This document shows, in pieces, positions 1 through 64,000 of a DNA stretch of 64,000 bases. Under the pieces are notes generated by a model, which saw only the letters and a program-made list of their open reading frames with translations, was not told where the DNA came from and did not search any database. How positions within the stretch are numbered: the stretch's first letter is position 1; every line of letters starts with the position of its first letter. The position numbers were made by a program, and so were the translations under genes. Location of the stretch: NCBI RefSeq assembly GCF_000365425.1, contig NZ_AQOV01000001.1, positions 620,001 through 684,000 on the forward strand, written 5' to 3'. The stretch is from Methylomonas sp. MK1. Lineage in GTDB: Bacteria > Pseudomonadota > Gammaproteobacteria > Methylococcales > Methylomonadaceae.

Positions 1-265
1 ACCCGACCTGGGCCGCATCCATCCGGGCATGAAGGTTGAAATCCGCACCGATTCCGTTGGCGGGAAACCTTATAGGGGTCAGATTGGCTATATTTCCCCG
101 CGTGCCGAATTTACCCCAAAGACCGTAGAAACCGCGGAACTACGCACTACGCTCGTCTACCGGTTACGGATTGTCGTTGATAATCCCGATGACGGGTTGC
201 GTCAGGGTATGCCGGTCACCGTCAACTTAGACGAAAGCACGCTGAGCACCTCCGCCCCGTCATGA
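1..265 (+). CDS. HlyD-family periplasmic adaptor, C-terminal end only
   Basis: The gene enters from the left edge; only about 87 C-terminal codons are visible. They contain the beta-rich segment typical of membrane-fusion adaptors ([12 protein letters not shown], later [17 protein letters not shown]). The stop overlaps the start of the ABC ATPase gene (ATGA), so the two are translationally coupled. By position it is the adaptor (YbhG-like) of the exporter encoded downstream and would bridge inner-membrane permease and outer-membrane channel. The identity is an inference from the short fragment and its neighbours. Confidence 0.85.
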
Positions 266-1992
266 GCGATGGCCTGGTCATACTCGACTCAGTACGGAAA
301 ACATTTCCGCACTCGGTCAAGCCTGCATTAGCAGGCGTCTCGGCTGTGTTAAAGCCGGGGCAGATTACCGGTTTGGTAGGGCCGGACGGGGCCGGCAAGA
401 CCACGCTCATCCGGCTGATGGCCGGATTGCTGGCACCGACTTCCGGCAGCCTTTCCGTAGACCGTTGCGACCCGATTCGCGACGCGGATAAGCTGCGCGC
501 CTTCATCGGCTACATGCCGCAAAAATTCGGCCTCTATGAAGATTTGTCGGTGATCGAAAATCTCGAGCTCCACGCCGATCTGCGTGATTTGATGGGCGAT
601 GAGCGCGTCGCCACCTTCAAGCGCCTACTGGCATTTACCGATCTTGCCCGGTTCACCAGCCGATTGGCCGGAAAACTGTCCGGCGGCATGAAACAGAAAC
701 TCGGGCTGGCCTGTGCGTTGTTGGGCCGCCCCAGGTTGCTGCTGCTGGACGAGCCGAGCGTGGGCGTCGATCCTATTTCGCGCCGCGAATTGTGGAAGAT
801 GGTCCATGAACTGATTTCCCAGGGCATGACGGTTGTGTGGAGCACGGCGTATCTGGACGAAGCCGAATTATGCGCGGAAGTGCTATTGATGAATGACGGA
901 CAATTGATCTTCTCCGGCAAGCCGGCAGATCTCACTCAGCGTATTCATGATCGCAGCCTGCAAATCAGGCAGATAACCGGCAACCGCCGGCAATTGCTCG
1001 CTAGAGCGTTGCGCCAGCCCGAAGTCTCGGATGGGGTCATTCAAGGTCACGCCGTTCGACTAGTGCTCCGCGAAGGTGCAGACCGTCCCAACCTCAAGGA
1101 ACTCGATGCCGGCGACGAGGCGGAACTCGTGCCTGTCGCGCCCCGCTTCGAAGATGCGTTTATTGAAGCTCTCGGGGGCGGCCCGGGCGGCGATTCGGTT
1201 CTGGCGCAACGTTTGCAGCCGGTGCCAGGAGATGATGAAACCGTGGTCGAAGCGGTGGCGTTAACCAAGCGCTTCGGCGACTTCACCGCGACCGACCAGG
1301 TGAACTTCAGGGTCAAACGCGGGGAAATCTTCGGCCTGCTCGGGCCTAACGGCGCCGGCAAATCGACGACGTTCCGCATGATGTGCGGACTGCTGACACC
1401 TACCTCGGGTACGGCTCGCGTCATGGGCATCGATCTAAAAACCAGCGGCAGCGAAGCACGTCAATGCCTGGGTTACATGGCGCAGAAATTTTCGCTGTAC
1501 AGCAATCTGACGATTGAACAGAACCTGAAGTTCTTCTCCGGCGTTTACGGTTTACGCGGCGCGAGGCAAAAAACCGCCATGGCGGACATGATCGAGGTCT
1601 TCAGGCTACAACCATACCTTGGCACGACGCCCGACACCCTGCCGCTGGGCTTCAAGCAGCGCTTAGCGTTGGCTTGCGCCGTCATGCACCAGCCGGCGAT
1701 TCTGTTTCTGGACGAACCCACCTCCGGCGTTGACCCGGTGACGCGCCGCGAGTTTTGGACCCATATCAACGGCATCGTCGAAAAAGGCGTCACCGTCATG
1801 GTCACCACGCATTTCATGGATGAAGCCGAATATTGCGACCGCATCGCGTTGGTATTTCGCGGCAAAATCATCGCCGCCGGCTCTCCCGACCAGCTCAAGG
1901 AACAAACCGTGTCCCCTCGGCATCCCGATCCATCGATGGAAGACGCGTTCATTTCCCTAGTGCAACAACATGCTGCGGAGGTCTCGGCATGA
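262..1992 (+). CDS. ybhF: Double-domain ABC exporter ATPase (YbhF-like)
   Basis: 576 aa, close to the E. coli YbhF length, with two ABC domains in one chain. Domain 1 has Walker [10 protein letters not shown] (about 40-48), signature LSGGM (139-143) and Walker B LLLLDEP. Domain 2 has Walker [10 protein letters not shown] (361-369) and Walker B ILFLDEP. The domains are asymmetric: domain 1 lacks the H-loop histidine (WSTAY), while domain 2 keeps it (TTH) but has a degenerate signature (LPLGF). One composite ATP site is therefore expected to be consensus and the other degenerate. It energises the two permeases that follow, with ATGA overlaps on both sides. The substrate is unknown; YbhFSR-type systems are linked to drug and cation efflux. 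Confidence 0.93.
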
Positions 1993-3119
1993 AATCCCCC
2001 GTATCCTTGCGTCGTCTTCACGCCCTCTGCCGAAAAGAGACCTGGCAAATTTTGCGCGATCCCAGCAGCAATCTGATCGCCTTCGTTCTGCCGGTGGTGA
2101 TGCTGTTCATTTTCGGGTATGGCATCAACCTCGACTCTACCGCCGTGAATATCGGTTTGGTGCTTGAAGATACCAGCCCGGAGGCCAGACATTTTGCGGA
2201 CAGTCTTTACGGTTCACCCTACTTTGTCGTTCATAGCGCCGAGACGCAGGCCGAGGTCGGGCAGGCGCTGACCGAAGGCCGGGTACGGGGCTTTGTGGTG
2301 GTACCGGTGGATTTTGCCGAAAAACTTAAACAACCGGCCGGCACCGCGCCGCTGTTGGTGGTGACGGACGGCTCGGAACCCAACACCGCCAACTTCGTGC
2401 AAAATTATGTGACCGCTGCCTGGATTGGCTGGATGCAACAACGTGCCGGCGAACGCGGCGAACTGCCGCCACCCGGCATTAGCATCGAACCGCGCTTCTG
2501 GTTTAACCCCGCCGCCGAAAGTCGCAACTTCCTGATTCCGGGATCGATTACCATCATCATGACGGTCATCGGTGCGCTGCTGACCTCACTCGTGGTGGCC
2601 CGGGAATGGGAACGCGGCACGATGGAGGCGCTGCTGGCCTCGCCGGTTACCCGGACCGAATTGCTGTTAAGCAAGCTGCTGCCTTATTACGTGCTCGGGA
2701 TTGTTTCGCTGTTCCTGTGCGTCGGGGTCGCGGCCTTGATGATGCACGTACCATTTCGTGGTTCGCTGCTGATTTTGTGGGGGATAGGCTCGCTGTTTCT
2801 GGCGAGCAGTCTTGGCTTGGGCTTGTTGCTCTCCACCGTGCTGCGCAACCAGTTCGTCGCCGCCCAAGCAGCCCTCAATGCGGCCTTTCTGCCCGCACTC
2901 ATGCTCTCGGGTTTTCTGTTTGAAATCCGCAGCATGCCCGCCATCATTCAATACGCCACCTATTTGATACCGGCCCGCTATTTTGTGACTGCCATCCAGA
3001 CACTGTTTCAAGCCGGCAATGTTGCACCGGTTTTGTTGCACAGCGGCATGTTTCTGGTGTTTGCCGGCAGCTTCTTCATTGGCTTGACGGCGCTGAAAAC
3101 CCGCCGCCGTCTGGAGTAA
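1989..3119 (+). CDS. ybhS: ABC-2 type permease (YbhS-like)
   Basis: 376 aa, matching YbhS. One N-terminal membrane helix (FVLPVVMLFIFGYGIN) is followed by a periplasmic loop of roughly 150 residues and then five helices, the usual ABC-2 layout. The segment VAREWERGTMEALLASPV is the conserved cytoplasmic coupling region of the family. The ATG at 1989 is chosen because it overlaps the ATPase stop (ATGA) and gives the family length; an upstream in-frame extension overlapping the ATPase gene is not credible. It forms the inner-membrane channel with the next gene. Confidence 0.92.
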   Translation: MKSPVSLRRLHALCRKETWQILRDPSSNLIAFVLPVVMLFIFGYGINLDSTAVNIGLVLEDTSPEARHFADSLYGSPYFVVHSAETQAEVGQALTEGRVRGFVVVPVDFAEKLKQPAGTAPLLVVTDGSEPNTANFVQNYVTAAWIGWMQQRAGERGELPPPGISIEPRFWFNPAAESRNFLIPGSITIIMTVIGALLTSLVVAREWERGTMEALLASPVTRTELLLSKLLPYYVLGIVSLFLCVGVAALMMHVPFRGSLLILWGIGSLFLASSLGLGLLLSTVLRNQFVAAQAALNAAFLPALMLSGFLFEIRSMPAIIQYATYLIPARYFVTAIQTLFQAGNVAPVLLHSGMFLVFAGSFFIGLTALKTRRRLE

Positions 3120-4228
3120 TGATGTTCTCACGCATACTGACGCTCATCATCAAGGAACTCGAGATGTTGCTGCAAGACCGGCAAAGCCGCATGGTTTTGA
3201 TCGTGCCGGTCATCCTGCAACTGGCCTTGTTCCCCTTTGCGGCGACGCTGGAAGTCAGGAACAATACGCTGGCGATTTTCAACGAAGACTCCGGCCGCGA
3301 GTCCACGGAATTGATGCAACGTTTCTCGCAGGCCCAGGCCTTTAGCCAACTGCTCGCACTGTACAGCGAAGCCGAGCTGCGCTACGCCATCGACAACCAG
3401 GAGGCGCTGATCGTGATCCGTTTTCCGCCGGATTTTTCGCGCGATATCGCGGCAGGCCGTCCGCCGAAAATTCAAGCCATACTCGACGGTCGCCGCTCCA
3501 ACAGCGGCCATATCGCCCTCGGCTACGTCCAACAAATCGTCAACGACTACAGCAACGAGCGGTTTAAATTGCAGCAAAAGAAAGCGCCGTCGTCCCTGGT
3601 TGTTCGTCACTGGTTCAATCCCAATCTGAACTATGTCTGGCATATATTGCCCAGCCTGATCGCCATTATCACGTCGATCAACGCGTTGATCGTCACGGCA
3701 CTCTCGGTCGCGCGCGAACGCGAACAAGGCACGCTTGATCAACTGCTAATCTCGCCGCTGACGCCCGGGATGATCATGATCGGCAAAATTATTCCGGCCA
3801 TTCTGGTGGCCGTGGTGCAGGGGACGATCATTTTGCTGGGCGCCATTTTTGTCTACCGCGTTCCGTTTGCGGGATCGCTGTTGCTCCTTTACGGCAGCAT
3901 GATTTTTTACTGTCTGGCGTTGGCCGGATTCGGGTTGTTGATTTCATCCGTTTGCGCCACGCAGCAGCAAGCGTTTCTCGGGGTTTTCAGCTTTGTGATG
4001 CCGGCCATCCTGCTGTCCGGCTATGCCTCGCCGGTCGATAACATGCCTGTCTGGCTGCAATATCTGGACTGGATCAATCCGATACGCCATTTCATTGTCA
4101 TCGTGAAGGGGCTTTTCCTCAAGGACATCGGCTTTGTCACGCTGCTGCATAGCTTGTATCCACTGCTGATCATCGCCGTCGTGACATTGAGCGCGGCAAA
4201 TTACTTATTCCGCAAACGTTTAGCATAA
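3119..4228 (+). CDS. ybhR: ABC-2 type permease (YbhR-like)
   Basis: 369 aa, the YbhR length. It has the same topology as the preceding permease: a first helix near residues 24-42, a large periplasmic domain, then helices after about residue 170. The coupling segment AREREQGTLDQLLISPL is present. The start overlaps the stop of the upstream permease (TAATG); a second ATG follows immediately. It is presumably the heterodimer partner of the upstream permease. Confidence 0.92.
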   Translation: MMFSRILTLIIKELEMLLQDRQSRMVLIVPVILQLALFPFAATLEVRNNTLAIFNEDSGRESTELMQRFSQAQAFSQLLALYSEAELRYAIDNQEALIVIRFPPDFSRDIAAGRPPKIQAILDGRRSNSGHIALGYVQQIVNDYSNERFKLQQKKAPSSLVVRHWFNPNLNYVWHILPSLIAIITSINALIVTALSVAREREQGTLDQLLISPLTPGMIMIGKIIPAILVAVVQGTIILLGAIFVYRVPFAGSLLLLYGSMIFYCLALAGFGLLISSVCATQQQAFLGVFSFVMPAILLSGYASPVDNMPVWLQYLDWINPIRHFIVIVKGLFLKDIGFVTLLHSLYPLLIIAVVTLSAANYLFRKRLA

Positions 4229-4279
4229 CTGTTGGCAACCCAGCCCATGCCCAATTACCACCCGTCAACGGATAGTCAT

Positions 4280-5728
4280 ATGAATACAAAAGCCGTGATC
4301 TCCGCATTATTCATCCTCCTGGCAGCTGGCTGTACCGTCGGCCCGGACTATCAACCCCCGGTTTCCAATGCACCCGCGCAATGGAGCGGCAAGCTTTCGG
4401 ACAGCATTGTCGGCCAAAATGACCAGGTCGGCGAATGGTGGAAGCTGTTTCACGATGCCGAATTGGACTCCCTGATCGAGCGAGCGGTCATGGCCAATCT
4501 CGACCTACGCATCGCCGAGTCCCGCGTGCGTCAAGCCCGAGCCCAACAGGGTTTTGCCGAAGCGGACTTCTGGCCGACGCTGAATGCCTCCGGCTCCTAT
4601 GCCCGGCAAAAACAAAGTGAAAATCAGCCCATCCTGGGATCATTGCCAAAATCATCCAACATCCCGTTTGAAAACGATGTGTACAAGGCCGGCTTCGATG
4701 CCACATGGGAAATCGACATCTTTGGCGGCAAACGCCGGGCAATCGAAGCTGCTACTGCCGAGTTGGCCGCGATGGAATACGGCAGACGCGACGTGCTGGT
4801 GAGTTTGCTATCCGAGGTGGCACGATATTACGCGTTAACCCGAGGCGCGCAACGGCAACTGGCCATTCTCCAAAACCAGATTAAGGCCCAGGAAGAAACG
4901 GTAAAAATCACCCGGAGCCGCGTCGATCACGGATCGGCGGCGGAATTAGAACTGCAACGCGCGCTGGCGCTACTTGCGGGCATACGATCGCAAGCGCCGA
5001 TCATCGAGACCTCGGTTCAATCGTCGATTCACCGCCTGGGCGTGCTGCTTGCTCAAAATCCCGATGCCTTGAATACAGAACTGTCCGCAACGGCGGCTAT
5101 TCCGGCACCGCCGCCGCAAGTCCCGGTCGGATTGCCGTCGGACCTGCTGCTTCGCCGCCCCGATATATTGCGGGCCGAACGCTTACTAGCCGCCGAAACG
5201 GCCCGTATCGGTCAGGTGAAAGCCGAACTGTTTCCCAAGTTTTCACTCACCGGATCGGTAGGCGCCACTAGCATCAGCGCCAGTGATTTTTTTCTGCCCG
5301 CTAGCCGCACCTGGTCTATCGGTCCAACCGTGCAATGGCGAATTTTCGATGCCGGCCGGGTGCTTGCCAGTATCAGCGCCCAGACAGAGGCTCAAGACCA
5401 GGCTTTGCTGAATTACCAAAAGATCGTTCTCACTGCATTTGAAGAGGTGGAGACCGCGCTGGTAAGCTACGCGAAAGAGCAGGAACACTACCGGCTGCTG
5501 GAACAGGAAGTGAGTGCCAATCAAAAGGCCGTCGAACTCGCCAACCAACGCTACGCCAAGGGATGGGCTGGTTATCTGGAGTTACTCGATGCGCAACGCG
5601 CGTTATATATGTCTCAGGATGACTGGGTACGTAGCGAACGCGCGGTCACCTTGAATCTGGTTACGCTCTATAAAGCCCTTGGCGGCGGCTGGGAAGCGAA
5701 CAGTGATCAACCTATTGAAGTAAAGTAA
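4280..5728 (+). CDS. Outer-membrane efflux lipoprotein (TolC/NodT family)
   Basis: About 482 aa. The ATG at 4280 is preferred over one 48 nt upstream because it puts a signal peptide ending in the lipobox LLAAGC at the N-terminus. The mature start CTVGPDYQPP is typical of NodT-type channels. Two outer-membrane efflux repeats follow, including LPSDLLLRRPDI, a family hallmark. It lies about 50 nt after the permease and completes a trans-envelope exporter with the four genes upstream. Confidence 0.93.
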   Translation: MNTKAVISALFILLAAGCTVGPDYQPPVSNAPAQWSGKLSDSIVGQNDQVGEWWKLFHDAELDSLIERAVMANLDLRIAESRVRQARAQQGFAEADFWPTLNASGSYARQKQSENQPILGSLPKSSNIPFENDVYKAGFDATWEIDIFGGKRRAIEAATAELAAMEYGRRDVLVSLLSEVARYYALTRGAQRQLAILQNQIKAQEETVKITRSRVDHGSAAELELQRALALLAGIRSQAPIIETSVQSSIHRLGVLLAQNPDALNTELSATAAIPAPPPQVPVGLPSDLLLRRPDILRAERLLAAETARIGQVKAELFPKFSLTGSVGATSISASDFFLPASRTWSIGPTVQWRIFDAGRVLASISAQTEAQDQALLNYQKIVLTAFEEVETALVSYAKEQEHYRLLEQEVSANQKAVELANQRYAKGWAGYLELLDAQRALYMSQDDWVRSERAVTLNLVTLYKALGGGWEANSDQPIEVK

Positions 5729-5758
5729 CTTATAGTCTCCGCACATCCAATTTCGGCA

Positions 5759-5917
5759 CTAAAGTGTCGAGCGGCGAATATCGCTCAAATAAATTTCATC
5801 TCGAATAGTGTTCAAAAACGCCTGTAGCTCGCAAACCAGTACCGCAGGTTGATCATACACGATGAAATGCCCGTTATTTTCGACGACGAGCTGGCGAGCG
5901 TTCGTGGACAGATGAGC
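5759..5917 (-). pseudogene. Remnant of an alpha/beta-hydrolase C-terminus
   Basis: The minus strand reads about 52 codons containing NGHFIVYDQPAVL and ending in TAG. It aligns by eye with the C-terminus of the hydrolase at 31768-32880 (NSGHFIMQDQADEF), including the catalytic His of that fold. A stop lies immediately upstream in frame and there is no start, so only a fragment remains. Confidence 0.6.
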
Positions 5918-5950
5918 CTAGAGATGGTTTCGTCAGCCAGTTGAGGTGCA

Positions 5951-6871
5951 TCATTCGCCCACACCTCGCACCGTCGCCGGCTTGGTCCGTGAACCGTGCG
6001 CGCTGTTCATGAATACGATCGACCCGATGATGATCGCCGATGCGCTCAGGATGCGCGGCGTCAGCGGTTCTTGCGCGAACCAGTTGCCTAAAAAAACCGC
6101 CACCAGCGGATTAACGTAGGCATAAGTCGCTACCAGCGAGATCGGCGCATTCTGCAGCAGCCAGGCGTAGGATGCGAAACCGATCATCGAACCGAACCCT
6201 ATCAGATACGCCAAGGCCAGCCATGAGTCGACTGATACCTGGGCAAGGCTGAAGACACTCCATTGTTCGCTTAGAACACTGACGACCAGCAAGGCCAATC
6301 CGCCGGCCAGCATTTCCGCGCCCGTCGTCATCAGCGCCGTCTTCGGCAATTCCGCGGTCTTGCTGTAGATTGAACCAACGGCCCAAAGCAAACTGGCGAG
6401 CAAAAGCGCCGCCACACCGGCCATGTTTAACGGCATACCGTCCGAATACGCCGTCGGTCCGACCAGCAGGTAAATTCCCATGAAGCCGATGAGCAGACCG
6501 GCCAGTACGCGTAGCGTCGGCCTGACGCCGTTAGGCCTGAGCGCGTCGGCGATCACCAGAAACATAGGCACGGCGCCGATGATCAGCGCGGCGACGCCGG
6601 ACGGGACGGTTTGTTCGGCCCAACAGACCAAGCCGTTGCCGCCGAGCAATAACAAGGTGCCGACAATGGCGGCCGAACGCCACTGCCGCCAGGTCGGCAC
6701 GGCATCGCCGGCCAGACGCCGCCAGGCCAGCAAAATGACGCCGGAAACCACAAAACGCAACCCGGCCGACAAAAATGGCGGCAGCGTCTCGACCACAAAG
6801 CGGATCATCAAATAAGTCGATCCCCACACCAGATAAACGGCCAACAACGCCGCCCAAACTTTCGCCTTCAT
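5951..6871 (-). CDS. yedA: EamA/DMT-family exporter, copy 1 (YedA-like)
   Basis: 306 aa with ten predicted membrane segments forming two EamA halves (VYLVWGSTYLMIRF at the start; WLLQNAPISLVATYAYVNP in the second half). It is a drug/metabolite exporter of the YedA type, substrate unknown. A second gene of the same length and roughly 90% identity lies at 51362-52282 in the same orientation. A short hairpin (GAGGTG/CACCTC) spans the stop codon and is partly kept in the other copy. About 100 nt of upstream flank is also shared. Confidence 0.92.
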   Translation of the reverse strand: MKAKVWAALLAVYLVWGSTYLMIRFVVETLPPFLSAGLRFVVSGVILLAWRRLAGDAVPTWRQWRSAAIVGTLLLLGGNGLVCWAEQTVPSGVAALIIGAVPMFLVIADALRPNGVRPTLRVLAGLLIGFMGIYLLVGPTAYSDGMPLNMAGVAALLLASLLWAVGSIYSKTAELPKTALMTTGAEMLAGGLALLVVSVLSEQWSVFSLAQVSVDSWLALAYLIGFGSMIGFASYAWLLQNAPISLVATYAYVNPLVAVFLGNWFAQEPLTPRILSASAIIIGSIVFMNSAHGSRTKPATVRGVGE

Positions 6872-7139
6872 GCTTCGAACGCCTGAATAATTTCGGTTTT
6901 CGCTTGCGACGAATAGTTTTTGTTACCTATGATTAAGCTTAGTGCCATGGGACATCCTATCGGGTTGGAAAATCGGTAAAAGGGTTCTCAATGCGAATCA
7001 ACTGAATTGCTTACGCTCCCGCAATGCCTGGCGTTGGGCCGGAACGATAAGCACATACGCCGATCAGGCGGTGAACGAACAACGTGTCGTTCGCCAGTTT
7101 CAATCGCCGCCGGAGCGCGGTGAATTTGCGTTAATTCCA

Positions 7140-7412
7140 TTACTTGTTAATTAGGAACTTTCGATCCGGCGTCAAAACATTAACCCAGTGGCAAGTTTCA
7201 GGACGGATTTTACCTCCTCGCCGTTCCAGCGGCACCTTGCAATTATTGACGCGCTGATTGTCGGCCGCTTTGCTGCCTAACCGCTCTTTCGCAGTCAAAG
7301 CAAATCGCTTGACTGGCTTAGGTTCTTCGCCGCCAACACTTTCAGACACATGGATCAGTAACATCGTCGCCAGAGCAGCGGCTACAACAGCGGATTTAGT
7401 TGAATATCGCAT
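7140..7412 (-). CDS. Small exported protein of unknown function
   Basis: 90 aa. The N-terminal signal peptide (KSAVVAAALATMLLIHVSES) is followed by a short basic mature part with two cysteines. The ATG at 7412 is preferred because GGAG lies upstream at good spacing and it yields the signal peptide; a longer reading would overlap the next gene. I recognise no family. Confidence 0.6.
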   Translation of the reverse strand: MRYSTKSAVVAAALATMLLIHVSESVGGEEPKPVKRFALTAKERLGSKAADNQRVNNCKVPLERRGGKIRPETCHWVNVLTPDRKFLINK

Positions 7413-7509
7413 GACGACTGCTCCTACGTCGAATGAAAGTCGGTATGACAATACTGATAAATTCGATATTCGAAACTCCGATTCTTGCGATTGAAGTAGA
7501 TTCATGCCG

Positions 7510-8217
7510 TTATTTGGCATCGTGAAAGATAATGCCCAAGGCGTAGCGCTGATCGGAACGGATACGGCTGACGCCGTGACGCATATTGACGCGGTAATAA
7601 CCACGACTACCCTGTAGAGGGCGGCGCTGCACGGCGAATATGCCTGCATCGCCCTGCTCTAACGGCACCACTTCCGCACGTGATTGCCTGCGTGGCCGTT
7701 GTTCAGTCAGAATGAATTCGCCGCCGGTAAAATCGGCATTGGGTTCTGAAAGCAAAATCACGACTTGCAACGGAAACGCGCAGTCGCCGTACAAATCTTG
7801 ATGAAGACAGTTGTAATCGTCTTGCCGGTAGCAAAGTAGCAGCGGTGTAGGTTTACACTGTCCTAGCTGATGGCAATAGACGGCGAAGTCAGCATGGTTT
7901 GCCGGAAAATGTGGTTCCAAACCCATTGCACACTGCCAGCGATTGGCGATGTCTACCAACGGGGCGTATAGCGCGCGACGCAATTCAGCAATAACATCCG
8001 GTAGCGGATAACGGAAATACCGGTATTCGCCGCTGCCGAAACCATGTCTTGCCATGATGACGCGACTTCGGAACAGTAAATCATTGTCGTAAAGTCCCGC
8101 TAAAGACCGACAAAGTTGCGGCGACAGTAATCGGTCAATGACGGCATAACCTTGGTTATCGAGGTCTTGGCATAGGGACGGCCAGGATAGTGTTTGCAGT
8201 TTTTTGAAATCATCCAT
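7510..8217 (-). CDS. 2-oxoglutarate/Fe(II) dioxygenase
   Basis: 235 aa from the ATG at 8217; a GTG at 8232 overlapping alkA is an alternative. The iron site is visible as HQD in NCLHQDLYGD, with the distal His in NMRHGVSR. It belongs to the prolyl-4-hydroxylase/2OG superfamily. It is third in an ada-alkA operon, so a role in repair of alkylated nucleic acid or protein is likely. It is not a clear AlkB by sequence. Confidence 0.85.
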   Translation of the reverse strand: MDDFKKLQTLSWPSLCQDLDNQGYAVIDRLLSPQLCRSLAGLYDNDLLFRSRVIMARHGFGSGEYRYFRYPLPDVIAELRRALYAPLVDIANRWQCAMGLEPHFPANHADFAVYCHQLGQCKPTPLLLCYRQDDYNCLHQDLYGDCAFPLQVVILLSEPNADFTGGEFILTEQRPRRQSRAEVVPLEQGDAGIFAVQRRPLQGSRGYYRVNMRHGVSRIRSDQRYALGIIFHDAK

Positions 8218-8221
8218 GTCT

Positions 8222-9124
8222 TTACCCGCCACTGGAAATCAGTTCCCATAAATGTGCAGCGACCAAAGCCCGCCAGGGCGTGAATTTTTCCAACCATTGC
8301 CGGGTTTGGTTTTCATCCATCGGCTCAACAGAGTTCAATAACAGGTGTAATCCACGACGAACTGCGGCATCGCCATGCAGTGAACCGTCCAACCATCCAT
8401 AGCCGCGTAATAGTGCGTAATTGACGGTCCAAGGGCCAATGCCGCGAATCTTCATTAATTGTTGACGAATTTGTTCTATCGGCGGCTCTTTTTGAGCGTC
8501 ATGCAATTCTAATTCACCGGACACCATCATCTGACTAACCATCAGCAAAGTTTGTGCTTTGCTTTGTGAAAATCCGGCCTGGCGCAAGCCGACTAAGCTT
8601 AAAGCCGTTACATGCCGTGCATCCGGATAGCAATACAAGCCGCTGGAATGTTGTAACCCAATCAATTGAATAAACTTACGCCTTATCGAAATGGCGGCGG
8701 CAACGCTGATTTGCTGTCCGGTGATTGCCCAACTTAGGGCTTCAAATACAGTCGGCGCGACCGGTACCCGCAATCCCGATTGCTTGTTGATCAACAACCC
8801 TAGCTGCGGATGTTGACCAACACTTTCCTCAAAAACGTCAATGGGCTGATTTAATCCAAGCATTCGAACTGCCAGCTCGGATAATTCGTCGACTTCGAAT
8901 GATTCCGGCGTATCATTGATGTTCAATTCAATTTCAACCCACTGGGGTAAAAACCGCAAAGACAAACAGGCCGTTGATCCGTGCCACAATATCCCTTTAC
9001 GTAACCGGTTGGCCTCCACTGATTCTGAAACGGCCAAGGTATCGCGGACATGAAAAGATAGAATATCCTGCAACCGGTAATTCGTAGGAAGTGGCAGCCT
9101 ACATGAGAAAATACCGGTGCTCAT
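8222..9124 (-). CDS. alkA: DNA-3-methyladenine glycosylase II
   Basis: 300 aa. The helix-hairpin-helix/GPD core LMKIRGIGPWTVNYALLRG is followed by the expected aspartate (GDAAVRRGL). The enzyme excises alkylated bases from DNA. Its start overlaps the ada stop by 4 nt (ATGA), and the oxygenase gene follows within a few bases, so the three form one operon. It should be induced by methylated Ada. Confidence 0.93.
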   Translation of the reverse strand: MSTGIFSCRLPLPTNYRLQDILSFHVRDTLAVSESVEANRLRKGILWHGSTACLSLRFLPQWVEIELNINDTPESFEVDELSELAVRMLGLNQPIDVFEESVGQHPQLGLLINKQSGLRVPVAPTVFEALSWAITGQQISVAAAISIRRKFIQLIGLQHSSGLYCYPDARHVTALSLVGLRQAGFSQSKAQTLLMVSQMMVSGELELHDAQKEPPIEQIRQQLMKIRGIGPWTVNYALLRGYGWLDGSLHGDAAVRRGLHLLLNSVEPMDENQTRQWLEKFTPWRALVAAHLWELISSGG

Positions 9125-10194
9125 GCTTGACTCTCCCGCCGCAACAACTCCGCTTTACGCTCCACTCCCCAACGATATCCGGACAAACCGCCGTCCGAGC
9201 GGACGACCCGGTGACAGGGAATTGCGACCGCCAAGGTATTGGCCGCGCAGGCGCCGGCCACCGCGCGCATTGCCTTCGGTGCGCCAATGCGTTGGGCAAT
9301 ATCGGTGTAACTGACTTTCTCGCCCACCGGGATTTGCAGCAATGCTTGCCAAACCCGCTGTTGAAATGCAGTACCTCGCATATCCAGCGGTAAATCCAAG
9401 CCGATGGCGGGGGCTTCAACAAAACCGACCACTTTGGCAACCCATTGTTCGAATTCGTTGTCACCGCCGATCAGTTCAGCCCGAGGGAAACGGTCTTGTA
9501 ACTCCCTGGCTAAGCGGTCCGGCTCGTCGCCTAACGCAATGGCACAAATTCCGATGTCGCTGGCCGCCACCAGAATAGAACCCAGTGAGCATTCACCCAG
9601 GGCAAACCGAATTCGGCTATTGGTGCCGCCGGCACGATAGTCGGATGGCGTCATACCTAACAGCTGCGGCGATTTTTCATAAAACCGGCTGTTGGAGTTA
9701 TAACCGGCATCATAGATGGCGGCGGTTACCGACTGACTTTTTGCCAGTTGATTCCGAACCCGGTTACTGCGCTGAGCTGCTGCATAGGCTTTAGGTGTCA
9801 AGCCAGTGATTGCCTTAAAAATTCGATGAAAATGAAAGGCACTGAGTCCGGCAATAACCGCCAACTCGGTAAGGCTAGGTTCGGTTTCCGCTGTTTCCAG
9901 CAAGCGGCAGATTTCGGAAACTTTATCGGCATAAAGTTCGCGCAAGGCAGGTTGATCAGGTTTACAACGCCGACAGGGGCGGAATCCAGCCGCTTCAGCT
10001 TCGTCTCGACTAAGATGGAACTGCACATTTTTCGGTTTGGCGGTACGAGCCGGACAAGACGGTCGGCAATAGACGCCGGTAGTTTTGACCGAGTAGAAAA
10101 AGCTACCGTCGGCTGCTGGATCGCGGGCCAGCACGGCTTGCCAACGAGGATCGTTCTCTGTGGGCAAAGCGTCAGTTTCAGTCGGGTTCGGCAT
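9121..10194 (-). CDS. ada: Ada methyltransferase and transcriptional activator
   Basis: 357 aa, full length. The N-terminal zinc domain keeps all four cysteines (43, 47, 74 and 77; GVYCRPSC and RPCRRC). An AraC-type HTH follows (ELAVIAGLSAFHFHRIFKAI). The C-terminal O6-methylguanine transferase has the acceptor motif PCHRVV. It repairs methylphosphotriesters and O6-methylguanine, and when methylated activates the ada-alkA operon. It is the first gene of that operon. Confidence 0.97.
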   Translation of the reverse strand: MPNPTETDALPTENDPRWQAVLARDPAADGSFFYSVKTTGVYCRPSCPARTAKPKNVQFHLSRDEAEAAGFRPCRRCKPDQPALRELYADKVSEICRLLETAETEPSLTELAVIAGLSAFHFHRIFKAITGLTPKAYAAAQRSNRVRNQLAKSQSVTAAIYDAGYNSNSRFYEKSPQLLGMTPSDYRAGGTNSRIRFALGECSLGSILVAASDIGICAIALGDEPDRLARELQDRFPRAELIGGDNEFEQWVAKVVGFVEAPAIGLDLPLDMRGTAFQQRVWQALLQIPVGEKVSYTDIAQRIGAPKAMRAVAGACAANTLAVAIPCHRVVRSDGGLSGYRWGVERKAELLRRESQA

Positions 10195-10215
10195 GTCGGC
10201 TCCGGATTTCGTTCA

Positions 10216-10230
10216 TTCGCGCCGTTAATT
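10216..10230 (-). promoter_or_regulatory. Possible Ada box upstream of ada
   Basis: On the minus strand the sequence AATTAACGGCGCGAA lies about 20-35 nt before the ada start and resembles the E. coli Ada box AATTAAAGCGCAA. The match is partial and the distance short, so this is only suggestive. Confidence 0.25.
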
Positions 10231-10405
10231 TACCCAAATCACAGTTCTTGAACACTCCGAGTCTTGCTTTCAAATTCAAATTAGCTTGCTATCAAAACAT
10301 CTGGAGCATTACTTAACCGTCTAAAGCGTTATAAGCTTTTGAAGATATGTGCCGACAATCTTCCATCAACGACTCGGCACAAACGGGATGGCAACTTCAT
10401 TGCCA

Positions 10406-11044
10406 TTAAACGCTAGTACTACTTCTCTCCTGCCGGTTCAATAGCTCAGGAATCAGCGATCGGATGCGCTCAATACCTGCGTCAATTGCCAAGCTTGCGG
10501 CATCTTTCCCATATGCCATGCCTTGCAAGTAAACAAATTGTATTGAATTGAGGCCAACCGTCTGCAATGCGTAACGCAAATAATCGCTGAGGAAATCCGC
10601 TTGATTGGCCCGCTCACCTTGATGAAAACCGCCGGATGTGAGCACAACAAAAACAGGACGATCATTTAGCCTTCCGATTTTCCCAGTCGGCGTAGCATCA
10701 AAGGTACGGTCAATCCGCAATACATAGTCGATCCAGGCTTTCAGCGCGGCTGGCACCGTAAAATTGTGCATCGGCGTGGCAATGATCAGCAATTCGCAGG
10801 ACTCCAGTTCCCCAATCAAGGTCTCGGATAGCTCAAATGCCGAGCTATCGTCAGCAGCTCGATCCAGCACGGCTGTGGCGTAGGCCGCCGACGGCAAAAT
10901 CATTTCCGGCGCAGACAGCAGTCGGTGTACGACTTCGGCAGTTGGCCATACGGCATGAATTTGCGCCAATAGAAACTCTACTACCGACCCGCCGGAACTT
11001 GCGTAGGCATGCGGACTACCGTTCACAACTAAAACCCTAGGCAT
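10406..11044 (-). CDS. FMN-dependent NADH-azoreductase-like flavoprotein
   Basis: 212 aa from the ATG at 11044 (MPRVLVVNGSPH). It has the flavodoxin-like fold 2 of the AzoR/AcpD family: phosphate-loop NGSPHAYASSGGS, the substrate-side motif TPMHNFTVPAALKAWIDYV, and TSGGFHQGE. It should reduce quinones or azo compounds with NADH via FMN. The start overlaps the end of the GNAT gene by 8 nt. It is third in the operon divergent from the MocR regulator. Confidence 0.85.
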   Translation of the reverse strand: MPRVLVVNGSPHAYASSGGSVVEFLLAQIHAVWPTAEVVHRLLSAPEMILPSAAYATAVLDRAADDSSAFELSETLIGELESCELLIIATPMHNFTVPAALKAWIDYVLRIDRTFDATPTGKIGRLNDRPVFVVLTSGGFHQGERANQADFLSDYLRYALQTVGLNSIQFVYLQGMAYGKDAASLAIDAGIERIRSLIPELLNRQERSSTSV

Positions 11045-11483
11045 GGCTAACGCCATTGAGGCTTTCGACAAAGTGCATGCCTTTGGCTAATAAGCCTTGC
11101 CGGTAATAAAACCGCTGGGCATAAGGCATGTACAAGCCAGTATCGAGCACCAAATTTGCACAATCAAACGTCAGAGCGTATTTTCTGACATATTCGATTA
11201 AGCTTTTTCCGATACCACCGTTTTGGTTAGGTGGTTCAACTACAAGATCATCCACATACAAAAACTTGCCATACAGCAGGTTTTCGCCCAGACGAAACCC
11301 AATCAGACCTTGCCATTGCTGGTTATGACGAAATCCCGTCAAATGATAACCGGCTTGAGCTTGCCGTTGCACTTGGGCTACAAATGCCGCCGCATCCGGC
11401 AAATGGGGACGAAGTATGCTCATCAGTGGGTAAACCGCCACGATGTCATCGTTTTCAATAATCTTGTCTATAGATTGCATCAT
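11037..11483 (-). CDS. GNAT-family acetyltransferase
   Basis: 148 aa. The acetyl-CoA region is recognisable as YVDDLVVEPPNQNGGIGKSLIEY, with a C-terminal FYYRQGL motif. It is a paralogue of the GNAT at 48427-48858, and both lie beside a flavodoxin-like reductase gene. The ATG at 11483 is chosen because it starts just after the decarboxylase stop. Substrate unknown. Confidence 0.8.
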   Translation of the reverse strand: MMQSIDKIIENDDIVAVYPLMSILRPHLPDAAAFVAQVQRQAQAGYHLTGFRHNQQWQGLIGFRLGENLLYGKFLYVDDLVVEPPNQNGGIGKSLIEYVRKYALTFDCANLVLDTGLYMPYAQRFYYRQGLLAKGMHFVESLNGVSHA

Positions 11484-11493
11484 TGAATTCCGC

Positions 11494-11928
11494 TTACCCG
11501 ATTTCCGGCGGCGTTCTCGATGCAATCATTAACCGGTTCCAGGCGTTCATTTCGGCTACCGCAAGTGTCAGGTCTGATAATTCGTGTTCACTGAATTGCG
11601 CTTTAGCTAGCTGATAGACGGATTCCGGTACCTCGGCGTCCCTTAACGCCGTGACGGCCTCTGCCCAAGCCAAAGCCGCCAATTCTCGTTCGGTAAACAC
11701 ATTGGCTTCCTTCCAGGCTACCACCAAATGGACCTTGGTTATAGATATGCCGTTCTGTTGCGCCAATGGCGCATGCATATTGATGCAATACGCGCAGCCG
11801 TTGATTTGCGAGATGCGCAGCCGTATCAGTTCGAGCAAGCCGTGATCAAGCCCGCAGTCCTGTATGTAATGATGCAAACCGTACATGGCCTGATAGCCGC
11901 TGGTTTGATAGCTGAAGCGTTTGGTCAT
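11494..11928 (-). CDS. Carboxymuconolactone decarboxylase/AhpD-like protein
   Basis: 144 aa. The core is the CxxC-H motif NGCAYCINMH of AhpD-like thiol reductases and carboxymuconolactone decarboxylases. It is first in a three-gene operon (this gene, GNAT, azoreductase-like) transcribed away from the MocR gene. A role in peroxide or quinone defence is inferred from the CxxC site and the reductase partner. Confidence 0.88.
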   Translation of the reverse strand: MTKRFSYQTSGYQAMYGLHHYIQDCGLDHGLLELIRLRISQINGCAYCINMHAPLAQQNGISITKVHLVVAWKEANVFTERELAALAWAEAVTALRDAEVPESVYQLAKAQFSEHELSDLTLAVAEMNAWNRLMIASRTPPEIG

Positions 11929-11983
11929 GAGCTACTCCTAATACTGTCGGTCAAGTGAAATTGGTGCTATTCTCGCCAATCGA

Positions 11984-12029
11984 ATGGTTTAATAAAAATA
12001 CCAATAAGTGAAAAAATTACCAAACCAAT
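11984..12029. promoter_or_regulatory. Candidate MocR operator in the divergent promoter
   Basis: The 117-nt divergent promoter holds an inverted pair, ATGGTTT at 11984-11990 and AAACCAAT at 12022-12029, in A/T-rich DNA. A second inverted repeat (ATTGG/CCAAT) lies just upstream. MocR proteins commonly bind paired short repeats between their gene and a divergent target. This is inferred from layout only. Confidence 0.35.
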
Positions 12030-12045
12030 TTACCGAAAAAGAATC

Positions 12046-13512
12046 GTGAGGCTAGCGGAACAGATTGAACTTTCCATTGCAGCGAAACCAGCGCAATGCT
12101 CGATCAAAGACTGGATTTACAGCGAGATACGCTTGGCTATTTTAAGTGGCCGTTTGAAACCCAAGGCCAGACTGCCCACTACCCGCGATTTTGCCAAACA
12201 CTACAGTGTTTCCCGCAGCATGGTGGTTTTGGGCTATGAACAATTATTGGCGGAAGGCTATATTGCGTCCCATACTGGCAAAGGCACGTTTGTCTCAGCC
12301 AAACTGCCGGATAGTCTGGATAGTGCACCCGCCCCACAAAACCGCGCCGCAGTTTCGGCAAAAGGCAGGCTATCGCAACTGGGTCGAGTACTGGCGGACA
12401 GCCCATTCTTTTACGGTGCGGCCGAGCCGGCACCCGTTCCGTTCAAACCCAATCAACCGGATTTCGAGCACTTTCCGTTGAATATCTGGAACCGTATTGC
12501 CTCCAAACGTGCGAATGCCTTGCGTCCGCGGAAAATGGGTTACGCTGATCCGACCGGCTATCATCTGTTACGCGCTTCGATTGCAGAGCATTTACGGTAT
12601 ACGCAGCGCATTACCTGCACACCGGAGCAAGTGATCATCACCAACAGCGCCCAGCAAACCCTGGATTTGTGCGCACGCTTGCTGCTCGATCCTGGCGATA
12701 CGGTGTGGATGGAGGACCCCGGCTATCCCGGCGCGAAAACCTTGTTTGCTGCCGTCGGTGCACGGGTGCATGCCGTACCGATTGATTCGAACGGCATGGA
12801 TATCGAAGCGGCAATTCAAAAGACAGCATACGCCAAACTGGCCTACGTGACGTCCGCCCACCAATCGCCGATCGGCCCGGCGCTGAGTCTTGAGCGCCGA
12901 ATCGCGCTACTAGAATGGGCAGAGCACCATCAAACGACGGTACTCGAAGACGATTACGACGGCGAATTCCGCTTCCACGGTACTCCGATGGCACCAGTCA
13001 AAAGTCTAGATGCCACTGACCGGGTAATCTATATGGGCACGTTCAGCAAACTGTTGTTTCCGAGTATCCGTTTGGCTTATGCAGTGGTACCGAAGTGGCT
13101 GCTAACACCGCTTGCGTCGGCAATGAGCCTGACCTGCCGCCATGTCGGACTGGAAGCCCAAGTGGTGCTGAGCGAATTTATTGCCGAAGGCCACTACGCC
13201 AGACATTTGCGACGGATGAAGATAATCTACCAGGAACGCGCCGAAACGTTTATTACCGCCTGCGATAACCAGTTGAAAGGTCTGCTCGACGTTTGCCCGA
13301 TTTCCACCGGACTCGATGCCTGTGCATACCTCCCGGAAGGGTTCGATGACGTCGAGGTAACCCAGCGCTTAAAACAAGGCGGTATTGAAGCACGACCGCT
13401 TTCGTTTTACGGCATCGAACGTAAGCCGCCCAGCGGTTTGGTTTTGGGTTTCTCGGCGTTCAGGCCGGAGCAGATTGTCGCTGGAATTTGCCGGATAAGC
13501 GAAATTCTATGA
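12046..13512 (+). CDS. MocR/PdxR-type regulator (GntR HTH + aminotransferase-like domain)
   Basis: 488 aa with a GTG start. The N-terminal winged helix (LPTTRDFAKHYSVSRSMVVLGYEQL) is joined to a fold-type I aminotransferase domain. The PLP lysine lies in GTFSKLLFPSIRLAY, and the PLP aspartate region is EDDYDGEFRF. Such proteins act as PLP-dependent regulators rather than enzymes. It is divergent from the decarboxylase/GNAT/azoreductase operon, its probable target. Confidence 0.92.
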   Translation: MRLAEQIELSIAAKPAQCSIKDWIYSEIRLAILSGRLKPKARLPTTRDFAKHYSVSRSMVVLGYEQLLAEGYIASHTGKGTFVSAKLPDSLDSAPAPQNRAAVSAKGRLSQLGRVLADSPFFYGAAEPAPVPFKPNQPDFEHFPLNIWNRIASKRANALRPRKMGYADPTGYHLLRASIAEHLRYTQRITCTPEQVIITNSAQQTLDLCARLLLDPGDTVWMEDPGYPGAKTLFAAVGARVHAVPIDSNGMDIEAAIQKTAYAKLAYVTSAHQSPIGPALSLERRIALLEWAEHHQTTVLEDDYDGEFRFHGTPMAPVKSLDATDRVIYMGTFSKLLFPSIRLAYAVVPKWLLTPLASAMSLTCRHVGLEAQVVLSEFIAEGHYARHLRRMKIIYQERAETFITACDNQLKGLLDVCPISTGLDACAYLPEGFDDVEVTQRLKQGGIEARPLSFYGIERKPPSGLVLGFSAFRPEQIVAGICRISEIL

Positions 13513-13765
13513 AATGGTTTAACCCCCTGGTTTTTCCGCAAATTCTTCGTTCTTCCCTTCGGATCGGCTGATTTATGTTTCGAAACAGCTTGCTACGAGG
13601 GGAATTGGTATGTTTTAAGGATCTGCTCACGACACCGCCATTAAAGACTAGCGTAGATTGCATCCGCTGAACAGGCTGAGTATCATGCTAAGTTCTTGAT
13701 GTCGCATCGGGATTCCAAGTCACTCATATAATCGGCTCGGACTGAATTATGTCACCTTTCAAAAC

Positions 13766-14273
13766 ATGCCACTCGTTATCCGTTCCGAGCGTAAAAGCGA
13801 TGAAAACGCGATTGAGGGAATTACTCACCAAGCGTTTGCGTCGCATCCCCACAGCAGTCATGCCGAACACTTAATCATCCGCGCTTTGCGTGAGGCCAAT
13901 GTTCTCACCATCTCGTTGGTGGCTGAACAGTCTAATGAAGTGGTTGGCCATATCGCCTTTTCGCCTGTCACTATTTCAGATGGGACGTCTGGTTGGTTTG
14001 GCCTTGGGCCTGTATCGGTACTTCCATCAGTTCAAAAACGAGGCATTGGCCGAGCTCTTATTGAACATGGTTTGTCGCAGTTGCGCGAACTTGGCGCCGA
14101 TGGTTGCGTATTACTCGGCGAACCGTCGTTCTACAAGCGCTTTGGCTTTTCCAACAGTCCCGGGCTTTATGCTACCCGGCATTCCCCAAGAGTTCTTCTT
14201 GGCACTTTCCTTCGGCTCAGGTTATCCGCCAGGCAAAGTTAGCTATCATGCCGCCTTTTTCACCAACAACTAA
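13766..14273 (+). pseudogene. GNAT acetyltransferase (YhbS-like), broken by a frameshift near 14165
   Basis: The first 132 or so codons encode a clear YhbS-type GNAT (GPVSVLPSVQKRGIGRALIEHG; GEPSFYKRFGF). The family end (LPGIPQEFFLALSFGSG, then a stop at 14273) continues in the next frame. The switch falls at GGGCTTTATGCTACCC: removing one T of TTT restores PGL-MLPGIPQE. Joined, the protein is about 168 aa, the family length. The indel could be real or a sequencing error; if error, the gene is intact. Confidence 0.8.
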
Positions 14274-14659
14274 ATCCTGCAACCAATCAGTTCTGAGCCC
14301 AAAATGGCCCTGAGCAACGATTTCTAACGCACTTGCTCGATCCTGCGCTGTTGTCGACGCTCCGGGATACTTCCTCAATATAGAAATCACAAATCTGAAG
14401 CGACAAATTTTTCCACGCATCCACGCCGCTCTTTGTCTGCGCTCCGGTCAGACCTGCATGCTGACTGGTATGTGTCGGCTATTACAAGAATCAAAACCGA
14501 GGCAATAGGTTAGAAAAAAGTATTACTTTTTTTTATATTCGTGATACTTTATTTGGCGTAATTGAGCCGCTTCCATGCCCGAACACCAAGCTTATCGGCG
14601 ACGCCGATAAGGATGCCGCTCGACATGAATCAATTGTCAATTCAACCGAAGGCTAAACC
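14274..14659. other. Gene-free stretch before the MOSC fusion
   Basis: 386 nt with no convincing gene on either strand. The distal half is A/T-rich and carries a perfect hairpin (see next entry). It presumably holds the promoter of the MOSC fusion gene. Confidence 0.5.
14591..14611. promoter_or_regulatory. Perfect inverted repeat upstream of the MOSC fusion
   Basis: CTTATCGGC-GAC-GCCGATAAG is a 9-bp perfect inverted repeat with a 3-nt centre, 48 nt before the start codon of the MOSC fusion gene. It could be a repressor operator or an RNA hairpin. The nearby NikR-like gene (16466-16957) encodes a candidate binder, but nothing here proves it. Confidence 0.45.
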
Positions 14660-16431
14660 ATGACCAACCGATACAAAATGAATCCGCATGCCGAATTTAC
14701 CGGCCAGCGCCAGCCGAACCAGTCGGCTGACGCCTGTATTACTTCCATCAACGTGAGTAAAGTCACGAACGTCGTTTTTAAAGGTAAAACCGTGCCGACC
14801 GGTATTTTTAAGCTAGCGGTCAGCGGCTTGGTTCACATCGGCACGAACGGCGTAGAAGACGACGAGCAAGCCGATTTACGCTGCCACGGTGGCTCGCATA
14901 AAGCCGTATATATTTACGGATTGCCAGGATATGCCTATTGGGAGTCCTTTTTGGGGAGAAAACTGACGTCGGGTACCTTTGGAGAAAACCTGACGGTAGA
15001 CAATCTGACCGAAGACACCATCCGTATCGGCGATCTTTTGATTTGCGGGAAGTTAGTGATGCAAATCAGCGAGCCGCGCATATCCTGCTTTAAATTGGCG
15101 ATGACGCTCAAGGAAGACCCAGGATTTTCAAAAACGTTTTTGGAAGACGGCCGGGTTGGGTTTTATGCGCGGGTATTGCATGCGGGGACCGTGACGGCCG
15201 GCGATCGCTTGATACACGAACCCGTTTCCACGCCATCGCCGACGATCCGCGAGTTCGTTCGCGCTTGTTACGATCCGAATACGACGCTGGCGGCGCTGAA
15301 ATTTGCGCGAAATGCCGTGGATTTATCGCCGGAATGGCAAGCGTTGCTGAGCAAGCGTGCTTCGGCGCTGACGCTGGCCCGCCAAGGCAAGGGGTGGTCC
15401 GGCTTCAAGGCCTTTACCGTAACACAGCGCAAAACGGAAGCTGCAGGCATCTTGTCGTTATATTTAACACCGAACGACGGCGCGGAATTACCAGCGTACC
15501 TGCCGGGACAACATATTTCACTACGCGCGAAACTCCCGGAGCACGGTGCGCTGGTTAGACCCTATTCGCTGTCTTCATGCCAGACGGTTGCCAATACTTT
15601 CCGAATAACGGTCAAACGAATGCAGGCTATTGAGGAAAAAAATCAAAGCGCGTCAATGTCGCGTTATTTACACGATTCTGTGCAAGTCGGCGACGAACTG
15701 CAGGTCAAGGCGCCCGGTGGGCGCTTCTTTATCGAGGAAACCGACGACTCGCCTCGCGTGCTATTCGCCGGCGGCGTTGGCATTACGCCGCTGTTTGCCA
15801 TGTTTGAACACGCCGCCGCTTCGCAGTGCGAGACCACGCTGGTTTATGCCGTCCGTAACGATAGTGAACGTTGCTTCCAGCACACGCTATCGAAGCGCTT
15901 TGCAAAATGCACCGCCATCTGAAGGCGATTTTTCTAGCCGAAACCGCGTTCGAAGCTGGGCCGTCGGAATACACGAAACAAGGCCGCATAGACGAGGAGC
16001 TGCTGACAGAGCTGGATTTAGAGGCAGCAAGCTTTTTCTTGTGTGGACCTTTGGGGTTTCTGGACGAAGTCGAAGGGATATTGAAACACGCGGGAATTCC
16101 GGAAAGCCGAATTCATATCGAAGCCTTTGCAGCGCGTTCTAAAAATACAACCCAGCTCGCAATCGACGCAGCAGGTGCAGAATACACCGTGACCTTCAAT
16201 AAATCCGGTGTTTCCGTTCGATGGACGGCCGATCAAGGGACACTACTCGATTTGGCCGAAGCCAACGGACTGCGTCCACCATTCGCTTGCCGCGCCGGCA
16301 CCTGCCAATCCTGCACGACAACAATTCTTTCCGGTTCCGTCGATTATCTGGAACTCGTCGACCCTCTGTCACCCGAGGAAACCTTTATTTGCTGCACCAT
16401 ACCAATTTCGGATGTGGTATTGGACCTCTAA
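14660..16431 (+). pseudogene. MOSC + flavin reductase + 2Fe-2S ferredoxin fusion, frameshifted near 15887
   Basis: Joined, about 590 aa. A MOSC domain of YiiM type (residues about 25-190; cysteine in EPRISCFKLAM) binds molybdenum-cofactor-like ligands. An FAD/NAD(P)H reductase domain follows (VRPYSLSS; FAGGVGITPLFAMFEH). A plant-type ferredoxin ends the protein (CRAGTCQSCTTTILSG with the distal Cys in FICC). The first frame stops at 15922 and the remainder continues in another frame. The break is at CAGCACACGCT: removing one AC restores QHAIEALCKMH. It is an electron-transfer oxidoreductase by domain content, likely for N-hydroxylated or nitrogenous substrates (inference). Confidence 0.85.
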
Positions 16432-16465
16432 ATTTGTTGTTTAAGTGAACACTCAACGGGCGCCA

Positions 16466-16957
16466 TCACTTTTCCGGCGGATGTGAAAAAGGATGCAATT
16501 GCGGAATGAGTGCTGCAACGAGTTCCAGTCGCCCCCACAGCACACCGCGAAGTGTGATCATAGCGTCGGCGATTTGCTGTACTTTCGCCGGCGGCCCTTG
16601 CACCAGGATCACCTCCAACGTCCGCTCGCCGTCGAGCAACACGTGGAGCGATGAAATGACCTCCGCAATATTTTGACGCTGCAAGTCGGACAACTTTTGT
16701 TGTACGCCAGTCGCCAAATTGTCATAAAACAGCGTTATGGTGCCGACCATCACGTGATCGCCGACTTCGTTACGATGTTCAACGAGCGAGCGGTGGAGGA
16801 TTTTGGCGATGGCTTGAGAACGATTGGCAAAGCCGCGTTCGTTGACCATAGTGTCGAGTTCGGTCAACAGATCTTCCGGAAGTGTCATACTGATCCGGCT
16901 CGCCAGACGTTTTGTGTCGTTTTTGATTTCCGAATTCTTAGAAGTGTGCTTAGTCAT
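16466..16957 (-). CDS. NikR-like ribbon-helix-helix regulator with degenerate metal site
   Basis: 163 aa. The N-terminal RHH DNA-binding motif (ASRISMTLPEDLLTELDTMV) is followed by a NikR-type ACT-like domain (ISSLHVLLDGERTLEVILVQG). Aligned by eye to E. coli NikR, His87 is kept but His89 becomes Leu, Cys95 becomes Thr and His76 becomes Arg. Nickel is therefore probably not the ligand. It converges with the MOSC fusion gene. The true signal is unknown. Confidence 0.85.
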   Translation of the reverse strand: MTKHTSKNSEIKNDTKRLASRISMTLPEDLLTELDTMVNERGFANRSQAIAKILHRSLVEHRNEVGDHVMVGTITLFYDNLATGVQQKLSDLQRQNIAEVISSLHVLLDGERTLEVILVQGPPAKVQQIADAMITLRGVLWGRLELVAALIPQLHPFSHPPEK

Positions 16958-17524
16958 TTCAATTCCAGATTATGTCGTTATTAAGTAACCGCCAAAACAC
17001 GTTGCCCTCCGGCGAACCAACCGGCTTTGGACGACTTTCACATAGGCCCTACTTCCGTATTTTCCCATGGTTACATACCAAGCGCCGGACGAACCGAAAG
17101 GCTTTCCGGGAACCTGGCCAGTGTGCCTACAAATTACCGGCGCCTTTGAGCAAGCACATCAACCGAACTTCCTCGAGCCATGACAAAAGTGCCCACAACC
17201 GTCTCGGCTGCCTGCATTTCGTTTGCCGCAGACCCTGCTCCGTTGCAGCAGAGGTTTCCCGCAGGTTAATCGGGCCATTTTATATTGCCGAAGCAGCTAT
17301 ATGTATTCCGATTTGCATTAGGCCTTTTACGCTTATCGACCAAGACATTTATGCTGAGCCTGCTCATCGGACATTACGTCCTGCGGGAATAGCCCTCCGT
17401 GAGTCACAGGATTTGGTTTTACCCATCTTGGCATCATGGGTAGTTTTGGTGAAAATGCACTAAAATCAGCCTCTCCTGCAGAACGCTCGATACACCAGAG
17501 CTTCGACGCTTGACAACGGGGTTC
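16958..17524. other. Gene-free stretch left of the insertion sequence
   Basis: About 570 nt. A 163-codon + strand frame (16972-17463) has no recognisable domain and an odd composition, and I do not accept it. A hairpin TACCCAT...ATGGGTA lies near 17419-17441. The insertion sequence lies directly to the right. Confidence 0.4.
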
Positions 17525-18928
17525 GGGGTGCGATTCAAACTGAGGCGGGGTAATCTATTCATCTTTGCCACTGATTTGCTAAGAGGAGATACCATGGTAC
17601 TGAGTGATGAAGCCTTGTTGGAACGCCTGAACGAACATCCAGAACTACGTAGCCGGGTTGAATCGATGTTACTGGTTGTCGCAGACGAGAAAGGCGAGTT
17701 GCAAGAAGCTGACGCGGCGGAAATGCAGCTGATCGAACAGATGAGGCGGATGGGTCAGGAGTCGTTACAGGCCTGGGCAAGCGGACAAGCCAGCAAGGCC
17801 GTAGCGGTGACTGGACGAGAGACCGGGGTGCGGCGCGCAGGTAAAAAAAACTCCAATGGCACAGCACCTTTGGTGAAATCAGCGTAGAAGAGATTCAGTA
17901 TCGCCGCGGAAACCGGCACATTCGTCCTTTTGTGAATCGGGCCAAAGTGCGTAACCGCGGCTGTTCGCGGCCTTTACAACGGGTGGTGACCGACTTTGGG
18001 GCCGATGTCGCCTTCGCCCAGGTCGAGGACAAATTGGTCGAGCATTACGGACTCCTCCTTGCCGAGAGCACGATACGACGGGTGACCGAAGCGCACGCCC
18101 AAATCATCTATACGACGACACCGGTTGATGAGACCTGGCCTGATGCAGCGGGGTGCCGGGCGGTCGTCGTGGAAATGGATGGCGGCATGGTGCCGATTGT
18201 CGAAGCCGCGCAAACAGACCGGCGCAAAGGCAAGACCTTGCTGTGGAAAGAAGCCAAGCTTTGCCTGGCGCACGCGGCGGGCAGTCAAACCTTGAGCTAT
18301 GGCGGAACGCTGCAAGGCGATGTGGAGGTGGCAGGCAAACAACTGTTTAGCTGTGCCAAAAGCGCGGGCTTCGGCAAGACGAGTCAGGTGCATACCGTTG
18401 GCGATGGTGCCGAATGGATTGCGCGACAAGTGGCAGAGCGCTTCGGCAGTCGGGGCGGATATCTGGTCGATTTCTATCATGTCTGCGACTACCTGAGTGC
18501 CGCCGCCGCAGCGATCCATCCGAATGCAGATGCGGCCAATGCATGGCTCAACCAACAGAAGGACGCGCTCAAAGCCGGGCGTTGTGGCGATGTCACCGCG
18601 TCCCTGCGAGAGCACCTTGAGGTCGGTGACGTGACGGATAGCCAAGCGTCGATAAGGGCTTGTCACCGCTATTTGAGCCGCCGCCAGGATCAGCTCGACT
18701 ACCCAACCGCATTGGCGAACAACTTGCCGATTGGCTCGGGGGAAATTGAGAGTGCGCATCGCTATATTGTCCAGAAACGGCTTAAGCTTCCGGGATCGTG
18801 GTGGTGCGCCGCTAACGCCGATCACATGCTGGCCTTGCGCTTGAATCGCGCTAACCGGCAATGGGACAACTATTGGAATCAAGCGAGGAAGGCTGCTTGA
18901 TTGGACGCATCAGTTTGAATCGCACCCC
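17525..18928 (+). mobile_element. ISKra4-family insertion sequence, apparently intact
   Basis: 1404 bp bounded by a perfect 19-bp terminal inverted repeat, GGGGTGCGATTCAAACTGA (17525-17543), with its complement at 18910-18928. The 7-bp sequence GGGGTTC is present directly outside both ends (17518-17524 and 18929-18935), a clean target duplication. The element therefore moved as a unit and fairly recently. It carries a two-frame transposase and nothing else. Confidence 0.92.
17594..18900 (+). CDS. ISKra4-family transposase, two frames joined by -1 frameshift
   Basis: The first frame (17594-17887, ATG at 17594, AGGAG upstream) encodes a helical N-terminal part. It runs through an A8 tract at 17843-17850. 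A -1 shift there continues as LQWHSTFGEISVEEIQYRRG into the frame that is open to 18900. That frame holds the catalytic part: VVEMDGGMVP, HTVGDGAEWI, and the final IGSGEIESAHRYIVQKR. The second frame alone lacks a good start. The fused product is about 434 aa, as expected for ISKra4. Confidence 0.88.
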
Positions 18929-18968
18929 GGGGTTCGAGATCGCTTGATTTAATAAGGATTATTTGACA

Positions 18969-19571
18969 ATGCACATCACTATACTCACTTTCCAGGGATT
19001 CAATGAACTGGACTCCATGATTGCGCTCGGCATTTTAAACCGAATCAAAAAGCCGGATTGGAGGGTTACAATTTGTTGCCCTGAGCTGCAAGTTACGTCT
19101 ATGAACGGTGTCACGGTACATGCACAGTCAACCCTTGAAGATACACACTTAGCTGATGCCGTCATTATCGGTAGTGGCGTTCAAACACGACAGATCGTCA
19201 ACAACGCTGAATTGATGAATCGAATTACGTTGCAACCGGAACGCCAACTGATCGCCGCGCAATGCTCAGGCACACTGGTCTTGGCAAAGCTTGGACTATT
19301 AGGCAAGATTCCAGCCTGTACCGATTTAACGACAAAGCCTTGGGTGCAAGAAGCTGGGGTGGACGTTCTCAATCAGCCTTTCTTTGCCCAAGGCAACATC
19401 GCAACTGCCGGCGGATGTTTAGCATCCAGCTACTTGGCGGGGTGGATTATTGCCAGAAGTATAGGCACGGACGCAGCTGCCGAAGCACTTCATTACGTCG
19501 CACCTGTAGGCGAGAAGGACACTTTCGTTGCCAGAGCATTTAGTAACATAGAACCTTATTTACCGCGATGA
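18969..19571 (+). CDS. DJ-1/PfpI-family protein
   Basis: 200 aa. The nucleophile elbow AAQCSGTLVLAKLGLL carries the conserved cysteine of the DJ-1/PfpI superfamily, followed by AGGCLASSYLAGWI. Members include glyoxalase III, amidases and redox sensors; the exact activity cannot be read. The ATG at 18969 has AAGGA upstream. It begins 33 nt after the insertion-sequence duplication. Confidence 0.88.
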   Translation: MHITILTFQGFNELDSMIALGILNRIKKPDWRVTICCPELQVTSMNGVTVHAQSTLEDTHLADAVIIGSGVQTRQIVNNAELMNRITLQPERQLIAAQCSGTLVLAKLGLLGKIPACTDLTTKPWVQEAGVDVLNQPFFAQGNIATAGGCLASSYLAGWIIARSIGTDAAAEALHYVAPVGEKDTFVARAFSNIEPYLPR

Positions 19572-19710
19572 CATTTAATCGGGTAATACCCCATCATCAC
19601 TTGATCGCTGATTAGGGAATCTTGGGAATATTTGCAAAATAGGCACCATGCGTTTCTAGACTAAAAGTTAGCCATACATCCATTCCTTGCTTTCTTACCC
19701 ACCATCAATC

Positions 19711-20651
19711 ATGAAAAAATACAATCTATTGATTTTAGTCGTCCTGTTAAGCCTGACTTTGCCAAGTCAAGCCGGTATTTTGCCTAAAGGCGCAAGGAGC
19801 GAATTTGCGCAAGTAAACGGTATACGTCTGCATTACGTCAAAATGGGTAATGGACCTTTGCTAATTCTCCTACATGGCTGGCCGCAGACCTGGTATGAAT
19901 GGCATAACATAATGCCTAGTCTTGCTGAAAAGTTTACCGTTGTCGCTCCGGATTTACGTGGTTTAGGGCGCTCAGAAAAAGCTCAAACCGGATATGACAA
20001 ACAAACAATTGCTAACGATATAGCCGAACTCATTAAGCAATTTAACGCCAATTCGGCATTTGTCGTTGGTCACGACATGGGCGGTAAAACGGCTTATGTC
20101 CTCAGTCTGCTACACCCCGAACTGGTCGCCAAACTAATTCTGGTGGATTGCATGCCACCAGGAACGGAGAACATGGACTCTGCCAAAGGCGGCATGTGGC
20201 ACTATGGATTTCATATGGCGGAAGACTTCCCGGAAATGTTGACCAAAAATCGGGAGCGGGCATACATCACAGCGCAAATGAGAAAATGGGCTTATCGAAA
20301 AGAGGCCATTACTTCGCAGGCGATAGACGAATACGCCAAGCACTATGCCAGTCCCGGGGGCATGACCGCTGGATTTAATTACTACCGCGCGTTGCCGGAT
20401 GATGCCAAGCTGGCATCCAGCTATGCAGACAAAAGTTCAGCATGCCCATTCTTACCCTAGCAGGACGCCATGGTGTGGCCGATAACCTTTTCTTAGCAAT
20501 GAAGCCAAAGGCCGATAACCTCCAAGGAATGATTGCAGAAGCAAGTGGGCATTTTGTACCCGAAGAAGCTCCGGCATTTTTGCTAGAACAGATATTTCGT
20601 TTCTTTGCCCCTGATTCTGAACCGGTGCCAAACAGCCAATTGCTGCCATAA
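19711..20651 (+). pseudogene. Exported alpha/beta-hydrolase (epoxide hydrolase-like), frameshifted near 20432
   Basis: A signal peptide (LLILVVLLSLTLPSQA) precedes an epoxide-hydrolase-type fold: LLHGWPQTWYEWH, nucleophile VGHDMGGKTAY, and catalytic His in EASGHFVPEEAP. The frame stops at 20460, while the lid-to-C-terminus part (MPILTLAGRHGVADN to 20651) lies in another frame. Adding one A at GACAAAAGTTC restores ADKKFSMPILTL. Full length would be about 314 aa. It is an A-run indel, so error is as likely as decay. Confidence 0.82.
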
Positions 20652-20731
20652 AAGATTCTTTGATCGTTACTGTGTACACCACGTTATCAGCAGCCCCCTA
20701 TGTACTACTGATATTTTCTTGGAGAAAAATC

Positions 20732-21018
20732 ATGAACACCAATGTCGTCGAAATCGTCAGATGGAAAAGCGCACTTGGCATTACCGGCCAAGCAATGATT
20801 GAAGTCCTGGGCCTTGTCCCTGATCTCAATCCATAGGTGGCTTCATCGCCAAGACGCTATACAAAAATGGCGACGAGTGGGTCAATATTTACTATTGGGA
20901 AACTACGGAAGATGCACACCTTTCGAATGAACGGATGGCAGGTAAAGAAACTTTTAGCCGGCTATTTTCCTTGGTTCAACCAGAAACTGTTTCCATTACT
21001 GTCATAAGCAAGGTTTGA
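20732..21018 (+). pseudogene. Small ABM-like protein, frameshifted near 20833
   Basis: The ATG at 20732 (GGAG upstream) begins MNTNVVEIVRWKSA, which stops at 20836. The continuation IGGFIAKTLYKNGDEWV runs in another frame to 21018. One extra A at AATCCATAGG restores DLNPIGGF. Joined, it is about 95 aa and resembles dimeric alpha/beta-barrel (antibiotic biosynthesis monooxygenase-type) proteins. The next gene starts 3 nt later, so they are co-transcribed. Confidence 0.65.
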
Positions 21019-21021
21019 GGC

Positions 21022-21261
21022 ATGGGCTTTCCCGTAACCGAAAAAGAGAAATTGCTTTCGCTCAAAGGCGTTGGTGAAACCGTCATCGCACGCTTGGAGC
21101 AAATTGGTTTCTCATCACTGTCGCAGTTGGTCGACGAAGACCCGGCCTTTGTCACCAAACAAATCTCTCAAATGATGGGGTCAACCTGCTGGTACAACAG
21201 CCCTCAAGCAAGAAACGCCATCAAGGCAATCATTACTCTTGCACAGAGAGACGCCAAGTGA
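21022..21261 (+). CDS. Helix-hairpin-helix protein (Cdd1-like)
   Basis: 79 aa. LLSLKGVGETVIARLEQIGF is a helix-hairpin-helix motif, and the rest (DEDPAFVTKQISQMMG ... ARNAIKAIITLAQ) fits the small Cdd1/pathogenicity-locus-type family. The HhH implies DNA contact, but the role is unknown. It directly precedes a candidate attC site, so with the broken ABM gene it may form one cassette. Confidence 0.7.
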   Translation: MGFPVTEKEKLLSLKGVGETVIARLEQIGFSSLSQLVDEDPAFVTKQISQMMGSTCWYNSPQARNAIKAIITLAQRDAK

Positions 21262-21270
21262 AATCGGCTT

Positions 21271-21332
21271 CAAAAACATGGCGCTCAAGCGGGACGGTCA
21301 CTATCATGCTCGCCCCTTCGCTTTCGTTGGAC
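21271..21332 (+). repeat. Candidate integron attC site 1
   Basis: Begins 10 nt after the HhH gene stop. The right core GTTGGAC (21326-21332) matches GTTRRRY exactly. The left core is CAAAAAC. The body starts ACATGGCGCTC, like attC 4, and can fold through AAGCGGG with CCC and CGCTT. 62 nt is a normal attC length. Confidence 0.6.
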
Positions 21333-21394
21333 ATGCTAAACCAATCAACGATTGGATCGCCGAATTACAGCAAATCACACATCAGGAATAGAGA

Positions 21395-21817
21395 ATGAAG
21401 CAAGCGTTAATTATTTACCCTGTTTTCGCGGTCGTATTACTCACTTTCATAATTGGTATCTGGATGCTTAGGCTCAGAATCAAAGCAGTTAAAGAAGAAG
21501 GTTTAAATCCAGCCTATTTTCTGCTCAACCGTGGCGCTAAGCTTCCATACGGTTTGGCAAAAGTAACTCAGCACTATGACAATCTTTTTGAAATGCCCGT
21601 GTTGTTTTATGTGGCCTGTTTGTCCATTCTTGTCACTAGTAACACCGATACTGTCTTTATTAGTTTAGCTTGGCTTTTTGTTGGCGCTAGGTATATCCAT
21701 GCTTTCATCCATACGACCTATAACGGTTTAAAACACGGACGCCTTGCCTTCTTGGCGGGTACATCAGTTATTGCTGTAATGTGGTTAAAGCTATTGGTCC
21801 AGTTGCTTGGTTCGTAA
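21395..21817 (+). CDS. MAPEG-family membrane protein
   Basis: 140 aa with four predicted membrane helices, the MAPEG layout (FLLNRGAKLPYGLAKVTQHYDNLFEMPVLFYV). ARYIHAFIHTTYNGLKHGR is the typical second half. Relatives include microsomal glutathione transferases, but many bacterial ones have no known substrate. It sits alone between two attC-like sites, as a cassette gene would. A second MAPEG gene lies at 50000-50548. Confidence 0.85.
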   Translation: MKQALIIYPVFAVVLLTFIIGIWMLRLRIKAVKEEGLNPAYFLLNRGAKLPYGLAKVTQHYDNLFEMPVLFYVACLSILVTSNTDTVFISLAWLFVGARYIHAFIHTTYNGLKHGRLAFLAGTSVIAVMWLKLLVQLLGS

Positions 21818-21821
21818 TTTA

Positions 21822-21881
21822 GGCAAGTCATCGGCCTATCAAGCCGATCAAAAAGACGCGCCCCTTACCGTAACGTTAGCT
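21822..21881 (+). repeat. Candidate integron attC site 2 (degenerate)
   Basis: The right core GTTAGCT (21875-21881) is preceded by CGCCCCTTACCGTAAC, similar to the right arm of attC 1. The left core is not clear. Accepted mainly because of its place between MAPEG and the Vat-type gene. Confidence 0.4.
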
Positions 21882-21898
21882 GTCTTGAAGGAGCCCAA

Positions 21899-22537
21899 TT
21901 GAACGGCCCGAGTCCATTAAACAAACACCCCATGACCGGTTTCCCGCAGGTATGCTTCATAAAGAACACTGTGGCGAATCCGAATATCGTTATCGGGGAC
22001 TACACCTATTATGACGACCCGGAAGATTCGGAAAACTTTGAACGGAATGTTCTTTATCACTATCCGTTCATTGGCGACCGCTTGATCATCGGCAAGTTCT
22101 GCGCACTCGCCCGTGGGGTAAAGTTCATCATGAATGGCGCAAACCACAAGCTTTCCGGCTTCTCTACCTTTCCCTTTCAGATTTTCGGTAACGGGTGGGA
22201 AAGCGTCATACCACAGCCAAATGAGCTACCTTTCAAAGGCGACACCATTATCGGAAACGACGTTTGGATCGGATACGACAGCCTCATCATGCCGGGCGTA
22301 AAGATAGGCAATGGCGCGATCATTTCCTCACGTTCAGTTGTCGTCTCCGATGTTCCTGCTTACACAGTTGTCGGAGGAAACTCCGCAAGACAACTCAAGC
22401 AACGTTTTTCTACAGAGGTCATTTCCGAACTTGAAGCAATCACGTGGTGGGACTGGCCGATTGAAAAAATATCCAAGCACTTGGCCGTTATCGTCTCGGC
22501 TGATATTGCAGCTCTCCGGGCGTGCCGCGATGGATAA
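21899..22537 (+). CDS. Vat-type xenobiotic O-acetyltransferase
   Basis: 212 aa, left-handed beta-helix acyltransferase of the Vat/CatB family. Conserved stretches match streptogramin A acetyltransferases: VLYHYPFIGDRLIIGKFC, FIMNGANHKLSGFSTFPF, IIGNDVWIGYDSLIMPGVKIG, and a C-terminal WWDWP. The catalytic His is in NGANHK. A TTG start at 21899 is chosen because AAGGAG lies 6 nt upstream and the extra N-terminus aligns with Vat proteins. It may inactivate an antibiotic, but the substrate is unproven. It is a typical integron cassette gene. Confidence 0.88.
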   Translation: MNGPSPLNKHPMTGFPQVCFIKNTVANPNIVIGDYTYYDDPEDSENFERNVLYHYPFIGDRLIIGKFCALARGVKFIMNGANHKLSGFSTFPFQIFGNGWESVIPQPNELPFKGDTIIGNDVWIGYDSLIMPGVKIGNGAIISSRSVVVSDVPAYTVVGGNSARQLKQRFSTEVISELEAITWWDWPIEKISKHLAVIVSADIAALRACRDG

Positions 22538-22548
22538 CTTTTGGAGTC

Positions 22549-22610
22549 GTATAACATCGGGTGTGCAAGCGGGACTGAGGCTCTCGCGCCCGATCCTTAG
22601 CTGGTTATAC
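22549..22610 (+). repeat. Integron attC site 3
   Basis: 62 nt starting 12 nt after the acetyltransferase stop. The left core GTATAAC (22549-22555) and right core GTTATAC (22604-22610) are perfect complements. Inner arms TCGGG and CCCGA also pair. This is one of the clearest attC structures of the window. Confidence 0.75.
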
Positions 22611-22645
22611 TTAGGCAAAAGCCTGTAAACAACGGAGCAAACAAT

Positions 22646-23419
22646 ATGAACCGTACACTTCTTATGAGGACGTTAGCATCAATTTTATTGATAGCTATTT
22701 CCTCCAGTTTTCCTGGGTACGCCCAGACACCGGAACCTCGCTACAAAGCGGTAGCTTTCGATTATTTCGTAATCTTTGATCCCAATTCAGTCGTTGCCGA
22801 GGTTGAAAAAGTTTTTCCAGGCAAAGGCATGGATTTCACCAAGGCGTGGCGCGCCAAACAATTTGAATATGGCTTTTTGCGCTCCATCACGAAAAATCAC
22901 GAGGACTTTTTCAAGGTTACGGAAGATGCCTTACTTTACACCATGGAGAACATGAAGCTAGAAACCACCGAAGCCCAGAAAAAACAACTTCTTAGTGCCT
23001 ATCTTTCGCTGAAACCGTGGCCTGACTCCGTAGACGCTTTAAAAAAGTTAAAGGCTTCCGGCGTAAAAATCATCACCATCTCCAATTTCAGCAAAATGAT
23101 GCTCAAGTCCAATGCCGATAACGCTGGAATTGCCGATTTTTTTGATGAGCTATTAAGTTCTGAAATCAACCGCACATACAAACCGGATCCGGAAGCGTAT
23201 GCCTTGGGAATACAGCATCTTGGCTTGAAGAAAGACGATATTGTCTTCGCGGCTTTTGGCGGTTGGGATGCCTACGGTGCAAAAAGTTTCGGTTATCCTA
23301 CTTATTGGGTCAATCGCTTCAACTTGCCAACGGAGAAATTAGGTATTCAGGCAGACGGAACAGCCAATAATTTCCAAGGGCTGCTGGACTTTATTTTAGG
23401 CGAAGAAGCGGGCAATTAA
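22646..23419 (+). CDS. Exported HAD-superfamily hydrolase (haloacid dehalogenase type II-like)
   Basis: 257 aa. A signal peptide (MRTLASILLIAISSSFPGYAQ) makes it periplasmic, unusual for this family. HAD motif I is AFDYFVIFD, motif II lies in KIITISNFSK, the conserved lysine in NRTYKPDPEAY, and the late motif in FAAFGGWDAYGAKSFG. It resembles L-2-haloacid dehalogenases. CGGAG precedes the ATG. It lies between attC sites 3 and 4. Confidence 0.85.
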   Translation: MNRTLLMRTLASILLIAISSSFPGYAQTPEPRYKAVAFDYFVIFDPNSVVAEVEKVFPGKGMDFTKAWRAKQFEYGFLRSITKNHEDFFKVTEDALLYTMENMKLETTEAQKKQLLSAYLSLKPWPDSVDALKKLKASGVKIITISNFSKMMLKSNADNAGIADFFDELLSSEINRTYKPDPEAYALGIQHLGLKKDDIVFAAFGGWDAYGAKSFGYPTYWVNRFNLPTEKLGIQADGTANNFQGLLDFILGEEAGN

Positions 23420-23447
23420 AGGGAATTAGGTTTTGCAAACACACCCG

Positions 23448-23512
23448 GTTTAACATGGCGCTCCACCGGACTTACGCGAAAAGCCGCACTGGCCTCAATG
23501 AAAACGTTAGCC
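23448..23512 (+). repeat. Integron attC site 4
   Basis: 65 nt. The left core GTTTAAC (23448-23454) fits RYYYAAC exactly; the right core is GTTAGCC (23506-23512). The body starts ACATGGCGCTC as in attC 1, and the centre (GCGAAAAGCCGC) recurs in attC 7 and attC 10. This repetition marks the family. Confidence 0.72.
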
Positions 23513-23567
23513 AGCTCACTTCGACCAACAACTCAGAATTCGATTGCGTCTTATCGAGGAGAACACC

Positions 23568-23699
23568 GTGAACACCATGTACGACAAACCGTTATATACC
23601 CAGGGTTGCAAAACCAAGTTCGAAACGGCGTTTGCCCAAACCTCGGCGCTGATTTTCGCGATGCCCGGCTATGTCTCCCAATCGCTGCTTGACTCATAG
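23568..23699 (+). CDS. Possible 43-residue protein
   Basis: A GTG start with GGAG upstream (CGAGGAGAACACCGTG) opens a 43-codon frame containing QGCKTKFETAFAQTSALIF and ending at TAG 23699. It lies 23 nt before the TfoX-C gene in the same cassette. I recognise no family. It may be a small protein or the remains of an N-terminal domain. Confidence 0.35.
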   Translation: MNTMYDKPLYTQGCKTKFETAFAQTSALIFAMPGYVSQSLLDS

Positions 23700-23722
23700 C
23701 CTATAAAGTTTGGTCAAACAGT

Positions 23723-23977
23723 ATGAGAAATCTCGGCAAAGCGTCGTGGGCAATGCTGACCGCGGCTGGCATTCCGTCCGCCGACGCGTTGAAAGCAATG
23801 GGCGCGGCGACGGCATTCGTGGCCGTAAAACGTACGGGGTTAAAACCTAGCGCCAATTTGCTATGGGCATTGGAAGGTGCGTTAACCGAGCGCAATTGGC
23901 AAGACGAAGCCAAAACCGACCGGTTATCGCTACTTTCCCAAGTCGACTGGCTGGAAAGCGAGGCGATAAATCATTAA
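23723..23977 (+). CDS. TfoX C-terminal domain protein
   Basis: 84 aa. MRNLGKASWAMLTAAGI, the ADALKAMGAATAF segment and NLLWALEGALTERNW define the TfoX/Sxy C-terminal domain without its N-terminal half. Stand-alone versions are common; their role is unclear although Sxy/TfoX promotes competence. The N-terminal domain occurs separately at 56394-56765. It lies in the cassette after attC 4. Confidence 0.85.
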   Translation: MRNLGKASWAMLTAAGIPSADALKAMGAATAFVAVKRTGLKPSANLLWALEGALTERNWQDEAKTDRLSLLSQVDWLESEAINH

Positions 23978-24296
23978 ACGGCTACAGACATTCAAGCTTG
24001 GAAATCGAACGAATAAAGATCGGACGACTTCTTGTTTCTGTGTAAAATCCGATTAAAACAGTACTCGGGAAACTAGGCTGTTCCGCACAATACTCGAGAG
24101 GTTTGTTCAGCACAATAGATGAACAGATAAATACGGTCCGTTGCCGTCGGTCCATCTGATTGAATCGCTACGGCTGAAACCTTACTGACTATCGTTACTT
24201 CGTGCTGATCATATACGAAAAGGAAAAACAAATGCGGAACAAGATTTTATCTGTCGAAGTAAATTTAGCAGTAGATATGCGGTTAACCATCTAATT
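23978..24296 (+). other. Gene-poor cassette tail
   Basis: About 320 nt between the TfoX-C gene and the next cassette boundary. A 20-codon frame beginning near 24232 (MRNKILSVEVNL) follows AAAAGGAAAAACAA but is too short to judge. The stretch ends in the right core GTTAGAG (24297-24303); a matching left core is not evident, so this site may be eroded. Confidence 0.4.
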
Positions 24297-24326
24297 GTTA
24301 GAGCGCAAACACGAAAAGGAGTAGGA

Positions 24327-24722
24327 ATGCCAAGTGTCTTAATTGAAGTACGGCGGCAATATACACAAGAGGAAGAGGTTGCTGTCATGGAGGCAATTCA
24401 CATGGCTTTGCGTGAGGCATTCAAAATTGTGCCTGGTTACAAAAACGTTCGCCTTATCATGCACGAACCTCACCGCTTCGCTTATCCCCCTGCTCGTGAA
24501 AAACCGGATTTTTATACGCACATCAGTATTGATGCGTTTGCCGGTCGTTCACTTGATACAAAACGAAATCTGTATAAGGCAATTGTGAATAACCTTGAGC
24601 CATTTGGCATCCCCAAAGATCATGTAAAGATTCTTCTCAGAGAAATCTCGCAGGAAAACAGGGGCATTCGCGGTGGGCAAGCGGGCTGTGATGTTGAGCT
24701 TGGCTTCAAGGTCGAGGTGTAG
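24327..24722 (+). CDS. Tautomerase-family protein
   Basis: 131 aa, opening MPSVLIEVRRQYTQEEE with the N-terminal proline that is catalytic in 4-oxalocrotonate tautomerase/MIF proteins. KPDFYTHISIDAFAGRS and HVKILLREIS fit the longer tautomerase subfamily. AAAAGGAG precedes the ATG. It fills a cassette whose two ends are complementary (24297-24306 and 24726-24735), good evidence of a former circular cassette. Confidence 0.85.
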   Translation: MPSVLIEVRRQYTQEEEVAVMEAIHMALREAFKIVPGYKNVRLIMHEPHRFAYPPAREKPDFYTHISIDAFAGRSLDTKRNLYKAIVNNLEPFGIPKDHVKILLREISQENRGIRGGQAGCDVELGFKVEV

Positions 24723-24725
24723 TTT

Positions 24726-24791
24726 GCGCTCTAACGAATAAGGTTAGATTGTGTGAGCAACGCGAACCACAATCTGAACCGGTTGTTGGAC
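24726..24791 (+). repeat. Integron attC site 6
   Basis: Left end GCGCTCTAAC (24726-24735) is the exact 10-nt complement of the start of its own cassette, GTTAGAGCGC (24297-24306). The right core GTTGGAC lies at 24785-24791. The central stem GGTTAGATTGTG pairs with CACAATCTGAACC, leaving one unpaired G, as expected for an attC extrahelical base. Confidence 0.8.
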
Positions 24792-24962
24792 AAGCCCGGT
24801 GGTCACAGTGCTAACGGTATTCTTGATTTAAGAAAATAGCTTTTCGGAGTTCTTGGGTCGCGAAGGCCTGGTTACCGCTTCAAGACCCAGAACTCGCATA
24901 GGAGTGGCGACCTATCGCTTCGATGGCATCGGAAGGCCGCTTTTTGGGATGCTTTAGCCTGA

Positions 24963-25103
24963 TTTTGGCCGAACAATAAAGGCATTGTCATCGGCACATC
25001 TCTAAACGGCCTCGGGAAGAAGATTGCGTTAATTGACTCCTTGAGTGAAGTGGATGTTGCAGAAATTTCCAAGCTTGCCAAGAGCGCAGGTTCTCCAATA
25101 TGA
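24963..25103 (+). pseudogene. C-terminal fragment in a cassette
   Basis: An open frame without start reads NKGIVIGTSLNGLGKKIAL, then ends SKLAKSAGSPI at TGA 25103. It looks coding but the upstream part is disrupted by stops. The family is not recognised. It ends 12 nt before attC 7, the position of a cassette gene end. Confidence 0.35.
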
Positions 25104-25115
25104 GGCTGAGCGCAG

Positions 25116-25185
25116 GCATAACCCGGCAGTCCACACGGACGTTGCGCGATAAAGCCGCGCAGCACCGGTGACTTTTACGTTAGGC
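25116..25185 (+). repeat. Integron attC site 7
   Basis: 70 nt. Left core GCATAAC (25116-25122), right core GTTAGGC (25179-25185), the canonical form. The tip hairpin TGCGCG/CGCGCA encloses ATAAAGC, and the tail CACCGGTGACTTTTAC is typical of chromosomal integron attC sites. Confidence 0.8.
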
Positions 25186-25203
25186 TCCATAGAAAATACG
25201 CTC

Positions 25204-25872
25204 ATGGATAATCATCGCACTATAGCAAGACAGTTAGCCCAGACATCGATCGCTGCCGGGAACCCTCTTGACTGGTTTGAACAGCTATATGCCAAAGCTC
25301 GTTTGGATGGAGTTTCTATCCCTTGGGCGGATCACACACCCAATCCGAATATGATTGAGCTTTTTCAACAGGTTGATGGTCAAATCTCTTTTGGTCGAAG
25401 GGCGTTGAAGGTTGGGTGCGGCTTGGGTGACGATGCGGAATGGCTTTCCGATCTTGGCTTTGAAGTAACCGCCTTTGACATTTCGCCTACCGCTATTTCC
25501 GAATGCGGGAATCGATTCCCCAATTCCAAAGTCACATATGTGATTTGCGACCTTTTTCAATCTCCGGAAAATTGGCTAGGGGCTTTTGATTTGGTGCTCG
25601 AATCGTACACACTTCAAGTGCTTCCGCCTGAGTTACGCGCTAAAGCACTAAAGCAAATTTCCGGGTTTGTTTCGTTCGGGGGTTATCTTATGCTCATCGC
25701 CCGATTGAGGGAGGAATTGGAATCAACAGGCTTGATGCCTTGGCCGCTTGTACGAAGAGAAATTGAAATATTGACTTCACAAGGCTTTGTCGAAAGGTAC
25801 GCCGAAGATTATTTCGACGGGGAACAACCCCCAGTGCGTAGGTTCCGTGGATGTTATCAGCGGAAGGCATAA
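25204..25872 (+). CDS. Class I SAM-dependent methyltransferase
   Basis: 222 aa. SAM motif I is LKVGCGLGDDAEWLSDLGF, motif II acidic end TAFDIS, and VICDLFQ and YTLQVLPPELRAKALKQI follow. It resembles thiopurine-type or small-molecule methyltransferases, with VGCG instead of the usual LGCG. The stop codon overlaps the left core of its own attC, which is interrupted by the group II intron. It occupies the cassette opened by attC 7. Confidence 0.85.
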   Translation: MDNHRTIARQLAQTSIAAGNPLDWFEQLYAKARLDGVSIPWADHTPNPNMIELFQQVDGQISFGRRALKVGCGLGDDAEWLSDLGFEVTAFDISPTAISECGNRFPNSKVTYVICDLFQSPENWLGAFDLVLESYTLQVLPPELRAKALKQISGFVSFGGYLMLIARLREELESTGLMPWPLVRREIEILTSQGFVERYAEDYFDGEQPPVRRFRGCYQRKA

Positions 25873-25879
25873 TATTGCA
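25867..25879 (+). repeat. Left half of an attC interrupted by the group II intron
   Basis: GCATAAT (25867-25873) lies at the expected left-core position just at the methyltransferase stop, but intron sequence starts about 6 nt further on. The rest of this attC is missing here. Confidence 0.55.
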
Positions 25880-27104
25880 TCGGGTCAGAGGAGGCCGAAG
25901 CCTCCGTCTGCCCACAGAACCGTGCGTACGGGTCCGTACACGGCTCCTCACGCAAGATAGACCCATTGAGACACTTCAAACCAGTGCGCTTGCTTTTGGT
26001 CGGATCGGACAGCTTGGCCCTTACCCTTTATAAACCAGTCATTGGGATAGGCTCTCGATACTGCTATCGTCTTGCTGAGTGCCCATCGTTTCCGGTTTGT
26101 AAACGCAACCATCGCAGCCTTTCGTGATACCCCTCTTTTAACCAGCGTCCGATAGAGATTCCTTTTAGACTTCTGCTGATCAACCAACCTCGCCCTCTGT
26201 CGTCGTCGGATATGCGCCTCTATCTTCACTAATTGCGCTGGATAGTGGCTTAGACTGAAATAATTCGACCAGCCTACATACCATTGATTGATCGACTTTA
26301 GGCTGGTTTCTATATCCTTATTGGTGCCGCGTGGCGTTAGGGCTTTGACTTTATCCATGGCCGTTTGCAGGGCTTTTCGCGCTATCGCTATCGTCCCGTT
26401 CACTACCGTAAAGCCCAAAAACTTTACCCCTTCTGATCTCGCCACCTGGCTTTTCTCCCGGTTCACCTTGAGCTTGAGCTTACTTTCTATAAACTGGCTA
26501 ACCGTTTCCATCACGCGTTCCGCCGCTTTTTGCGATTTCACGAAGATATTGCAATCATCGGCGAACCTGCAAAATGCCAGGCCGCGTTTCTCCAGTTCTT
26601 TATCCAGTTCGTCCAGCACAATGTTACTCAGCAGGGGGCTTAGCGGCCCGCATTGCATCGTGCCTTCTTCGCTCCGTACCACCACGCCGTTGATCATGAT
26701 GCCGCTACGCAGCATCAGCCCGATCAGGCGCAGTATGCGTTTGTCGGTGATCCGTTGTCCCATTCGGGCTATCAGCCGGTCATGGTGGATTCCATCAAAG
26801 AATTTCTCCAGGTCTATATCCACCACATACGGCTTACCACTGTTGATGATGCATTGCGCCGTCTGCACCGCTTGCTGTGGGCTTCGTCCAGGACGGAAGC
26901 CGTAACTATGCGGCGAAAAATGCGGCTCAAAGATCGGTTCTAGCTGCAGTTTTAGCGCTGTTTGCACCACGCGATCCCGCACCGTCGGAATCCCCAGCAG
27001 TCTTGCCCCGCCCTGCGGCTTAGGGATTTCCACTCGGCGTACCGGCGATGGTTTGTAAGTCCAGTTCAGCAACTCTTGCTGTAACCGGCTTAGCTCTTCT
27101 TCTA
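25879..27104 (-). mobile_element. Group II intron (probable class C-attC), 5' truncated
   Basis: Read on the minus strand. After the reverse transcriptase stop comes a domain V hairpin (complement of 25917-25946; GAGCCGTGTACGG...GTACGCACGGTTC). A domain VI-like hairpin follows (GGAGG CTTCGG CCTCC), and the 3' end is ...GACCCGAT at about 25879. The 3' exon is an attC left core, the target expected for class C-attC introns. The 5' end is lost: no GTGYG start or domain I is seen, and sequence changes to a VOC gene fragment near 27105. Confidence 0.82.
25948..27072 (-). CDS. ltrA: Group II intron reverse transcriptase/maturase, N-terminally truncated
   Basis: 374 codons from the first in-frame start. 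Reverse transcriptase motifs are clear: VRRVEIPKPQGGARLLGIPT, HSYGFRPGRSPQQAVQ, VDIDLEKFFDGI, GPLSPLLSNIVLDELD and the catalytic CRFADDCNIF (FADD for YADD). The maturase domain follows (SINQWYVGWSNYF, with basic RRRQRARL). Family members have about 60 further N-terminal residues, which are missing because the intron is truncated. It ends right at domain V. Activity is doubtful. Confidence 0.92.
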   Translation of the reverse strand: MLNWTYKPSPVRRVEIPKPQGGARLLGIPTVRDRVVQTALKLQLEPIFEPHFSPHSYGFRPGRSPQQAVQTAQCIINSGKPYVVDIDLEKFFDGIHHDRLIARMGQRITDKRILRLIGLMLRSGIMINGVVVRSEEGTMQCGPLSPLLSNIVLDELDKELEKRGLAFCRFADDCNIFVKSQKAAERVMETVSQFIESKLKLKVNREKSQVARSEGVKFLGFTVVNGTIAIARKALQTAMDKVKALTPRGTNKDIETSLKSINQWYVGWSNYFSLSHYPAQLVKIEAHIRRRQRARLVDQQKSKRNLYRTLVKRGVSRKAAMVAFTNRKRWALSKTIAVSRAYPNDWFIKGKGQAVRSDQKQAHWFEVSQWVYLA

Positions 27105-27260
27105 GACTTCGAGCTAGTCGACGATACTCATGTGCCCGCGCAAAATAAGAGATGGGTGGTTGTTAAACCAACTGGCAGTCAGGGGGCTTGTCTTCTCTTA
27201 GCGCAAGCCTCAACGCCAGAGCAAAGAAAAGCCGTCGGCAACCAAACAGGAGGCCGCGTC
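27105..27260 (+). pseudogene. Internal fragment of a VOC (glyoxalase-fold) gene
   Basis: Reads DFELVDDTHVP, then NKRWVVVKPTGSQGACLLLA and VGNQTGGRV, a well-known segment of VOC-family proteins. The N-terminal strand is cut by the intron junction and everything after GGRV is absent. The frame runs on to a TGA at 27296 just before attC 9. It is therefore the debris of a cassette gene. Confidence 0.7.
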
Positions 27261-27297
27261 CAACCCAACGACAAAAACAGGAGTTGGCAGCCGTGAT

Positions 27298-27363
27298 CAC
27301 TAACTCTGTACTTGAGGCGACCTGCACAAAAAAACGCGCAGGTACCTCAACTCCAAGTTATGC
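27298..27363 (+). repeat. Integron attC site 9
   Basis: Left core CACTAAC (27298-27304), right core GTTATGC (27357-27363). Between them, TTGAGG-cg-ACCTGC pairs with GCAGGT-a-CCTCAA around an A-rich loop, giving a long hairpin with unpaired bases in the arms, as attC sites have. Confidence 0.75.
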
Positions 27364-28082
27364 CTCATGGAGTCGCGCACGTGGCTAGGCTATTCCATCT
27401 CACTGGTTTGGTTGCGTTGACAACTACACTCATCGCGGTCATCTACTTCGCCTGGGTCATCTACTCGGCTCGGGAGTACACTGCGAACACCGTAATTCCT
27501 CGCTATCACGCAACCCAATACCCGCTGGCGGTATCCGACCTGTCCCCACGACAAATCGAGATATTGCTCAAAGTCGAAGACCCACGCTTCTTCGAGCACA
27601 GCGGCGTTGATCTAACAACGCCAGGCGCCGGCATTACCACAATCACGCAAGCGCTGGTCAAACACCTCTATTTCGAGAAATTCCGTCCGGGCGTTGCTAA
27701 GTTGAAGCAAACTGCCATCGCCAAATTCGCGCTCGATCCTTTAATGCCGAAGAGCGATCAACTGCGACTCTTCATCAATACTGCCTATCTCGGTCCCAGC
27801 GCGCATGGTTTTGCCCAGGCGTCGGAAACGTTCTTCGCCAAGCCATTTGCGAACCTCACCGAAGACGAATACATCGCCCTTGTGGCAACGTTGATCGCTC
27901 CGGCTTCGTTCGACGTCAAGCGGTACCCAGAGCGCAACCGTGAGCGAGTCGAACGGATCAAGCGGGTCGTCAGTGGCGAGTACGTTCCTCGCGGTCTCTT
28001 CGATGTCTTCTACGGCAAGCTCGACAAGGACGTTCGGCAAAACATCCCTCCCCTGTCCTACTTCGAGTCTTACTACCAATGA
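27360..28082 (+). CDS. Monofunctional peptidoglycan transglycosylase-like protein
   Basis: 240 aa from the ATG inside the attC right core; a GTG at 27378 is possible. One N-terminal membrane helix (LVALTTTLIAVIYFAWVIY) anchors a GT51 domain. The catalytic glutamate region is VEDPRFFEHSGVDL, followed by TITQALVKHLYF, KFALDPLMPKSDQLRLFIN and AYLGPSAHGFAQASETFF. It would polymerise lipid II glycans, or interfere with that process. An MtgA-type gene is an unusual cassette cargo. Confidence 0.85.
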   Translation: MPHGVAHVARLFHLTGLVALTTTLIAVIYFAWVIYSAREYTANTVIPRYHATQYPLAVSDLSPRQIEILLKVEDPRFFEHSGVDLTTPGAGITTITQALVKHLYFEKFRPGVAKLKQTAIAKFALDPLMPKSDQLRLFINTAYLGPSAHGFAQASETFFAKPFANLTEDEYIALVATLIAPASFDVKRYPERNRERVERIKRVVSGEYVPRGLFDVFYGKLDKDVRQNIPPLSYFESYYQ

Positions 28083-28190
28083 ACCCGCCACTGAGGCAAG
28101 AACTTTCAATAGAACGGACCTTTGCGAAAAGCTGCTCGGACCGCTCATTTCCGCATTGGGCCGCACAACTTCACCCATGGAGTCTTTTCA

Positions 28191-28571
28191 ATGCCTGAAA
28201 ATGTCGCAAGTCAAATTGAGACCGCAGAGGCGCAGCTAAGGCTTGCCATGCTTACTTCTGATGTCGAATCACTTGATGCTCTGATTTCACCGAACCTCAT
28301 CTTTACCACTCATTTCGGCTCGGTGATTTCCAAACAAGATGATCTTGAGATGCACCGTTCCGGTACACTTAAATTCCAGACTATCGAACCGTCGGAACAG
28401 AAAATATTGACTATTGGCCACATAGCCTATGTCACCGTTCGTGTGCGATTGTCCGGAATCTTCGGTGGTTCGCCTTTTCACGATGACATCCGGTTTTCAC
28501 GCGTATGGCAACTGTCTCCGAACAATACTTGGCAAGTCATCGCTGGCCAGGCCACCGTCGTGCGAGCCTAG
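28191..28571 (+). CDS. NTF2-like/SnoaL (DUF4440) protein
   Basis: 126 aa from the ATG at 28191, with GGAG 8 nt upstream. AEAQLRLAMLTSDVESLDAL, ISPNLIFTTHFGSVISKQ and FSRVWQL fit the DUF4440 family of small cone-shaped enzymes or binding proteins. There is no obvious boundary between it and the transglycosylase gene, so both may share one cassette. A second NTF2-like gene lies at 55498-55896. Confidence 0.8.
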   Translation: MPENVASQIETAEAQLRLAMLTSDVESLDALISPNLIFTTHFGSVISKQDDLEMHRSGTLKFQTIEPSEQKILTIGHIAYVTVRVRLSGIFGGSPFHDDIRFSRVWQLSPNNTWQVIAGQATVVRA

Positions 28572-28647
28572 CAACGATGTGCGCCACACCCAGTATTCCG
28601 CTGAGCCGGCGCAAAAAGCCGCACGCCGGCGAATTCAAACGTTAAGC
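28569..28647 (+). repeat. Integron attC site 10
   Basis: 79 nt beginning at the NTF2-like gene stop. The left core is TAGCAAC and the right core GTTAAGC (28641-28647, GTTRRRY). The tip hairpin GCCGGCG/CGCCGGC encloses CAAAAAGCCGCA, the same centre as attC 4. Confidence 0.65.
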
Positions 28648-28741
28648 CCGACTAGAAACCACTCCAATACACAGTACATCTAGGCTCCCGTGCACTAAAG
28701 GCTACACAGAGCATGCGGCGTGACTGATTCCCCAGTACGAA

Positions 28742-28900
28742 GCCATGGTGTTCGAGGAACAACACCGTGCCGAACCTCACCTAATAACAACGACTCCGGG
28801 GCACGTGCCGGACATTGGCGCCGGTACTGGTGTGGATGCCGCTTGGTTTGCAGCGCAAGGACACAGTGTTGTTTCCGGTCTTGAAGACGTTCGATCAAAA
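28742..28900 (+). pseudogene. Methyltransferase N-terminal remnant
   Basis: Codons from about 28742 read FEEQHRAEPHLIT, then DIGAGTGVDAAWFAAQGHSV, which is SAM-binding motif I with flanks. Similarity ends after this and the frame stops at 28987 without further motifs. The surrounding 28648-29129 holds nothing else I can identify. GTTAGGC occurs at 29080-29086 but has no partner core. Confidence 0.55.
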
Positions 28901-29129
28901 AGTGAAGCGCTGTACCGTCGATTATTGCTTAGCACGCTTCCACAATTCGGGCGATTGCCATCGCTTCCGTCATCGGCAATAGTCTAGCGGCAAGTCAACG
29001 GCAGACATTCGGCGTCACCAGCTTTGCAATTACCGATGCATCGTTTGCGAAGGCCGCGAAGACGGGCGCGTCCAGTATCGTTAGGCTGATACGGGTTGCT
29101 ATTGTTCATAGCGACGGAAGCCATATCGG

Positions 29130-29432
29130 TTAAACTCCGTGTTCGGTTACCAGCGTGTAATGTTCGACAATTGGAAACGGATCATAGAAATGGTGCAGTA
29201 ATGACCGCCATTCTTCGTATTGGGTGGAGCCACGAAAACCCGTCGTATGATCTTCCAACGAAGCCCAATTCACCAACAACACGTATTGGCTGGGATTTTC
29301 GATGCAGCGTTGCAATTGATGCGAAATGTAGCCGTTCATCGTTGCAATAATGAGTGATGCCTTATGAAAGGCAGCCTCAAAGGCCAGTTCCCGACCGGCG
29401 ATGACGTTAAGCGTTGCAATTTCTAAGATCAT
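29130..29432 (-). CDS. Antibiotic biosynthesis monooxygenase-family protein
   Basis: 100 aa from MILEIATLNVIAG (ATG 29432); upstream in-frame starts overlap the GST gene. GRELAFEAAFHKASLII, RCIENPSQYVLLVNWASLEDH and FYDPFPIVEHY are typical of ABM-type quinol monooxygenases and heme-degrading relatives. It is the last gene of the long minus-strand island. Confidence 0.85.
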   Translation of the reverse strand: MILEIATLNVIAGRELAFEAAFHKASLIIATMNGYISHQLQRCIENPSQYVLLVNWASLEDHTTGFRGSTQYEEWRSLLHHFYDPFPIVEHYTLVTEHGV

Positions 29433-29458
29433 TTTTCCTCGATTTGACAAAGGCTGCA

Positions 29459-30103
29459 TCAAAACGTTTGTCGACCACAGAGTTCGTCAAACGGGGTCAT
29501 GATATGTTCGCGGTAGGGTTTACGTTCGGCTAACGCACCGTTCCATCTGCGAACATTAGGGATCTGTGGCGTGGGAATGCCCATTTCAAAATAACGATAT
29601 AGCGAAGTGGCAACCGGAATATCGCCCATCGAAAATTCATCACCCGCCAAAAAAGTCTGCTCAGCAAGATGCGCATCCAACATGGCCAAATGTTTTTGGC
29701 AGCGCTCCGAGGCATTTTGAATTTTTTGATGGTCGTGTAGCGCCTCAGGTGTTCGGTAAAAGCTCCAGAACAAATCCAGAAAATCGGGTTGCAGTGTCGC
29801 CAGCTCCCAGTCCATCCAGCGTTCCGCCAATGAGCGTTTGGCAGGTGTTTTAGCCCATAACCAATCGTGACTGTATTGGGCGCACAAATAGCGAACAATG
29901 CTGTTGGATTCCCAGATCGTGATGTTGTCGTCGACTATTACCGGAATCCGCCCGTTGGGGTTCATGCCCAGAAACTCGGGTTGGTCGAGCCCGCCGACAC
30001 TACCGCCGGCATTGATGTGTTGATAAGGTAACTCCAGCTCACCAATAGTCCATAACACCTTCTGCACGTTGTATGCGCTAGATCTTCCCCAAATTTTAAT
30101 CAT
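29459..30103 (-). CDS. Glutathione S-transferase
   Basis: 214 aa, full length. The thioredoxin-like N-terminal domain has RSSAYNVQKVLWTIGELELP with the catalytic serine region, NPNGRIPVIVDD (cis-proline), and ESNSIVRYLC (glutathione gamma-glutamyl contact). The helical C-terminal domain contains FSMGDIPVATSLYRY. A cytosolic detoxification enzyme. Confidence 0.93.
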   Translation of the reverse strand: MIKIWGRSSAYNVQKVLWTIGELELPYQHINAGGSVGGLDQPEFLGMNPNGRIPVIVDDNITIWESNSIVRYLCAQYSHDWLWAKTPAKRSLAERWMDWELATLQPDFLDLFWSFYRTPEALHDHQKIQNASERCQKHLAMLDAHLAEQTFLAGDEFSMGDIPVATSLYRYFEMGIPTPQIPNVRRWNGALAERKPYREHIMTPFDELCGRQTF

Positions 30104-30177
30104 GTCGTACCCAGTACATTGTTAATAAACCCTTGCCAGATCGGGTTTGGCGTCCAGATTTCCCGCATTGGATAACT

Positions 30178-30573
30178 CTAGTGCTCTTCGTTTTCCGCCA
30201 GATACAACCGGCGATACAGATAGATAAAAACGGATACACGCTTATTTTTGGCGCAATGTACCCAGATATTACTACCATCGAATGCCTTAAGAACGCCAAA
30301 AAATTGTTTCAGTTGATCACATTCTGGTTGTTCCCATGCCACGGGAATTTGAATATAGGCGATGCCTTGCCGGGTAATCAATTCGGCCTCGCCGGGCAGC
30401 GCGTTACTGGCTGTCGGCGGTGCCAGATTAATCACCACATCAATGCCAAAAACAGGCAGTTTGGCAATGTCGCTTTCAGGCAGCTGGCCGGAACACCACA
30501 ACCAATCGAATACCTGATGCACGTTTTCGGCATCCATGGCGGCGAGCGTCGGATTTAACGGCGTATTGGGCAT
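30178..30573 (-). CDS. Cysteine phosphatase-like protein (DSP/PTP superfamily)
   Basis: 131 aa. IDVVINLAPPTASNALPGE and the signature VHCAKNKRVSVFIYLYRRL place it in the small cysteine phosphatase group near DUF442. The P-loop spacing is Cys-x4-Arg rather than the standard Cys-x5-Arg. Substrate unknown. The start at 30573 follows the GFA gene by 13 nt. Confidence 0.75.
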   Translation of the reverse strand: MPNTPLNPTLAAMDAENVHQVFDWLWCSGQLPESDIAKLPVFGIDVVINLAPPTASNALPGEAELITRQGIAYIQIPVAWEQPECDQLKQFFGVLKAFDGSNIWVHCAKNKRVSVFIYLYRRLYLAENEEH

Positions 30574-30586
30574 GATTAGCCGTTTA

Positions 30587-30997
30587 TCAGCGTTGGCGAT
30601 CAGCCGGATGATTGACACCATCCCCGGTTGGCACTTCGCCCAGTTCAAACGGATTAACGCCTTCCAGGCAGCCGACGTTGTAGCCGTACTGGCTAGGCAC
30701 CGATCGGCGTTGGTGGTGGGTATAGATGCCGCAATTCGAACAAAAATAATGTTTGGCGCTCATCGTATTAAATTGATAAAGCTTTAAGACCTCTTGACCC
30801 TTAACGACTCTGATACCCGAAAGCGGAACCGATGCCATAATGGCCCCTTTGCGCCGGCATAGCGAGCAATCGCAGCGGCGCGGATCGACGATGCCGTCGG
30901 GAAGATCGAGTTCGAGTTCCACCGCGCCGCAATGGCAGGTGGCGCGGTGTTTGGCATTAATGATTGTGTTGCCTACTTTTTTGATCATGTCGGACAT
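30587..30997 (-). CDS. GFA-family (glutathione-dependent formaldehyde-activating) protein
   Basis: 136 aa. The zinc-binding cysteines are visible as TCHCGAVELEL, RRCDCSLCRRKG and FCSNCGIYTHH. The family is named after Gfa, which joins formaldehyde and glutathione, but most members are uncharacterised zinc proteins. A second member is at 39883-40296. Confidence 0.88.
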   Translation of the reverse strand: MSDMIKKVGNTIINAKHRATCHCGAVELELDLPDGIVDPRRCDCSLCRRKGAIMASVPLSGIRVVKGQEVLKLYQFNTMSAKHYFCSNCGIYTHHQRRSVPSQYGYNVGCLEGVNPFELGEVPTGDGVNHPADRQR

Positions 30998-31027
30998 GAG
31001 CGGTGTATCCTCTGTGTTTTTTAAACG

Positions 31028-31080
31028 TTGATTTTGTAATTCTTTCGCCGTGCATGCCGCGAAATCCTGTCGGCAGCTAT
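31028..31080 (-). pseudogene. Remnant of a tautomerase gene 3' end
   Basis: The minus strand reads GFRGMHGE followed by a degraded tail. At DNA level it shares TTGATTTTGTAATTC and the GTGCAT-CCGCG-AATCC block with the 3' end of the tautomerase at 35608-35997, with about 9 nt deleted. The surrounding gap (30998-31262) holds no intact gene. Confidence 0.55.
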
Positions 31081-31262
31081 ATTCAAGCCCAACGCGGCGG
31101 AGGCATGCGGCTCGAAGCTGGGACTGTATCCGCCATGCAATGCGATGGTTTTCGGGGACTCAATCATAGTGTGCAATCCTTCGGCTGGGGGAAATCAGGC
31201 TCGCAAGGGCCAAGCGGCGCAGACTTACACAGGGCGGCAGATAGAACCGTTTGAAGCGATTA

Positions 31263-31751
31263 TTAGCCGTTAAGTTCTTTAACATAGACGCCATATTCCA
31301 CTCCGTGAATTTCGGGAGTATGGGATACCCACCTAAACCCCATCCGTTGGTACATGGGCATGGCGACTTCCATGAGTTTACTGGTATGTAAAGCGAACAC
31401 GGATGCGCCGTCTCGCTGGGCACGGTGGATACATTCTTCGGCCAATGCACGTCCGATACCGAGACCACGAGAGTTCGGGGCGACGACGAGCATCCGCATG
31501 ATAGGCCATTCGGGCCGAAAAAAGTTCGCTTTCGGGGCGCTGGGGCCAATGTATGCAACGGCACCGACAATCTGCCCCCCCACTTCGGCAACAATAATTT
31601 CCCCAACATCGGCAAGAGCAGACATGTTGCCGATCTTTGCCTGAAACGCGAGCCAATCCAAGTACACGTCCTTAAACTGCTCGAAAGCATCAAGCGCTAG
31701 CGCATTGACCTGCATCGCGTCGCCTTGCTGAAAATCGCGCAGTATGGTCAA
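31263..31751 (-). CDS. GNAT-family acetyltransferase
   Basis: 162 aa from a TTG at 31751 (LTILRDFQQGDAMQVNAL); a longer reading from 31823 overlaps the hydrolase gene. MRMLVVAPNSRGLGIGRALAEECI is the acetyl-CoA motif, and YQRMGFRWVS closes the fold. Substrate unknown. Confidence 0.82.
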   Translation of the reverse strand: MTILRDFQQGDAMQVNALALDAFEQFKDVYLDWLAFQAKIGNMSALADVGEIIVAEVGGQIVGAVAYIGPSAPKANFFRPEWPIMRMLVVAPNSRGLGIGRALAEECIHRAQRDGASVFALHTSKLMEVAMPMYQRMGFRWVSHTPEIHGVEYGVYVKELNG

Positions 31752-31767
31752 TGGAAACTCTAAACGA

Positions 31768-32880
31768 TTAAGGTTTGAATTCACCCGCCTGCACGGCAGT
31801 TTGCGCAAGCCCGGCGTTATCATTGGTTTGGCCTTCGCCGCCTGATTTCAGACTGAAGGGTTTGGCAAATTCGCTTACGGCGCCGACAAATTCATCGGCT
31901 TGGTCCTGCATGATGAAATGTCCGCTGTTCCTGACAAGGATATGCCAAGAATTGCTGGACAGACGAGCTAGATCGTCCTGCTCGGCCTGTTGAATTCGGG
32001 CAAGCGCTTTTTCCGCTTCGACAACTTTGCCCGATCTAGCCGCTTCGCGCGCGATTAAATCCGGGTCCACCAAATTACCGGCGGTTAGCACCAATAACGG
32101 GAGATTGCCTAAGCTGTCTGGAGGCGGCGTGGCTGGATCGAGTCCTTCGCGCATCACGGCAATTTCATTGACAACCGCACGTGCGGTATCAGTGCGGTTC
32201 TGTAGCGCCGTTTTCGCGGCCAGGATTTCCGCCGGCAGCGGAGAAGGCCGGCGGTCGGCATCGGCAATCCCCAGCAGCCTTACGAGACCAATTCGCGATA
32301 ACGGCTCGGCCACTGCAATCTGCATGGCTTGTTTCCGATAATCCCATGCAGCATAAAGATACTGGTGCATGGGGCTTTGCTCGTGCGTCGAATCGACAAG
32401 AACGATACCCTGCGTATCATCGGGAAACTGGTGATAGAAAGCGCGCACGTAGATGCCGCCGCGCGAATGACCTACCAATATAAACGGCGGGGCAATGCCC
32501 GCATTGTTCAGCAATGTATGCAGGTTTTTGGCTACCTCTTCCGGCTGGATGGCAGTATCTATGGGATCGCTCCAGCCCAGTCCGGGGCGATCATAGGCGC
32601 AAACGCGCATGGTCTGTGCAAGTTTGGTCTGAACCGGATGCCAGCTCAACACATTTTCGCCAAGGCCCGCTTCGAGAACCAGCGTTGGCGTGCCTGAGCC
32701 CAGGCAGTAAAGATGGAGATTCATGCCGTTCACCGAAATCATGCGCCCAGGCGGCGGGAATGCGGCCAGGTCGGCAGCGGTTCTTTCGGTTTGGTAAACG
32801 ACTCCCGCCAAGGTGGTAAGACAGGCGATCGCCAAGCCGAAGAGCCAATAGCGCGAACGCCGCCGCCATGCGAATTTCAT
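31768..32880 (-). CDS. Membrane-anchored alpha/beta-hydrolase
   Basis: 370 aa from the ATG at 32880 (a TTG at 32922 is an alternative). An N-terminal helix (YWLFGLAIACLTTLAGVVY) anchors a serine hydrolase: oxyanion region LVLEAGLGENVLSWH, nucleophile LVGHSRGGIYVRAF, aspartate near LVDSTHEQSP, catalytic His in RNSGHFIMQD. It is a paralogue of 41779-42906. A fragment of a third relative lies at 5759-5917. Confidence 0.88.
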   Translation of the reverse strand: MKFAWRRRSRYWLFGLAIACLTTLAGVVYQTERTAADLAAFPPPGRMISVNGMNLHLYCLGSGTPTLVLEAGLGENVLSWHPVQTKLAQTMRVCAYDRPGLGWSDPIDTAIQPEEVAKNLHTLLNNAGIAPPFILVGHSRGGIYVRAFYHQFPDDTQGIVLVDSTHEQSPMHQYLYAAWDYRKQAMQIAVAEPLSRIGLVRLLGIADADRRPSPLPAEILAAKTALQNRTDTARAVVNEIAVMREGLDPATPPPDSLGNLPLLVLTAGNLVDPDLIAREAARSGKVVEAEKALARIQQAEQDDLARLSSNSWHILVRNSGHFIMQDQADEFVGAVSEFAKPFSLKSGGEGQTNDNAGLAQTAVQAGEFKP

Positions 32881-32944
32881 ATCAACGAACGGAAGATTGG
32901 ATGGTGCGGGCGTTGCGGACAATTTCCGAACTGGTTTCCGGGCT

Positions 32945-33550
32945 TCAACTTGCGTTCCTCCAACCCACGGAATAAAGCCATTTTTGATATTGCTCGTTCA
33001 GATCGGGCGGTGTCGGAATATTCTCGCGAGCACTTTGCGCGGTTAATTCGGTGGTTCTTTCCTCAATGGTATTCAAGCCGACCGCAAGCCGTCGATCGTT
33101 GACGGATTCGGGATTCTCGATTGGATAAGGTTCGAGTTGTCCGTTCTTATTCGGCTGGAATTGAGTTCCGTAAATTTGCGGCTTTCCGTCGTACATGCGA
33201 ACACGGTCTTCCAGAAACGCCACCTGCCAAGGCATCACGTCGTTGTTGGCGGCGGCTTGCTTCAGCAACGACAGGCAATGCCGCATGAATGGAGGATTGC
33301 CAATGGCATGTTGCGCGATCAACCATGCGGCCCAAGCCCCCTCCTCGCCGACAAGACGGTTTCCGGGCCAACCATATTGCTCGATGATGGCCGCCAAGCG
33401 AGCAGCATTGGCGATATGTACGGCTTCCATGCGCGGGTGATAACCATAGCGACCCAGAGAGCTATCGGCGACCAACGCCTCCCGTACCGAGAGGTCGTTT
33501 TTTGCCATTGCCACGAGTTCCTGGCTTAACGTTTCGTTTGAATGGTTCAT
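32945..33550 (-). CDS. DUF6624-type protein
   Basis: 201 aa with no signal peptide. Characteristic segments are YGWPGNRLVGEEGAWAAWLI, PFMRHCLSLLKQA and AFLEDRVRMYDGKPQIYGTQ. This matches an uncharacterised soluble family (DUF6624-like). No function can be assigned. Confidence 0.7.
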   Translation of the reverse strand: MNHSNETLSQELVAMAKNDLSVREALVADSSLGRYGYHPRMEAVHIANAARLAAIIEQYGWPGNRLVGEEGAWAAWLIAQHAIGNPPFMRHCLSLLKQAAANNDVMPWQVAFLEDRVRMYDGKPQIYGTQFQPNKNGQLEPYPIENPESVNDRRLAVGLNTIEERTTELTAQSARENIPTPPDLNEQYQKWLYSVGWRNAS

Positions 33551-33662
33551 AGGCGCTCTGTTTTGGCAATTAGTAAGAGGCGCTTCAGTTTGTGCCCACC
33601 GGCGGACTATCCGCCGCGCGGCACGTATCCGGCTGCCAATCAGCGTAAAAGATTAATCTGCT

Positions 33663-33818
33663 TTAAGCGGACGGTCGTTTGATCAAGAGCCGAATCCAAA
33701 ACCACGTCTCGAAGGTTGCTCCAACGATGAAGGCGGTGTTACCAACACCGGAATAGCCGGCCAGATAACACGCCACGGCTACCGCTAAAATCATTACGGT
33801 TATGATGTGATGCTTCAT
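33663..33818 (-). CDS. 51-residue membrane protein
   Basis: ATG at 33818 with AGGAGAG about 8 nt upstream. The product begins MKHHIITVMILAVAVACYLA, a single membrane helix, and ends with an aromatic stretch FETWFWIRLLIKR. TAA at 33663. It sits in line with the island genes (29 nt after PAP2). Similar small proteins occur in other gammaproteobacteria, but the role is unknown. Confidence 0.65.
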   Translation of the reverse strand: MKHHIITVMILAVAVACYLAGYSGVGNTAFIVGATFETWFWIRLLIKRPSA

Positions 33819-33847
33819 ATCTGCACTCTCCTATATCTACAGTACTT

Positions 33848-34433
33848 TCATCTTAGCCAGTTCATAACGGCCTTAGTGGCAAGCAAGCCGCCGGCTATTC
33901 CACATACATACCCAGCCAACACATCAGGAAAAAAGTGGGCTCCCACATTGATTCGCGACAAGCCTACCCATAGCGCCATAACAGCCAACAAAAACCGATC
34001 GCGAATTTTTAATAACGGCCAAAACATCGTCATGATCAGCATCGCAAACGCCGAATGGCCACTGGGAAAACTGTGTCTTGATTCCGGCAAAGCCAAAACG
34101 GTAACACGACCTGGGCAGCACGGCACTAGGTCTTGGCATGTCGAAACCGATCTTCAACAGCGCCACAATTCCCGCTGTCACCATATAACCGAGCATTAAA
34201 CGCATTAGCAGCTGTTTCATGCCTTGCAGCGATGGGAGCCGCTCCGTATTAACCGGAAACAGTTGCCGTAACGCGATCGCAAGGAGTATTGCACCAAGTA
34301 TCCAAGGTATATTTCTGAAGTCGCCGACCGCAGTACCGGTCAACATCAGCGCATCAATCAAAGGCCCATGCCAGCTATTAACGGCGTAAAAAATTTCCTG
34401 GTTCATGCCGAACCAATCATACAGAGCATTCAT
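33848..34433 (-). pseudogene. PAP2-family membrane phosphatase, frameshifted near 34118
   Basis: The first frame (start 34433) gives membrane helices and FDMPRPSAVLP, the KxxxxxxRP end. The remaining catalytic motifs, SFPSGHSAF and SRINVGAHFFPDVLAG, are in the next frame to 33848. Removing one C of CCC at GTGCTGCCCAGGTCG restores VLPGRVTVLALPE. Joined, it is about 195 aa and would dephosphorylate a lipid or polyprenyl phosphate. The indel may be a sequencing error. Confidence 0.85.
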
Positions 34434-34436
34434 GGT

Positions 34437-34910
34437 TTATTCGCTTAATGTTTCAATGGCCGGGATCGGCAAATGGTAAACATAAAACTGTTCGTCGCGC
34501 GTCCAACCGGTTGTTCGATAGAGTGCCTGAGCCTCGGTGTTGATTGCCGCCGTCGACAAAGTCAGGCGAACAGCGCCCAAGGCGGCCGCATATTCGACTG
34601 CCGCAGCCATGAGCCTGACTGCAATGCCTTGTCTACGAAATCCGGGATCGACGAATAGATCGTTGAGAATGTAGGCTCGAGCCAGCGAGACGGACGAAAA
34701 GCTGGGGTAAAGCTGAACAAAGCCGGTGGCTCTATTGTCTTGCTCGGCCAGGAACAATACCGATTCGCCGTGTTCGGATCGATCCCGCAAAAACGATTTC
34801 GCCGCATTCTGATCGCTGGGTTTACCGTAAAACCGGCGGTAACCGTCGAATAACGGAACGAGTGCATCCAGGTCGGACAGCGTGCCTTGACGAACGGCAA
34901 ATGGCTTCAT
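34437..34910 (-). CDS. GNAT-family acetyltransferase
   Basis: 157 aa from MKPFAVRQGTLSDLDALVPL; an ATG 15 nt upstream is possible. YILNDLFVDPGFRRQGIAVRL is the acetyl-CoA motif, and LYRTTGWTRDEQFYVY the C-terminus. It stops 3 nt before the PAP2 start. Substrate unknown. Confidence 0.88.
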   Translation of the reverse strand: MKPFAVRQGTLSDLDALVPLFDGYRRFYGKPSDQNAAKSFLRDRSEHGESVLFLAEQDNRATGFVQLYPSFSSVSLARAYILNDLFVDPGFRRQGIAVRLMAAAVEYAAALGAVRLTLSTAAINTEAQALYRTTGWTRDEQFYVYHLPIPAIETLSE

Positions 34911-34934
34911 GACGGCTTCCTTCAATGGTTGTAC

Positions 34935-35567
34935 TCAGGGTTTGGCTGCATCAGCGACCATGTTTGCCATGGCCGGCTGTACTGATTCGCGCAAAGCCTT
35001 GATCACGCTATTTTGGTTTTCCGGCGGCTGGTTTTGGCTGACTTTCCACTTGCCTTGCAGCCGCGTCACGCTGATTTCGATGCCGACAATCTGTGCTATC
35101 AAGCGTTCGGTAAAATCAGCCGGGGCGTCCGATACAGACCAGGACTCGGGGAAACCGGCTTCGAATTCCGCCGTCATAGCCTCCAATTGCCGGCGAATCC
35201 AGGCTGGATCATCGATAATCTTTAGCGTGCCGTAAGCATGCACGGCGGCATAATTCCAGGTAGGCACCACCTTGCCGGTTTGGGGTTTGGTCACATACCA
35301 GGATGGCGAAATATAGGCATTTTCCGCTTGAAACACCGCCAGCACATCCGTCTGTTGACCGAAATCTGTCCATAGCGGATTCGATCGGGCAACATGGCCG
35401 CGCAAGCTGCCGTAAGGTGAACCGCCCTCCTCCGCCCAATGCAGCGGAATGTGGTTGGCGTTGAGGCCGTCGGCTGATAAGTTAACCAGCGTCGCCAGCG
35501 GATAATCGCGTATCAATGTCTGCATGACATCGATTCTGGGTTCGTCGAAATGCTTAGGGATATACAT
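34935..35567 (-). CDS. PaiB-type FMN-binding protein
   Basis: 210 aa. MYIPKHFDEPR, NLSADGLNANHIPLHW, SPSWYVTKPQTGKVVPTWNYAAVHAYG and RLQGKWKVSQNQP are family hallmarks. It is a split-barrel flavin protein annotated as a negative regulator of sporulation and protease genes in Bacillus. In proteobacteria it often neighbours a GNAT gene, as here and in the paiAB pair. Confidence 0.92.
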   Translation of the reverse strand: MYIPKHFDEPRIDVMQTLIRDYPLATLVNLSADGLNANHIPLHWAEEGGSPYGSLRGHVARSNPLWTDFGQQTDVLAVFQAENAYISPSWYVTKPQTGKVVPTWNYAAVHAYGTLKIIDDPAWIRRQLEAMTAEFEAGFPESWSVSDAPADFTERLIAQIVGIEISVTRLQGKWKVSQNQPPENQNSVIKALRESVQPAMANMVADAAKP

Positions 35568-35607
35568 GAGTGCTTGCTGGATGCTTACTGTTTAAGTGTT
35601 GATGCCG

Positions 35608-35997
35608 CTAGACATTGATTTTGTAATTCAAGCTCACTTCGTCGCCGTGCATACCGCGGAATCCCCAATTGCAGGCCGGGCTTTCAACAATGCAAATTTC
35701 GATGTCCTGGTGAGCAATACCGATCTGTTCCTGAATGCGATCGAACAGAAAGCGGATGAGCTTTTTCTTGGTAGCCGTTTCCCGTCCCGTGATCATGCTG
35801 ATTTCGATAATCGTATAAGCGTCGGTTCTGCCGCTGGGTGCGAAAAAATCCTCCTTTTCCATCGGAAAAAAGCGATGGGCTCTTTTATCCACCGGAAAAT
35901 GCAACGCGTCGACGACGCAGTCATGAATCACGTCGGACAGTTGCCGCTTGATGGGATTGAGATGATCTTTGATGCCGTATATTTTGATTTGTGCCAT
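35608..35997 (-). CDS. Tautomerase-family protein
   Basis: 129 aa. MAQIKIYGIKDHLNPIKRQ, HRFFPMEKEDFFAPSGR and NWGFRGMHGDEVSLNYKINV fit the Tautomerase_2 family. The N-terminal catalytic Pro of the 4-OT group is absent (Ala at residue 2), so activity may differ. A copy of its 3' end persists at 31028-31080. Confidence 0.82.
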   Translation of the reverse strand: MAQIKIYGIKDHLNPIKRQLSDVIHDCVVDALHFPVDKRAHRFFPMEKEDFFAPSGRTDAYTIIEISMITGRETATKKKLIRFLFDRIQEQIGIAHQDIEICIVESPACNWGFRGMHGDEVSLNYKINV

Positions 35998-36037
35998 TTT
36001 GATGATAACCGTTGATATGTTGGACTTTAGTATTACG

Positions 36038-36328
36038 TTACAAACATCCATCTACTAAAACGAGTTTACTGGTGGTCGCTTGATGGCGTAATGAAAAAAG
36101 CGTTTGTGCTTCGGGGTCTTGAAGAAAGCCGTTAGCTTGTTCTCGTGATGGAAACTCGATGACAACAACTCTTTCAGGCCTCCAATCACCCTCTATAACG
36201 GTAGGTGGTTCGCCCCGGACCACGTACCTTCCGGAATGTTTTTCTATCAATGCCGGTATTTTCGAGATGTATTCTCGGAATCGATCAAAATCATGAATCG
36301 TTAGATCCAAAATGAGATAGGCATTCAT
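36038..36328 (-). CDS. DUF1330-family protein
   Basis: 96 aa: MNAYLILDLTIHDFDRFREY, GEPPTVIEGDWRPERVVVIEFPS and EAQTLFSLRHQATTSKLVLVDG. This is the dimeric alpha/beta-barrel DUF1330 family, function unknown. ATG overlaps the amidotransferase-like gene stop by 4 nt. Confidence 0.88.
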   Translation of the reverse strand: MNAYLILDLTIHDFDRFREYISKIPALIEKHSGRYVVRGEPPTVIEGDWRPERVVVIEFPSREQANGFLQDPEAQTLFSLRHQATTSKLVLVDGCL

Positions 36329-37014
36329 AGGTTTGCCACGGCCCTTAAAAAAGCCGAAACCAAAGGATGCGGTTGTTGCGGCGTGGATCGGGCTTGCGGC
36401 ACAAACAAAGTGCCGATGAAAAACGGATGCCCCGGCCACTCGATCACCCGAATCTCGCCTTCGGCTTCGGCGCCGCTGATTTGCATGGGACCTTGTTTCA
36501 GCGCATCGACATAGTCCGGGTTGATACCGAAATTACAGTAATACTGCTCGGTAGCCGTCATTGCAGCGTAAATGGCTGCCACGCGCGAATTGGGCTCGAA
36601 GCTTAGTTGCATCTCACGCCCGGCCAGCGAACAAGCCAGCTGCGAGATAAATAAATTCGAGGCATACGGATCGTATTCGGCATGCTGCGCGTCTTTAAAG
36701 CCCAGTACATTACGGGCATATTCGATAATCATGTGCTGAAAGCCGCCGCAGGTACCGAAGCAGGGAATGTTGTTTTCTCTGGCATCGCGAATCGCAGCCA
36801 ATGTCTTGTCCATGTCTTTGTACGGGCTGCCGGGGGCGATCCAGATGCCGGCGTAACGTTCGAACAACGCATGATCGATGTCGGCGGTCGAAATCCAGTC
36901 GGCATTGACCTTTAACTCCAATTTTGCCTTGGCATGTTCGATGGCGGTGTTGGTGGACAGATGCGGCGGAAAAGTCGGGGTGTATTCTCCGAGTAATGCG
37001 ATTGATACGGTCAT
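36325..37014 (-). CDS. Class I glutamine amidotransferase-like protein (CTP synthase C-domain relative)
   Basis: 229 aa. The nucleophile motif is CFGTCGGFQHMIIEYARNVLG, as in the amidotransferase half of CTP synthase. IRVIEWPGHPFFIGTLFVPQ carries the His of the triad region. There is no synthase domain. AAGGAGG precedes the ATG. Stand-alone relatives are of unknown function. It is translationally coupled to DUF1330. Confidence 0.85.
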   Translation of the reverse strand: MTVSIALLGEYTPTFPPHLSTNTAIEHAKAKLELKVNADWISTADIDHALFERYAGIWIAPGSPYKDMDKTLAAIRDARENNIPCFGTCGGFQHMIIEYARNVLGFKDAQHAEYDPYASNLFISQLACSLAGREMQLSFEPNSRVAAIYAAMTATEQYYCNFGINPDYVDALKQGPMQISGAEAEGEIRVIEWPGHPFFIGTLFVPQARSTPQQPHPLVSAFLRAVANL

Positions 37015-37033
37015 GAATGGGTAACCTCCTTGT

Positions 37034-37858
37034 TTAACTTAACGTTTTGATCGACATACATATCGTCGGCGCGGCTCGATACAGGCAGGAATAATGGGAA
37101 AGTCCGTCCAGTACCGTGATGTTCGAACAGCCGCGCAACGCCGATGCAAAATAATCCGCCATGGCAACTGGCGACCAGTCGTCTTCGGCGCCGTGCCAAA
37201 TATGAGTATCGACGCTGATATCGGCCAGCGTCGCTTTCCAGGGCTGCACGTAGGCGATGATGTCGCGAGCATAGCGTAGCGAATCGCGCTTGAAACAGGT
37301 TTTGAGCGTTCGGATCATAGTGGTCCGAAACACCTGATCGGCCACCAACGCTTGGTCTTTGGTGGCCGCGCTGGAAAATAACATTCGCAACAACAGGCCG
37401 GGAAACCTACTCGCCAGCCATCCTTGCACACTAGCCAACCATTGAAATGCCGACGGGTGATTTTGAGCCAGCCGGAAAACGGCTTTTCCCGCCGCCGCGT
37501 CGATGAAGTTGCCGGCATCCAGCGGCGCAGCCGCGGAAACCAAATGCAGGCTGCGTACCTGACCGTTCATCGCGCGACAAACTTGCAAGGCAATGAAAGC
37601 GCCGATGGAGAAACCGATAAAATCGACGGGTTTATCGCCAACCTTCTTGGCAATCTCATCGGCTATGCATTGGTAATAAGCGCAGCCTTGCAACCGAGGG
37701 TCGATGGTCGAGCGATCATAACAAATGATGTTCAGATGATGTTGTTTGCCATGAAGGTCAAAAATTTCGCATTCGTCAGGCGAACCCGGCGTACCGTGGA
37801 AATAGATCACCGGCTGGCCGTCGGCGGCGCCGAATTGGCTAAATTCTAACGATGGCAT
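37034..37858 (-). CDS. Alpha/beta-hydrolase
   Basis: 274 aa from the ATG at 37858. VIYFHGTPGSPDECEIFD is the oxyanion region, FIGFSIGAFIALQVC the nucleophile elbow (GFSIG), and DDWSPVAMADY the late acid region. The catalytic His is in LDGLSHYSC. It is soluble. The start overlaps the amidase stop by 13 nt. Confidence 0.85.
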   Translation of the reverse strand: MPSLEFSQFGAADGQPVIYFHGTPGSPDECEIFDLHGKQHHLNIICYDRSTIDPRLQGCAYYQCIADEIAKKVGDKPVDFIGFSIGAFIALQVCRAMNGQVRSLHLVSAAAPLDAGNFIDAAAGKAVFRLAQNHPSAFQWLASVQGWLASRFPGLLLRMLFSSAATKDQALVADQVFRTTMIRTLKTCFKRDSLRYARDIIAYVQPWKATLADISVDTHIWHGAEDDWSPVAMADYFASALRGCSNITVLDGLSHYSCLYRAAPTICMSIKTLS

Positions 37859-39342
37859 AACGGCGGCACCCTGTGTTTCCAAGACTCGGCTTGTTCGAGC
37901 TGGGCGGCCAGTTGGAACAGTAGCCGGTCGTTACCTGTTGCGGCCATGAACTGCACGCCATGCGGCAAGCCGTCGTCGCTCCAATACAGCGGCAGCGACA
38001 TGGCCGGTTGGCCGGTGATATTGGCAAGCTGGGTGAACGGCGTTTGCTGCACGGCTTTGGTGATGATCGCATCCAGCAAGCAGTTGGAGAATAGTTTGTC
38101 GGCCAATCCGCTCGCTAGCAATCCGCGCATCAGCCATTGTTCCAAAACATTGGGATCGAGCGCATCGGACGCCAATGGTGGCGTGGCGACCGTCGGCGTC
38201 AGGATCACATCGTAATGGCGATGAAAATCCGCCAAGCGCCTGGCAATCCGCTGCCAGACTGCCAGCGCCTGATGTAGCTGTTCGTCGCTCACGCCTTTGC
38301 CGATGCCGGCCATCAGCCGGGTATTCAACTCGATGGCCAGTTGAGGCTCGGTCAAGTCCAGCCACTGCACCATGTTGGCGACATCCCGCGTGGTATAGTA
38401 AAAAACCACTGTCAGAAAGGCGCGCATCAATTCGCGACCGTCGAAATTCCAGGCCGCATCCTCCACATCGTGGCCGAGCGCTTCGCAGTGTTTGGCGGCT
38501 TTGGTTGCGGCAGAAAGACAGTCGCGGTGTATCAATGTCTCGACAGGCGCCTGGTTGATCAGCGCGATTTTCAGCCGTTGCGGTGGCTGCGTGGTGGCAT
38601 ATAGATAAGACTGGGACGGCGGCTTGGTCGCAGAGTACACCTGATCGGTATTGCCGGCCACCCAATCCAGATAGGCGGCGCTGTCGCGTACACTGATCGT
38701 GCAGACATGGCTGACCACCGCCCCACCCCAAGCCTTCGATAAATCTTCGAAGCGATTCAAGCCTCGGGACGGCTTGAAACCGAAGATGCCGCAATAAGAA
38801 GCCGGCAATCTGATTGAACCACCGCCGTCGCTGGCATAGGCCATCGTCACGATGCGGGCCGTTACGGCTGCGGCGCTGCCGCCGCTGGAGCCTCCGGAGT
38901 TAAGGCGTAAATCCCAGGGGTTGCGGGTGCTACCGAACACGGCGTTGTTGGCCAGCGCCGATGCGCCGAGCTCGGAGGTGTTGGTCTTGCCGAAGGTAAT
39001 CAAACCGGCGGCATTGAGCCGGGCGGCCATCTCGCTGTCGGCGGCGGGACAATAATCCTTCATCGCCAGGCTGCCGTTCGACATCGGGACACCTGCGAAA
39101 CGCAGCATCAGGTCCTTGACCAGAAACGGCACACCGGTAAACGGTCCACGCTTGCCCAGGTTTTTCACCAGCGATTCCGCCCGTTCGTTCATCGGCGTGA
39201 CCACGGCATTCAGTAACGGATTGAACTCAGCCAATCGCGCCTGAGCGGCCTTCAGTAATTCGCCAGCCGAAACATCGCCGGCTTGCACCAGCTGTGCCAA
39301 GCCTAGCGCATCGTATTGCGGATATTCGCTGAATGGATTCAT
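37846..39342 (-). CDS. Amidase-signature family enzyme
   Basis: 498 aa. The catalytic lysine lies in GVPFLVKDLMLRFAG. The glycine/serine-rich signature SGGSSGGSAAAVTARIVTMA is followed by DGGGSIRLPASYCGIFGFKP, which bears the nucleophile serine. Amide substrate unknown. It overlaps the LspA gene (ATGA) and the next hydrolase gene, so the three are translated together. Confidence 0.93.
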   Translation of the reverse strand: MNPFSEYPQYDALGLAQLVQAGDVSAGELLKAAQARLAEFNPLLNAVVTPMNERAESLVKNLGKRGPFTGVPFLVKDLMLRFAGVPMSNGSLAMKDYCPAADSEMAARLNAAGLITFGKTNTSELGASALANNAVFGSTRNPWDLRLNSGGSSGGSAAAVTARIVTMAYASDGGGSIRLPASYCGIFGFKPSRGLNRFEDLSKAWGGAVVSHVCTISVRDSAAYLDWVAGNTDQVYSATKPPSQSYLYATTQPPQRLKIALINQAPVETLIHRDCLSAATKAAKHCEALGHDVEDAAWNFDGRELMRAFLTVVFYYTTRDVANMVQWLDLTEPQLAIELNTRLMAGIGKGVSDEQLHQALAVWQRIARRLADFHRHYDVILTPTVATPPLASDALDPNVLEQWLMRGLLASGLADKLFSNCLLDAIITKAVQQTPFTQLANITGQPAMSLPLYWSDDGLPHGVQFMAATGNDRLLFQLAAQLEQAESWKHRVPPLCHR

Positions 39343-39838
39343 CGCTCAGACAGCGGTTTGTTAGCGCGGGGCATGCCAGTAAACAACATCAACACGCCAA
39401 CGACCACGACCACATCGGCCACGTTGAACACACCGGTGCGGATTGGCCCGATGCCGATATTGATAAAATCCACCACATAGCCGCCGTATATCAATCTATC
39501 GATCAGATTGCCCAAGCCGCCCGCCAACAACAACGCGTATGCCAGGAGCGAGGACGGCGAGCCCGACTTGGAAAACAGGACGTAACCCAGCAAAGCGATC
39601 AACATTCCGGCTACGCCAAGCGAGAATAAGCCGTCGCGCAAATTTTCCGGAAATGACGTCCCAGTCCCAAAAATGCGCCATGGTTATGGGCCACCTGCAA
39701 GCGTACAACATCACCCCAAAACGACCAGACTTCGGTTTCGGACAATAACGACTGGGCCACTGATTTACTGGCCTGGTCGCAGCCGACGCAAGAAATCAGC
39801 ACAATAACGGTCAAGACCATACGTTTGGATAGGTTCAT
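39339..39838 (-). pseudogene. lspA: Signal peptidase II (LspA-like), frameshifted near 39655
   Basis: The first frame (start 39838) has CVGCDQASKSVAQ and VAHNHGAFLGLG. The second frame has LAGGLGNLIDRLIYGGYVVDF and FNVADVVVVVG, which carry the two catalytic aspartates. Adding one A at CTGGGACGTCATT restores GLGTSFPENLRDG. Full length would be about 166 aa, as for LspA. As an extra lspA in an accessory operon it could be tied to a lipoprotein or to resistance. The indel may be a sequencing error. Confidence 0.85.
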
Positions 39839-39882
39839 TCAATATCCCATGATTAGCAGTTGAATATGATTTTAAGCTAGCA

Positions 39883-40296
39883 TTATTGACTAGGTGCGGC
39901 TTCCGCTGACTGAGGCAGATGGTCGGCGATTGCAAACCACGGCGCTTTTGAGCCGACCATGACATGGCGCATCGGTTTACAGCCTGGGTCACCATTTACC
40001 GTACCCAATGCTAACCCAAAAGCATCTGGAAACGCCTGATCTGCAATGTACTGCAAGGTAGAACCGCACACCATGCAAAATGTTCGCCTGACATCAGGGG
40101 ATGAGCAATACTCTCCCAGTAGGTCACTCCCGTGAATCCATCGAAAATCTCGATATTCTACGTATGCCCAAGTGGCAAATGCCGCCCCTGTTGCTTTTCG
40201 GCACATAGTGCAGTGGCAATTGCGGGCAAACCGCAGCGGGTTCGCTATTTCATATTGGACGGCACCGCATAGGCAACTGCCTGTTAATTTACTCAT
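39883..40296 (-). CDS. GFA-family zinc protein
   Basis: 137 aa: TGSCLCGAVQYEIANP, CHCTMCRKATGAAF and RTFCMVCGSTLQYIAD give the zinc-binding cysteines of the Gfa family. It starts 6 nt after the methyltransferase stop. A paralogue is at 30587-30997. Confidence 0.9.
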   Translation of the reverse strand: MSKLTGSCLCGAVQYEIANPLRFARNCHCTMCRKATGAAFATWAYVEYRDFRWIHGSDLLGEYCSSPDVRRTFCMVCGSTLQYIADQAFPDAFGLALGTVNGDPGCKPMRHVMVGSKAPWFAIADHLPQSAEAAPSQ

Positions 40297-40302
40297 GATG
40301 AT

Positions 40303-41037
40303 TTACCTAGACACTGCCTTAATCGCTATTATGGTAGTCATTCGGTTGACGACTTCGTTAAACGCCATCCTCAAGCCACAGTCGGCAAGGATTTTCACAA
40401 CGTCGTTTGGTGAAATACGGACTTTATAATAGGAACTCACTTTTTGCTGCCAGCCGTTTTCCGTTTTAACCTGCAACAAATCCGTCACCCGCACCCTGTC
40501 TGCTTCATAGTCCAAACAGCACGTCAGAATTTTTGTGTCGTCACTTTTTACGGGGATGAAGCGCTGATCGCCCGAGAGTGCCGCTGAATAATCACGAAAA
40601 GATAGGATCAGTTTTCCGCCTTCGATTAATGATTCGCAGCAAGCGATAACCAATTGCCGAATGTCATCCAAACTTTCAAGATGTGTCAGGGTGTCTCCCC
40701 AGCAAATAATTAGCTCAGGTTGGGGATCAGCATATTTTTTTACCTGACGAATATCGTCATTAAAGCCGGTAACGGAAAGTCTCTGCGTATTGTCGAATAA
40801 TTCGGATAAAAGCTGTTGGTTAAAATCAATCGCTTTTACCGTATATCCCAATTTGGCCAAGGAAACACTTTGTATACCATGCCCTGCCCCCAGATCTAAG
40901 GCGATTGAAGTGCTATGTGGCGATAGGCCGCTGGCTACCAAAAATTGTTGATGTTCTTTTTGCCTGGCATCGAAGTCTCCAACCATCCATGCATAAATAT
41001 CGCCAAGATGCCGGTCGTAGTGTTCTTTTGCGGTCAT
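40303..41037 (-). CDS. Class I SAM-dependent methyltransferase
   Basis: 244 aa. Motif I is ALDLGAGHGIQSVSLAKLGY, with motif II VKAIDF and a later ELIICWGDTLTHLES. LILSFRDYSAALSGDQRFIP is distinctive for this subgroup. Small-molecule substrate unknown. It is preceded by one of the larger gaps of the island (115 nt), which may hold an internal promoter. Confidence 0.88.
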   Translation of the reverse strand: MTAKEHYDRHLGDIYAWMVGDFDARQKEHQQFLVASGLSPHSTSIALDLGAGHGIQSVSLAKLGYTVKAIDFNQQLLSELFDNTQRLSVTGFNDDIRQVKKYADPQPELIICWGDTLTHLESLDDIRQLVIACCESLIEGGKLILSFRDYSAALSGDQRFIPVKSDDTKILTCCLDYEADRVRVTDLLQVKTENGWQQKVSSYYKVRISPNDVVKILADCGLRMAFNEVVNRMTTIIAIKAVSR

Positions 41038-41152
41038 GCTATTTCCTGTGGTCTTTCAGTTATTCGATTCCCAATACATCGTGAAATTTGAGTTTTGCTA
41101 CTTTGCGAAAATATAGTGCGCCACTCATTGAATTGCGCATCTGTTTGACGAT

Positions 41153-41782
41153 TTAGAGTTTTTTTCCAAAATAATGAATGGCATGGGTTTTTGCACCTGA
41201 AACGGTCGTGGCCTCAGCTACAAAATGGCTGATTTCATCAAATAGCGATAATTCTTCAACAATCTCTGTAGGAACAAAATGTTTCATTGCCACATTGAAA
41301 GATGCTGTGAATGTGCCTGATGAAGAATATTGGATGTTTTCCGACTGATGAAATTCGACGCAATAAATGATGCCACCGTAATTCAGCGAATCATATGCCG
41401 ATTCGATGATTTTCATGCGCTGTGCCTGAATGGGAATGCAGGTCAGTACGGCACAAAATAAAATGACATCGAGTTTTCCAATATCGACCGGTATTTCATG
41501 ACTATCTATGTAACGCAGGTCGAGCGTTGGATAGTGTTTTAAGCCACGCCTAATCATTTCGATTGACGTATCTACGCCTGTTAAACAGCCGTATCCTCTG
41601 GCGTGCAGCTCGCTCGTCACCCTGCCATAGCCGCAACCATAATCCAGGATTTTTGCATTCTTGCTAATTAGCGTTGCTAACCTATCCCAGTCCGGCTCAA
41701 GCGAAAATGAGATTTCACCGGCTATTTTGTTCCATGCATTTTGCTGGGTATCGACAGGCGCTACCGGGTTATTGGAATTCAC
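41153..41782 (-). CDS. Class I SAM-dependent methyltransferase
   Basis: 209 aa. KILDYGCGYGRVTSELHARGY is motif I, followed by GVDTSIEMIRRGLKHYP and LDVILFCAVLTCIP. Substrate unknown. It overlaps the hydrolase upstream by 4 nt. Confidence 0.88.
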   Translation of the reverse strand: MNSNNPVAPVDTQQNAWNKIAGEISFSLEPDWDRLATLISKNAKILDYGCGYGRVTSELHARGYGCLTGVDTSIEMIRRGLKHYPTLDLRYIDSHEIPVDIGKLDVILFCAVLTCIPIQAQRMKIIESAYDSLNYGGIIYCVEFHQSENIQYSSSGTFTASFNVAMKHFVPTEIVEELSLFDEISHFVAEATTVSGAKTHAIHYFGKKL

Positions 41783-42906
41783 TCGGCTTCCTTAGACGTA
41801 GCGTATGTGTTTAGTGATGCGGAGTTCGAGGCAGAATCGTTAGGACTTCGGAAAATGGGAGTATTTTGTACAGCACTCGGGGTAATAGTCTCGACCATTT
41901 GTAAAATCGTCTTCGCCACTTCGTGGGCATGACGATGATTGGTCATCAGGGATATATGATCGGCTTCTTCTATGGTTCGCAACGAGCTATACTTTGATGA
42001 ATCCAACCAATTACGTTGTTGTTTCTGATGCCAATGAATGAATTTTGCGGCGGTCTCCGCATCCAGCCCAGTAAATTGTCCTGCTACGATTACCGCTACC
42101 GGCAGATTACTTAGAGGTTTCAATGAACGAATTTGCTTCAATGTGTCCGGTAGAAAGCGGTATTCCCAAACGACAGTTTTAAGGTAATCGGTTTGGGACA
42201 GGAAGGCGTTGGCGGTCGCTTCCGTATCGGGGGGAAGTCCCGCGGCAAGATTGAAAAGTCCCAAACCGAGAACCGCGCGCATTGCCCCGACTGAAGCCAG
42301 ATAGGGAAATACCTGGACGGTGGGCGGCGTCCAGTCTTCGACCCTGGGCAAATCGATCTCGGCATAGGTTTCGAGTACCGACGGGTTGGTCGCATCGACC
42401 AGAACCAAGCCTGCCACATCCTGAGGGTAATTGGCGGCGAACATGCGCACATACGCACCGCCGATAGAGTGGCCAACAAGAATGTAGGGTCCGGGAATAT
42501 TCGCCGCGCTCAATAAGCGGTGGAGTTGCCGACTGGTGTTAACGGCATCCATGGGAAGATCGCTTGGCGCACTCCAACTGTATCCGGCTCTATCATAAGA
42601 GCAGACCTTCGCGCTTTTTGCCACTTCCGGCTGTATCCAGGCCCAAGCCAGTGAGGAAGCGCCTGCGCCGCCTTCGAGAATCACCGTCAATGGTCCTGAA
42701 CCCGTGCAATCAATATGAAATGGATGCCCGTCCACTTCGACCATCCGGCCAGGAGGAGGGTATTTTGCCAAGTCGGCCTTTACCGCGAAGTGTTGGTAAA
42801 TGGACCCGGTTAGTAGCAATGCGGTTAACAATACCAGCCCAGTCTTTATGGTACGTAACGTCCAGCGTCCAATGGTGCGCAATAGCGTAAGAATATTTGT
42901 TGCCAT
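41779..42906 (-). CDS. Membrane-anchored alpha/beta-hydrolase
   Basis: 375 aa. An N-terminal helix (TGLVLLTALLLTGSIYQHF) precedes KYPPPGRMVEVDGHPFHIDC, nucleophile LVGHSIGGAYVRMF, LVDATNPSVLE, and catalytic His in EEADHISLMTNH. It is a paralogue of 31768-32880 with the same PPPGRM linker. It starts directly after the peptidase stop. Confidence 0.88.
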   Translation of the reverse strand: MATNILTLLRTIGRWTLRTIKTGLVLLTALLLTGSIYQHFAVKADLAKYPPPGRMVEVDGHPFHIDCTGSGPLTVILEGGAGASSLAWAWIQPEVAKSAKVCSYDRAGYSWSAPSDLPMDAVNTSRQLHRLLSAANIPGPYILVGHSIGGAYVRMFAANYPQDVAGLVLVDATNPSVLETYAEIDLPRVEDWTPPTVQVFPYLASVGAMRAVLGLGLFNLAAGLPPDTEATANAFLSQTDYLKTVVWEYRFLPDTLKQIRSLKPLSNLPVAVIVAGQFTGLDAETAAKFIHWHQKQQRNWLDSSKYSSLRTIEEADHISLMTNHRHAHEVAKTILQMVETITPSAVQNTPIFRSPNDSASNSASLNTYATSKEAE

Positions 42907-43473
42907 TTAGAGCGCTCCAGCCAGCGATTCCTTGAGTGGGATATTGGTATTCAGCCTGTACCAGTCATTGAACCGCTGACGATAGGATTCGAAGGGCTCA
43001 TGCAGTTCCATACGCGGATCGTTACTAAGGGCGTAGGCCATGCCTTCGATCAGCCACTGCTCACCGGTTAGCAGCGCCAAGCTGCCAAAGCGGTCGGCCT
43101 GCCAATGATGGATGAGCTCATGCGCCACGTAGTGTTGTTGCCAAGCTCGCGGCGCAATGGCGATAGCGAAACTGCCCAAGGTGAATCCAGCCTTGTTCGA
43201 TAGGCCGAATGCAGACCGGCATTGCTCCGTGCTACAAAAGATAATCTTCGGCTCGCCGATAGACAAGCCCCATTGCGTTGAAAGATAACTTTTCGAGTCA
43301 TAGAGTAGTGATTCCGCCGCCGCCAGCCGAGAAAAATCGTCTACACATAGGTTTTGTTCGTTGCAACGGACGCCAAATGCTTCCGGAATCAACACCCGAA
43401 CCGGTTTGAAAAAAGCAAACGCAGAAATCGGCAACAGCAGGAAAATCACGACTAACCATCTACGGTATTTCAT
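42907..43473 (-). CDS. Putative gluzincin-type metallopeptidase, membrane/exported
   Basis: 188 aa. The N-terminal hydrophobic helix (WLVVIFLLLPISAFAFF) is a signal or anchor. The zinc motif HELIHHWQ is followed 20-25 residues later by GEQWLIEGMAYAL, which fits the second ligand region of gluzincins. Two cysteine pairs suggest a periplasmic location. Target unknown. Confidence 0.7.
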   Translation of the reverse strand: MKYRRWLVVIFLLLPISAFAFFKPVRVLIPEAFGVRCNEQNLCVDDFSRLAAAESLLYDSKSYLSTQWGLSIGEPKIIFCSTEQCRSAFGLSNKAGFTLGSFAIAIAPRAWQQHYVAHELIHHWQADRFGSLALLTGEQWLIEGMAYALSNDPRMELHEPFESYRQRFNDWYRLNTNIPLKESLAGAL

Positions 43474-43514
43474 CCACCTTTCTCCATGGCATCTAACGCA
43501 AAGTACTCGATTGC

Positions 43515-43997
43515 TTAGCCATTTGTCGCTAAATTCTGCCTCATTTTCCGACCGCCAACCGGAAAAAGACCATTATGCTGATAAAAACTTAATGTCCGCT
43601 CAAATTCCGGGAGCGGCGGCGTGCATAACTCAATGCACGACCAACCGTGCTGTTGCCCATAAATTCTAATCTGCTCAATCAACAGAGCGCCGACCCCCGA
43701 ACAGCGAAATTCAGGAATAACGTAAAACTCTTGAATGACGCCTATTTTGCCGCCGGCATATAACGCATACGTTTCGGTGATGGTCGAAACAGCAACTGGG
43801 ATATTATCCGACCAGCCAACAATAGCCGCGTAGTGACCAGCGGATAACAAGGCTTCACAGCGCTGAACCGTACCTTCCAAATCAATATCGAAATGCTGCG
43901 CATGAGTACGCTCGCAGATTTCCTGAGTCAACTGGACAACCAGTGAACCAATAACTTCTGCGTGGTCTGGTGTTGCTTGTATAAACTCCAATTTCAT
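43515..43997 (-). CDS. GNAT-family acetyltransferase
   Basis: 160 aa from MKLEFIQATPDHAEVIG. IGVIQEFYVIPEFRCSGVGALLIEQI is the acetyl-CoA motif region, and YQHNGLFPVGGRKMRQNL the end. It starts 40 nt after the methyltransferase. Substrate unknown. Confidence 0.85.
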   Translation of the reverse strand: MKLEFIQATPDHAEVIGSLVVQLTQEICERTHAQHFDIDLEGTVQRCEALLSAGHYAAIVGWSDNIPVAVSTITETYALYAGGKIGVIQEFYVIPEFRCSGVGALLIEQIRIYGQQHGWSCIELCTPPLPEFERTLSFYQHNGLFPVGGRKMRQNLATNG

Positions 43998-44037
43998 TCG
44001 CGTACTCACATGCGACAGTTGCTTTAATCCAAGTTCG

Positions 44038-44721
44038 TTATTTAGGCTTGATGAGCAGCATTTGATTACCGCCGCGTTGAAATTCGTAATCAACCTTAAC
44101 GATCTGTACGTCAAAACCTCGGCTAGCCAATTCTTCGCTGACGAGGGAAAGATAAGGCGAAATTGATCCATCAAGCGCAAGCAGCGGAAATATCCGCACC
44201 TCCCGAGCTACGCGCAACATTTCCTGTAGTGCCTGAAGATGAAACTCTGCCGACAAGTGTGCGCTATACAAAAACAGAAAATGCGACGACAAGGCAATAT
44301 CGAATTGTCCGTTTGCAAAAGGCAGTGCTGGTAACTCTCCGGCTATGTATCGGCCTTCTTGCTTGCCCGATTCGAAATCGGCGAGGAAAGTGTCCATGGC
44401 CGACATGCGGATTTCTCCGAGCGCTTCTATTGATGGAATGACATACCATACGTAGTCGGTTTGGTTGTAACGCATTTGAGCCATGACAGTTTCATAGGTC
44501 TCCGCTATGCGGCTTTTAATCTGCTCGACATCAAAGATATAGACAGGATCAACAGAAACCACTGCACCGCCGCGTTTGGTCAGTTCAGCGTTAAACCCTG
44601 CAGGCCCGTCACCACAGCCCAGAATATGTCTGCCAAGATCGGCCTCGGTCAGACCAAACATGTCGACATATTCGGTGTATGAACGTCCCCAAGGTACGAC
44701 CTTGTCCAGTGTAAAAGCCAT
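44038..44721 (-). CDS. SAM-dependent methyltransferase-like protein
   Basis: 227 aa. ILGCGDGPAGFNAELTKRGG is a motif I variant, with SVDPVYIFDVEQIKSRI and LPFANGQFDIALSSHFLFLY after it. The same architecture is found in conserved proteins near stress genes. Substrate unknown. Confidence 0.82.
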   Translation of the reverse strand: MAFTLDKVVPWGRSYTEYVDMFGLTEADLGRHILGCGDGPAGFNAELTKRGGAVVSVDPVYIFDVEQIKSRIAETYETVMAQMRYNQTDYVWYVIPSIEALGEIRMSAMDTFLADFESGKQEGRYIAGELPALPFANGQFDIALSSHFLFLYSAHLSAEFHLQALQEMLRVAREVRIFPLLALDGSISPYLSLVSEELASRGFDVQIVKVDYEFQRGGNQMLLIKPK

Positions 44722-44757
44722 CCAATGTTCCCTAAATGTTTCGGGTTTCTAACCCGG

Positions 44758-45159
44758 TTATTGCGCTTCTGAATGTTTGACAGCAAATCGCCCGATGCGG
44801 CCAAGATGGGTAAAGCCAAATCCCTCCGGGCATTTGAGTCCGTAACCCAGCGCCCGATCGAAGCCGATGTGGGCACACCAGATTAAACCGGCACATTGCA
44901 GTGCCGGAGACGGAACCGTAAAACCTATCACCAGGCTGGTAATGGCACCGATGTAGGAATGTGCGGTGTTATAGCTAATGGCGCCAACTTTGGCGCCGGC
45001 GAAATAACCAAGCAAAGATAGATCGGGCACCAGGAAGTAGATTGCGAAAGTACTCCAGTCCAGATCGAGTTTTGCGTAAGCGATACAGGCTGCAACTAGC
45101 ATGCAAAATCCCTCCAGCCGCAATAAAACACGAACGGCACCTGTTGTTTCACCTAGCAT
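44758..45159 (-). CDS. DUF4260-family membrane protein
   Basis: 133 aa with four hydrophobic segments; WSTFAIYFLVPDLSLLGYF and HIGFDRALGYGLK are hallmarks of DUF4260. Function unknown. GGAG precedes the ATG. It is the first gene downstream of the lux box at 45235-45250. Confidence 0.88.
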   Translation of the reverse strand: MLGETTGAVRVLLRLEGFCMLVAACIAYAKLDLDWSTFAIYFLVPDLSLLGYFAGAKVGAISYNTAHSYIGAITSLVIGFTVPSPALQCAGLIWCAHIGFDRALGYGLKCPEGFGFTHLGRIGRFAVKHSEAQ

Positions 45160-45234
45160 TTTGACTCCAGCAATTCCTGCATAGAAACTGATTGTTTTGG
45201 GTTAATTACAACTCAGGTTGATGTCTTGCAACAA

Positions 45235-45250
45235 CTGTCAGTGTTGACAG
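45235..45250 (-). promoter_or_regulatory. Lux-box-like operator 2
   Basis: CTGTCAGTGTTGACAG on the + strand obeys the CT-N12-AG rule for LuxR-type sites and is a near-perfect dyad (6-bp arms CTGTCA/TGACAG). Read on the minus strand it continues TTGTT exactly as at the first box. It ends 75 nt before the DUF4260 start. A TGTAAT about 24 nt downstream could serve as -10 element. Confidence 0.7.
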
Positions 45251-45359
45251 GGTATGGTTTGAAACTTGTAATTTCCGGCGCGCAGCCCGCTTATTATCCG
45301 GCTATAACTGCAATCCAGGATTTGCTATGTATCGACAAGCTCTCTTGGCATATTGCATC

Positions 45360-46181
45360 TCACTCGGCCCCCATGAATGCCAACATTAAATTCATTTGCG
45401 CAGCCAACATGGGAACGCCGGTGTGGATGACTTTCCCTTGTCCGGACGCTTCCTGGAGTAGCGGCGTCATTTCCGGTGCTATAACGCATTCGGCTACCAG
45501 ATCACAACGTCTTATCATCTGTTTGGCAATCGGCAGATCATCATTTGGTTTCATGCCGAGAGAAGTGCCGTTGATCGCGATGTCGTAGTGCGAAGTTGCC
45601 TGGATTGCTGTTGTTACCTCAACTTGAGGATAAACATCAGTGACTCGCTCCAACAGACCGCTGGCTCTTTCCGGTGTTCGATTCTGTATGCAGAGTGAAG
45701 CGCAGCCGTGTTTTGCAAGGGCAAAAGCAATAGCCGATGCCGCACCTCCGGCCCCGACCAGAAGGACGCGCGCACCTTTCACGCTGTATCCGGCTCCGGC
45801 TAATCCGGCAATAAAACCCTCACCGTCCAGCATGGTGCCGATGAGGCGGCCGTCTCGGTTTCGGCGAACCACATTCACGGCGCCGACCAGGCGTGCCTCC
45901 GGGGTAAGTTCATCGACTAAACGAGCAGTAACGACTTTGTGAGGCATGGAGACGACTGCGCCGCCAAAGTTGTTTAAAGTTCGCAGGCCTGCAAAAAATG
46001 ACAGGTAGCCTTCGGCAGACACGTGCATCGGCAACATAACGAACGAACCCAAAAGCCCGCTGTCTTGCAGTAATGCGTTTGCCATGGCGGGCGTTCTAGC
46101 CTGGCTGACGGGGTCGGCGATGACGCCAAGTATTTTGGTGTTCCCGGTAATCGAGGCAAGCATGTATTTTCGATTCTGCAT
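45360..46181 (-). CDS. Shikimate dehydrogenase-like oxidoreductase
   Basis: 273 aa, or 267 from a second ATG. AroE fold: the catalytic Lys in VVSMPHKVV, Asp in GTMLDGEGF, and NADP loop VLLVGAGGAASAIAFALA. The shikimate-binding serines of AroE (PVSHSLSP) are replaced (PVSQARTP), so the substrate is probably not shikimate. It is the last gene of the first lux-box operon. Confidence 0.85.
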   Translation of the reverse strand: MQNRKYMLASITGNTKILGVIADPVSQARTPAMANALLQDSGLLGSFVMLPMHVSAEGYLSFFAGLRTLNNFGGAVVSMPHKVVTARLVDELTPEARLVGAVNVVRRNRDGRLIGTMLDGEGFIAGLAGAGYSVKGARVLLVGAGGAASAIAFALAKHGCASLCIQNRTPERASGLLERVTDVYPQVEVTTAIQATSHYDIAINGTSLGMKPNDDLPIAKQMIRRCDLVAECVIAPEMTPLLQEASGQGKVIHTGVPMLAAQMNLMLAFMGAE

Positions 46182-46208
46182 AAAAGTGAGGCGTTGTCCC
46201 TTTGCATG

Positions 46209-46769
46209 TCATGTTGGATGATATTGATATACTCCATATTTCCAATAGCCGCCGCCCGGCTTTGAGGGACCAACCCAGTTTCTGGCTAACAACTCCTGGG
46301 CGATGAAGTAATTAACGAAACCATGTCCCACCAACAAGACACTTTTATGCTCACGCGCCATGTCTATTAATGTCGATGCGGCAACTTGCGCCCGCTTTTT
46401 TGCCATGTAGAGCGATTCGCCGTTTCGCGAGAATCCAATTACCGACAGACACCGCAACAGTATGCCCCAGGCTTCGACCGACATCGTCAATGTACCCTGT
46501 TTGAAATGAGGGATAGCAATTTCCCGAAATAGTGGATCGCTCAGTAAAATATCGCTAAATCCTAATGCCTTGGCCGACTCTAAAGAACGAGTAAAATCGC
46601 TACATACGGCAACATGGCATGCCGAAGCGCGCTGCTTGGCGGTTTCCGGCGGTTCGTCCGCTATACCGGATAAATCATAACGGCTGATAATCTCGCCTAT
46701 GTCCCGCGCTTTGGCTTTGCCTTTTAGCTCGACCGTGGGCTTACCGTGCCTGATTAATGTGATTTCCAT
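46209..46769 (-). CDS. Histidine phosphatase (phosphoglycerate-mutase-like)
   Basis: 186 aa from MEITLIRHGKPTVE. The RHG motif bears the phospho-accepting His, and LLVGHGFVNYFIAQEL the second His. A mid-region arginine (CSDFTRSLESA) completes the site. Substrate unknown. The ATG overlaps the GNAT stop by 1 nt (TGATG). Confidence 0.88.
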   Translation of the reverse strand: MEITLIRHGKPTVELKGKAKARDIGEIISRYDLSGIADEPPETAKQRASACHVAVCSDFTRSLESAKALGFSDILLSDPLFREIAIPHFKQGTLTMSVEAWGILLRCLSVIGFSRNGESLYMAKKRAQVAASTLIDMAREHKSVLLVGHGFVNYFIAQELLARNWVGPSKPGGGYWKYGVYQYHPT

Positions 46770-47302
46770 CACTGCACACTCATGCAAAACGAAGACAAAT
46801 TGACCAGCGGTTGTGGTACAGGATGAATTAGGTGTGCGGTCGCCAATTGCATGGGGACAAACGCCACGCCATTTTCTTCGATGCCAGGGCGTTGCGGCTG
46901 AAAGCCAAGCCGCGCATAAAACGGCACGGCGGGTAGAGAAGAATTAACCGTGAAGGTTTCCGACGGTTTTGCGGCCAACGATGATTTGATTGCTGTTAAC
47001 GCTAATGCCGTGCCGATGCCTTGGTATTGAAACGCGGGCGCCACGAACAGATGAAAAACATGCCGCGCGTCGCGGACGGCAACTACTCCGGCCAGCGTAT
47101 CGCCGAACAAACCCAGCAGATAAAGGAAATCGGCGTTGGTGATGTAACTGCCAATAGCTTGGGCGGAAATGCTCGAAAAAAACATCTCTGCGCCTTCGCC
47201 GCTTGGGTTAACCGTACAAAAACCGGCAACGCTGTGAATCAGCTGGCTGATTGCGTCGGCATCTGTCGGCACAGCGTGACGGATGATCAACGGCGAGTTC
47301 AT
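46769..47302 (-). CDS. GNAT-family acetyltransferase
   Basis: 177 aa. HVFHLFVAPAFQYQGIGTALAL is the acetyl-CoA motif; FYARLGFQPQRPGIEENGVAF is typical of the subgroup. It lies 22 nt after the reductase/transglutaminase gene and is coupled to the phosphatase gene. Substrate unknown. Confidence 0.88.
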   Translation of the reverse strand: MNSPLIIRHAVPTDADAISQLIHSVAGFCTVNPSGEGAEMFFSSISAQAIGSYITNADFLYLLGLFGDTLAGVVAVRDARHVFHLFVAPAFQYQGIGTALALTAIKSSLAAKPSETFTVNSSLPAVPFYARLGFQPQRPGIEENGVAFVPMQLATAHLIHPVPQPLVNLSSFCMSVQ

Positions 47303-47324
47303 GAATACGCGGTCGTTTCGACGT

Positions 47325-48419
47325 TCATTGGTTTGTAGCGATAAAGTCCGGCAAATTGTTGTAAACCTGTTCGACGGTTTGGTTCTCGGTTAAGGCTCTG
47401 ACGACTGCAGGCAAGGGTTCCGCCCGGATGCCGGGTAAATCTTGTTCCAAAGCATTTACAATCGGGAACGCCAATTTTTCCAGCGGCGGGCAAAAGTCCG
47501 CTTCCACACCGGGCTTATTGCCGCGCGCATCGATCCGGTACCAACCGTATTGCTGTAGATAAACCGCGTTCAAACCGTGCAAACAATAAGGGGGCTGGTC
47601 GCCGTCTATGGTCAACCGCTGATAACAAAGTCCGGCCGGAATATCGTTGGCGCGCAACAGCGCCGCCAGCAAATGGCTTTTGGCGTAACAGTAGCCGGTG
47701 CCGTGGATTAATACCTCGGAAGCTTTGCAGGTCACCGGATTCAGCCGATAGTCCCAACTATGCTTGATCTCGTCGCGGACAAATTCGAAACAGCGTTCGG
47801 CGATTTCTTCCTCGTCAGCGCAGCCGTCCGCCAACTTTGCGGCTTGCGCGACGATGGCGGGATGTTGGCTGTCGATATAAAGGCTACTGTTCAGGTATGG
47901 CTTCATCGCCGCGCGTTCGATTTCCACTAATACGCCGGTGAGTAAAGAGACTATTTCCGGCGTAGCCAGCAGGTCTGCTTCGCCGATGTTCGCGCTCGGC
48001 AACGGCAAGGTGATCGATGCCGCTTCGATCAGTGTTGCCGACATCGTGATCAAAGTTTCCCGGAGTGCGGAATCGGCATGATTGGCGCGTGGCGAAGCGT
48101 TCAATACCGCTACCGGTTTATCCGCAAAGCCCTCGAATGACACCAACCAATCCAGCGCATTTTTGATGGTGCCTGTAACGCCGTGGGCATATTCCGGACT
48201 GGCGATCAGCAAGGCATCCGCCGAGGCCACTTCGTTGCGTAATTTCGCCGCGACGGGCGGAGGCGCACTTTCCAAATCCGGATTGTATAAGGGGAGTTCG
48301 CCAAGCGAGGTAAACAAACAGACTTCGATTGAGGCCGGCGCCAACTGTCTTACGACCCGTAGCACGGCGGAATTGATGGACGCTGCCCGCAAGCTGCCGG
48401 ATAAAGCCAATATTCTCAT
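47325..48419 (-). CDS. NADPH-FMN reductase / transglutaminase-like fusion
   Basis: 364 aa in two domains. Residues 1 to about 175 are an NADPH-dependent FMN reductase (LALSGSLRAASINSAVLR; ASPEYAHGVTGTIKNALDW). Residues about 190-364 are a transglutaminase-like cysteine protease fold with Cys in HGTGYCYAKSHLLAALLR, His in YCLHGLNAVYL and Asp in WYRIDARGN. The combination is unusual, and I infer a redox-linked peptide or amide reaction at most. It starts 7 nt after the GNAT gene in the lux-box operon. Confidence 0.88.
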   Translation of the reverse strand: MRILALSGSLRAASINSAVLRVVRQLAPASIEVCLFTSLGELPLYNPDLESAPPPVAAKLRNEVASADALLIASPEYAHGVTGTIKNALDWLVSFEGFADKPVAVLNASPRANHADSALRETLITMSATLIEAASITLPLPSANIGEADLLATPEIVSLLTGVLVEIERAAMKPYLNSSLYIDSQHPAIVAQAAKLADGCADEEEIAERCFEFVRDEIKHSWDYRLNPVTCKASEVLIHGTGYCYAKSHLLAALLRANDIPAGLCYQRLTIDGDQPPYCLHGLNAVYLQQYGWYRIDARGNKPGVEADFCPPLEKLAFPIVNALEQDLPGIRAEPLPAVVRALTENQTVEQVYNNLPDFIATNQ

Positions 48420-48426
48420 TCCGAAT

Positions 48427-48858
48427 CTAGGTGTTGAATGTTAGGGAAATGTGGTGGCTGCTCAGTTGCAAACCCTTGTTAAGATACAATCGATGCGCAT
48501 GATGGCGCTGATAGCCGGAATCCAAATGCACGCCCAGACAGCCGTGCGCTTGCGCATGTTCGATCAGCCAATCGAGCAAGGCGCCGGCAAAACCTTGTGT
48601 AGTCTCGCCGCTGAGCGTGGCTAAATCGTCGATATACAGTATTTTGCCCCAGGCCAGAAACTCGGCGAAACGGAAACCCGCCACGCTTTTAACGACGCCT
48701 TGTTGTCTAACAGCCAGAATTTGGTAGGACTGCGCTTGCTGGCGGCGAACCTGGGCCAGAAACCGGTCCTGCTCGAGATGCGGGCGCAGCTCGCTAAACA
48801 CCGGAAAACAGGCTTGAATTTCGGCGTCGGTATCGGCAATGAAAATATCGAGAGTCAT
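48427..48858 (-). CDS. GNAT-family acetyltransferase
   Basis: 143 aa. ILYIDDLATLSGETTQGFAGALLDWLI and HLDSGYQRHHAHRLYLNKGL match the GNAT at 11037-11483. It is the first gene after the lux box at 48973-48988 and diverges from luxR. It is not a LuxI: the conserved LuxI Arg/Phe/Trp/Asp/Glu pattern is not seen. Confidence 0.85.
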   Translation of the reverse strand: MTLDIFIADTDAEIQACFPVFSELRPHLEQDRFLAQVRRQQAQSYQILAVRQQGVVKSVAGFRFAEFLAWGKILYIDDLATLSGETTQGFAGALLDWLIEHAQAHGCLGVHLDSGYQRHHAHRLYLNKGLQLSSHHISLTFNT

Positions 48859-48972
48859 GGCTACGGCTTAACAATCAAAAAGGTGGCTGTTGGCTTAAAA
48901 ACAAAATACAAGGCATAGCTGAAACCTATACCAGCTTTGCTAGATTAGACGCTATTTACAACCGCCTAACAA

Positions 48973-48988
48973 CTGTCAATATTGACAG
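48973..48988. promoter_or_regulatory. Lux-box operator 1 in the luxR divergent promoter
   Basis: CTGTCAATATTGACAG is a perfect 16-nt palindrome that satisfies CT-N12-AG. It lies 93 nt before luxR and 114 nt before the divergent GNAT. The minus-strand extension CTGTCA-N4-TGACAGTTGTT is identical in the second box at 45235-45250. Confidence 0.78.
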
Positions 48989-49081
48989 CTTATATTGCTG
49001 GTAAAGCTTCAGGACATATAGAGTTTCGGTATGTTCACCATTTAGGATAAGCTTTCGAACAGTACTAACGACGGTAGGCCC

Positions 49082-49792
49082 ATGAAAGCTTGGCAAGAAA
49101 TTCAACTTCAAGCGTTACAAACTAGCGATAGTGAACATCAGCTTTTTCAAACCATTGTTTCGTTGGCTGCGGAGTTGGGTTTTGACTACTGTGCCTACGG
49201 ACTCAGGTTGGCGCTGCCGCTGAGCAATCCGAAGATCGTGAAAAAGAGTAATTATCCAACGGCTTGGCAAGCGCAATATCAGACAAAAAACTATTGTGCG
49301 ATCGATCCCACCGTCAAACACGCTCTGCGTTCGCCTCTGCCTATCCTGTGGACGGACGGTTTGTTCGCTTCGACGGCGGCGTTTTGGGAGGAAGCGCGTT
49401 CGTTCGGATTGCGTTATGGTTGGGCGCAATCCATGCGGGATGTCCCTGGCGCAACCGGCATGCTCTCTTTAGCGCGATCCGATGAGCCGCTTAGCGAAAC
49501 CGAGCTTACGGCCAAGGCTTTCAAAATGGCTTGGTTGACCCAAAATGCGCATATTGCCTTGTCGCGCAGCGTGTTACCCAAATTGCTGCCGGAAGCGGAT
49601 ACCAAATTATCGAACCGCGAGGTTGCAGTACTACGCTGGACTGCCGATGGCAAGACTTCCGGCGAAATAGCCAGCATCATGAAAATAACAGAGCGGACCG
49701 TTAATTTTCATATTAGCAATGCCGCGACGAAATTAAATGCGGCCAACAAAACCTCGGCAGCCGTCAAAGCGGCGATGCTCGGTTTTTTATAA
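49082..49792 (+). CDS. LuxR-family acyl-homoserine-lactone receptor (solo)
   Basis: 236 aa, the quorum-sensing LuxR length. In the autoinducer domain the ligand-contact residues are kept: Trp and Tyr in TAWQAQYQ, Asp-Pro in CAIDPTVKHA, Trp in PILWTDG, and the downstream Gly. The GerE HTH is LSNREVAVLRWTADGKTSGE with ERTVNFHISNAATKLNA. No luxI is present in the window, so it is a solo here. It is divergent from the minus-strand island and carries a lux box in its promoter. Confidence 0.93.
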   Translation: MKAWQEIQLQALQTSDSEHQLFQTIVSLAAELGFDYCAYGLRLALPLSNPKIVKKSNYPTAWQAQYQTKNYCAIDPTVKHALRSPLPILWTDGLFASTAAFWEEARSFGLRYGWAQSMRDVPGATGMLSLARSDEPLSETELTAKAFKMAWLTQNAHIALSRSVLPKLLPEADTKLSNREVAVLRWTADGKTSGEIASIMKITERTVNFHISNAATKLNAANKTSAAVKAAMLGFL

Positions 49793-49999
49793 AAACCACG
49801 CTGTTGAATCTGATTACCGAATCCTTGTGATCATTGCGGAAACGAACTTCGGACCTGTAAAGCGTCTTTCAGCGATCGGGAACCCCTGATCTAATAGAAG
49901 GCGCGGTCCAGCTGGAAAATGACACTGATTTTCGCAAGCAATACAGGAGCACTGGATTAATTTCTAACGGTCATCAATCCGCCCGGATTCCATACACGC

Positions 50000-50548
50000 T
50001 TAGCCAAATCCAACCACCGTCACAAAGCGAAACCAAAGAGTACCTAGAATGATGCAGCTTGACGCCCAAGTCGCGAAGCGATACGGCACCCAGTTTACCG
50101 CCATATAAATAAATGCATGGGCATACCTGAGTACAACAAAAGCCCACGCAAGAGCGATTTGAACGTTGTCAGCTTCTTTCACTACCAACATCAATAGACA
50201 AATCACATAAAAAAGCGGTGGTACTTGCATCAGATTATTGAAAGTTCGAGCCGGACGCTCTAATCGATCATCAGCCGGGATATCCGACTTGTAATCCGCG
50301 AAATACCCGATCGATGCATGTCCTCGAATAACGGCAACATTGCGTGCGACGACCATAATCAGCCATACCAAAGCCGTCAGCGTAAAGAGCGCAGCCATGG
50401 GAGAAACAAGCAACTCCGGTCGCACAGAGTGATGTTCACCGGCTAATAGCCAGAATAACCAAGCTACGACCGAGCCGACAATTATGCAAGGAGCTGCGTA
50501 AATCCGCAGCAACGAGATATTGGTGGCAGTAGAATTTATTGGCGACAT
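50000..50548 (-). CDS. MAPEG-family membrane protein
   Basis: 182 aa from MSPINSTATNIS. Four helices; RTFNNLMQVPPLFYVICLLML and AFVVLRYAHAFIYM are MAPEG-type. It diverges from an HxlR regulator across a 108-nt promoter, so it is probably that regulator's target. Substrate unknown. Confidence 0.82.
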   Translation of the reverse strand: MSPINSTATNISLLRIYAAPCIIVGSVVAWLFWLLAGEHHSVRPELLVSPMAALFTLTALVWLIMVVARNVAVIRGHASIGYFADYKSDIPADDRLERPARTFNNLMQVPPLFYVICLLMLVVKEADNVQIALAWAFVVLRYAHAFIYMAVNWVPYRFATWASSCIILGTLWFRFVTVVGFG

Positions 50549-50599
50549 ATACGATTTCCTTATGAACGTGGTTTGCGGAATAAGCCCCGGCTGATATAC

Positions 50600-50643
50600 T
50601 TGCAATATGCAACTAATTATCCCATTTCAATTGCAAAACGCAA
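50600..50643. promoter_or_regulatory. Candidate HxlR operators
   Basis: Two similar dyads lie in the divergent promoter: TTGCA-ATA-TGCAA (50600-50612) and TTGC-AAAAC-GCAA (50631-50643), 31 nt apart. Repeated dyads between an HxlR gene and its divergent neighbour are the usual operator layout. Inferred from sequence only. Confidence 0.4.
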
Positions 50644-50656
50644 GTAAATAAGCCAG

Positions 50657-51073
50657 ATGTCCGACTTGAAGCTCGAAAATAGATGCCCAATTGATTATGC
50701 CCTCGAAGTGTTCGGAGACCGATGGACGCTGCTCGTACTCCGCGATCTGATGCTAAGTGGCAAACGGCACTACCGAGAGCTGATGACGTCGAAAGAAGGA
50801 ATCGCAACTAACATTCTGGCTTCGCGATTGAAGAAAATGGAAGCGGACGGACTCGTTATCCGCAAACACAAGCCCGAAGACAAACGCCAAGTGTTTTATG
50901 AACTAACGGACAAAGCACTTGATCTAGTCCCTGTGCTACTCGAAATTAGCCGCTGGAGCGTGATTTACGACAAACATACGGCAGCACCACCGGAACTCAT
51001 GCGCCGCTATCAAGAAGAGCCGCAGCAGCTAATAGCAGATTTGCAGGAAGCGGCACGGGTCCGGCAAACCTGA
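50657..51073 (+). CDS. HxlR-family transcriptional regulator
   Basis: 138 aa. The conserved N-terminal cysteine and helix CPIDYALEVFGDRWTLLVLRDLM, RHYRELMTSKEGIATNILASRLKKM and GLVIRKHKPEDKRQVFYELT define HxlR winged helix proteins. Members sense electrophiles or aldehydes, often through that cysteine. Its likely target is the divergent MAPEG gene. Confidence 0.93.
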   Translation: MSDLKLENRCPIDYALEVFGDRWTLLVLRDLMLSGKRHYRELMTSKEGIATNILASRLKKMEADGLVIRKHKPEDKRQVFYELTDKALDLVPVLLEISRWSVIYDKHTAAPPELMRRYQEEPQQLIADLQEAARVRQT

Positions 51074-51361
51074 TCGTGTTTGCAACAAAAACGAAAATTT
51101 GGATGTGGCTTTCTACCCCTTTTGCCAGATCAAAATTTTGTAAGGCATTTTTACAACGCCCATTCCCCGGAAATTTTGGACTGATCGCAAATACCAGTCA
51201 TCAACAAGACCGGCAACAGCCGGAACAGCACGTCAATTCGACTCTTCATGCCGTTAAAACCTGCCACATCGACCGTTCGATTATGGGCACACAACCTCAT
51301 GGTATTTCGTCTTTTGCATTCAGCGCCGAGACTCAAGTGGGTTCACTTGTGTCGAGGTGCA

Positions 51362-52282
51362 TCATTTGCTCACGCCTCGCGCCGCTGCCGGCTTGACCCG
51401 TGAACTGTGCTCGCTGTTCATAAAGATGATAGCCCCGATGATGACAGTCGATGCACTCAGAATGCGCGGCGTGAGCGGTTCTTGCACGAACCAGTTACCT
51501 AAAAACACCGCCACCAGCGGATTAACATAGGCATAGGTCGCAACCAGCGAAATCGGCGCATTCTGCAGCAACCAAGCATAAGATGCGAAACCGATCATCG
51601 AGCCAAACACTATCAGATACACCAAGGCCAGCCATGAGTCGGTCGATACCTGGGTAAGACTGAAGATGCTCCATTGTTCGCTTAGAACACTGACAACCAA
51701 CAACGCAAATCCCCCGGCCAGCATTTCCGCGCCGGTTGTCATCAGCGCCGTCTTCGGCAAATCCGCGGTCTTGCTATAGATAGAACCAACGGCCCAAAGC
51801 AAACTGGCGAGCAATAGCGCCACCACACCGGACATGTTTAACGGCATGCCGTCCGAAAACACCGACGGACCGACTAGCAGGTAAATTCCGATAAAACCAA
51901 TGACCAGGCCGATCAATACGCGTAGCGTAGGTCTGACGCCGTTAGGCCTGAGTGCGTCGGCAATCACCAGAAACATAGGCACGGCACCGATGATCAGCGC
52001 GGCGACACCGGACGGAACGGTTTGTTCGGCCCAACAGACCAAACCGTTGCCGCCGAGCAATAACAAAGTGCCGACAATGGCGGCTGAACGCCACTGCCGC
52101 AAAGTCGGCGAGGCATCGCCGGCCAGACGCCGCCAAGCCAGCAAAATGACGCCGGACACCACAAAACGCATTCCGGCCGACAAAAATGGCGGCAGCGTCT
52201 CGACCACAAAACGGATCATCAAATAAGTCGATCCCCACACCAGATAAACGGCCAACAACGCCGCCCAAATCTTCGCATTCAT
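51362..52282 (-). CDS. yedA: EamA/DMT-family exporter, copy 2 (YedA-like)
   Basis: 306 aa, same length and topology as the gene at 5951-6871, about 90% identical by eye. Differences are conservative and spread out, so both copies look functional. The shared upstream flank is interrupted by about 40 nt here (CTCTGCCAGCCAAGGACG region). It points the same way as copy 1, some 45 kb apart. Confidence 0.92.
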   Translation of the reverse strand: MNAKIWAALLAVYLVWGSTYLMIRFVVETLPPFLSAGMRFVVSGVILLAWRRLAGDASPTLRQWRSAAIVGTLLLLGGNGLVCWAEQTVPSGVAALIIGAVPMFLVIADALRPNGVRPTLRVLIGLVIGFIGIYLLVGPSVFSDGMPLNMSGVVALLLASLLWAVGSIYSKTADLPKTALMTTGAEMLAGGFALLVVSVLSEQWSIFSLTQVSTDSWLALVYLIVFGSMIGFASYAWLLQNAPISLVATYAYVNPLVAVFLGNWFVQEPLTPRILSASTVIIGAIIFMNSEHSSRVKPAAARGVSK

Positions 52283-52646
52283 TCTTCGAACGCCTGACTA
52301 ATTTCAGTTTCTACTTGCGCCTCTGCCAGCCAAGGACGTAAGGGCCAGGGCGAATAATTTTTGTTGCCGATGATTAAGGTTAGCGCCAAGTGACATCCTA
52401 ATAGGTGGAAAATTGGTTAAAAGTTATCGAAGCTTTGCTACAAAATGGATTGCGGACCACCGCACTTTTCAGCGAAACCAAGCGTAAGGCCGCAATGACT
52501 TCGCGCGTTCACCAGATCAAATCGGCAAACAATAGGCGCTTAATTTGGATACTGAAATCTCAGATTCTTGCGGTTAAATTAGATAACCACGACTATCCGA
52601 TTAAAAACAGCAACCCCAGCGCGACGGCTAGAGTTGCTGAATAGCG
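52283..52646. other. Gene-free stretch between EamA copy 2 and ribB
   Basis: 364 nt. The part next to EamA repeats the upstream flank of copy 1. On the minus strand near 52590-52640 a short stretch, YSATLAVALGLLFLIG, resembles a signal peptide but is soon stopped; it may be the remains of a small exported gene like the one at 7140-7412. Confidence 0.4.
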
Positions 52647-53333
52647 TCAAGCGATAGCTGTCAAACGTTCCGATACCAAAGATAACGCCGGCGATTCGCG
52701 TGCCAAACGGTAGGCAATCACATCAGCGACGGTCAATACCGGCATCTGATGGCAACGGCCAAACTCGACGATTTCCGCCAGGCGCGCCATCGAGCCGTCG
52801 GGGTTGGTCAGTTCGCATAACACGCCGTAAGGCTTAAGCCCAGCCAACCGCATTAAATCCACCGTCACTTCGGTATGACCAGCGCGCTCCAATACGCCGC
52901 CCGGCCGGGCCTTTAATGGAAATACATGGCCGGGCCGGCGTAAATCATCCGCTTTGGCATCGGCCGCAATCGCCGCTTGCACAGTCCGAACCCGATCAGC
53001 CGCTGAGACGCCAGTGGTGACACCGTGTGCCGCTTCGATTGAGACGGTAAAAGCCGTACTGTAGCGGCTGGAATTATGCTCCGCCATCATCGGTAACCCT
53101 AAAGATTGGGTTTTTTCTTCCGGCAAGCAAAGGCAAACAATGCCGCTACAATGTCGAATCAGCATAGCCATTTGCGGCACACTGAGGGTTTCGGCGGCAA
53201 ATATGAGGTCGCCCTCGTTCTCGCGCGCCTCGTCATCGGTGACTAACACTCCCTGCCCTCGACGCAAAGCGGCTAACGCGTATTCCACGCGTTCGTTCGC
53301 ATCGCCGAACGGGGTCAATAAAGTCTGATTCAT
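52647..53333 (-). CDS. ribB: 3,4-dihydroxy-2-butanone 4-phosphate synthase
   Basis: 228 aa, single-domain Rib[24 protein letters not shown] carries the acidic metal-binding cluster; [25 protein letters not shown] and [23 protein letters not shown] are invariant family blocks. It makes the four-carbon unit of riboflavin from ribulose 5-phosphate. There is no RibA fusion. An FMN riboswitch precedes it. Confidence 0.97.
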
Positions 53334-53442
53334 GGTAAAACTCCTAATAAGTTATGGAAGCACCAGAATCAGGGCTGAAAGATAATATTTACGAGCAGAA
53401 ACAAGCCTTCCGGACACGACAAAACGTGTGGAATACTTGGCG

Positions 53443-53594
53443 CTGTTCTCTTTCATCCGGACTATGACCGTCGGCTCTGGCGTTTCACCAGATCTGCTGA
53501 CCCGCATTCTCAACAACTGCGATTGCGGCGCTCGCGGGCTCCTCGAGTCAAACCCGAGATACCGCCGGTGGGGAATTCCGCCCCGCCCTGAGTA
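53443..53594 (-). promoter_or_regulatory. FMN riboswitch (RFN element)
   Basis: The minus strand holds the conserved RFN blocks in order: CTCAGGGCGGGG, GGAATTCCCCACCGGCGGTA, GAGCCCGCGAGCGC, then GGTGAAACGCCAGAGCCGAC and GTCCGGATGAAAGAGAAC. It lies about 110 nt before ribB and should repress it when FMN is abundant. Confidence 0.96.
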
Positions 53595-53779
53595 CAAGCG
53601 CGGTCATTTAATGAAAAACAGGTCTGAGCGTCAAGTTAAATTGCCATTGACGGATTGACTTGCTAACCGGAACGAAGGTTTGTAACCCGCCACGCATTTC
53701 GAACGTTCCCGCGTCCCTGTACGCGATACTCGTTTCTGCTTATGGGCTACTTCACTTTGCCGCAACAGGCTTGCAAGAC

Positions 53780-54586
53780 TTAAGGCTGCAACCTCGCCAA
53801 TCGGTGCAGGCCTATCGTAGCCGGTGCGCCGAAGGTTTTGCGAAATTCGTGGCTGAAATGCGCGGAGTCGGTAAAGCCGGAGGCGTGTGCCGCTGTGGTA
53901 AAGTTTTGGCCGCGTATGATTTTACGAATCGCCTTGCGCATCCGGTTCCAGGCGCGATAACGCCGGAACGGCACACCGATCTGTTCGGTAAACAGGTGCT
54001 GAAAGCGCGACGGCGACAAACCGGCTTGCATGGCCCAGGTCATCACCGGTGTTAGGTCGTCGCCGTATTCGGATAAATAATCGACGACACGCGTCAGGCG
54101 CGGATCGATGACGGCGGAGTGGGCGCGCCGCTTGGCGTATCCCAGTAGGTCCAGCAGCGGTTCCGTCGTCCAGTCCGGCTTGTAGCGGTCTTCGTACAAG
54201 TCGCGCATGAAACGAATTTCGCCGCCGTTGCCGACCAAGGCGCCGTCGAGCGCCCGGCTATTGTTGATCAGCGGCTTGAAGGCGTCGGCGCCGGCGACGG
54301 TAGGCTCGATATACAGTACGGTAATCGGCTCGCCGCCGACATCCAGTTCATGCAACACTCCGGCCGGAATAACGGCAGTGCAGCACCACAGCCAATCGCC
54401 GCCTTGGAGACGCAAGCGAAACTTGCCGTAGAGGCTAGCCAGAAATACCGGCGCGCCGTGCTGGTGGCTGGCGTTGTAGTACAAAGGACCGGTGAAATAC
54501 GTACGGCCGTCGCGAATATCCCATAGTGCGTCGAACGGGTTATCGCCGAGTGCAGCACGTTTGTACAAGCGCGGTGTTTCCTTCAT
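53780..54586 (-). CDS. AraC-family transcriptional regulator
   Basis: 268 aa. An N-terminal cupin-like sensor (FTGPLYYNASHQHGAPVFLA; VIPAGVLHELDVGG) precedes a double HTH (MTWAMQAGLSPSRFQHLFTE; SGFTDSAHFSHEFRKTFG). It diverges from a small membrane protein gene, its likely target. Confidence 0.92.
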   Translation of the reverse strand: MKETPRLYKRAALGDNPFDALWDIRDGRTYFTGPLYYNASHQHGAPVFLASLYGKFRLRLQGGDWLWCCTAVIPAGVLHELDVGGEPITVLYIEPTVAGADAFKPLINNSRALDGALVGNGGEIRFMRDLYEDRYKPDWTTEPLLDLLGYAKRRAHSAVIDPRLTRVVDYLSEYGDDLTPVMTWAMQAGLSPSRFQHLFTEQIGVPFRRYRAWNRMRKAIRKIIRGQNFTTAAHASGFTDSAHFSHEFRKTFGAPATIGLHRLARLQP

Positions 54587-54706
54587 TGTTTACACTCCTC
54601 GTCGCTGCCAGCCACAAAATTTAGGCGAAGTCTAGCCCAAAGCCGGTAGCGCGGACAATCTACGTTCCGCCAGCGCTTATCCATAAACAATCCGACGAGG
54701 AAAACC

Positions 54707-55168
54707 ATGACCGCACAAAACCCTGTCTCCACCGCCAATCTGATTTTGTTAAGCTTTGGCGGACTGTGTCTGCTCATAGCATTGGCCATCGCCTGGGTGC
54801 TGGGCGTCACCCTGTTTTTCCCGGGCGGTGCGTTGGCCGCCCGCCTGGCGGAACGCGACGACATCATCCGCGCCCATGTCGATTACCTGATGATGGCGCA
54901 GTTTTTACTGCTTTTTTTCCTGGGCTTCCGCCAATTCGCCATAGACCCGCCGTATTGGCTAATCGCGGCTTGTTGCTTCGGCGCATTCTTCAATCCGTTG
55001 GCGTTTTTGCTAAGAGGCCTGACGCCCAAGGCCGTTGCGACAATCCCGGTCGAACCGCACTTTCCGCTCCAGGCGGCGCTGAGTTTTTCGTTGACCACGA
55101 TCGGTTTTCTTGGGGCTATTGTGCTGATAGCGCGGGCGGCATGGAAGATGCATTTGGCGAGAAATTGA
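54707..55168 (+). CDS. Four-helix inner-membrane protein
   Basis: 153 aa with four predicted membrane segments (LILLSFGGLCLLIALAIAWV; YLMMAQFLLLFFLGF; YWLIAACCFGAFFN; TTIGFLGAIVLIARAAW). No family is recognised with certainty. It is divergent from the AraC regulator, with a 120-nt promoter region. Confidence 0.75.
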   Translation: MTAQNPVSTANLILLSFGGLCLLIALAIAWVLGVTLFFPGGALAARLAERDDIIRAHVDYLMMAQFLLLFFLGFRQFAIDPPYWLIAACCFGAFFNPLAFLLRGLTPKAVATIPVEPHFPLQAALSFSLTTIGFLGAIVLIARAAWKMHLARN

Positions 55169-55349
55169 AACGCCGCTATCAACATCCGAACCAAGCTGGC
55201 ATGCAAAAGGCGGGATTCTCCGCAGCGAATCTTACTCGCGCGGATTTTATTGATCGGCAGCTTTAGGGAGCCGGTGTTGTATTTCTAAAAAATCGAGCAC
55301 TGCTAGTTTATCCTTTGATCGGCACCATGACCTCTGTTAACATCCCATC

Positions 55350-55412
55350 ATGATTAACGTGTTCCCAACCCTGCTGGCTATTATTACCACCATTTCACCA
55401 ATGGTGGGTTAG
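55350..55412 (+). CDS. 20-residue leader peptide with Ile/Thr control codons
   Basis: ATG at 55350, stop TAG at 55410-55412. The peptide contains TLLAIITTISPM: Leu-Leu-Ala-Ile-Ile-Thr-Thr-Ile coded in a row (55371-55394). It starts on the stop of an 8-residue frame at 55327. Its control codons overlap strand 1 of the attenuator, as in thr and ilv leaders. Confidence 0.6.
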   Translation: MINVFPTLLAIITTISPMVG

Positions 55413-55455
55413 CACGTTTACTTTCTACTGCAACCCGCCCTGAGGCGGGTTTTTT
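55387..55455 (+). terminator. Transcription attenuator with intrinsic terminator
   Basis: Four strands are visible. Strand 1 CCACCAT (55387-55393) pairs with strand 2 ATGGTGG (55401-55407). Strand 2/3: GGTGGGTT (55403-55410) can pair with AACCCGCC (55432-55439). Strand 3/4: AACCCGCC pairs with GGCGGGTT (55444-55451) around CTGA, followed by a T tract, a strong terminator. The mutually exclusive pairs are those of classical amino-acid attenuation. Confidence 0.72.
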
Positions 55456-55497
55456 ATTGCCTGTCTCTTGGTGACTTATCCTACCAAGGAGATCGAT

Positions 55498-55896
55498 ATG
55501 GCATACCATCCACTTAAACAAGTTATCGAAGCTGCTGACAAAGCAATCACTGAAGAGGACTTCGATTCATTGATGGCTTTCTACGCAGACGATGCAACGC
55601 ATGTCATCAAGCCAGGCTTGATTGCAACAGGCAAGGAACAAATCCATAAGGCGTTCCTCGCAATTGCCGAATATTTCAACCATAGTCTTGTGGTCAAGCA
55701 AGGCGCGATGCATGTCATTCGGAGCGGGAATACGGCTCTAGTAATCATGGAAACCGTTCTGGAAACGACCGATAACACAGGTGTGACGAGTTGCATCTCA
55801 CGACGCGCCACCTATGTATTCCGGGAGGACCCTGCCGGCAAGTGGCTTTGTGTTATTGATAATTCGTATGGCACTGACTTACTGGGAGCCATGTAA
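55498..55896 (+). CDS. NTF2-like/SnoaL (DUF4440) protein
   Basis: 132 aa from the ATG at 55498, with AAGGAG 7 nt upstream; an earlier start lacks this site. HPLKQVIEAADKAITEEDFD, MAFYADDATHVIKPGLIATG and ATYVFREDPAGKWLCVIDNS fit the family. It follows the attenuator directly, although it is no amino-acid biosynthesis enzyme. The kinase gene starts 1 nt after its stop. Confidence 0.85.
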   Translation: MAYHPLKQVIEAADKAITEEDFDSLMAFYADDATHVIKPGLIATGKEQIHKAFLAIAEYFNHSLVVKQGAMHVIRSGNTALVIMETVLETTDNTGVTSCISRRATYVFREDPAGKWLCVIDNSYGTDLLGAM

Positions 55897-55897
55897 A

Positions 55898-56383
55898 ATG
55901 TCAAAACTACTGCCAACACTGCATCTGCTCTGCGGAAAAATCGCCTCTGGCAAATCGACATTGGCAAAGGAACTGGCCAAGACTCCGGACACGGTGATCC
56001 TCAGCGAGGACACTTGGCTTGCACATCTATATCCAGACGACATCAAGACTGTGGCGGACTATGTTCGGTGTGCTTCAAATTTGCGTGGCGCGATCGGGCC
56101 ACACGTGACCGATTTACTTCGTATAGGTGTGTCCGTGGTATTAGATTTTCCAGCCAACACCGTCGCAAACCGAAAATGGATGAGATCTCTTATCGACAGA
56201 GTCGAATCGGAGCATGTACTGCATTTTCTTGATGTGTCGGATGACAAATGCTTGACACGTTTACGTGCGAGAAACACGTCTGGCACTCACGCTTTTGTAG
56301 TGGCTGATACCGAATTTGACCTAATCACGAGTTACTTCGTAGCCCCTCAGCAGGAAGAGGGTTTCAACATTATTCGATATTAG
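55898..56383 (+). CDS. P-loop kinase-like protein
   Basis: 161 aa from the ATG at 55898. The P-loop is CGKIASGKSTLAKELA, with the Walker B-like VSVVLDFPANTV and a lid arginine segment CLTRLRARN. Such AAA/zeta-like or gluconate-kinase-like small kinases phosphorylate small molecules or confer resistance. It is directly coupled to the NTF2-like gene. Confidence 0.85.
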   Translation: MSKLLPTLHLLCGKIASGKSTLAKELAKTPDTVILSEDTWLAHLYPDDIKTVADYVRCASNLRGAIGPHVTDLLRIGVSVVLDFPANTVANRKWMRSLIDRVESEHVLHFLDVSDDKCLTRLRARNTSGTHAFVVADTEFDLITSYFVAPQQEEGFNIIRY

Positions 56384-56393
56384 ATGTTCTGAA

Positions 56394-56765
56394 TCAGTCT
56401 AAATGGCGTATCACTGTCGTGTCCGTTTTGCTTTTGCGTTTTTTACGCTGAGCCCGTAATGCCGCATCGTACGAGCGGCGCGCCCAGATAGCGGCCTGCT
56501 CGCGCTCTTCCATAAACTCAGCAGGTGCCTTGTAATACGACATTTTCGCCATCTTGCCTTCCCGCTGATAGGCGAATTGCGCAAGCCCCTGTTCCTCGAA
56601 AAACTTTGCATTTTCAGCATCCGCCTTGAGATAAAGGGTCTCGTCGGCCACCAGGGCAAACATCAAGCCATCGTGGTAGACCCCATAGCCCCCGAACATC
56701 TTGCGGATCTGAATGCTCCCGAACAGTTCGAACACTTCCGGCAGATAGGCGATAAACTCGCTCAT
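56394..56765 (-). CDS. TfoX N-terminal domain protein
   Basis: 123 aa. FELFGSIQIRKMFGGYGVYHDG, FALVADETLYLKADAEN and MSYYKAPAEFMEE define the TfoX N-terminal domain; a lysine/arginine-rich tail follows. The C-terminal domain is absent here but present alone at 23723-23977. It converges with the kinase gene. Confidence 0.9.
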   Translation of the reverse strand: MSEFIAYLPEVFELFGSIQIRKMFGGYGVYHDGLMFALVADETLYLKADAENAKFFEEQGLAQFAYQREGKMAKMSYYKAPAEFMEEREQAAIWARRSYDAALRAQRKKRKSKTDTTVIRHLD

Positions 56766-56933
56766 CGGAATAACTCTTGATGGATGATGGCACGATTAGA
56801 AACACTCATAAAACCCGTTTTGACTGGCGGCGGCCGCTAATGGCAAAGCTTACGCATTGATAAAACGTCCATGCGTGTGAAAATGTTGAAGAATGCCAAT
56901 TGTTTGAGAGTCTGTTAGACCTAAAGGGTTTGC

Positions 56934-58709
56934 TTATTTTTTCCGCAATAAATATCCGGAATAGGCGACAAAATCTTGGCCATTGATCGTCTCCAGCCGA
57001 ACGGTTTCCTGCATGCCTCGTCCCAGCCCAAGAATGACGGCTGCATTTTCCGATACCGGTGCAATGGGAAAAGTCAGATTATTCATGTCGAAAGTGGGGA
57101 TGGAATACTCCAGCATCAAAAAACCGTCCCGTTCGCGTAGCGCGCATTTTTCCGGAACCATCGCCGCACCTTCGGCAAGATTCACAATCTCGTATTCGCC
57201 CAGACGACTACGCATGGAGTCGGGAATCGCTACCGGTTGAATTTTTTCTCCCAACACAAAGGTTTGGCCGTGCCAATGGGCCAGCGCCAGGTCATGGCCG
57301 TCGACATGGCGCACCGACACGCCCACTTCGGCCAGTTGCTTGGGTTGTAGCGGTATCAAACCCAACAGCTTGTAGCGAATGCCGAATTTACCATCGGCTC
57401 TACCGACCAAATCCATGCTGTTACCGTTCAACTCCGTGGACAGGGTATCGCCATCCGCCGTTAACTTGATGTAGCCCAGCGCGGTTGCATAGTGCCCGGC
57501 CGCCAACTGCTGTTCTTGCGGGGTTAAGCCGCGGGTTTCGACCACGGGTGTTTCGGTTTCCTCCGGCGGCGGCATACCGGTTTTTATCGCAACCGCCAGT
57601 TTTAGGGCTTTATCGGTGACTTTGTCGATCAAGTCGCCGGTGGGCGGGGAATTTGCCAACAGGACCACGCCCAGCTTGTGTTCCGGCGCCACCGTCAGCA
57701 GGCTACGGTGAAACAGTGTTGCGCCGCCGTGTGCGGCCACTTCGCCGATACCGGGCTTGCTGGTCAAGAACCAACCCAAACCGGTTTTGGTACCCACATC
57801 CAGCGCCACATCCTGGTTTTGCTGCCGCAGCATTTCATGCAGGGTTTCCGGTTTCAATATGAGCCGGCCATTGGTTTTGCCGTCCGCCAAGACCATGGCG
57901 ATAAAGCGGCTTAGGTCCAAGACATTCGCGTTCAAGCCCCCGGCCGGCATATCGCGCAGTGCCACTTCCGTCTGTTCGTGATCATTCTTATAGGCTTTCG
58001 AGGCCAGTTCCCCCTCGATGCCAAGCGAAAATGCCGCATTCGTCATCCCAAGCGGTTTTAACAGCTGCCAGTCGGCATAACTGCTGAAATCCTGGCCGGT
58101 AAGCCTTTCCAACATCGCCCCTAACAAGGTGATGCCCAGATTCGAATAGGCCCAGATACGATTGGGCGGATAGGCGACGTATTCGTCTTTCAGCTTGCCG
58201 ACAAGCTGACTGAACGGCGCCGGAGTTTTAGTCCACATGCCATTGCCTCTATCGCCCGGCAAACCGGAATGATGGGTCATGACATTGCGCGCTGTAATAG
58301 GTCCGGCGTCCGGGAAGCGGCTTTTGATCGCGAAATTTGGCAGATAGGTTTGCAACGGTTGATCAATATCCAGCTTGCCTTGCTCGGCGAGTTGCATCAC
58401 CAGCGTATCGGTGAAGAGTTTGGAGACGGAGCCGACTCGATAAACCGTTTCCGGTGTCGCGGCAATCTGCCTGGCTTGATCGGCGTAGCCGAAACCTTGC
58501 GACCAGACGACCTGCTGATCGTCCACCACGGCGATGCTTAAGCCTTCCACATCCTGTTCGGACATTTCCTGTTCAATCAGCCAGGAAAGATGAGCCTTGA
58601 GGTAACTGTAATCGCCGCGTTGCACGTTATCCGGTTTTAACGGCGGGGAACCGGCGCAACCGCTTAGCAAAAGCAATATCGCGCTTAAATAGGTCAAATA
58701 GGTTTTCAT
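56934..58709 (-). CDS. Beta-lactamase-fold serine hydrolase lipoprotein
   Basis: 591 aa. The lipobox LLLLSGC marks an exported lipoprotein. The class C/AmpH-type site is SVSK (Ser94-Lys97), YSN in WAYSNLGITLL and HGG in VAAHGGATLFHRS. About 200 residues of extra C-terminal beta domain follow (from about residue 390). It resembles esterases and D-amino-acid peptidases, not a true beta-lactamase. Confidence 0.92.
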   Translation of the reverse strand: MKTYLTYLSAILLLLSGCAGSPPLKPDNVQRGDYSYLKAHLSWLIEQEMSEQDVEGLSIAVVDDQQVVWSQGFGYADQARQIAATPETVYRVGSVSKLFTDTLVMQLAEQGKLDIDQPLQTYLPNFAIKSRFPDAGPITARNVMTHHSGLPGDRGNGMWTKTPAPFSQLVGKLKDEYVAYPPNRIWAYSNLGITLLGAMLERLTGQDFSSYADWQLLKPLGMTNAAFSLGIEGELASKAYKNDHEQTEVALRDMPAGGLNANVLDLSRFIAMVLADGKTNGRLILKPETLHEMLRQQNQDVALDVGTKTGLGWFLTSKPGIGEVAAHGGATLFHRSLLTVAPEHKLGVVLLANSPPTGDLIDKVTDKALKLAVAIKTGMPPPEETETPVVETRGLTPQEQQLAAGHYATALGYIKLTADGDTLSTELNGNSMDLVGRADGKFGIRYKLLGLIPLQPKQLAEVGVSVRHVDGHDLALAHWHGQTFVLGEKIQPVAIPDSMRSRLGEYEIVNLAEGAAMVPEKCALRERDGFLMLEYSIPTFDMNNLTFPIAPVSENAAVILGLGRGMQETVRLETINGQDFVAYSGYLLRKK

Positions 58710-58998
58710 CTGGTCCTTGAAGGGGTGATCATCGATTAGTCGGCCAGCAAGATTTTAAGCCCGTGTGGCTGGGGCTGCGAGGCTTTTACCAAAGCTAATG
58801 GGGTACGAGGATAGTATTTGGCGAGCCAATTACAGTCAAACGTTTTAACAGTGCGGCCTTGAGCCTACGCGATGGCAGACTTTAACATCGGAAGTAGTTG
58901 CGCGTTGAGTGATGATTGCAGTGTTCATTTTTTGGGTAACGGTTTGAGTCAGTGTTTTGCCATGTTAGCAAACTCGGCCGGCAATGGGTTCGGAACAA
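58710..58998. other. Gene-free stretch between hydrolase and lrp
   Basis: 289 nt containing the hydrolase promoter region and the 3' flank of lrp. I see no gene, repeat or strong terminator in it. Confidence 0.5.
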
Positions 58999-59472
58999 TC
59001 ATAGCCCTACCCCGACCGGAAACGCCGTCTTATCCACCACGCGCCGCAACACGAAGCTGGAATGCACCCCGGTCACGCCCGGAATACTAGTGATACGTTT
59101 CAGCAGCAATTCCTGGTAGGCGTCCAAGTCCTTGACCATAACCTTGAGCTGGTAATCGGCGGTCTGGCCGGTGATCAACAGACATTCCATCACTTCCGGA
59201 ATCCCGGCAACCGCCGCTTCAAAGGCGCTGAAACGTTCCGGCGTGTGTTGGTCCATCGAGATGTGGATCAAGGCCATCAGCGTCAGACCCAAGGCTTTGG
59301 CATCCAGCAGCGCCCGGTAGCCGACGATCAAGCCGCCCTCCTCCAATGCCCGCACCCGTCGTAAGCAAGGCGACGGCGACAAGCCGATGCGATCGGCCAG
59401 CTCCTGATTGCTGATGCGGCCGTCGGCTTGCAGGATGTTCAAAATTTGTCTGTCGTATCGATCCAGTTCCAT
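58999..59472 (-). CDS. Lrp/AsnC-family regulator
   Basis: 157 aa from MELDRYDRQILNILQADGR. HTH ISNQELADRIGLSPSPCLRRV and RAM domain with VMECLLITGQTADYQLKVMV and FVLRRVVDKTAFPV. It diverges from leuA across 162 nt, so control of leucine synthesis by an amino acid is likely. Confidence 0.95.
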   Translation of the reverse strand: MELDRYDRQILNILQADGRISNQELADRIGLSPSPCLRRVRALEEGGLIVGYRALLDAKALGLTLMALIHISMDQHTPERFSAFEAAVAGIPEVMECLLITGQTADYQLKVMVKDLDAYQELLLKRITSIPGVTGVHSSFVLRRVVDKTAFPVGVGL

Positions 59473-59634
59473 AAAATATCCCCTATTGTCATAGCAAAAC
59501 AACTAACCATCGTATTTCTATAAACATTGGCAACATTCTATCAATGATTGGCATTTTAGATAGCATAAACGCAATCGCCTAGCGGACGGTTTGGCTTATC
59601 TTATCGGCATCCCATTTACCGAGAGCATTCAGCC

Positions 59635-61353
59635 ATGTTGACCAATCCTTCTTGCAAACACCATCCATTCCCACCTGTGGCGCTTGCCGACCGCCGATGG
59701 CCCAACCACACGATGACTCAAGCGCCGATCTGGATGAGCACCGACTTGCGCGACGGCAACCAGGCCTTGTTCGAACCTATGAACGCCGAACGCAAATTGC
59801 GCCTGTTCCGCACCTTGTGCGGCATCTGTTTCAAGGAAATCGAAGTGGCGTTTCCGTCGGCTTCGCAGACTGATTTTGATTTCGTGCGCCGCTTGATAGA
59901 CAACGCGTTGATCCCCGACGACGTCACCATCGAAGTGCTAAGCCACGCTCGTGAGCCATTGTTGCGCCGCACCGTCGAAGCTTTGCACGGCGCGCGCTCG
60001 GCCATCGTCCATATCGTCAACGCCACATCCCTACCGTTTCGCGAATTGGTATTGGGCATGAGCCGGGCCGAAGTATTGGCGATGGCCGTCAATGCGGTGC
60101 GGCTGGTCAAACAATTGACCGCCGACCAGCCGCAAACCCAGTGGCGCTTGCAATACAGCCTGGAAACCTTCAGCGCCACCGAGCCGGATTTCGCCGTCGA
60201 GTTTTGCGATGCGGTCAGCGCCGCCTGGGGCGCGACGCCGGACAACAAGATCATCTTGAATTTGCCGGCGTCGGTGGAAACGGCGACGCCGAACGTTTAC
60301 GCCGACCAGATCGAATGGATGCATCGTCATATCGGCCGCCGCGACAGCGTTATCCTCAGCGTGCATCCGCACAACGACCGCGGCACCGCGGTAGCCGCCG
60401 CCGAACTGGCGTTGATGGCCGGCGCCGAGCGCGTCGAGGGTTGCTTGTTCGGCAACGGCGAACGCAGCGGTAACGTGGATTTGGTGACGCTGGCGTTGAA
60501 TCTGTATACCCAAGGCGTGACGCCGGGCTTGGATTTTTCCGACATCGATGCGGTGGTGCGTGAGTTCGAGGCCTGTACCGGCCTAAACGTGCCGCCGCGC
60601 CAACCCTATGCCGGCGAGTTGGTGTTCACCGCGTTTTCCGGCTCGCACCAGGACGCCATCAAGAAAGGCTTTGCCGCCCAGCAGCCCGGTAGCATCTGGA
60701 ACGTGCCGTATCTGCCGTTCGATCCGGCCGACGTCGGCCGCGGTTACGATGCGGTGATCCGCATCAACAGCCAGTCCGGCAAGGGCGGCATCGCGCACCT
60801 ACTAGAAAGTCATTATGGTGTGGTGCTGCCGCGCCGTCTGCAGGTGGAGTTTTCGCAAGTGGTGCAAGGCCATACCGACTGCCAAGGCGGCGAAATCGGC
60901 GCGGAACAGTTGTGGCAGCTATTTGCCCAGACTTATCTCGATGTGGCAAAGCCCTTGCGTTACCTCGACCATCAATTGTTCGAGCATGCGCAAGGGCAAG
61001 GCATACAGCTGCAAATCGAGTGTGACGGTGAACCGCGCGATTTAACCGGCGTGGGTAACGGACCGATAGCCGCGGCCGTCCAGGCTTTAGGCTCGCTCGG
61101 CGGCGCAGTGTCGGTGTGCAGCTACGAGGAACGCTCGGTCGGCAGTGGCGGCGATGCCCAAGCCTGCGCCTTTGTCGAACTAACGGCTGCGAACGGCCCA
61201 ACCGTCTTTGGCGTCGGCATGGACGCTAACATCGTCACCGCATCGATCAAAGCCCTACTCGGAGGCTACAACCGTTTGACCAAAGATACAGGCTTTCAGC
61301 GATATCACGAGTTAGAAAGAGGCGGTTTTACCGCGCTAGCGCGCCAGCCGTAA
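59635..61353 (+). CDS. leuA: 2-isopropylmalate synthase
   Basis: 572 aa, the LeuA2 type. The TIM-barrel part has WMSTDLRDGNQAL (metal Asp), FKEIEVAFPSASQTDFDFV, SVHPHNDRGTAVAAAE (metal His) and GCLFGNGERSGNVDLVTLAL. The C-terminal regulatory LeuA domain begins near residue 440 and ends GMDANIVTASIKALLGGYNR. It joins acetyl-CoA and 2-oxoisovalerate, the first step to leucine. It is divergent from lrp. Confidence 0.96.
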   Translation: MLTNPSCKHHPFPPVALADRRWPNHTMTQAPIWMSTDLRDGNQALFEPMNAERKLRLFRTLCGICFKEIEVAFPSASQTDFDFVRRLIDNALIPDDVTIEVLSHAREPLLRRTVEALHGARSAIVHIVNATSLPFRELVLGMSRAEVLAMAVNAVRLVKQLTADQPQTQWRLQYSLETFSATEPDFAVEFCDAVSAAWGATPDNKIILNLPASVETATPNVYADQIEWMHRHIGRRDSVILSVHPHNDRGTAVAAAELALMAGAERVEGCLFGNGERSGNVDLVTLALNLYTQGVTPGLDFSDIDAVVREFEACTGLNVPPRQPYAGELVFTAFSGSHQDAIKKGFAAQQPGSIWNVPYLPFDPADVGRGYDAVIRINSQSGKGGIAHLLESHYGVVLPRRLQVEFSQVVQGHTDCQGGEIGAEQLWQLFAQTYLDVAKPLRYLDHQLFEHAQGQGIQLQIECDGEPRDLTGVGNGPIAAAVQALGSLGGAVSVCSYEERSVGSGGDAQACAFVELTAANGPTVFGVGMDANIVTASIKALLGGYNRLTKDTGFQRYHELERGGFTALARQP

Positions 61354-61380
61354 ACCCTACGAAGTGAAACAGGAGGAAAA

Positions 61381-62199
61381 TTGAACACTTACCGCTGGAA
61401 CGCCCAGGATTATGCCCAAAACTCGCAAGCCCAACAGCAATGGGCTAAGGAACTGATCACGCAATTGCAGTTAAGCGGCCACGAAAATGTACTGGACTTG
61501 GGTTGCGGCGATGGCAAAGTCACGGCTGAAATCGCCAGAATCGTCAATCGCGGCGCAGTGGTCGGCATCGACAACTCGGAAGCGATGATAGCGCTGGCCC
61601 AAAGCCGATACCCGAAGCAGCAATATCCCAACCTGTCGTTCCAAGTCATGGATGCGGTGAACTTAAGCTTTGCTGACTGTTTTGACGTGGTTTTCTCCAA
61701 CGCGGCGCTGCATTGGGTCAAGCAACATCAACCTGTGATCGGCGGCTTATACCGAAGCCTGAAAACCGGCGGCAAAATCCTGCTGCACATGGGCGGCAAA
61801 GGCGATGCGGCCAACATGCGGGCGGCGATTGACCGGGTCAAGGATTCGGCGCCATGGTCGCAGTATTTTGTCGGCTTCGAGTTTCCGTATACCTTTTCAG
61901 CGGTCGATGAATACCCGGTGATGCTGGACGCCGCCGGCTTTAATGTCAAACGGCTCGAACTCGTCGCCAAGGACATGAACCACGACGGACGGGAAGGTCT
62001 GGCGAGCTGGATTCGAACCACCTGGCTGCCGTACACGCACAGGATTCCCGAAAACCATAGAGAATCGTTTATCGAAGCGGTCTGTTCGAGTTACCTAGAT
62101 CAAGTGCCGTTGTGTGCGGACGGCCAAGCCCATGTGGCGATGGTCTTGCTCGAGGTCGAAGCGGAGAAATCGGCAAAACTTAAGCCGACGTTTCCCTGA
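61381..62199 (+). CDS. Class I methyltransferase (trans-aconitate methyltransferase-like)
   Basis: 272 aa with a TTG start at 61381, chosen because AGGAGG ends 4 nt upstream. NVLDLGCGDGKVTAEIARIV is motif I; VVGIDNSEAMIALAQSRYP and FDVVFSNAALHWVKQH follow, typical of the Tam group. It lies 27 nt after leuA and is probably co-transcribed. Confidence 0.88.
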   Translation: MNTYRWNAQDYAQNSQAQQQWAKELITQLQLSGHENVLDLGCGDGKVTAEIARIVNRGAVVGIDNSEAMIALAQSRYPKQQYPNLSFQVMDAVNLSFADCFDVVFSNAALHWVKQHQPVIGGLYRSLKTGGKILLHMGGKGDAANMRAAIDRVKDSAPWSQYFVGFEFPYTFSAVDEYPVMLDAAGFNVKRLELVAKDMNHDGREGLASWIRTTWLPYTHRIPENHRESFIEAVCSSYLDQVPLCADGQAHVAMVLLEVEAEKSAKLKPTFP

Positions 62200-62237
62200 A
62201 TAGCGAAGCATATTTGGAGGTGTGAGAGGACTTTGTT

Positions 62238-62265
62238 CGTGCGAATATGCTTCGGTATTCGCACG
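62238..62265. terminator. Hairpin between convergent genes
   Basis: CGTGCGAATA-TGCTTCGG-TATTCGCACG is a 10-bp perfect stem. The loop part also pairs with GCGAAGCATATT at about 62204-62215. It separates the convergent methyltransferase and XRE-protease genes and probably ends both transcripts, although a T tract is weak. Confidence 0.5.
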
Positions 62266-62283
62266 GTCTATTTACCTGGAGAA

Positions 62284-63462
62284 TTATTTGACAATAGTCA
62301 AATTTGGTCGCCTCGCCGACTTGCCATCCGCAATGAGATCACGATCCTTTCGACCACCAAGTGCTGTAAGCATTAGTCCGAATGTCAGTTCATCTATTTC
62401 TTGAGGTAAAACCATCAATTCACTAGCGACATCATTTTTAGAAACCCCTTCCGCTCGTAATGCTGCAAATACCTTCGATAAGACTTGCGAAGTTTCAAAA
62501 GACGATCCATCCGGTTCTTTGTTACGCCCATATTGGGATAGTTGCACGCAAAGAGTTCTATAGGTCCAATCCGTCGTGAGACCAAGTGAGTGCAATCGGT
62601 AGTTCAAGGCAGCAGCGGAAACCGTCCAATATTTCTTGTGAGCTATTAGGCTGGGTAGCGTAGCCGAACGTGGTGCGTTTGCCAAAATGCTCTTTCTAGG
62701 CATAAGGAACGCTGAGGCAAACGCATTTGCATCCCTTTCCGCCTCTTGCCCCTGTGGCGCGCCGTGCCTATGCATAATCAAATGTCCCAGTTCATGCGCG
62801 GCATCGAAACGGCAGCGTTCCGCTGTCTTGTTGGTGTTAAGAAACACGTACGGCTTACCGCCATACCACATCGAAAATGCATCAACTTCCCTGGCATCAA
62901 TAGCCAACGAAAATACGCGTATACCATTTGACTCCAGCAATGAAATCATGTTCCTAATTGGCAATTCTCCTAGCCCCCAATAATGCCTGAGTGCATCGGA
63001 GTAGGCTTCTGGATCATGCTCTTCACCTGCTGCTGGATATAGATCGCCTTGATCCGACCTGGGAGCCGCTTGTGAAATTGAGCTCGCTCGTAATCCATTT
63101 CTGTCGAAATCAGGCATCTTGGTTTGAGGTAAGTCAAAGCGTTGTTCAATCCATTCGCTCAACAAGAGAGCAATGCTTCCAGCACCAAGCGCCATAGCTC
63201 GTTGAGATGATGTCATTTTTGTCAAAGCTCTAAAACTCGCAATATCCGGTTTTAGTTCATCCACATCCGAAGCACAGAAAAAGGCCACGGGAAAACCCAA
63301 GACGCGAGATATTCGATTTACGGTTTCAGGTTCGGGAATGGTAGCTCCACATTCATAAGCGGATACCGAACGTTCTGAAACTTCAATTCGCTCTGCGAGT
63401 GCGCGCTTTGTAATGCCACGGCGCTTTCTAGCCAAGGCAAAGCGAGTGGAATTAAACATCAT
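62284..63462 (-). CDS. XRE-type regulator fused to an ImmA/IrrE metallopeptidase
   Basis: 392 aa. The N-terminal Cro/CI HTH is TKRALAERIEVSERSVSAYE. The central zinc peptidase has FDAAHELGHLIMH (HExxH) followed by ERDANAFASAFLMP. A C-terminal helical region of about 100 residues has no motif I know. Such proteins cleave partner repressors or respond to DNA damage and phage. The start overlaps the partner gene stop (ATGA). Confidence 0.92.
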   Translation of the reverse strand: MMFNSTRFALARKRRGITKRALAERIEVSERSVSAYECGATIPEPETVNRISRVLGFPVAFFCASDVDELKPDIASFRALTKMTSSQRAMALGAGSIALLLSEWIEQRFDLPQTKMPDFDRNGLRASSISQAAPRSDQGDLYPAAGEEHDPEAYSDALRHYWGLGELPIRNMISLLESNGIRVFSLAIDAREVDAFSMWYGGKPYVFLNTNKTAERCRFDAAHELGHLIMHRHGAPQGQEAERDANAFASAFLMPRKSILANAPRSATLPSLIAHKKYWTVSAAALNYRLHSLGLTTDWTYRTLCVQLSQYGRNKEPDGSSFETSQVLSKVFAALRAEGVSKNDVASELMVLPQEIDELTFGLMLTALGGRKDRDLIADGKSARRPNLTIVK

Positions 63463-64000
63463 GAAGCCTTACGTCGGATTGGAACGTCAATTTCCGGAAC
63501 ATCAGGCATGTTGACATCAATAAAATCACCTTCGCGCGGAATGACAGGAAGGATTATGCGTTCCTTCCAAGCCTTTATTTTTCCATTTGAAATCAGAGAG
63601 GGCAATGATAATTCAGCCCGGACTTCTTCATCAGATAAATGTATCAGTAATACCCAAGTGCTTAAGCCCGCTTTTTCGATTACTGGAGGCAAAAACTCGG
63701 CAAATAAATCAAATTGATTGTTAGCACTAATAGCATCAATCGTATTGATACCTTTAGGACATTTGTTCGAAGGGCTAAGGTGAGCAAGGCCTGTGCATTC
63801 ATCGCCAGTTGTAACGGCAATCGCAAGATTACCAATTGAATTGATCGTTAATTCATAATTACCCTGATCAGACTTAAGCCAGCCATCAGGACGTAAATTA
63901 TCGCGCAATGCTGCAACTGTCTGCGCCCACATAGAATAACCAAAGAATATTCGAGGATGATTTGCAGTTAGCAGGGTTCTAGCCAAATATCCCTGCCTAA
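63459..64000 (-). CDS. Unknown partner of the XRE-ImmA/IrrE protein, 5' end outside the window
   Basis: At least 180 codons, open through the right edge, so the internal TTG at 63986 need not be the start. Visible segments are YELTINSIGNLAIAVTTGDE, CTGLAHLSPSNKCPKGINTI and ISNGKIKAWKERIILPVIPR. The strict 4-nt overlap with the metalloprotease gene marks a two-gene module. I do not recognise the family. Confidence 0.65.
   Translation of the reverse strand, partial: RQGYLARTLLTANHPRIFFGYSMWAQTVAALRDNLRPDGWLKSDQGNYELTINSIGNLAIAVTTGDECTGLAHLSPSNKCPKGINTIDAISANNQFDLFAEFLPPVIEKAGLSTWVLLIHLSDEEVRAELSLPSLISNGKIKAWKERIILPVIPREGDFIDVNMPDVPEIDVPIRRKAS

Follow-up and report, generated by a model that had tools for sequence, protein, structure and literature searches.

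Genes and features of the locus

The window, a stretch of 64,000 nucleotides from the genome of Methylomonas sp. MK1, carries a luxR gene on the plus strand, two lux boxes and a long series of minus-strand genes (Table 1). Pfam searches identified the Autoind_bind (1.9e-38) and GerE domains in the LuxR protein, and no other gene in the genome encodes an Autoind_bind domain. The residues W, Y, D, P and W, which we take to be those of the AHL pocket, align with QscR and RhlR in the sequence alignment, in agreement with an earlier note on this DNA, which described a full-length AHL-type LuxR with conserved ligand residues.

The same note proposed a five-gene operon and a second run of genes led by the DUF4260 gene; the genes named there are confirmed by Pfam, and spacing and shared strand suggest that the two runs are indeed operons. 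The start of the histidine phosphatase gene (the listed ORF begins at 46787) and that of the GNAT gene in operon 2 were chosen by us; relatives of the latter align over its full length. The FMN reductase fusion has a second copy, 88% identical, at C1:368 kb of the genome. The AroE-like paralogue, at a level of at least 77%, was found only in genomes that encode MmsR, and a separate aroE homologue is located at C1:2.79 Mb.

Altogether, the island is a co-oriented series of small-enzyme genes the content of which varies between strains. No clear border of the island is visible in the GC content, and an HxlR regulator is encoded near the island. The EamA-GNAT1 locus could have either gained the LuxR module by insertion or lost it by deletion.

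Table 1. Features of the LuxR locus and the adjacent island (positions in the window)
Feature	Positions	Strand	Evidence
luxR solo, MmsR orthologue	49082..49792	+	Pfam Autoind_bind and GerE; 91% to LW13; tree
lux box 1, CTGTCAATATTGACAG	48973..48988	-	exact dyad; present in 15/15 MmsR genomes
Putative -35 hexamer TTGTTA, directly after box 1, 17-base spacer	48967..48972	-	alignment
Putative -10 hexamer TCTAAT, box-1 promoter	48944..48949	-	alignment, luxI consensus of relatives
GNAT acetyltransferase (GNAT1), first gene of operon 1	48427..48858	-	PF00583
NADPH-dependent FMN reductase fused to transglutaminase-like domain	47325..48419	-	PF03358 and PF01841
GNAT acetyltransferase (GNAT2)	46769..47302	-	PF13673
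Histidine phosphatase	46209..46769	-	PF00300
AroE-like shikimate dehydrogenase paralogue, last gene of operon 1	45360..46181	-	PF08501/PF01488
lux box 2, CTGTCAACACTGACAG on the minus strand	45235..45250	-	exact dyad; kept in 13/13 testable MmsR genomes
Putative -35 hexamer TTGTTG after box 2, 18-base spacer	45229..45234	-	alignment
Putative -10 hexamer TGTAAT, box-2 promoter	45205..45210	-	alignment
DUF4260 protein, first gene of operon 2	44758..45159	-	PF14079
SAM methyltransferase-like protein	44038..44721	-	PF08241, weak
GNAT acetyltransferase	43515..44000	-	PF00583 on the longer listed ORF
Protein without Pfam match, conserved in islands	42907..43473	-	
Alpha/beta hydrolase	41779..42906	-	profile match
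SAM methyltransferase	41153..41782	-	profile match
SAM methyltransferase	40303..41037	-	profile match
GFA (glutathione-dependent formaldehyde-activating family) protein	39883..40296	-	profile match
Further genes, LuxR regulon membership uncertain: GST, GFA, hydrolases, DUF6624, GNAT, FMN_bind_2, tautomerase, GATase, amidase, one without Pfam match	29459..39342	-	

Lux boxes, putative promoters and their conservation

Both dyads pointed out in the earlier note are located at the positions given there, match CTGTCA-N4-TGACAG without a mismatch and are CT-N12-AG dyads located at promoters with putative hexamers. They are the only two exact sites in the 5.23 Mb genome, compared to 0.31 expected from the 12 fixed bases and none for the backwards control motif. 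Seven further sites have one mismatch, for a total of nine vs three for the control; six of the seven are inside mechanical ORFs of at least 80 aa, and the seventh overlaps an ORF start. Within the window, the number of matches with up to three mismatches (16) is close to the expectation (17.8), so that only the exact matches carry weight. When the box is extended by TTGTT, boxes 1 and 2 are again the only sites in the genome without a mismatch, and the next one has two; at three mismatches, there is no excess (3 and 6 matches vs 5 and 8 for the control).

The shared TTGTT, which was previously read as an oriented extension of the dyad, is present after both boxes but is probably the -35 hexamer rather than a part of the LuxR operator. 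A generic promoter scan yielded 13 promoter-like sites vs 13.6 expected, that is, no excess, and listed neither of the proposed promoters at box 1 and box 2, the -10 hexamers of which lack the A demanded by the scan rule. The core site motif of integrons is GTTRRRY, which TTGTT resembles in some strains; we rejected this candidate given that other strains do not share the motif and the -35 hexamer fits better.

Comparison with related genomes revealed conservation of both boxes. Box 1 is exact in 11 of the MmsR genomes and has a single mismatch in the other four, and box 2 is exact, 75-76 bp from the gene, wherever DUF4260 is in reach. Among the 37 congeners compared, all 17 that carry the LuxR contain exact boxes (30 sites) vs 2 of the 20 LuxR-free ones (2 sites; Fisher p 1.2e-8, with kinship ignored). 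In the wider family, a box with at most two mismatches precedes luxI in 38 of the 46 luxI-bearing loci, which are partly redundant, and the remaining 8 have no box at this threshold. The consensus of these loci has TT right after the box and AAT at the same offset as in the window, with the same promoter spacing; the presence of the box before luxI in luxI-bearing relatives, with this matching spacing, is new here. The co-occurrence of box and LuxR within the genus, the conservation of both boxes and the luxI loci of relatives strongly support the idea, put forward in the earlier note, of one LuxR for both boxes, and the two promoters are very likely under its control. Part of this two-box layout may already be described in the primary paper on MmsR.

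A solo receptor related to MmsR

The LuxR of the window is 91% identical to MmsR of Methylomonas sp. LW13, a LuxR solo of class B, and in the phylogenetic tree, 10 Methylomonas-type LuxR sequences form one clade. Judging from identity and tree topology, it is the orthologue of this published solo, and the regulator is therefore already known; the novelty suggested in the earlier note needs to be revised. In a review, MmsR of LW13 is listed as a receptor for exogenous AHLs, encoded by several Methylomonas species and responding to the foreign signal 3-OH-C10-HSL, and the review table names an FMN reductase gene as its neighbour, a feature common to this entry and the window. LW13 contains the same two boxes but differs from the window in that the FMN reductase fusion is split over two frames and little of the AroE-like gene is left, whereas both are open in the window. 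The ligand response given in the review pertains to LW13.

A search of the genome (5 contigs, 99.99% complete, 5.23 Mb) with PF00765 detected no LuxI-type synthase, so that by this measure, which covers the LuxI family as opposed to AinS and HdtS, the receptor is a solo. The control genomes of this search gave no match either, but among the 201 family genomes, the same model detected strong luxI genes in 4 and a luxI fragment in one more. Given that the search detected no such synthase, the receptor more probably serves to eavesdrop on neighbours than to monitor the organism's own density, and the quorum control envisaged in the earlier note gives way to this interpretation.

The Methylomonas solos share a supported clade with the LuxR of the luxI-bearing Methylobacter tundripaludum SV96, which is 69% identical to the window LuxR and presumably is MbaR of the MbaR/MbaI quorum-sensing system. 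In SV96, an exact box followed by TTGTT precedes a luxI that is located about 3 kb from the LuxR gene, with a DUF4902-type gene in between; in contrast, no luxI was found in the window genome, and enzyme operons follow the boxes. Four LuxR solos of Methylobacter head similar, reshuffled enzyme islands. QscR, SdiA and RhlR variants are among the best PDB sequence matches of the window LuxR; QscR and SdiA are solo AHL receptors as well, but to our knowledge neither heads a variable, co-oriented enzyme island.

Proposed regulon and possible roles of the island

The boxes, the promoter geometry, the conservation and the co-occurrence with LuxR seen in the sequences point to binding of MmsR to the boxes and activation of the promoters. 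We consider the following explanation, taken as a whole, to be well supported and probable. The MmsR orthologue, a solo AHL receptor, would bind both lux boxes, each directly abutting the putative -35 hexamer of a sigma-70 promoter, and, given this arrangement, should act as a class-II type activator. The box-1 promoter would drive the GNAT1-to-AroE operon and the box-2 promoter the DUF4260-led one. As the genome search gave no luxI, the input is probably an AHL of neighbouring bacteria, such as Methylobacter. The output would be strain-variable enzymes predicted to modify small molecules, along with transporters, most likely with a role in detoxification, self-protection or competition; the family names and the variability of the gene content suggest that the island might be an AHL-triggered protective arsenal.

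Under the same regulation, the island could instead be a biosynthetic cluster for a secreted or signalling metabolite, a possible but less likely role. A product could be assembled or modified by the AroE-like dehydrogenase, the amidase, the GATase and the various methyl- and acetyltransferases, and tundrenone is the product of a quorum-sensing island in Methylobacter tundripaludum, the mbaI and tundrenone genes of which are described in PMC6977074. However, no NRPS, PKS or other core enzyme was detected among the 30 window proteins scanned, and the content of the island varies by strain, unlike a single pathway.

It is improbable that box 2 and the genes that follow it fall outside LuxR control, with the second dyad being a remnant or bound by a different regulator. 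LuxR control is indeed proposed from sequence, and the HxlR regulator is nearby, but box 2 is exact and at a constant distance in 13 of 13 genomes. Furthermore, in one genome (G201), a second DUF4260 gene, located about 628 kb away from luxR, is preceded by a third box, and in a LuxR-free genome (G061), the island remnant, with broken genes, lacks box 2 and its promoter.

An integron cassette array, invoked to account for the reshuffled small genes, is very unlikely. The content is variable and integrases exceed the cut-off in 6 of 10 related genomes, but no integron integrase does so in the window genome, the island genes overlap or abut, and 43 island and neighbour proteins gave only two weak matches near integrases. 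Moreover, a crude home-made scan, which gave 0-3 sites in shuffled sequences and, of 10 integrase stretches, picked up sites (2-4) in only 3, detected no attC-like sites in the window island or the four Methylobacter loci. It is just as unlikely that the dyads are not operators but structural repeats, such as terminator hairpins or the ends of mobile elements: both dyads are among the terminator-like stem-loops of a generic scan (22 sites vs 16.7), but we rejected this origin given the lack of other exact copies in the genome, the fixed promoter positions in relatives and the location before luxI in most luxI loci.

Returning to the regulon proposed above, MmsR with two promoters and a defined candidate signal would be a regulon specific enough to be tested, for a signal between species in communities of methane oxidisers. 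Although the receptor itself has been described before, the reshuffled block that seems to be under its control deserves study. Tentatively, and with the odds somewhat against it, we suggest that in two genera of methanotrophs, a LuxR and its promoter of the luxI type have come to head an island that collects genes. This island would be a long run of genes in one direction, encoding small enzymes for detoxification or modification, that is reshuffled between species and triggered by foreign AHLs. We further suggest, at the same odds, that a box-led operon can be copied to distant sites with its box kept. If the island is indeed a protective arsenal, a lost quorum-sensing circuit would have become a listening post over fast-changing protective enzymes.

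The two dyads and their promoter geometry

The earlier note had proposed two CTGTCA-N4-TGACAG dyads, both of which were recovered as exact sites, at the coordinates claimed, by a motif search of the window; a search of the whole genome (5,233,591 bases) found no further exact copy, against a chance expectation of 0.31 for 12 fixed bases. Seven genomic sites have one mismatch (9 sites in total with at most one, versus 3 for the backwards control); six of these lie within mechanically called ORFs and the remaining one overlaps an ORF start. With up to three mismatches, the window shows no excess (16 matches versus 17.8 expected), so the evidence for the dyads consists of the exact sites.

Coordinates of the features in the window
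Feature	Position	Strand	Content or basis
Box 1	48973-48988	minus	before operon 1
Box 2	45235-45250	minus	before operon 2, which starts with the DUF4260 gene
luxR solo	49082-49792	plus	Autoind_bind
Operon 1		minus	GNAT, FMN reductase-transglutaminase fusion, GNAT, histidine phosphatase, AroE-like (Pfam)
Operon 2 start		minus	DUF4260, methyltransferase-like, GNAT, protein without Pfam match (Pfam)
Behind operon 2 start		minus	hydrolase, two methyltransferases, GFA (Pfam)
Interval between EamA and GNAT1	48901-51303		2.4 kb: box 1, LuxR, MAPEG, HxlR
Segment with a second copy	46828-61457		C1:367.6-375.4 kb
EamA transporter gene	5951-6871
lspA homologue	39342-39838		signal peptidase II; after amidase

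A luxI match is present in 46 of 88 family loci; the loci are partly redundant, at least two pairs (L027/L101 and L028/L103) representing the same place twice. Thirty-eight of the 46 carry a box with two mismatches or fewer (17 exact, 13 with one and 8 with two) in the interval from 260 bases upstream to 30 bases downstream of the luxI start, mostly 45-82 bases before the start; the other 8 have no such box in this range. In the consensus of these sites, in which the box part is partly fixed by selection and the flanks are free of it, the two bases immediately following the box are mostly TT (74% and 87%). Counted from the box start, T predominates at position 40 (74% of the sites), A at positions 43 (66%) and 44 (95%), and T at position 45 (58%). 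Box 1 is directly followed by TTGTTA, with TCTAAT exactly at 40-45 (spacer of 17), and box 2 by TTGTTG, with TGTAAT shifted one base further (spacer of 18). The oriented TTGTT that the earlier note considered an extension shared by both dyads is indeed present after each but, because the luxI-locus flanks show TT and -10-like bases at matching offsets, is best read as a putative -35 hexamer. For a transcription start 6-8 bases past the -10 element, the predicted box centre would be at about -44, near the position given by the class II rule of LuxR-type activators. A generic promoter scan of the window listed the hexamers of neither proposed promoter because its rule accepts only -10 elements whose second base is A. 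Judged by its sequence, the dyad is a lux box.

Two Massilia loci without a luxI match (L078 and L082) carry an exact box directly after luxR, with TCTAAT near the -10 place, followed by what look like ABC transporter genes, which suggests comparable promoter use beyond methanotrophs. Three luxI-bearing loci (L122, L123 and L124) have a small protein gene between luxR and luxI, the L122 copy matching DUF4902, an RsaM-like family; no homologue of this protein was found near the Methylomonas solos.

The regulator and its distribution in the genus

The luxR reading frame is open and is the sole Autoind_bind gene found in this genome by Pfam profile search. A genome-wide search with the LuxI profile (PF00765) found no luxI, the control genomes of that search giving no match either. 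Across 201 family genomes, the same model yielded strong matches in four genomes (E of 8.4e-24 or below) and a fragment in one more; the family cut-off was passed by 55 of the 201, mostly through weak matches in frames of ~240-280 aa that probably represent other acyltransferases.

The LuxR protein is 91% identical to a protein of Methylomonas sp. LW13 and 87-94% identical to those of other Methylomonas-type loci. We take the LW13 protein to be MmsR because, in a 2023 review (PMC10134790), MmsR of this strain is listed among the class B LuxR solos, adjoining an FMN reductase gene; the review also describes responses to 3-OH-C10-, 3-OH-C8- and 3-OH-C12-HSL and the presence of MmsR in several Methylomonas species. 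Unlike in the window, the FMN reductase fusion of LW13 (locus L045) is split over two frames, and most of the AroE-like gene is absent. A quick tree of 85 LuxR rows places the Methylomonas-type solos in a single clade of 10 (SH-aLRT 99). This clade is nested in one of 16 (SH-aLRT 97), whose other members are four Methylobacter rows that lack luxI and two rows with luxI, from Methylobacter tundripaludum SV96 and one Methylococcales MAG. The regulator is of an already known kind and belongs to an already known orthologue group.

An Autoind_bind gene over the cut-off is present in 17 of the 37 genus genomes, all 17 of which contain the exact box (30 sites), versus 2 of the 20 genomes without such a gene, with one site each (Fisher p 1.2e-8, relatedness being ignored). 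One of these two sites is inside a 569-aa ORF (G189); the other has near-identical flanks (G216). The LuxR is of the MmsR type in 15 of the 17 genomes (87-100% where identity is given), including G210 and G212, whose contigs and box positions match those of loci L045 and L043, respectively, and G211, counted from matching fragments alone; the two other genomes carry different LuxRs, with identities of 62% (G177, with adjoining luxI) and 35% (G171). All 15 MmsR genomes have box 1, exact in 11 and with one mismatch in 4; box 2 is present in each of the 13 that have a DUF4260 gene in reach, 75-76 bp from that gene. The AroE-like gene (at least 77% identity) is found in 13 of the 15, with short remnants in G210 (LW13) and none found in G211, a genome 78% complete; at this identity it is found in none of the 22 other genus genomes, all of which show only 24-32% matches. 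The DUF4260 gene (at least 84%) is likewise present in 13 of the 15, the G117 copy containing an internal stop; outside the MmsR genomes it occurs at this level in one (G061), with 43-45% relatives in three more. G061 is therefore informative: a search of it found neither an Autoind_bind gene nor an exact box. A thioesterase coding sequence occupies the place of box 2 and its promoter, and the genes for FMN reductase, methyltransferase and GNAT are shortened or disrupted; the retrieved stretch contains a single-mismatch site at a distance of ~5 kb. G201 has a third box, before a second DUF4260 gene ~628 kb from LuxR; judging by the ORF sequences, it seems to be followed by more island genes and preceded by transposase genes.

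The enzyme island and its counterparts

The island, the minus-strand enzyme gene series behind both boxes, continues with additional enzyme genes to 29.4 kb. Between conserved anchors, other strains, whose ORFs were called mechanically, have cupin, thioesterase, CYTH, LysE, HAD, FMN-binding and PNPOx genes. A homologue of lspA in the window matches, in two different frames, a 166-aa protein from a relative (G094, L133).

The series EamA-GNAT1-FMN reductase fusion-GNAT2 has a second copy near C1:368 kb in the same genome (stretch L216), together with a 4.6-kb neighbour that is 93% identical, and also occurs in the LuxR-free G205. The region C1:367.6-375.4 kb contains no Autoind_bind gene, and no box with at most three mismatches was found in positions 11501-15700 of L216. 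Given that EamA is contiguous with GNAT1 in the second copy, as in G205, and separated from it in the window, the LuxR module either was inserted before an operon already in place or has been lost from the other copy. A further EamA transporter gene in the window, at 5951-6871, has ~89% DNA identity to the second-copy EamA over 960 bases.

In the four Methylobacter LuxR rows without a nearby luxI match (L050, L051, L052 and L054), the box is likewise present, exact in two rows and with one mismatch in the other two; TTGTT follows it, and it precedes a divergent series of small genes with strong co-orientation; a PF00765 match is absent from three of their genomes and weak in the fourth (G136). 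Minus-strand ORFs outnumber plus-strand ones 14:1 (L148), 24:3 (L143), 12:1 (L050) and 13:2 (L051), the plus counts of the latter two including LuxR. A Pfam scan of 62 of the 63 minus-strand ORFs (one L143 ORF was left out) identified 7 GFA, 7 GNAT, 5 GST, 3 EamA, 3 Methyltransf_11, 3 GATase and 3 SnoaL_2 proteins; the order and content of the genes differ from those in Methylomonas. In two SV96 stretches beside LuxR, covering part of L141, no query-set homologue except LuxR itself was found.

The enzyme families of the island and its variability suggest a role as a protective arsenal. Worth following are the two-promoter layout, its resemblance to the promoters of luxI, and the occurrence of a reshuffled island in both genera.
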